Positions 1-22,789 of a stretch of DNA of 22,789 bases are shown here, piece by piece; the stretch's first letter is position 1; every line of letters starts with the position of its first letter. The DNA lies in IMG/VR virus record IMGVR_UViG_3300044642_000360, positions 1 through 22,789 of that record; one strand, written 5' to 3'. A model generated the notes under the pieces. That model did no database searches, had not been told where the DNA came from, and worked only from the letters and a program-made list of their open reading frames with translations. The position numbers and the translations under genes were made by a program. Origin of the DNA: a virus.

Positions 1-2513
1 CCTGCACCTTTTGGTTGGTCTATAAATGATGGTATTACTGATTTTAATTCTTGCTTAAAAACACCACCTGAAAATCTACTTGTAACTTGGGTTAACATGT
101 AAACCATTCTTCCATTTGTTCTTCGTTGGATCTCTGAGTCTTGTGGGTATGTCCAAAATACCACATTATCTTGTGGCTCTAAAATTCCCCAGTATGTATC
201 ATAATCTTTTACTTGTTTAAATCCTATCTCTATGAAAACTTCACCACTATTTGGATTAATTGTAAAATCAGGACCATAAAATAATTTAAACATATTTGCC
301 GCGTCGCCGGCTTGACCAGGCATTAGATAATCCGGATCACCTAAAATAGTTATTGTTGCATTTAATAAATCTGTAGGACTATACAAATAACTTTTAAGAC
401 TATTAACTAATTCATTTGTACCTGGCAATTTGTTTGTAGAATCACCATTTTGCCCTGGTTCTCTACTATTACGTACAGAATCATTGGAATTAGTAGCATT
501 TGGGGCAGAACTAGCTAAAGACCCTATGTTATAATATGCTAAATTAAAAGTTGCATTGAAATCTATAATCTCAGTATTATTACCTGAATAGTAATATTCA
601 TAAATTTTATGAGGGCCGTGATATTTCAAAGTTTTATTTAAGTATAATGTTTGAACATGAGGGATTCTATACTTTATGACATTGTAAGTGATTTCGTGTG
701 CATATTGATTTCTTGCTTTATCATATCCAATGATTTTAACCATGGGTCTTGTGGTGTACCAATATAAATCTAACTGTTCAGACGTAGTTTGCACTGACGA
801 ATCATTTGGTTGTTTCTTTTGAAGTTCTTCTTTTTCAAGTTTGTTTAGTGAATTTTTTATGAATGTACTCTGAGTTATGATAGCTTCAATTGCAGTTAAT
901 ACTGATGAGCCTTCAGCAATCTTAATTATTCTTTGATCTTTTGTAACTGATTGGGTACTTATTTGAGCAGTTCGTTCATTAACTTGACTAGCGTAACTAA
1001 TTCCAGTAGACGATGGAGTATACGTTTTTACATAGTAATCTTGATCAACAATCAATGCATCTGCAATACCCGATTGGTCTTCAAACATAACTTTATATAC
1101 ATCAGCTATTTCTTGCGGAGCTGACGATTTAGGATCTTTTGGTGCTATTGTTAAATCTTTTTGTTGTTTATTAACTTTATCCAGAAGAGAATTTATAGCA
1201 TTACTAACTGTGTCTGACACGATTTCAAATCCAGTTTTAATAACTCCCTTTTCAGATCCATACCCGATATTTTCATTTAGCATTTTTGCCTCAATATCAT
1301 ATACAGTAACCTTACCATCTAATTTAAAAGTAAGTTTACTGAAAATAATAGGGAAGGCTCTTTCAAAATTTGAATTACTATCAGTTTTAGTAGAGCTATT
1401 AGAATTAGGATCAGATAAATTTTTGACTAATTTACCTTTTTCGTCATATCCATAAAATCTTATTACTAATAAAAAAGGACATTGTAATGCTTGTATTTGT
1501 TGTTTAATATCACTTTTTATATTTGTTCGTTCTTGTATTTTTACTTGTGCGTTAACTAGTCTAGATAAAAATGAAACTCCAGTTGGTTCATAAATTTTAA
1601 ATTTAAAACCACTTTGGTTTCCTGCAAATCGTGTAGCTTTAGCATTAGTAAGTGTAATTATTTCAAGATCATCTATGGTAAAATCTAAATCAAAAAATTC
1701 ATTTCTAGCACCATCTAATTTTGAATTAATACCACCACTTTGCATTAAAAGAGATAAATCTTTTGTGAGCCATTTTCCATTAACATTCCAGTTATTATAT
1801 GCTTCCGGTGTTATCCCATACAAACTTATGTTATAAGTATAACTGCTAAAAGCACTTAAAGGATTAGATGGACGTACAGGTGTTAATCTGTCACCTTTAT
1901 CTCCAACTCCTTTTACTTCAACTGCTCGCCCTTTATAAACATCTTCATCATTTTGTGCAATTGGGGTGAGATTACCTTCGTTAGATTCAGCAGTTCCTGT
2001 AACAGCAGGAGTTGCATTATTATCTTGTACTTTATTTTCTGCAGGTTTAGTTTCTTCAGGATTTTCAGTGGGCGTTTTATTTTCTGTAGATTGATTAGGT
2101 TGACCCAATTCTGCTTCTAACTTTGCAATAGATGAATTATTTTTATCGATGGCAGCTTGTTGTGATTGTATGCTCTCTGCCATATTCTTAAGATAAGTAT
2201 TTTTAATTGGGTCAGACAATGTACTAGGAATTTCAGAAGTCTGTAAAAAATAAGTCCTAGAATCAGCAACAGTTATGCTTCCTATTTCTGCAACTGGCCC
2301 TTTTCTTATCTCTAACTCTTTTTGCTTTTTTTCAGTATTACTAAGAGTAGAATCATTTCTTATTGCTGTTATTTGACCTACATAGAGATCAAGTTGAGTA
2401 TTTCCGTTTTTAACAGCTTGTTTAAATGCATCATAATATTGAATAGATAGTTTTTTAGCTTCTTCTGCTTTTGCAACAGAAGCATCAAACTCGGCTTGAT
2501 TTGTAACTGCCAT
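1..2513 (-). CDS. large baseplate/tail hub-like structural protein, C-terminus cut off by window edge
   Basis: The minus-strand frame is open from an ATG at 2513 to the left edge, giving about 837 residues with no stop reached. The first 140 residues are a charged, helical, coiled-coil-like region. A low-complexity linker rich in Pro, Glu, Asn and Thr follows (about 140-210), and then a globular part starting near the motif SSYTYNISLYGI. Towards the visible end there is a segment with ATITILGDPDYLMPG followed by an alternating beta-type stretch, which resembles hub proteins of contractile tails (gp27/gpD type); that resemblance is my inference. The ATG lies one base after the stop of the gp53 gene, so the two are translationally coupled. 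The last visible residues are still in an ordered-looking region, so the true length is unknown. Being a phage structural protein is likely; the exact baseplate position is uncertain. Confidence 0.6.
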   Translation of the reverse strand, partial: MAVTNQAEFDASVAKAEEAKKLSIQYYDAFKQAVKNGNTQLDLYVGQITAIRNDSTLSNTEKKQKELEIRKGPVAEIGSITVADSRTYFLQTSEIPSTLSDPIKNTYLKNMAESIQSQQAAIDKNNSSIAKLEAELGQPNQSTENKTPTENPEETKPAENKVQDNNATPAVTGTAESNEGNLTPIAQNDEDVYKGRAVEVKGVGDKGDRLTPVRPSNPLSAFSSYTYNISLYGITPEAYNNWNVNGKWLTKDLSLLMQSGGINSKLDGARNEFFDLDFTIDDLEIITLTNAKATRFAGNQSGFKFKIYEPTGVSFLSRLVNAQVKIQERTNIKSDIKQQIQALQCPFLLVIRFYGYDEKGKLVKNLSDPNSNSSTKTDSNSNFERAFPIIFSKLTFKLDGKVTVYDIEAKMLNENIGYGSEKGVIKTGFEIVSDTVSNAINSLLDKVNKQQKDLTIAPKDPKSSAPQEIADVYKVMFEDQSGIADALIVDQDYYVKTYTPSSTGISYASQVNERTAQISTQSVTKDQRIIKIAEGSSVLTAIEAIITQSTFIKNSLNKLEKEELQKKQPNDSSVQTTSEQLDLYWYTTRPMVKIIGYDKARNQYAHEITYNVIKYRIPHVQTLYLNKTLKYHGPHKIYEYYYSGNNTEIIDFNATFNLAYYNIGSLASSAPNATNSNDSVRNSREPGQNGDSTNKLPGTNELVNSLKSYLYSPTDLLNATITILGDPDYLMPGQAGDAANMFKLFYGPDFTINPNSGEVFIEIGFKQVKDYDTYWGILEPQDNVVFWTYPQDSEIQRRTNGRMVYMLTQVTSRFSGGVFKQELKSVIPSFIDQPKGA

Positions 2514-2514
2514 T

Positions 2515-2814
2515 TTATAATCCTAACGCTGTTTGTAATGTTGCAGCTTGTGGTATGTAAATATTTTTACCTACTACAAAATCAAACAACGGATCGGCCA
2601 AAGTATTAGGATTTCTTTGTGCAAATACCCACCATAGTTTACTATCATCATACAAATCATACGCTAACAAATCAGGTCTTAAATGATATGTTTGAGTGAT
2701 AGTCCAATATTGATCTAAGGTGTTTACCGGTATAGGTCTATTTGTCATGTTGTCAAGAAATTGTTGTTCGTAAATGCCTGTTAAATAGTAAGGACTTGTT
2801 TGTGGGTAACTCAT
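2515..2814 (-). CDS. 53: baseplate wedge subunit, T4 gp53-like
   Basis: This 99-residue protein has the layout of the T4 gp53 baseplate wedge family. Near residues 50-85 it carries the pattern YDLYDDSKLWWVFAQRN, followed by an aspartate/proline segment and a closing GKNIYIP. That is a LysM-like fold signature common in small baseplate proteins, which join wedges to the hub. I choose the ATG at 2814, which overlaps the stop of the upstream gene (TAATG), rather than an in-frame TTG two codons earlier. It sits between two larger tail genes in a tightly packed minus-strand operon with one-base or overlapping junctions. T4 gp53 is longer (about 196 residues), so this is a short version of the family, as often seen in marine T4-like phages. 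Confidence 0.75.
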   Translation of the reverse strand: MSYPQTSPYYLTGIYEQQFLDNMTNRPIPVNTLDQYWTITQTYHLRPDLLAYDLYDDSKLWWVFAQRNPNTLADPLFDFVVGKNIYIPQAATLQTALGL

Positions 2815-4322
2815 TACCAAAAACCTTTCTTAAATAGTTCGCCAGTAGCATATTTTTCCACTGAAAATACATTTGTTGTATTTTTTCTAGTTACTATTGG
2901 ATATGCTCCTATTTGTAATTGTATCTTAGTAGGTACATAAGTAGCCTTTGAATTAGACAAATATTGAAAATCAGGGTCCTGTGATATATATCCTCCCTTT
3001 TTTAATTTACTTCCACGTAACCGATCTAGTGCAGGAAAATAAGATTTAGTAAATGCTTGTGGTTTTGGAGTATATGCACTTAAATTTACACCAGCAAACT
3101 GTGTTGTACTTCCAGCACGTATATAATCAACATCATTAGGTAAAGTATATGTAAAACTATTAATTAACAATGGGTGATCGCTAAATTGATATTGTCCTAA
3201 ACCAGATAGAAAGCACAAAGGAGGAGGTGTTCCTGCTCTTGGGCTACTATCTTTTCCAAAAAACATTTTAGTTACTGATCTGAAAAAGTGCATTACTGCT
3301 AATAAATAATCTGCTTCGTTTGTGTCTTGTGCTGTAAAATCGCAAGTTATTACAACATCCTCAACACTACTGTTTTTATAAAAATATTGTTTATAATTAT
3401 TATGTACTAAATCTATTGCTTCATAGTTTGCTTTATAACCCATTTGTATTTGAGGTGTGTATGGAAATATGACACCTTTAGTTACTTGTAACGGATATAA
3501 AACATCACCCAACTTGGCAGCATTATAAAGATAATCATAAGCGTCTGTTGCCAATTGTAATCTTACTCTCCAGTCATCTTGTTCTCTTGTATTATCTTGC
3601 GCTTGTTCAACAGCTTCTTTTCTAACTTGATCTACTGATCCAGCAGTGTTGTTTCCAGTAGTTACATTATTACCAGCTGAAGACACTGGATTGTTCGTGA
3701 TTGCTTCACGAATAGCACTATTTGTATTATTGACATTATCTGCGGCAAGCACTTGTGGATCTTGAGGTTCAGGTTTTACTTGAGCCTTTGCGATAGATTG
3801 TTCCGGTGATAATAAAGTATCTTGATTTACACTTGGGTCGGTAGTTGTTATATCAACATTGGTTACTGTTTGAGCATTGACGGTGCTTGCAGTTATAGGT
3901 TCAGTTATTTCTCCGGTTTGTTGTTGAGTAACAGGAGTAAACCCCGAATCAATTTGATCTTGTGTTAATCCTTCTCCGGTCTTTTGTAGGTCAGCCCCAG
4001 GATTTCGTGCTTTTTCAGCTGCCGCTTTTTGTTCTGCCGCAAGTGCTGCTGCCTTTTCTTCTTGCTCTGCCTTTTCAGCAGCCTTGACTTGTACATCTCT
4101 CCATCTTAATGTCCAGTCATCAATTTTTGCCTGTAATGCAGTTTCTTGCGCTTGAAATTTTGTAACTTCTGATTCTATCAGTGCTATATCTTTAGGATTA
4201 GCATTTGGTCGAGCTTTAAGATCCGCAAGATAATTTTCAGCTTCCCACAAATTACTTTGGGTTTTTTTTAACTGTTGACCGAGTTCGTTACCTTCTCTAT
4301 TAAGTTGATAAAGTGTAGCCAT
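2814..4322 (-). CDS. tail-tube/baseplate structural protein (gp48/gp54-like C-terminal domain, tentative)
   Basis: The protein has 502 residues in three parts. Residues 1-115 are an Ala/Glu/Lys/Gln-rich predicted coiled coil. Residues 115-250 are a Thr/Asn/Gln-rich linker of low complexity. Residues 250-502 form a globular domain with ITCDFTAQDTNEADYLLAVM, then HFFRSVTKMFFGKD, an AGTPPPL turn and LPNDVDYIRAG. I recall this C-terminal pattern from baseplate/tail-tube junction proteins of T4-like phages, but the exact gp48 or gp54 identity is inference. A GGGGA Shine-Dalgarno sequence lies six bases before the ATG, inside the end of the small leader ORF. Its stop overlaps the gp53 start. A late-promoter box at 4407-4414 probably drives it. 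Confidence 0.6.
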   Translation of the reverse strand: MATLYQLNREGNELGQQLKKTQSNLWEAENYLADLKARPNANPKDIALIESEVTKFQAQETALQAKIDDWTLRWRDVQVKAAEKAEQEEKAAALAAEQKAAAEKARNPGADLQKTGEGLTQDQIDSGFTPVTQQQTGEITEPITASTVNAQTVTNVDITTTDPSVNQDTLLSPEQSIAKAQVKPEPQDPQVLAADNVNNTNSAIREAITNNPVSSAGNNVTTGNNTAGSVDQVRKEAVEQAQDNTREQDDWRVRLQLATDAYDYLYNAAKLGDVLYPLQVTKGVIFPYTPQIQMGYKANYEAIDLVHNNYKQYFYKNSSVEDVVITCDFTAQDTNEADYLLAVMHFFRSVTKMFFGKDSSPRAGTPPPLCFLSGLGQYQFSDHPLLINSFTYTLPNDVDYIRAGSTTQFAGVNLSAYTPKPQAFTKSYFPALDRLRGSKLKKGGYISQDPDFQYLSNSKATYVPTKIQLQIGAYPIVTRKNTTNVFSVEKYATGELFKKGFW

Positions 4323-4323
4323 G

Positions 4324-4386
4324 TTATATCCCCGAGTCTTCTGTTAGTGTAGATTTTTGTCTGATTTCTGTTTGGTTATTTGCCAT
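4324..4386 (-). CDS. 20-residue leader ORF upstream of the tail operon
   Basis: A small ORF starts with ATG at 4386 and ends with TAA at 4324-4326, encoding MANNQTEIRQKSTLTEDSGI. It has a good Shine-Dalgarno sequence (AGGAA, five bases before the ATG). It begins about 15 bases after the expected start of the transcript from the GATAAATA box at 4407-4414, and its stop lies one base before the next ATG. It is therefore the first translatable unit of the late message, and the ribosome site of the 502-aa gene lies inside its last codons. It could be a true micro-protein, a translational coupler or the relic of a longer N-terminus. No family is recognised. Confidence 0.45.
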   Translation of the reverse strand: MANNQTEIRQKSTLTEDSGI

Positions 4387-4406
4387 GGTTATTCCTATAC
4401 TAAATA

Positions 4407-4414
4407 TATTTATC
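4407..4414 (-). promoter_or_regulatory. late promoter box GATAAATA for the tail operon
   Basis: Read on the minus strand the sequence is GATAAATA, matching the gp55-dependent late promoter consensus of T4-like phages (TATAAATA in T4, NATAAATA in cyanophage relatives). Transcription should begin about six bases downstream, near 4400, leaving a short leader that carries the AGGAA ribosome site of the 20-aa ORF. Confidence 0.65.
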
Positions 4415-4446
4415 GCATAAAAAAACCCCCATTTTTACCAATACTT

Positions 4447-4462
4447 GTTGCATTTCTGCAAC
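4447..4462. repeat. inverted repeat overlapping the -35 element (possible operator)
   Basis: GTTGCA (4447-4452) and TGCAAC (4457-4462) form a perfect 6-bp inverted repeat around a TTTC spacer. It covers the -35 hexamer and part of the promoter spacer upstream of gp55. There is no T-run after it on either strand to suggest a terminator. The placement suits a repressor or activator dyad site, but no binding protein is identified. Confidence 0.4.
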
Positions 4463-4476
4463 TAAAGTGTTATAAT
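4448..4476 (+). promoter_or_regulatory. host sigma70-type promoter for the gp55-gp47-gp46 operon
   Basis: TTGCAT (4448-4453) and TATAAT (4471-4476) are separated by exactly 17 bases, and the -10 is preceded by TGT (4468-4470), an extended -10 element. The expected start is near 4483, giving a leader of about 19 bases with GGAG before the gp55 ATG. This is the best host-type promoter in the window. It fits the need for host polymerase to transcribe the late sigma factor before any late transcription can occur. Confidence 0.75.
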
Positions 4477-4501
4477 TGACCCATCATAACTACGGAGATA
4501 T

Positions 4502-5398
4502 ATGAGTATAGCAGTCAAAAAACCAGTAAATTATCTTAACAACAAAGATATTTTAAAAGAGATTCACACAAGCAAAAATGCATTTTGTACATTCTTACAT
4601 CCAGAGGATCATAGATACGATTTCATCGTTGACATGCCCCAAGAGTCAATAGAAAAGAGTTTAGAATATGCATTAAAGCCTGAAATTATTCAACAAGCAC
4701 GTGAAACAAGAGCTACTAGACTTAGTTTAGAATCAGGAGATAAAAATAGTGTTGATCCATTAAGTATTCCAATTATTGATTTGGTGTTTCGTGTAATGAC
4801 TTGGGATCATATTCCAGTTGCGCCCAAACAACCTAGAAAAGTTGACAAGAAGAAAACAGCCAAAGATATTTTTGAGTTTGAAGATGATTCAGACGAAATT
4901 TTTGCTGACTTAGAAGATCCTACTACTGCAAAGGAAATTGATGACATGGTTCATGTAAAAGTTAATTTTCCACCATTCCAACACTTTCAGTTAGATACCA
5001 ATAATTCATTTAATTGTATCGGCAAAAGTCATTGGAAGGGTACACTGCAAGATGGTGAATTCAGTAAAGATCATGGAAATATTACAAATAAATTAGCACG
5101 TATGTATATTATGATGTGTGAAAAGTATGCTATGAAGTTTAATTGGCGTGGCTACACATACAATGATGAAATGCGTAACTCAGCTATTCTTCAACTCACA
5201 TATGTTGGTTTAAGATTCAATGAAGCCAAAAGTGCAAACCCATTTGCTTATTACACAGCAGCCATTACAAATAGTTTCTGTCGTGTATTGAACACGGAAA
5301 AGCGAAATCAAAATATCCGTGATGACATTTTAGAAATTAATGGGTTGAATCCTAGCTGGACTCGTCAAGGATCTAGTTCAACAGTATACGAGGAATAA
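4502..5398 (+). CDS. 55: late-transcription sigma factor, T4 gp55-like, with long N-terminal extension
   Basis: This 298-residue protein carries a sigma region 2-like segment at residues 198-280, with NWRGYTYNDEMRNSAILQL, then RFNEAKSANPFAYYTAAITN and EKRNQNIRDD. This is the hallmark of gp55 from marine T4-like phages. gp55 replaces the host sigma factor and recruits RNA polymerase to NATAAATA late promoters. T4 gp55 is 185 residues. Here about 110 extra residues lie mainly in the N-terminal half, including a conserved-looking segment at 6-45 (HPEDHRYDFIVD) and an acidic stretch at 120-150. The start is set by GGAG four bases upstream of the ATG. The C-terminus (STVYEE) is not an obvious copy of the hydrophobic sliding-clamp-binding tail of T4 gp55, so clamp coupling is unclear. 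It is the first gene of its operon, under a sigma70-type promoter. Confidence 0.88.
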   Translation: MSIAVKKPVNYLNNKDILKEIHTSKNAFCTFLHPEDHRYDFIVDMPQESIEKSLEYALKPEIIQQARETRATRLSLESGDKNSVDPLSIPIIDLVFRVMTWDHIPVAPKQPRKVDKKKTAKDIFEFEDDSDEIFADLEDPTTAKEIDDMVHVKVNFPPFQHFQLDTNNSFNCIGKSHWKGTLQDGEFSKDHGNITNKLARMYIMMCEKYAMKFNWRGYTYNDEMRNSAILQLTYVGLRFNEAKSANPFAYYTAAITNSFCRVLNTEKRNQNIRDDILEINGLNPSWTRQGSSSTVYEE

Positions 5399-5403
5399 AC
5401 TTA

Positions 5404-6036
5404 GTGATTGATATCAAATATTCAATAGACACTGCTGGATATGATGTTAATTCATTGGGTTATCGTTCGGTTGAGTTTAACCAAGTTGATTGGGCTAACA
5501 GTTATATTATTCAAGGGTGTAGCCAAGTATTCGGAGAAAGTACTATGGATAACAACAAAATTGTATCCTTTTACTTATCCGAATTATTAAATGCTCCAGT
5601 AATAAATTTAGGTGTTCCTGGGGCGGGAATGGATATTCAATATATTAACACACTTGATATATTAGAACAGAATATAAAACCTAAAGGAGTTTTCATTGTT
5701 TATCCTAATTTAGAACGATATACACTTTACTCAAATGACATTCCATCACACAAAGGTGGATGGTCAGAAGAAGAATTTTTAAAATGGATATCCGATGGCA
5801 ACAGTAGAAAACATAATTTAAATTTAGTTAGAGGTTATCGTTTATTATGGAAACTATATAACATACCTTTATACGAATGGTCACATCTTCCAGAAAACAG
5901 TGATATTTGCAAAACTGATTTTGAATGGTATAGAGCTTCATACATGTCAGATAGGGCGCCCGACGGACATCACTGGGGACAAAAAACAATTCAGGGTGTG
6001 GCAGAAAAGTTATTTGAACTTACTACGGCAACCTAA
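5404..6036 (+). CDS. SGNH/GDSL hydrolase-like protein
   Basis: This 210-residue protein has the spaced motifs of the SGNH hydrolase fold. Block I is GCSQVFGES with a candidate nucleophile Ser40, block II is NLGVPGAG with Gly70, a possible Asn102 follows beta-strand IVYPN, and the C-terminal DGHHWG supplies candidate Asp187 and His190 (DxxH). Such enzymes cleave esters, often acetyl groups on sugars. No substrate can be read from the sequence. Translation probably starts at GTG, five bases after the gp55 stop, with AGGA in the last gp55 codons as ribosome site. There is no signal peptide or membrane segment. Lying between gp55 and gp47 in the early operon, it is not part of the T4 core set and looks like inserted cargo. 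Confidence 0.6.
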   Translation: MIDIKYSIDTAGYDVNSLGYRSVEFNQVDWANSYIIQGCSQVFGESTMDNNKIVSFYLSELLNAPVINLGVPGAGMDIQYINTLDILEQNIKPKGVFIVYPNLERYTLYSNDIPSHKGGWSEEEFLKWISDGNSRKHNLNLVRGYRLLWKLYNIPLYEWSHLPENSDICKTDFEWYRASYMSDRAPDGHHWGQKTIQGVAEKLFELTTAT

Positions 6037-6075
6037 TAACTTGAAATACCAAACAATAAATGTTATTATTGATAG

Positions 6076-7089
6076 ATGATTAATCTTTTTAAAAAAGCCG
6101 CAGTATTTACAGACATTCATTTTGGTTTAAAGAGCAACAGTTTACAACACAACCAAGATTGTATTAATTTCGTAGACTGGTTTATTGAGAAAGCAAAACA
6201 AGAGGGTTGTGAAACTTGTTTGTTCTTAGGTGATTATAATCATCACCGCGCTAGTATTAATATTCATACATTACAATTTGGATTACAAGCACTTGAGAAA
6301 TTAAGTGCCGCATTTGATCGGGTATTTTTCATACCCGGTAACCACGACTTATATTATCGTGATAGACGAGATATTCACAGTGTTGAATGGGCTAAACATT
6401 TACCTAACATTACAATTGTTAACGATTGGTTCAATGAGGGCGATGTAGTTATTGCTCCATGGCTTGTGCAAGATGATTATAAAAAGATTCAAAAACTAAA
6501 GGGCAAGTATATGTTCGGACATTTTGAATTACCTAACTTTTTTATGAATGCTATGGTAGAGATGCCCGATCACGGGGAGATTAGTGCTGACCACTTTAAT
6601 GGATTTGAAATGACATTCAGCGGTCACTTTCATAAACGACAAGCAAAGAAAAACATATGGTATATCGGTAATGCTTTCCCACATAACTATGCTGATGCAG
6701 GTGATGATGCTAGAGGCATGATGATATTAGAATGGGGAAGTGATCCTGTATTCCATAGTTGGCCAAATCAACCATTATTCAGAGTTTACAAACTCAGTGA
6801 CATATTAGAAAATCCTAAGGGCTTGCTATTAACTGACAGTCATGTTAGAGTTCATCTTGACATTGATATCAGTTATGAAGAAGCAAACTTTATTCGGGAA
6901 ACACTTATTCCAGAACATAAACTACGTGAAATGGCATTGATACCTATGAAGGTTGAACAAATAGAACAAACTGCTAACGGTGGCTTAAAGTTTGAAAGTG
7001 TTGACCAAATCGTCATTGACCAAATTAACAGTATTGAGTCAAATACGTTTGACAAAAAGATTTTACTAGAGATTTACAACAACTTATGA
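6076..7089 (+). CDS. 47: recombination endonuclease subunit gp47 (Mre11/SbcD-like)
   Basis: The 337-residue protein matches T4 gp47 in length (339) and shows all metallophosphoesterase motifs in order: DIH at 13-15, GDYNHHR from 52, GNHD at 88-91, GHF at 148-150 and SGHFHKR from 182. These bind two metal ions and form the nuclease site. With gp46 it forms the Mre11-Rad50-type complex that resects DNA ends for recombination-dependent replication and host DNA breakdown. The gene follows the SGNH gene after 39 bases holding only a weak inverted repeat, and it lacks a strong Shine-Dalgarno sequence. Its stop overlaps the gp46 start (ATGA), consistent with coupled synthesis of the two subunits. 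Confidence 0.92.
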   Translation: MINLFKKAAVFTDIHFGLKSNSLQHNQDCINFVDWFIEKAKQEGCETCLFLGDYNHHRASINIHTLQFGLQALEKLSAAFDRVFFIPGNHDLYYRDRRDIHSVEWAKHLPNITIVNDWFNEGDVVIAPWLVQDDYKKIQKLKGKYMFGHFELPNFFMNAMVEMPDHGEISADHFNGFEMTFSGHFHKRQAKKNIWYIGNAFPHNYADAGDDARGMMILEWGSDPVFHSWPNQPLFRVYKLSDILENPKGLLLTDSHVRVHLDIDISYEEANFIRETLIPEHKLREMALIPMKVEQIEQTANGGLKFESVDQIVIDQINSIESNTFDKKILLEIYNNL

Positions 7090-9158
7090 TTTTATTGAAG
7101 AATATTACCCTACGTAATTTTTTGAGTATCGGACAAGTAACGCAAGCAGTTGACTTTAATCGACAAGACTTAACACTTATTCTGGGTGAGAACTTAGACT
7201 TAGGTGGTGATGGTGCTCGTAATGGTACAGGTAAAACGAGTCTTATTCAAGGCTTAAGTTATGCATTATTTGGTGTACCTATTAACTCAATCAGAAAAGA
7301 TAATTTAGTTAATCGTACAAATGCCAAAGGCATGTTAGTTACACTTGAATTTAGTGTAGGTGGTATTGATTATAAGATTGAGCGTGGTCGTAAGCCAAAC
7401 TTATTAAGATTTTATGTAAACAGTGATTTACAAAAAGGCACAGATGATGCACAGGGTGAGAACAAAGAAACACAAGCACAAATTGAAAAAGTATTGTGCA
7501 TGTCCAGTAGCATGTTCCGCCATATCGTAGCATTGAATACATATTCAGAACCGTTTTTAGCATTAAAGAACAATGAACAACGTGAAATTATTGAGCAGTT
7601 GTTGGGTATTACTTTGTTATCAGAAAAAGCAGAGGTTATCAAAACTCTACTTAAAAATACAAAAGACGATATACAAGCAGAAGAATTTAAAGTCAAAGCC
7701 ATTGAAGAAGCCAATAAACGAGTCAAAGAACAAATTGAAAGTTTTAAGCGTAGACAAGGTCTTTGGCAAAAGAAACATGAAAGTGATTTGGCTTATCTAG
7801 CATCTCAATATGAAGACCTTATAAAAATTGACATTGGAAAAGAATTACTAGCGCACAAAGAATTAGTTATTTGGAACGAAAAGAAAAAACAACAAGATAC
7901 ATACACTGCTTTATCGGCTAGACAAACTGCTTGGAAACAAAAACAAGATAAAGATTTGTATGACTTAGAAGATAGTGTTCTTAAGTTGAGCCACATTGAT
8001 ATTGTTCAAGAAATTTTAGCACATCGTGCTTTAGCCGAATATAATATAAAATCAAAAGAACTTATTGACCGAGACAAAGAAATTACTAGGTTAACAAAAG
8101 ATTTAGACAAAGAGAAAAAATTAATAACTAAACTGACTACAGAGGTTGCTACATTACAAAATCATACATGTTATGCGTGTGGACAAGATTTCCATGATGA
8201 ACAACATGCTACTGTGTTGGCTGATAAAGAACAATTATTAATTGAATCTACAGTTCATGCAAATATGTTAGAACGACAATTAAAAGAACAAACTGATAAA
8301 GTTATTGAGTTAGGTGATAAGCCCAAAACGCATTACAAAACAGAAGCTGAGGCAATTCGTCATGGCAGTGATGCAGAAAACATTCGTACAAAGATACTTG
8401 AAAAAGAAAAAGAGTCTGACCCCTATGCTGAACAACTCAAAGAGTTAACAGTAGTTACATTAGGTCCGATGCCAGTTACACATTATGACACTGAAACACA
8501 AGCAATTGAACATCGTAGTAAAGTGTCTGGGCTGTTACAACAGATTGAAACAAAGGCTGCTGAATCTGATCCGTATGCAGAACAAGTGACAGAAATGGAA
8601 TCAAACGCATTGCAAGCAATTGACTTTGAAGCAATTAACAAACTAACTAAGACTATGGAACATCAGAAGTTCTTGTTAGATATTTTGACTAGTAAAGATA
8701 GTTTTGTTCGTAAGAAGATTATTGACCAGAACTTAAGTTACTTGAACGGTAGATTGACACATTACTTAGATAAGATTGGGTTACCTCATCAAGTTATTTT
8801 TAAAAATGATTTAGAAGTTGAAATTACAGAGTTGGGCCGCGAACTTGACTTTGACAATTTAAGTCGTGGTGAACGTAATAGATTGATTCTTGGATTAAGT
8901 TTTGCTTTCCGTGATGTATGGGAGAACTTATATTCACCTATTAATACGTTATTTATTGATGAATTAATTGATTCAGGATTAGACACAATGGGTGTTGAGA
9001 ATGCTATTGCTATTCTTAAAGATATGTCACGTAAGCGACAGAAATCTATTTGGCTTGTTAGTCATAGAGAAGAATTAGCCGGTCGTGTTCCTAGCGTATT
9101 AAAAGTGGTAAAAGAAAATGGTTTTACTACATACAATACAGCAGTTGATATAGAATAA
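7086..9158 (+). CDS. 46: recombination endonuclease subunit gp46 (Rad50/SbcC-like ATPase)
   Basis: This SMC-like ATPase has 690 residues (T4 gp46 is 560). It shows a Walker A site at 43-52 (ARNGTGKTS, Lys50), a long coiled coil, a zinc hook CYAC at 362-365, an ABC signature LSRGE at 592-596, a Walker B LFIDE at 622-626 and an H-loop VSH ending at His660. The ATPase heads drive opening of the gp47 nuclease site, and the hook joins two complexes. The extra length lies in the coiled coil: each arm carries a tandem duplication, at residues 223-326 before the hook and 413-504 after it. The gene overlaps gp47 by four bases. Confidence 0.92.
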   Translation: MILLKNITLRNFLSIGQVTQAVDFNRQDLTLILGENLDLGGDGARNGTGKTSLIQGLSYALFGVPINSIRKDNLVNRTNAKGMLVTLEFSVGGIDYKIERGRKPNLLRFYVNSDLQKGTDDAQGENKETQAQIEKVLCMSSSMFRHIVALNTYSEPFLALKNNEQREIIEQLLGITLLSEKAEVIKTLLKNTKDDIQAEEFKVKAIEEANKRVKEQIESFKRRQGLWQKKHESDLAYLASQYEDLIKIDIGKELLAHKELVIWNEKKKQQDTYTALSARQTAWKQKQDKDLYDLEDSVLKLSHIDIVQEILAHRALAEYNIKSKELIDRDKEITRLTKDLDKEKKLITKLTTEVATLQNHTCYACGQDFHDEQHATVLADKEQLLIESTVHANMLERQLKEQTDKVIELGDKPKTHYKTEAEAIRHGSDAENIRTKILEKEKESDPYAEQLKELTVVTLGPMPVTHYDTETQAIEHRSKVSGLLQQIETKAAESDPYAEQVTEMESNALQAIDFEAINKLTKTMEHQKFLLDILTSKDSFVRKKIIDQNLSYLNGRLTHYLDKIGLPHQVIFKNDLEVEITELGRELDFDNLSRGERNRLILGLSFAFRDVWENLYSPINTLFIDELIDSGLDTMGVENAIAILKDMSRKRQKSIWLVSHREELAGRVPSVLKVVKENGFTTYNTAVDIE
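7752..8063 (+). repeat. tandem protein repeat in the ascending coiled-coil arm of gp46
   Basis: Residues 223-270 and 279-326 of gp46 align at a constant offset of 56 residues. RQGLW pairs with RQTAW, and ELLAHKEL with EILAHRAL. Fifty-six residues equal exactly eight heptads, so the duplication keeps the coiled-coil register. DNA similarity is low enough to suggest an old duplication. Confidence 0.7.
8322..8597 (+). repeat. tandem protein repeat in the descending coiled-coil arm of gp46
   Basis: Residues 413-454 and 463-504 of gp46 align at a constant offset of 50 residues. PKTHYKTE pairs with PVTHYDTE, and ESDPYAEQ is identical in both copies although its codons differ. The pair lies after the zinc hook and roughly opposite the repeat pair in the ascending arm. 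Confidence 0.75.
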
Positions 9159-9190
9159 TTCACAATGGTAAATTACAGATAAGTAACAGT

Positions 9191-9748
9191 ATGTCAAGTC
9201 CACAAAAGAATAAAGGTTCAGGTTTTGAACGGGAAATTGCAAAATTTCTATCAGAATTGTACGGTGAAAGTTTCATTCGTGCTCCTGGATCCGGTGCATA
9301 TGTGGGTGGCAAGAATCAAGCCAGAACTCAATTCTTACATGAGGGACAGATTCGTTCTTTTAAGGGCGATATTGTTCCGGGACAGAGTTTCAGCAAAATG
9401 AATGCAGAGTGTAAGTTCTATGCGGACTTTCCTTTTCACCTAATACTTACAGGTGAATGCAAACAACTTGATTCGTGGATTGGACAACTGTTAGATGTAG
9501 AAGATTCAAATGATTTAAATATTCTTTTTATGAAGTTTAATCGTAAGGGTCGTTATGTTGCTGTACAACCTAAATTTACATGGATTATGGATAATTACAT
9601 ATTTTATGGAAGTAAGAAGTATGGTGATTGGTATCTAACAGAGTTCGAAACCTTCTTCAAACAAAACAAAGACTTAGTAAAATTATACTCAGGTTTATCA
9701 ACAGACACCACGTCAAAACCAAAAATAATAACTTTAGAAACAACATAA
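9191..9748 (+). CDS. PD-(D/E)XK nuclease, Holliday-junction-resolvase-like
   Basis: The 185-residue protein opens with KGSGFEREIAKFL (residues 8-20), followed by RAPGSGAY near 30, KGD with Asp60 and ECK with Glu73 and Lys75. The order Glu13 or Glu15, Asp60, Glu73-x-Lys75 is the active-site pattern of PD-(D/E)XK nucleases and resembles archaeal-type Holliday junction resolvases and phage relatives. A role in cutting branched DNA made by gp46/gp47-driven recombination is inferred from fold and neighbourhood. It ends the operon 32 bases after gp46. The start has only a weak ribosome site. T4 uses an unrelated resolvase (gp49), so this may be a functional substitute. Confidence 0.65.
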   Translation: MSSPQKNKGSGFEREIAKFLSELYGESFIRAPGSGAYVGGKNQARTQFLHEGQIRSFKGDIVPGQSFSKMNAECKFYADFPFHLILTGECKQLDSWIGQLLDVEDSNDLNILFMKFNRKGRYVAVQPKFTWIMDNYIFYGSKKYGDWYLTEFETFFKQNKDLVKLYSGLSTDTTSKPKIITLETT

Positions 9749-10074
9749 TATAAAAATTCGTTGGCTGAGTTGTCAGTCCTCCTTGAGATTGTACAGATTG
9801 TGCTGTGCCGTTAGATTCTGGAGTATGTATGTTAGCAATAACATAGGAACACCGAGTAGGCAATCTTTCTAGGGAACCTACAATGAGTACATATCTAATT
9901 CTATCTTGCGGGTATGTAACATGCGTTGTCGAGGCGTCAGTTGAAATAAACTTGATAGTCTCACTACAGTCCCATAACAATTTACAGGACAACCGGTGAC
10001 AGTTAATATCATAAAAACGGTGATTAACTGGGGAATAGATAGCTAAGGATGACGGGCATGGCAAATGACCTTAA

Positions 10075-10105
10075 CCATTGGTAGTGCAAATTTGCACTAC
10101 CATGG
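10075..10105. repeat. perfect 22-bp palindrome with flanking complementary arms
   Basis: GGTAGTGCAAA (10080-10090) is followed directly, with no spacer, by its exact reverse complement (10091-10101). CCAT (10075-10078) and ATGG (10102-10105) extend the dyad past a single unpaired T. Neither strand has a T-run after it, so it does not look like a standard terminator. A protein-binding dyad is the simplest reading. Confidence 0.7.
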
Positions 10106-10176
10106 CTTCTAAGCGGCAATATATTCCTTAATAAACAAAATTAAAAATCTAGATAAGAATAAAAACAATACAATCC

Positions 10177-10218
10177 AGAACGAGCAATAGCGAGTTCTGA
10201 GATGAACGAAGTTCATCT
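10177..10218 (-). terminator. two adjacent hairpins downstream of the hub operon, possible atypical terminator
   Basis: Going leftwards from the end of the 75-aa gene, the minus-strand transcript meets an 8-bp hairpin (10200-10207 with 10211-10218, three-base loop GAA on the plus strand). Next comes a hairpin of five plus two pairs (10177-10185 with 10190-10198) with a tandem mismatch, and then a T-rich stretch some bases further on. The T-run does not directly follow the stem, so termination is only a possibility. Confidence 0.3.
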
Positions 10219-10272
10219 ATTAAATGAAAATAAGGTAATAACCCTAATTGTATGCAAATGAATAATAACGGA

Positions 10273-10500
10273 TTAGAAGAATGGCATTCTACTAGTTTTT
10301 GTAGTTTCTAGATTTTCTTCAATAATTTTATTAATGGTTTTTCTTTCATCGGTACTCATGTTAAGTATATCAACATAACTAACTCCGCCCCTCATAAACC
10401 AAGACATTTTTAAACATCCTGCTTTAATATCTTTTACTTCCTCCTCTAAATTATCCAACCACTTCTTAACTGCTTCGGAGTTAAGTATAAGAAGTTTCAT
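10273..10500 (-). CDS. small hub-associated protein, possibly gp51-like
   Basis: This 75-residue protein overlaps the gp26 gene by four bases (ATGA), so it is coupled to it. Its second half, with MSWFMRGGVSYVDILNMS, DERKTINKIIEENLETTK and a terminal PFF, matches a pattern I recall directly after gp26 in marine T4-like phages, sometimes labelled baseplate hub assembly (gp51). In T4, gp51 helps assemble the hub. That name is carried over by position and should be treated as tentative. There is no signal peptide or membrane segment. Confidence 0.55.
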   Translation of the reverse strand: MKLLILNSEAVKKWLDNLEEEVKDIKAGCLKMSWFMRGGVSYVDILNMSTDERKTINKIIEENLETTKTSRMPFF

Positions 10501-11321
10501 CCGAAAAAATCGGATACGTTCACATTGAAAGGTTGTTCGTATTCATGGCTACAATTGATGCATTTGAATTTTAATGGTTTTGTATCTGTTGATTTCTTTA
10601 ATTCTAATGAGATATCTTTAATCTTTTCAAATGTTTTTACATCAACATTTTCTAAAAATTCTTTAATAAAATTCTTATCCAATACTATACCATTCGGTGA
10701 AGAAATATATTCTATTGTTTCAACAATGATATCCATTGTAACTTGGTTCATTTTTCTTAAAACTTCAGTTGATTTAGCATTTCTCTCATCACCGTCCGGC
10801 ATGTCTTGTATAATGCGTAAAGCACGTTGAATTTCAAATTGGATGACACTGGTTTCATTAATTTGTTTATAATTTAATGGACAAAATTTCAATGAAAGTT
10901 GGTCTAGTTTTAGTGGGGTATTATACTCCCCTGGTTTATATTCATTTAATAATTGTGTTAAATTAATATCGTACTTATTAGGTTCTTCGCATGATGGACA
11001 TACAGTATCAAATTCCATAGTAGATCCATTAGTAGCCATTTTGATTGCTAACAAAATAGGGTCTAGATCAATTTGTAAGATTTGCCATGGATCTTTTATT
11101 GATGGTACACAACTTTTGATGATTTCTATTACTGCTACCCCGTTAAATAATGCGTCCGGTGTACGTGCGGTAATCTCATCAATTGCAGTCATTGGAAATA
11201 TAGCTAACTCACCGTTTTCAGGGAATTCTATGCTATTTTCAGGATAACCTTCCCCTTGACTAGGTAATTTAAGATATAAAGCTGGACGACGGAAATATTG
11301 TTGTAGTGGATTAGTTGACAT
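10497..11321 (-). CDS. 26: baseplate hub subunit, T4 gp26-like
   Basis: The 274-residue protein shows the T4 baseplate family pattern: FRRPALYLKLPSQG at 10-23, MTAIDEITARTPDALFNG from 44, and CVPSIKDPWQI from 71. It has two CxxC pairs, C108/C111 (CPSC) and C254/C257 (CINC), which probably bind zinc together. In T4, gp26 (208 residues) is a hub assembly component. A strong Shine-Dalgarno sequence (TAGGAG) lies just before the ATG, and a minus-strand late box AATAAATA is about 40 bases upstream. It is divergent from the tape-measure gene. Confidence 0.8.
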   Translation of the reverse strand: MSTNPLQQYFRRPALYLKLPSQGEGYPENSIEFPENGELAIFPMTAIDEITARTPDALFNGVAVIEIIKSCVPSIKDPWQILQIDLDPILLAIKMATNGSTMEFDTVCPSCEEPNKYDINLTQLLNEYKPGEYNTPLKLDQLSLKFCPLNYKQINETSVIQFEIQRALRIIQDMPDGDERNAKSTEVLRKMNQVTMDIIVETIEYISSPNGIVLDKNFIKEFLENVDVKTFEKIKDISLELKKSTDTKPLKFKCINCSHEYEQPFNVNVSDFFG

Positions 11322-11342
11322 TAAAACTCCTAAAATTGAATG

Positions 11343-11350
11343 ACTAAATA
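11343..11350 (+). promoter_or_regulatory. weak late-type box ACTAAATA upstream of the tape-measure gene
   Basis: ACTAAATA differs from NATAAATA at one position and lies 28 bases before the tape-measure ATG, with a predicted start near 11357. It faces the gp26 late box at 11361-11368, so the two transcripts would start within a few bases of each other and overlap. No other plus-strand promoter is seen in the 57-bp gap. Confidence 0.3.
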
Positions 11351-11360
11351 CATTGTAAAT

Positions 11361-11368
11361 TATTTATT
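11361..11368 (-). promoter_or_regulatory. late promoter box AATAAATA for gp26
   Basis: The minus strand reads AATAAATA, a match to NATAAATA, about 40 bases before the gp26 ATG. The predicted start near 11354 leaves a leader holding the TAGGAG ribosome site. Confidence 0.55.
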
Positions 11369-11378
11369 TCCCTAAACT

Positions 11379-13904
11379 ATGGCTGATTCTTTTACCCCTG
11401 AACAAATAGAGAACATGAACAAGTTCTTTGAGTTAATAAACTCGTCCGTTGCACCTCTAACCGAAGCGCAAAAAGAAGAATTAGCATTAGCTAAAGCTGC
11501 CAAAGAAGCAGGAGATAGATTAAAGAAATTTGGTGAGCAATTAGGTAAAAGTGGTATAGACTTTACTAAAGCACTTATCAGCGGTACCGATGGATTTGGT
11601 AAATTTGGAGATTCAGTTACAAGTGCCACTGGTGCTATAGGTGACTTTGCCGGAACTTTTGGTAAGTTAGGATTTGTAGTAGGCGGAGTAATAAAAGTAT
11701 TCGGGGATTTTGTAGATAGTGCGCTTAAACAAAATGATAATTTATTAAAAGGTTTCCGTGATTTAAGTGAATTAGGTAGTATAACTCAAGATGGTATAAA
11801 AGGTTTACAGGCTGACTTAAGTAGTATTGGTTTGATAAGTTCTGAGTATGAAAAATTAACAAGTTTTTTAAAACCAATCTCACAAGATTTAGTAAAATTT
11901 GGCGGCAGTGTAACATCTGGAAAAAATGCTTTATTAGATGTTGTTAGTAATTTTGTAGGTGAAGGTAATCAACTAGAATTATCGCTTACCCGTATTGGAT
12001 ATACTAGCGAAACTATACGTGAAGGTGTTGCAGACTATATCAGTATGCAAACTAGATTGGGTAAAGCTCAAGGAAAAACAACAGAACAGTTAACAAAAGA
12101 AAGTCAAAAATATCTTGTTGAGATGAGAGGGTTACAAGAACTTACTGGAATGACTCGTGACGAGCAACAAAAACTCAGAGATGCACAAATGGCAGATGCA
12201 CGATATAGTCTACATTTGTCTACAATGAACAAAGATGAGGCAGCTAATCTTCAACAATATATGGTAGCTTATCAGGCAGCGTTTGGAGCAGAAGCTGCCG
12301 CAGGATTAAAAGATAGAATTGTAAATTTTGGTAGTATCACAACTGAAGCAGGCGCAGCCAGTTACCAACGTGGTAATAAAGAATATGAATTAGCAATGCG
12401 GGCTCAAAAAGAAGGAATGGCATTCTTTCAAGAAGGACTTGTTACTACTGCAAAAAATACTATGGCTAGTCTTGGGCCATTATCAACTACATTTAGATTA
12501 TCAGAAGGACAACTTAAACAAATGGGTTTTAATGCTGAAATGGTTAATGCCGCACTTGCATTAACGAATACAGATCAAAAAGAATTTGACAAAAGAATGA
12601 AAGCAATAATAGAGACAATGGTTAAGCAAGAAGACCAAACAGAAACAAATTTAAAAAGTGAACAACAAAATAGAGCAAAAAATTTAATGTATGATGCATT
12701 ATTAGCAGAAGCAGCTAAGGGATTGGTATCAGTATTTGGTTTATTAAACACTGTCGTAACTGCTCTTGCTAAAATGATGGCAAACTTTATTGATTTTATG
12801 TCAAGTAAAGGTATAATACCAGGACTTTCTCCTACTAATTTAAGTAAATTTTTTGAAGAATCCGCTTCTTCAAGTAGACCAGATAAATCTGGATTATCCC
12901 AACCAGAGCAAAATGTAAGTAAAGCAGCCGGAGAGTCATTGGCTCCGTCGATGGCAGGTCGAAATTCAGAGGATGTGTTAAGTAAATTAAACTTTGGTGG
13001 CAAACGTGCTGAAAGAACAGGCGGAGGTGAAGCTAGCCCGGCTCTTTTGGCAATGGCAGAAAAAATTCAAGATGAGTATCCTGACGCTATCTTTACTGCA
13101 TTAAATGATCGATATCACCAAGACCGTAGAGACAAGAATTCAAAAAGTAAACATCTTGTAGGAAAGGCACTTGATTTTAGTTTAGGATACGATCCAACTA
13201 GTGAGGAAAGTGACCGTATTGCTAAACTATTAAGAATGACAGGTGCTAGTTACGTTAAAAATGAGTATAAAGAAAGATCAGGTGGTTGGACAGGTGGACA
13301 CTTTCACGTTGAAGTTGCTAGACAAGGTGGATTGTTTAGTGGTAAAGATACTGGATATCCAGTTATGCTTCATGGTAAAAATGAAAGTGTGTGGCCTGAA
13401 AAAGAGCTAACAACTTTTATGAAAGATGTTCAAAAAACTAGTTTAAAAAAATACAAAGACGAATTAATGGATCAAATATCGCCAAGTGGTACAACTACTG
13501 ATATATGGTCTAAATTGTCGGATGCATTTAATACATTTAGTAGCAAAAATAAAATTAAATCAAATAATTTGACTAATGAAAATTTTTCTGGTGAAGTCGG
13601 TAAACATGGTGGATTGTTTAGTGAAAAAGATGCCGGTTATCCGGTTATGCTTCATGGGAAAAATGAAAATGTAAAATTTGAAAAAGATTTAATCAATGTA
13701 ATGAAAGATGTTCAGAAAACTAGTTTGGAACAATACAAGCAAGAACTAATGACTCAGACAGTACCCGGTGGTATAACGAGTGATACTGGATCTAAATTAA
13801 CAGATGCGTTTAATATGTTTAGCAATAAATTGGATTCCTTAATAAGTGAGCAACGTAATAACAATAGTATTCAAGCTGAAATATTGACATACAGCCGTGC
13901 GTAA
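11379..13904 (+). CDS. tail tape-measure-like protein with embedded M15-type peptidase domain
   Basis: The 841-residue protein is mostly helical. Hydrophobic helices at about 84-115 and 437-474 and a C-terminal motif GYPVMLHGKNES are typical of tail tape-measure proteins. Residues about 545-650 hold a zinc peptidase of the D-Ala-D-Ala carboxypeptidase/endopeptidase (M15) type: SKHLVGKALDF gives the SxHxxGxAxD signature (His592, Asp599), and GGHFHVE gives His641 and His643. Such a domain would cut cell-wall peptides during DNA entry. After it comes a 94-residue module present twice (648-741 and 742-835). No Shine-Dalgarno sequence precedes the ATG. It is divergent from gp26 and followed by the portal gene. 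Confidence 0.75.
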   Translation: MADSFTPEQIENMNKFFELINSSVAPLTEAQKEELALAKAAKEAGDRLKKFGEQLGKSGIDFTKALISGTDGFGKFGDSVTSATGAIGDFAGTFGKLGFVVGGVIKVFGDFVDSALKQNDNLLKGFRDLSELGSITQDGIKGLQADLSSIGLISSEYEKLTSFLKPISQDLVKFGGSVTSGKNALLDVVSNFVGEGNQLELSLTRIGYTSETIREGVADYISMQTRLGKAQGKTTEQLTKESQKYLVEMRGLQELTGMTRDEQQKLRDAQMADARYSLHLSTMNKDEAANLQQYMVAYQAAFGAEAAAGLKDRIVNFGSITTEAGAASYQRGNKEYELAMRAQKEGMAFFQEGLVTTAKNTMASLGPLSTTFRLSEGQLKQMGFNAEMVNAALALTNTDQKEFDKRMKAIIETMVKQEDQTETNLKSEQQNRAKNLMYDALLAEAAKGLVSVFGLLNTVVTALAKMMANFIDFMSSKGIIPGLSPTNLSKFFEESASSSRPDKSGLSQPEQNVSKAAGESLAPSMAGRNSEDVLSKLNFGGKRAERTGGGEASPALLAMAEKIQDEYPDAIFTALNDRYHQDRRDKNSKSKHLVGKALDFSLGYDPTSEESDRIAKLLRMTGASYVKNEYKERSGGWTGGHFHVEVARQGGLFSGKDTGYPVMLHGKNESVWPEKELTTFMKDVQKTSLKKYKDELMDQISPSGTTTDIWSKLSDAFNTFSSKNKIKSNNLTNENFSGEVGKHGGLFSEKDAGYPVMLHGKNENVKFEKDLINVMKDVQKTSLEQYKQELMTQTVPGGITSDTGSKLTDAFNMFSNKLDSLISEQRNNNSIQAEILTYSRA
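13320..13883 (+). repeat. tandem duplication of a 94-codon module at the 3' end of the tape-measure gene
   Basis: Residues 648-741 and 742-835 align without gaps at an offset of 282 bases. GGLFSGKDTGYPVMLHGKNE pairs with GGLFSEKDAGYPVMLHGKNE, MKDVQKTSL is identical, and SKLSDAF pairs with SKLTDAF. DNA identity is still high in the first half of the unit, which suggests a fairly recent duplication. Confidence 0.85.
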
Positions 13905-13906
13905 GT

Positions 13907-13914
13907 GATAAATA
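13907..13914 (+). promoter_or_regulatory. late promoter box GATAAATA directly before the portal gene
   Basis: GATAAATA ends seven bases before the portal ATG. Late transcripts normally start about six bases after the box, so the message would begin at or next to the start codon. No Shine-Dalgarno sequence is present. Confidence 0.5.
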
Positions 13915-13921
13915 TCTAACT

Positions 13922-15706
13922 ATGTCATATAAAAAGCGTTTTTCCAATCTTACTGGTCAATTAAGTCCTATCTCCGGGTATAATAATAATACCGGTGCAT
14001 GGAACGGACAAGCCGGTTTAAACACACAACCGACCGGTGGATATAATAATAACGAATTTGGTTACAAGAACTATCAAAGTCGTTTACCAGAAGTTTACAC
14101 TGGTCATCCAAATCGTATTGAACGTTATAATCAATATGAAATGATGGATGTAGATGCTGAAATTAATGCATGTTTAGATATTATTGCTGAGTTCAGTACA
14201 CAGAAAAATGACCAAAATAACACACCATTTGAAATTGAATTTCGTGACGAACCAACACCCCATGAAGTTGAATTGATTAAAAAGCAATTACAACAGTGGT
14301 GTAAGTTGAATGAATTAGACAGTAGAACATTTAAAATCTTCCGTAATACTATCAAGTATGGGGATCAAGTTTTTGTACGTGACCCTGAAAACTTCAAACT
14401 ATATTGGGTTGACATGACCAAAGTTAGCAAAGTTATTGTTAACGAAAGTGAAGGTAAATTACCGGAACAATATGTTATCAAAGACATTAATCCTAACTTA
14501 CAAAATTTAAGTATTGCTGAAAAAACAACTACAGACTTTGGAATGAACACTGCTACTGGCTTTGGTGGTACAGGCGGCGGTTTTGCTGGCGCCGGATATA
14601 CAGCACCAAGTACAAATGCAGGGACAACAGGTAGTCGTTTTAATTTAGGATTAAATGAAGCCGCAATTGATGCGAAACATGTTGTACATTTAAGTTTGAC
14701 AGAAGGTTTAGACCGTTATTGGCCTTTTGGACAAAGTATCTTAGAAAACGTTTTTAAAGTATACAAACAAAAAGAATTATTAGAAGATGCGATTCTTATC
14801 TATCGTATCAGTCGTGCTCCAGAACGCAGAGTTTTTAAAATTGACGTTGGTAACATGCCAAGTCATATGGCTATGGCATTTATTGACAGAGTTAAGAATG
14901 AGATTCACCAAAGACGTATTCCAAGTAGTCAAGGTGGACAATCAGTGTTAGATGCTACATACAATCCATTAAGTATTAACGAAGATTACTTCTTTCCTGT
15001 TACAGCAGATGGACGTGGTAGTGATGTCACTATGCTACAAGGTGGACAGAACTTGGGTGAGATTGATGACTTGCGTTATTTTAATAACAGACTAGCACGT
15101 GGATTGCGTGTTCCGAGTAGCTATTTACCAACAGGTCCAGAAGATAGTCCAACACCAATGAGTGACGGTCGTGTTGGTACTGCTATGATTCAAGAGTTTC
15201 GTTTCAATCAATATTGTGAACGTTTACAAAAGTATATTAGTCAAAAGCTAAATGATGAATTTAAGTTGTTCATGCGTTGGAGAGGATTTAATATTGACTC
15301 AAGTCTATTTGATATTAAATTCAACGCACCGCAAAACTTTGCAGCCTATCGTCAAAGTGAACTAGACACCGCACGTGTAACAGTATTTCAAGCAATGGAA
15401 CAATTTCCATATATTAGCAAGCGATTTGCAATGCAACGTTTCTTAGGCTTAACTGAAGAAGAAATTGAAGAAAACAGTCGTTTATGGTTTGAAGAACGTG
15501 AAGAACCAGAAGATAGTGAAGCACAAGGTGGTGACTTACGTAGTATTGGTATTAGTCAGGGTGACATGGAAACTGATAGTGAAGCTATAGATAATATGTC
15601 AGATGAAAATGCCGGAATGAATCAAGAACCAGCTGAGTTAGGTGCAGCCGTTGCACCGCCTCAAGGTACACCACCGGGCGCTTCAGCACCGCCTCCCCCA
15701 ATGTAA
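13922..15706 (+). CDS. 20: portal vertex protein gp20
   Basis: The 594-residue protein (T4 gp20 is 524) has the family core: YNQYEMMDVDAEINACLDII near 69-88, RNTIKYGDQVFVRD near 139-152, a stem/clip region with LYRYSR-like IYRISRAPERRVF near 292, and RLARGLRVPSSYLP near 390. Twelve copies form the portal through which DNA is packaged and where prohead assembly starts. Oddities are a Gly/Asn-rich N-terminus with a twice-used GYNNN motif, a Gly/Ala/Thr-rich insert at about 205-240, and a proline-rich tail. No ribosome site is seen. The stop touches the start codon of the methyltransferase. Confidence 0.92.
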   Translation: MSYKKRFSNLTGQLSPISGYNNNTGAWNGQAGLNTQPTGGYNNNEFGYKNYQSRLPEVYTGHPNRIERYNQYEMMDVDAEINACLDIIAEFSTQKNDQNNTPFEIEFRDEPTPHEVELIKKQLQQWCKLNELDSRTFKIFRNTIKYGDQVFVRDPENFKLYWVDMTKVSKVIVNESEGKLPEQYVIKDINPNLQNLSIAEKTTTDFGMNTATGFGGTGGGFAGAGYTAPSTNAGTTGSRFNLGLNEAAIDAKHVVHLSLTEGLDRYWPFGQSILENVFKVYKQKELLEDAILIYRISRAPERRVFKIDVGNMPSHMAMAFIDRVKNEIHQRRIPSSQGGQSVLDATYNPLSINEDYFFPVTADGRGSDVTMLQGGQNLGEIDDLRYFNNRLARGLRVPSSYLPTGPEDSPTPMSDGRVGTAMIQEFRFNQYCERLQKYISQKLNDEFKLFMRWRGFNIDSSLFDIKFNAPQNFAAYRQSELDTARVTVFQAMEQFPYISKRFAMQRFLGLTEEEIEENSRLWFEEREEPEDSEAQGGDLRSIGISQGDMETDSEAIDNMSDENAGMNQEPAELGAAVAPPQGTPPGASAPPPPM

Positions 15707-16291
15707 ATGCATACTACCGCAATGCAAAGTGGTAAAGAGTTCTTTACTACATATTATAATTCATTCTCTGATAGAGTTAAAGTGGTTGAAATTGGGTCAC
15801 AGAATGTTAACGGTAGCTTAAAAGAAGCATGTCCTGTTGAAGCAGAATATGTGGGATTGGATTTTCAAAAAGCAAACGGTGTAGATATTGTATTAACAGA
15901 TGCATATTCTTTTCCGTTAGAAAATAATTCTGTAGATATAATTGTATCAAGTAGTTGTTTTGAACACAGTGAATTGTTTTGGTTATCATATTTAGAAATT
16001 ATGAGAATATTAAAACCAAAAGGATTGTTTTACTTATGTGCTCCTACTGTAGGGGCAGTACATAAATACCCAGTTGATTGCTGGAGATTTTATCCAGATG
16101 CAGGTAAAGCATTAATTACCTGGGGTAAAAGAAACAATATCAATAATATCCTTTTAGAATCGTATGTTCAACAAGGTGGAGGTTGGGATGATTTTGTTGC
16201 AGTTTTTCTTAAAGACGAGACTTATAGCGACCAATTCCTACAACGTATTGTAGATACTAAGTCCAATATTGGACATAAATATAAAAAATAA
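15707..16291 (+). CDS. class I SAM-dependent methyltransferase
   Basis: The 194-residue protein has motif I VVEIGSQNVNG at 26-36, an acidic residue at the end of strand 2 (GLD, Asp52), LTDAYSFP at 63-70, the DIIVSSSCFEH segment at 77-87 and EIMRILKPKGLF typical of Methyltransferase-11 proteins. The acceptor cannot be read from the sequence; sugars, nucleotides or small molecules are all possible. Nothing suggests a DNA methylase (no DPPY/NPPY motif). The ATG follows the portal stop with no gap and no Shine-Dalgarno sequence, and an alternative ATG lies five codons later. T4 has no methyltransferase between gene 20 and the core genes, so this is inserted cargo. Confidence 0.75.
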   Translation: MHTTAMQSGKEFFTTYYNSFSDRVKVVEIGSQNVNGSLKEACPVEAEYVGLDFQKANGVDIVLTDAYSFPLENNSVDIIVSSSCFEHSELFWLSYLEIMRILKPKGLFYLCAPTVGAVHKYPVDCWRFYPDAGKALITWGKRNNINNILLESYVQQGGGWDDFVAVFLKDETYSDQFLQRIVDTKSNIGHKYKK

Positions 16292-16297
16292 TAAATA
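16274..16297 (+). promoter_or_regulatory. two tandem late-type boxes before the 74-aa gene
   Basis: CATAAATA (16274-16281, in the last codons of the methyltransferase) and AATAAATA (16290-16297) precede the ATG at 16303. The first would leave a leader of about 15 bases. The second would start transcription at the start codon. The AT-rich context makes chance matches possible. Confidence 0.4.
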
Positions 16298-16302
16298 GTT
16301 AT

Positions 16303-16527
16303 ATGAAACTTTTTGAAATGTATGACGCCCCGATTCAAGGTTACCAAGATCCTGGCCAGGACCAGAGTAAATGGAAATGGGGTGAAACTAGAAAAACAAA
16401 ATTAACATTAAGACAGGTACGTAAATTACGTAAGATGCTTGATGTGCGTAATTTTGAAAAAGCAAAAAATCTTAAAAAAGTTCGTAAACAATATACTCCT
16501 ATAGCACCAGAAACACCTGGTTTATAA
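16303..16527 (+). CDS. small basic protein between portal and core genes
   Basis: This 74-residue, strongly basic protein has an N-terminal MKLFEMYDAP segment, a Trp-containing turn (SKWKWGE near 29-35), and a Lys/Arg-rich helix from 36 to 65 (KLTLRQVRKLRKMLDVRNFE). It sits where T4 has the small prohead core genes 67 and 68, but I see no clear sequence link to either. Its charge complements that of the very acidic protein encoded next, so binding to that protein or to DNA is conceivable. No ribosome site is visible. Confidence 0.6.
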   Translation: MKLFEMYDAPIQGYQDPGQDQSKWKWGETRKTKLTLRQVRKLRKMLDVRNFEKAKNLKKVRKQYTPIAPETPGL

Positions 16528-16596
16528 TCAATTTTGGTATATCTTTGCTAAAAACGCAAAAAATACTATCTTATTGTGCTGTTTTGGCACATACTC

Positions 16597-16604
16597 TATA
16601 AATA
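16597..16604 (+). promoter_or_regulatory. late promoter box TATAAATA for the core-protease-scaffold-capsid operon
   Basis: This is an exact copy of the T4 late consensus TATAAATA. It lies 37 bases before the ATG of the acidic core protein, in a 114-bp gap that also holds a small TGTGC/GCACA hairpin (16575-16591). The predicted start near 16610 leaves a leader with a strong AGGAGAA ribosome site. No further promoter is obvious before gp21, gp22 or gp23, so this box probably serves all of them. Confidence 0.8.
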
Positions 16605-16641
16605 ATTCTACACAAGCCATTTAACTCAGGAGAACCACATA

Positions 16642-17472
16642 ATGGATAACAAAAAATTTGAAAAACTGATTGACTTAATTATCAATGAGAACGAGGATCA
16701 AGCCCGTGCATTATTTCACGATATCGTAGTTGAGAAAAGCCGCGAAATCTATGAATCAATGATGGACGAAGAAATGACAGACAGCCCAGTTGAAGGTTTA
16801 CTAGATGAAATCTCTGCTGAAGAACAAGGCATGACCGAAGAAGAAGATGAATTTGCTGACATTGAAATGGATGACGGCGAAGGTGATATGGAAGTCGACC
16901 TAGACAGTGATGAAATGGGCGGCGAAGAAGAAGGTGATTTAGAAGACCGCGTAGTTGATTTAGAAGATAAACTAGACGAGTTGATGGCTGAATTCGAAGA
17001 ACTCATGGGCAAAGAAGGCAGTGAAGAATATGACGACATGAACGGTGACGACATGGGCGATGAGATGATGGAAGCCAAAGAAGAAGATGACTTAGAAGAA
17101 TCCGAAGAATCTGAAGAAGAAGATACTCTTGAAGAATCTACAAATCTAATCGCAGTTAAAAATCCAGTACACGGTGACAATGGCCAAAATGCTAAGTCTA
17201 TCGTAAGCGGCGGTTCTAAAGTATCTGCTAACGGTGCAAAAGCTGTTAACTTCACAACAGGTGACGGCGGCAAAGGTGGTACACAAGGTGGTGTATTGAA
17301 CCCAGCTACTAAAGACCTAAAAGGCGCAGGACAATTTAAAAATGCTCCAGGTAAAAACAACTTCTCTGAAAAAGGTGAAGCTGCACCAAAACCAACACAT
17401 GGTGATAATGGTAGCAATGCAAAATCAATCACTAGTGAGTCACGCAAGATCACTAAGAAAATTGTTAAGTAA
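16642..17472 (+). CDS. acidic prohead core protein, gp67-like by position
   Basis: The 276-residue protein starts with a helix (KFEKLIDLIINENEDQARAL) and EKSREIYESMMDEE, followed by a very acidic stretch at 41-165. The Gly/Asn/Lys-rich second half contains the motif HGDNGxNAKSI twice (177-187 and 253-263) and ends in a basic tail. In T4, the acidic gp67 is a prohead core component cut by gp21 into internal peptides. Several LxE sites here (for example LEE before Ser154 and Ser166) fit the gp21 cleavage rule. Position, acidity and first place in a strong late operon support the role, but sequence identity to gp67 is not clear. It has a strong Shine-Dalgarno sequence. Confidence 0.65.
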   Translation: MDNKKFEKLIDLIINENEDQARALFHDIVVEKSREIYESMMDEEMTDSPVEGLLDEISAEEQGMTEEEDEFADIEMDDGEGDMEVDLDSDEMGGEEEGDLEDRVVDLEDKLDELMAEFEELMGKEGSEEYDDMNGDDMGDEMMEAKEEDDLEESEESEEEDTLEESTNLIAVKNPVHGDNGQNAKSIVSGGSKVSANGAKAVNFTTGDGGKGGTQGGVLNPATKDLKGAGQFKNAPGKNNFSEKGEAAPKPTHGDNGSNAKSITSESRKITKKIVK

Positions 17473-17487
17473 AGAATACCTAAGATA

Positions 17488-18123
17488 ATGGCTTTGTATC
17501 TTAAAGAACACCTAACTTTCGACCGTGCTAGCATGGTTGTAGAAAGCTCTGGTGAAGGTAGTTTGAAGAGCCTTTATATGAAAGGCATCTTCATTCAGGG
17601 TGGGGTAAAAAACGCAAATGAGCGAGTTTACCCCGTATCTGAAATTGAAAACGCCGTAGAAACTTTAAACAAACAAATATCAGAAGGTTATTCTGTATTA
17701 GGTGAGGTAGATCACCCGGATGATTTAAAAATCAATTTAGACCGTGTATCACATATGATTAGTAGTATGTGGATGGATGGTGCAAATGGATTTGGCAAAT
17801 TAAAAATTTTACCTACTCCAATGGGACAGTTAGTATCTACTATGTTGGAAAGTGGAGTGAAATTAGGAGTTTCAAGCAGAGGCAGCGGTAACGTTGACGA
17901 TGTTAATGGAAAGGTTAGTGACTTTGAAATAGTCACTGTGGATATTGTCGCACAGCCAAGTGCACCTAATGCATACCCTAAAGCAATCTATGAAGGCATG
18001 ATGAATATGAAGCATGGACATAGAATGTTGGATATTGCAAAAGATGCACAGAACGACAGTAAAGTTCAGAGATACCTACGTGAGGAAGTAACACGCCTCA
18101 TCAAGGACCTCAAAATTAAATAA
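17488..18123 (+). CDS. 21: prohead core protease gp21
   Basis: The 211-residue protein (T4 gp21 is 212) has the phage prohead protease pattern: GIFIQGGVKNANERVYP at 33-49, GEVDHPDD with catalytic His76, and GVSSRGSG at 127-134 with the candidate nucleophile Ser130 (possibly Ser129), followed by DFEIVTVDIVAQPSAP at 145-160. The enzyme sits in the prohead core and cuts scaffold, core proteins and capsid subunits after LxE or IxE. It follows the acidic core gene by 15 bases and precedes gp22 by 12 bases. Confidence 0.92.
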   Translation: MALYLKEHLTFDRASMVVESSGEGSLKSLYMKGIFIQGGVKNANERVYPVSEIENAVETLNKQISEGYSVLGEVDHPDDLKINLDRVSHMISSMWMDGANGFGKLKILPTPMGQLVSTMLESGVKLGVSSRGSGNVDDVNGKVSDFEIVTVDIVAQPSAPNAYPKAIYEGMMNMKHGHRMLDIAKDAQNDSKVQRYLREEVTRLIKDLKIK

Positions 18124-18135
18124 GGGGAATACAGC

Positions 18136-19233
18136 ATGTTAGATGCTATCAAACCATTACTTGAATCTGGAATTATTAATGAAGAAACTAGCCAAGCTAT
18201 AAACGAGGCATGGGAATCTAAATTAAATGAAGCCAAAGAACAAGTACGTGCAGAACTCCGAGAGGAATTTGCACAACGTTATGAACATGACAAAGACATA
18301 ATGGTTGAAGCCCTTGATAAAATGGTAACAGAAAGTTTGTCAACAGAGATTGAAGAATTTAATCTTGAAAGACAAGCAATGAACGAAGACCGCGTAAATG
18401 CAAAACGTAAGCTACATGAAAATGCAGCCAAGTTCAATAACTTCATGGTTGAAAAACTAAGTGAAGAAATTAAAGAACTACGTAATGAACGCAAATTACA
18501 ATTAGAAAGTCAAGAAAAGTTAGAACAATTTATTGTTCATGCTCTTTCACGTGAAATTAAAGAATTCGCACAAGACAAACAAGCTGTAGTTGAAGCAAAG
18601 GTCAAGTTAGTTGCAGAAGGTAAGAAACAACTAGAAGCACTAAAACAACGTTTTGTTGTTGAATCTGCTTCAAGAATGAATCAAACCGTTACTAAACATC
18701 TAAAGGGTGAAATAAGCCAATTAAAAGAAGATATTAAGATCGCACGTGAAAACGATTTTGGTCGCCGTATCTTTGAATCTTTTGCAAGTGAATATTCTGG
18801 TACTTATCTAAATGATAAGGCTGAAACTCGCAAGTTGATAACTCAACTAAATTCAAAAGATGAACAATTAGCTGAGTCTATTAAAACAATCAGCAACGCT
18901 AAGAAGTTGATTGAATCAAAAGAACGTGAAGTTCGTATTATTAAAGAATCTAATGTCCGTCAAAAGACAATGGAAGAATTGCTTGGAACTCTTAATGAGG
19001 AAAAAGCATCAATAATGCGTGATTTACTAGAAAGCGTCCAAACACCTCGTCTACAGGTCGCTTTCGATAAGTATCTACCAGCAGTACTTAACAATATCAA
19101 TGAAAAGAAAGAGAATAAAAAACCCGTTCTTTCAGAAGGTAAAGAAGTTACTGGAGATAAAGCTGCCATTAAACAAGTTGAAGTTGAGCCACGTGATAAC
19201 GTAATCGACATAAGACGTTTGGCAGGGCTTTAA
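18136..19233 (+). CDS. 22: prohead core scaffold protein gp22
   Basis: The 365-residue, almost wholly helical and highly charged protein has the N-terminal pattern MLDAIKPLLESGIINEETSQ of marine gp22 proteins. A long coiled coil covers about 25-310, and a more ordered C-terminal part includes VQTPRLQVAFDKYLPAVLN. T4 gp22 is 269 residues, so this one is about 100 longer, mostly in the coiled coil. It forms the bulk of the scaffold on which gp23 assembles and is then degraded by gp21. LLE before Ser11 and LSE before Gly near the C-terminus fit gp21 sites. A GGGGA ribosome site precedes the ATG. Confidence 0.88.
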   Translation: MLDAIKPLLESGIINEETSQAINEAWESKLNEAKEQVRAELREEFAQRYEHDKDIMVEALDKMVTESLSTEIEEFNLERQAMNEDRVNAKRKLHENAAKFNNFMVEKLSEEIKELRNERKLQLESQEKLEQFIVHALSREIKEFAQDKQAVVEAKVKLVAEGKKQLEALKQRFVVESASRMNQTVTKHLKGEISQLKEDIKIARENDFGRRIFESFASEYSGTYLNDKAETRKLITQLNSKDEQLAESIKTISNAKKLIESKEREVRIIKESNVRQKTMEELLGTLNEEKASIMRDLLESVQTPRLQVAFDKYLPAVLNNINEKKENKKPVLSEGKEVTGDKAAIKQVEVEPRDNVIDIRRLAGL

Positions 19234-19263
19234 TTAAAAAAGACATATTAGGAGAATATAAAA

Positions 19264-20466
19264 ATGTCACAAGTTCTATTAGAAAGCCGTTGGGACGAGA
19301 CCAAAGAAGCCCTACTTGAAGGTCTTAAAGGTACTCGCCGCTCAACAATGCAAGTTATTCTTGAAAATACTCGCAAACAATTACTATCTGAATCTTCAGC
19401 TGGTACAACAACAGCAGGTAACATCGCTACATTAAACCGTGTGATTCTACCAGTTATCCGTCGTGTCATGCCAACAGTTATCGCTAACGAGTTGGTTGGT
19501 GTTCAGCCAATGACAGGACCAGTTGGTCAAATTCACACTCTACGTGTTCGTTATGCTCAGTCTTTAACAGACAACAGCGCGGCAGGCACAAGTGTAACAG
19601 CTGGTGAAGAAGCATTGAGTCCATTCAAAATTGCTCAAGCATATTCACGTACACCAGGTGGTGCTTCTAACCCAACAGTTACTAGCTACACTGGCGCAGA
19701 CACAGCAAGTTTAGAAGGCAATGGTGGTCGTCAGATCTCCGTTCAAATTCTACGTCAAGCTGTTGAAGCTAAGTCACGTAAATTGCAAGCACGTTGGACA
19801 TTTGAGGCAGCACAAGATGCACAGTCTCAACATGGTATTGATGTAGAAGCAGAAATCATGGCAGCTTTAGCACAAGAAATTACTGCTGAAATTGACCAAG
19901 AAATTCTATTGTCATTAAGCACATTAGCTACAACTGAATTCACATTCAACCAAGCTACTGTATCTGGTACAGCTACATTCGTTGGTGACGAACATGCCGC
20001 ATTGGCAGTTCTTATCAATCGTGTTGCTAACTTGATTGCTCAACGCACACGTCGTGGTGCAGGTAACTGGGCAGTTGTTTCACCAGCTGCATTGACAGTT
20101 CTACAGTCTGCAACAACAAGTGCATTCGCACGTACAACAGAAGGTACATTTGAAGCACCTACAAACACTAAGTTTGTTGGTACATTGAATGGTGCTATGC
20201 GTGTATTCGTTAACACATACGCCGCAGATGATGCAGCCGTATTAGTCGGATACAAAGGTTCTAGTGAAACAGATGCAGCCGCATTCTACTGCCCATACAT
20301 CCCATTGATGTCAAGTGGTGTTGTTCTAGATCCATCAACTTTCGAACCAGTCGTATCATTTATGACACGTTATGGTTACATTGAGTTGACAAACACAGCA
20401 AGTAGTTTCGGTAATGCCGCTGACTACTTAGGTGAAATTGCGGTCAGCAATTTAACATTCCAATAA
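19264..20466 (+). CDS. 23: major capsid protein gp23
   Basis: The 400-residue protein (T4 gp23 is 521) has the gp23 pattern: NRVILPVIRRVMPTVIANEL at 57-76, GVQPMTGPVGQIHTLRVRY from 78, KSRKLQARWTFEAAQDAQ near 172-189 and AEIMAALAQEITAEIDQEIL near 196-215. It forms the head shell as hexamers. A gp21 processing site LSE before Ser44 (residues 41-44) would remove the N-terminal 43 residues. The lower length suggests loss of surface insertions relative to T4. It has a clear Shine-Dalgarno sequence (TTAGGAGAA) and is followed by an intrinsic terminator. Third positions are richer in C than in neighbouring genes, as expected for a very highly expressed gene. Confidence 0.95.
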   Translation: MSQVLLESRWDETKEALLEGLKGTRRSTMQVILENTRKQLLSESSAGTTTAGNIATLNRVILPVIRRVMPTVIANELVGVQPMTGPVGQIHTLRVRYAQSLTDNSAAGTSVTAGEEALSPFKIAQAYSRTPGGASNPTVTSYTGADTASLEGNGGRQISVQILRQAVEAKSRKLQARWTFEAAQDAQSQHGIDVEAEIMAALAQEITAEIDQEILLSLSTLATTEFTFNQATVSGTATFVGDEHAALAVLINRVANLIAQRTRRGAGNWAVVSPAALTVLQSATTSAFARTTEGTFEAPTNTKFVGTLNGAMRVFVNTYAADDAAVLVGYKGSSETDAAAFYCPYIPLMSSGVVLDPSTFEPVVSFMTRYGYIELTNTASSFGNAADYLGEIAVSNLTFQ

Positions 20467-20506
20467 TCGGAATCAAACTTTTTACCCTCGGGATGGGAAG
20501 TTACTT

Positions 20507-20530
20507 AAAAGGCTCTTCGGAGCCTTTTTT
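20507..20530 (+). terminator. intrinsic terminator after gp23
   Basis: AAAAGGCTC pairs with GAGCCTTTT around a TTCG tetraloop and is followed by six Ts, 40 bases after the gp23 stop. It is the only textbook terminator in the window and separates the head operon from the fibre genes. Confidence 0.93.
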
Positions 20531-20562
20531 GTTGGACACGAAATCTCATATTGTCGAAAAAT

Positions 20563-20570
20563 GATAAATA
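20563..20570 (+). promoter_or_regulatory. late promoter box GATAAATA for the fibre-like genes
   Basis: GATAAATA lies 33 bases downstream of the terminator and 28 bases before the ATG at 20599, with a predicted start near 20577. The resulting leader includes GGGA as ribosome site. Confidence 0.65.
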
Positions 20571-20598
20571 AGAGATAAGATAATATTTGGGACCATAC

Positions 20599-21294
20599 AT
20601 GGCAGCAGATCCATTCAATTCAAAAGGCGGTTATACGATAGGTATACCTCCTATACCTATTTTAGATAGCAACGGAAATTTAACTGTACCAGAAGCAGTG
20701 ATAGGCAATGTAATTATTGAGGGTGATCAGGTTGTATCTGGAACTATAACTTCAAATTTGTTTATTGGTTCATTTCAAGGCAACATTGTAGGTAACTTTG
20801 TTGTTCCTGGATTAGATACATATGTCATTTTCAACGAAGATGGATTTGCAGGAGCAAGTCAAACTCTCACCTATAATTATGAAAATAATATTCTTACAGT
20901 ACAAGGTGATTTAATCACAGATACTATCACAGTTGGAACAGGTGTAAATGAGTTTTCTACTACAAGCGTAATGTTTGCGACAACCGTAAGTTCAGCACCA
21001 GAACAAGTGCTACACAGCATCCCTGCTAATACAATTTGTTCAGTTGATTACACTGTAATCGCAACTGATGCTATTGGGATGAACAGACAAACAAGTAAAT
21101 TGTTTGGTACTATATTGGGTACTGAAGTGGGATATTACGAATATGGATCTATCGATGTCCCTGAAATAGGACCCGGCGTTGGAGATTTTAAAATACTATA
21201 TGATGCAGGAACAAGTAGTGTCACTTTAGTTGTGACCCCGGTAACATCAAATTTAGTAGATTACAAAATTATGATAACAAGTTATAAAGAATAA
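20599..21294 (+). CDS. fibre-like structural protein with N-terminal module shared with the next gene
   Basis: I start this 231-residue protein at the ATG at 20599, which has GGGA at a good distance. An in-frame TTG at 20587 overlaps that ribosome site and is less likely. The N-terminal half is beta-rich: FNSKGGYTIGIPPIPIL, then IGSFQGNIVGNFVVPG and a FNEDGFAGAS segment. It parallels the start of the next gene step by step. The C-terminal part (about 120-231) is a different, beta-rich domain with no recognised family. An appendage or decoration role is inferred from the repeat style and the late promoter. Confidence 0.55.
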   Translation: MAADPFNSKGGYTIGIPPIPILDSNGNLTVPEAVIGNVIIEGDQVVSGTITSNLFIGSFQGNIVGNFVVPGLDTYVIFNEDGFAGASQTLTYNYENNILTVQGDLITDTITVGTGVNEFSTTSVMFATTVSSAPEQVLHSIPANTICSVDYTVIATDAIGMNRQTSKLFGTILGTEVGYYEYGSIDVPEIGPGVGDFKILYDAGTSSVTLVVTPVTSNLVDYKIMITSYKE

Positions 21295-21305
21295 GGAAAA
21301 ATAAA

Positions 21306-22789
21306 ATGGCAATTAGAACATTTAACTCAGTAGGTGGTTTTTCAGTAGGTGAAGTCCCAACCACAGTTATATTAGCTAATGGTGATATCACTACTGGTAA
21401 CGCTACACTAACTGGGAACGTTCAAGCAAACACCGCTGTTAAGACAGATAGCTTGTTACATCTTGATGGTACACCGTGGGACTTTCAACAACCAGCTGGT
21501 AGTGCAAATGGTCAAATTCAATATTACGAAGGTGGTGAATTTGGTGCTAGTGCAAACTTAATTTGGCAAAATGCAAACAGTGCATTAGTTGTTATTGGTA
21601 ATGTACAGGCAGCGAACTTTGTTGGTAATGTTATAGGTAACATTAGTGGTAATATTACAATTCCAGGAACATCGACCGGCGTAGTTATAAATGATGGCGG
21701 TTTTGCAAATTCATTTTCTGGATTTACATACATTAAGGCAAACGGTTTAGTAACAATTACTGGTAATATTTTAACTGGAAACGCCGGGTTAGGTAACTTA
21801 GCAACTGCAAACTATTTTAGTGGTGATGGAAGTTTATTAACTAGTATTACCGGTGCTAACGTAACTGGATATGTATCAAATGCAAATGCCGCAAATACTG
21901 CTAACACAGCAACATCAGCTACAACGGCAGGTACAGTAACAACCAATGCTCAACCCAATATCACATCAGTAGGCACATTAAGTAGTTTAGATGTAACCGG
22001 GAATATAAGTGCAGGTAATATAACCGGTGCTACTTATGTATCGGGTACATTAACAACAGCGGCACAACCCAATATTACAAGTTTAGGAACACTGTCTACT
22101 TTAGATGTTTCAGGAAATGTGTCAGTTGGTAATTTGACAAGTGATGGTTCAGTGGACGCTATATTTTTAGGTGGTGTACTTACAACTACATCACAGCCAA
22201 ATATTACAAGCGTTGGTACTTTAGCAAACCTAACAGTAACTGGTAATGCTAATATAGACAATACAGTAAATGCCGGTAATCTTAATGTAATCGGAAGAGT
22301 GTATTCATCATTATTACCAAGTAATGATAATACATTAACACTAGGTAATTCATCATTAAAATGGGCTAATATTTTTACAACAGGTCTATTTATTGGAAGC
22401 GGTGGCATTACTGCAACAGCAAACGTACTAAACATTGATGCGTTATATGCTGGTAATAATATATCTGCCGGATCATTAACTGTTCGTGGCGAAGCAATAA
22501 TGCAAGGTGATGCCACTATTAGTGGTAATTTAACTGTTGCAGGTAATACAACATACATCAACGTTACTAACTTAGATGTTAAAGATCCATTAATTAGTTT
22601 AGGTGGAACTGCAAATGGTGGTAATGCAAGTGCATACGATGGTAAAGACAGAGGTCTTATACAACACAATTATTATGCAAATGGATCTTCTGCTGTTAAT
22701 CAAGCATTTATCTGGGATACTGGAAATAATCAGTTTGAGGCAATAAGCCAAGTTGATAGTTTTTCTGGCGAAGTGGTTGTAGCTGGGGC
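21306..22789 (+). CDS. tail-fibre-like repeat protein, C-terminus cut off by window edge
   Basis: The frame is open from the ATG at 21306 to the right edge (494 codons visible), with AGGA as ribosome site just after the previous stop. The N-terminus (FNSVGGFSVGEVP) resembles that of the preceding protein. It continues with Gly/Asn/Thr/Val-rich beta repeats, including three copies of a TTxAQPNITSxGTL unit at residues 211, 249 and 292, then NDNTLTLGNSSLKWANIF near 340 and a DGKDRGLIQHNYYA segment near 445. Such modules are common in long fibre or appendage proteins of marine T4-like phages. Receptor binding is a plausible but unproven role. Confidence 0.7.
   Translation, partial: MAIRTFNSVGGFSVGEVPTTVILANGDITTGNATLTGNVQANTAVKTDSLLHLDGTPWDFQQPAGSANGQIQYYEGGEFGASANLIWQNANSALVVIGNVQAANFVGNVIGNISGNITIPGTSTGVVINDGGFANSFSGFTYIKANGLVTITGNILTGNAGLGNLATANYFSGDGSLLTSITGANVTGYVSNANAANTANTATSATTAGTVTTNAQPNITSVGTLSSLDVTGNISAGNITGATYVSGTLTTAAQPNITSLGTLSTLDVSGNVSVGNLTSDGSVDAIFLGGVLTTTSQPNITSVGTLANLTVTGNANIDNTVNAGNLNVIGRVYSSLLPSNDNTLTLGNSSLKWANIFTTGLFIGSGGITATANVLNIDALYAGNNISAGSLTVRGEAIMQGDATISGNLTVAGNTTYINVTNLDVKDPLISLGGTANGGNASAYDGKDRGLIQHNYYANGSSAVNQAFIWDTGNNQFEAISQVDSFSGEVVVAG
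21936..22250 (+). repeat. three tandem beta-repeat units in the fibre-like gene
   Basis: Units starting at 21936, 22050 and 22179 each encode a TTxAQPNITSxGTL motif followed by a short Val/Thr/Gly-rich strand pair. Spacings are 38 and 43 residues. The codons have diverged between copies. Confidence 0.8.

Follow-up and report, generated by a model that had tools for sequence, protein, structure and literature searches.

Paired repeat modules in the two coiled-coil arms of a phage Rad50-like protein, gp46, and the apparent exchange of long and short rods by recombination

The coiled-coil rod of the phage gp46 protein described here very probably consists of two modules of matched arm length, the outcome of an old doubling, after which long rod interiors were traded for short ones, and the reverse, between phages by recombination. 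Among its relatives, the two rod lengths are interspersed throughout the tree of gp46 heads but not throughout that of the rods, and pairs of opposite class with heads 85–90% identical differ wholly at their tips; both observations are new here, and no report of a paired arm module or of rod exchange in gp46 was found in the open-licence literature. The window is the whole 22,789-nt stretch of the IMG/VR record IMGVR_UViG_3300044642_000360, and all coordinates given below are positions in it, on the plus strand unless marked otherwise.

The gp46 gene (7086–9158; 690 aa, long-rod form) encodes a Rad50/SbcC-like ATPase, as indicated by its match to phrog_77 (E=2.4e-102), by Pfam AAA_23 over residues 7–218 and by Foldseek, where Rad50 heads (TMt up to 0.76) and SMC heads were the top matches to the predicted model; SMC_N extends over residues 4–679, but below its cut-off. 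The ABC-type ATPase head is split between both ends of the protein, with an N-terminal half at residues 1–174 (7086–7607; predicted secondary structure and AAA_23) and a C-terminal half at residues 540–690 (8703–9155; alignments and predicted secondary structure). Between the two coiled-coil arms lies a CxxC motif, residues 362–365 (8169–8180), whose cysteines C362 and C365 are invariant in two alignments (A1 and A2) and are flanked on either side by long predicted helices. Directly upstream is the gene for its partner gp47, the Mre11/SbcD-like nuclease subunit (6076–7089; phrog_100, E=1.3e-64; Metallophos PF00149). Judged from sequence and gene order, gp46 of the window is a phage Rad50 with a putative antiparallel rod, its N- and C-arms closed by a putative zinc hook.

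Each arm carries an internal repeat, and the residues and offsets reported in the preliminary description were recovered exactly. In the N-arm, a head-proximal unit 1 at residues 223–270 (7752–7895), which aligns with the single unit of shorter relatives, recurs at offset 56 as a distal unit 2 at residues 279–326 (7920–8063); in the C-arm, a distal unit 1 at residues 413–454 (8322–8447) recurs at offset 50 as a head-proximal unit 2 at residues 463–504 (8472–8597). Both distal units are missing in the short forms. In a gapless self-alignment of the whole protein, offset 50 scores 128–129 and offset 56 scores 92, the next best score being 40, and none of 300 composition or 300 heptad-preserving shuffles reached the observed score in either arm (maxima 53 and 57 for the N-arm, 49 and 48 for the C-arm). 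Furthermore, the non-heptad motifs W...IDI..EL..H and P.THY.TE.EA..H...DPY.EQ are kept at equal unit positions in many relatives. Core identity between copies amounts to 19/48 aa in the N-arm and 21/42 aa in the C-arm, from which both duplications are taken to be old rather than recent; at the DNA level, matches between the copies survive only as short stretches. A paired duplication, one in each arm of a Rad50-type rod, is supported, and it accounts for most of the approximately 130 residues by which this protein had been said to exceed T4 gp46 (arms of 192/179 vs 129/134, i.e. +108 of 130). Compared with a 584-aa short sister form, the paired units account for all 106 extra residues.

The relatives against which these repeats were compared came mainly from IMG/VR, which supplies hundreds of close ones, while named relatives were sought by tblastn against phage records; the latter are PA5oct/Paride-type jumbo phages (42%, 584 aa), Phosso and Atu_ph07 (591–593 aa) and Asteriusvirus-like phages (713–718 aa). 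Two main gp46 sizes occur among the relatives, one with the hook at about residue 306 and a total of about 585 aa, the other with the hook at about 362 and a total of about 690 aa. With arm lengths measured from EQLLGIT to the hook (N) and from the hook to RKKIIDQN (C), the short class has an N-arm of 136 and a C-arm of 129–136 residues (193 proteins), the long class an N-arm of 192 and a C-arm of 178–189 (94 proteins), and a few relatives are longer still (N-arm 200–206 with C-arm 183–195). In round terms, the two main classes have arms of about 136/132 and 192/179 residues. The short forms are without one unit in each arm, and forms without only one of the two repeats are essentially absent. 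Over 296 unique proteins, with the relative L078 left out, N-arm and C-arm lengths correlate with r = 0.99. Arms are also matched in distant gp46 families, where they measure 129/134 in T4, 133/139 in S-RIM2, 153/157 in EF24C, 217/219 in SKML-39 and 222/227 in Vibrio F86, the largest difference among those compared being that of Aswh_1 (232/249, about 17 residues); in our sequence set, Enterococcus phage EF24C, Aeromonas phage Aswh_1 and Salmonella phage SKML-39 are L331, L332 and L335, respectively. From family to family the gp46 arms differ greatly in length, yet the two change together; matching is the rule, which is what an antiparallel hairpin would lead one to expect.

The sole mismatched rod in about 300 proteins is that of L078 (arms 192/85), which may not be genuine. 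Its gp46 (1451–3238 of a 6-kb contig) has an intact, long N-arm and a C-arm shortened by an in-frame loss of 97 residues; on either side of the junction the sequence shares about 90% identity with L069, and the protein would be either an assembly fault or a genuine loss confined to one arm. A second apparent one-arm form, L391 (172/134), was discarded, as the marker had matched an earlier EQLLGIS and the true N-arm is about 136 residues. In L363 (gp46 from position 51 of its contig), the arms are of intermediate length (176/151); the extension consists of unrelated sequence in place of the module, a second route to roughly matched lengthening. Other offset pairs are also found among long forms: L201 and L205 carry unit offsets of 64 (N) and 63 (C), both exceeding those of the window form, Vibrio 2.275.O has 60/54, and a further pair is 56/57. 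Rods of the L201/L205 type may stem from an independent paired duplication; more broadly, the longer forms (L201, 64/63; Vibrio 2.275.O, 60/54) may reflect independent duplications or an older shared one. The Vibrio 2.275.O protein, used as a query against viral contigs, returned no match.

Structure prediction, together with coevolution, suggests that the repeat copies lie at facing positions. In the AlphaFold2 model of the window protein (42-sequence alignment, mean pLDDT 80, pTM 0.54), each N-arm unit contains a single helix break, located at residues 246–249, at the IDI motif, of unit 1 (7821–7832) and at residues 302–305 of unit 2 (7989–8000), the two breaks lying 56 residues apart. The C-arm contains two non-helical Pro/Tyr loops about 50 residues apart, at residues 404–419 in unit 1 (8295–8342) and 453–469 in unit 2 (8442–8492), with short helices around the DPY motif. 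The model of the short form L057 (pLDDT 84) has one N-arm break, at 247–249, and one C-arm loop, at 354–366, the counterparts of the unit 1 break and the unit 2 loop. Each module would accordingly pair a once-broken length of N-arm helix with a C-arm segment comprising helix, short helix and extended loop. Two details of the preliminary description do not survive this picture. The remark that offset 56 equals exactly eight heptads has no structural meaning when the helix is predicted to break once per unit, and the six-residue difference between the offsets is no sign of imperfect pairing, because residue for residue an extended chain reaches further than a helix does, so that with a non-helical loop in each C-arm unit 50 C-arm residues can match 56 N-arm residues.

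Coevolution agrees with this register in the short forms. Among 172 gapless short sequences, an N-arm position d residues before the hook couples with a C-arm position about d+4 after it, and 23 of the 60 top couplings fall in this antiparallel band, with 7.9 expected (p = 9e-7); the same analysis on long forms alone (45 sequences) gave noise. From the short-form register and the matching positions of the predicted breaks, we infer that in the long form N1 would face C2 in the proximal module and N2 would face C1 in the distal one.

The histories of heads and rods differ. On a head-only tree of 110 representatives, 22 changes between long and short are needed, at least seven of them forced by well-supported branches, and the head nearest to that of the window (95% aa identity) is that of L053, whose rod is short. 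For a matched set of 97 sequences, the changes needed are 21 on the head tree, 5–6 on a proximal-rod tree built from the N1 and C2 columns found in both classes, and 9 on the hook region, the rod trees resting on few columns. Paucity of columns could be dismissed as the reason for the cleaner rod tree, since head alignments subsampled to 125 or 78 columns still required 17–21 class changes; the conflict between head and rod trees thus goes beyond effects of resolution. Constraining the short forms to one clade cost 728 lnL on the head tree (p-AU 1e-4, rejected) and 63 lnL on the proximal-rod tree (p-AU 0.019). Because short rods do not form one clade even on the latter, some class changes arose within a rod lineage or inside the module. 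In trees of the units, the distal units belong mostly to one lineage in both arms, and short units show 12 and 17 changes vs 3–6 for long units. The gp47 tree requires 16 rod-class changes and is mixed nearly as much as the head tree, which removes gp47 as a candidate driver of rod class.

Identity along the gene points in the same direction. Where heads are 85–90% identical, the hook regions, or tips, of long/short pairs are only 53% identical at the DNA level, close to the 51% of distant long/short pairs, whereas those of long/long and short/short pairs are 80% and 84% identical, respectively. Between the window protein and L053 the identity profile drops at the rod base, while between L017 and L105 and between L014 and L106 it drops only past the proximal module; since identity falls at different points in different pairs, a class switch is read as the replacement of a gene interior with more than one set of breakpoints. 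Eight large records (186–347 kb) comprising both classes each contain one gp46, which argues that long and short proteins are alternatives and not paralogues within one genome. On the evidence of tree incongruence and identity profiles, most changes in rod length appear to come about by recombination in which a contiguous arm–hook–arm segment is replaced, and with it both arms at once. The idea of co-ordinated arm growth put forward earlier therefore holds as regards matched lengths, but not as repeated matched duplication, given that the distal copies are largely one lineage and that switches are segment replacements.

The explanation that we favour runs as follows. Short-rod relatives possess one two-stranded module and the window protein two. 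In each module, about 56 residues of the N-arm, broken once at the IDI motif, would lie opposite about 50 residues of the C-arm that include the Pro-Tyr loop. An extra module would lengthen the rod by about 8 nm (56 x 0.148 nm), so that reach would rise from about 19 to 27 nm in the long form. As arm, hook and arm are one contiguous stretch of DNA, a single double crossover, whether placed within the conserved heads or in the head-proximal module, could exchange a long tip for a short one, with both arms changing at once and matched length being inherited. The original doubling would be a single event for most long rods, most simply the grafting of a hook-plus-module tip onto the module of another allele, although one step or two are both conceivable. 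Unequal exchange within one arm must presumably occur as well, its products being removed because unmatched arms cannot pair. As neither heads nor gp47 sort by rod class, the additional module may do nothing more than extend reach. It is possible, though we advance this only tentatively, that rod length is a balanced, exchangeable two-state trait, in which long and short rods coexist and pass as cassettes from one phage to another with a nearly identical head, reach being under changing selection, for example from genome packing, the host nucleoid or competing nucleases; if so, the rod would be a modular spacer and not a finely tuned lever.

Other readings of the same data differ mainly in the order and the mode of events. 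Rods with two modules might be ancestral, with short forms produced by paired deletion of a module and then spread by recombination, a reading that bears solely on the polarity of the initial event and leaves room for exchange afterwards. Rods in the distant Asteriusvirus-like group (121Q, CBB, Vibrio 2.275.O) are likewise long and partly repeated, so the duplication could predate the split; yet the near-root ingroup lineages (Paride/PA5oct, Phosso, Atu_ph07, L232, L239 and L240) are all short, short units form a scattered background in the unit trees, and the Asterius-group distal units do not consistently lie nearer to the long distal units than to others. We consider this polarity unlikely, if deserving of attention. 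Less credit still, though some, is due to independent compensatory evolution, in which a unit gained or lost in one arm is soon followed by a selected, matching change in the other. Arm lengths matched everywhere, N and C units so unlike that in sequence terms they represent separate duplications, and the long forms with other offset pairs would all suit it, but one-arm intermediates are missing apart from L078, the distal units are mostly of one lineage in both arms, and switches between close relatives replace the tip and do not add or remove a unit in an otherwise similar rod.

Two further possibilities would make the pattern an artefact. Chimeric metagenome assembly could in principle mix long and short rods over the heads, as every ingroup sequence is a metagenome contig and the 97-aa loss in L078 could be a misjoin. 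This is very improbable when the same combinations of long and short recur in separate samples (short L103, L105 and L106; long L014, L017, L018 and L019), both classes lie on contigs of more than 200 kb, and heads 85–89% identical offer an assembler few long exact matches to misjoin. That the repeats are nothing but the heptad pattern or low complexity of any coiled coil was rejected and has next to no probability: weak self-alignment is indeed common in coiled coils, but heptad-preserving shuffles never attain such scores, and the conserved motifs are not heptadic.

Exchange after an old doubling can be set beside several known systems. T4 gp46/gp47 shares with the window the phrog_77 family, the gp47–gp46 order, the ABC head, the zinc hook and matched arms, but the T4 arms are of about short-form length and display no obvious copy of the module by eye, whereas the window protein has two modules. 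The hairpin of cellular Rad50/SbcC likewise combines a two-arm rod with CxxC closure; by comparison, the rod of the window protein is much shorter, is predicted to be interrupted once per module and belongs to two exchangeable length classes. Asteriusvirus/Mimasvirus gp46 (121Q, CBB) and that of Vibrio phage 2.275.O resemble the window form in being long with both arms extended (203–206/183–191), but differ in offsets (60/54 in 2.275.O) and in their diverged units.

In SMC proteins, arm lengths fall into discrete modes with few intermediates, and the step between modes, about 91–100 aa, is linked to the superhelical period. An engineered SMC given a foreign hinge together with about 100 aa of hinge-proximal coil was functional; the authors suggest that multimodal arm lengths may extend to Rad50 (Burmann et al., 2017; PMC5344682). 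That hinge-plus-coil graft is a bench counterpart of the tip exchange proposed for gp46. In gp46, by contrast, the arms differ by 56 (N) and 50 (C) residues, not by a superhelical step of about 91–100 aa; the increment corresponds to a sequence module, and rods appear to be exchanged in nature among closely related proteins. A study of the yeast Mre11 complex noted that shortened Rad50 coils are defective and asked why the coils are so long (PMC11661359). A general question is why Rad50 and SMC coils are as long as they are. Another is how the length of an antiparallel two-strand rod can evolve with no unpaired stage on the way, and to this a plausible answer is that both arms lie on one DNA stretch and are swapped together. 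The gp46 family may be seen as a natural experiment, with the same heads, two rod lengths one two-stranded module apart and many exchanges, and its matched long/short pairs are ready for testing the role of rod length in gp46–gp47 nuclease activity or recombination.

Around gp46, positions 2814–21294 of the window carry replication and head genes in T4-like order: a virion protein (minus strand), a late sigma factor, a 210-aa unknown, gp47, gp46, a RusA-like resolvase, a baseplate protein (minus strand), an 841-aa ORF, portal, a SAM-methyltransferase-like protein, head protease, phrog_10922 and the major head protein. The 841-aa ORF (11379–13904) had no match in PHROG and Pfam searches; its residues 538–646 are 37–38% identical to endolysin/lysozyme-domain proteins of EL-like and RisingSun-like phages, and it adjoins the T4-type baseplate protein and the portal gene, so that it possibly encodes a baseplate or tail lysozyme.
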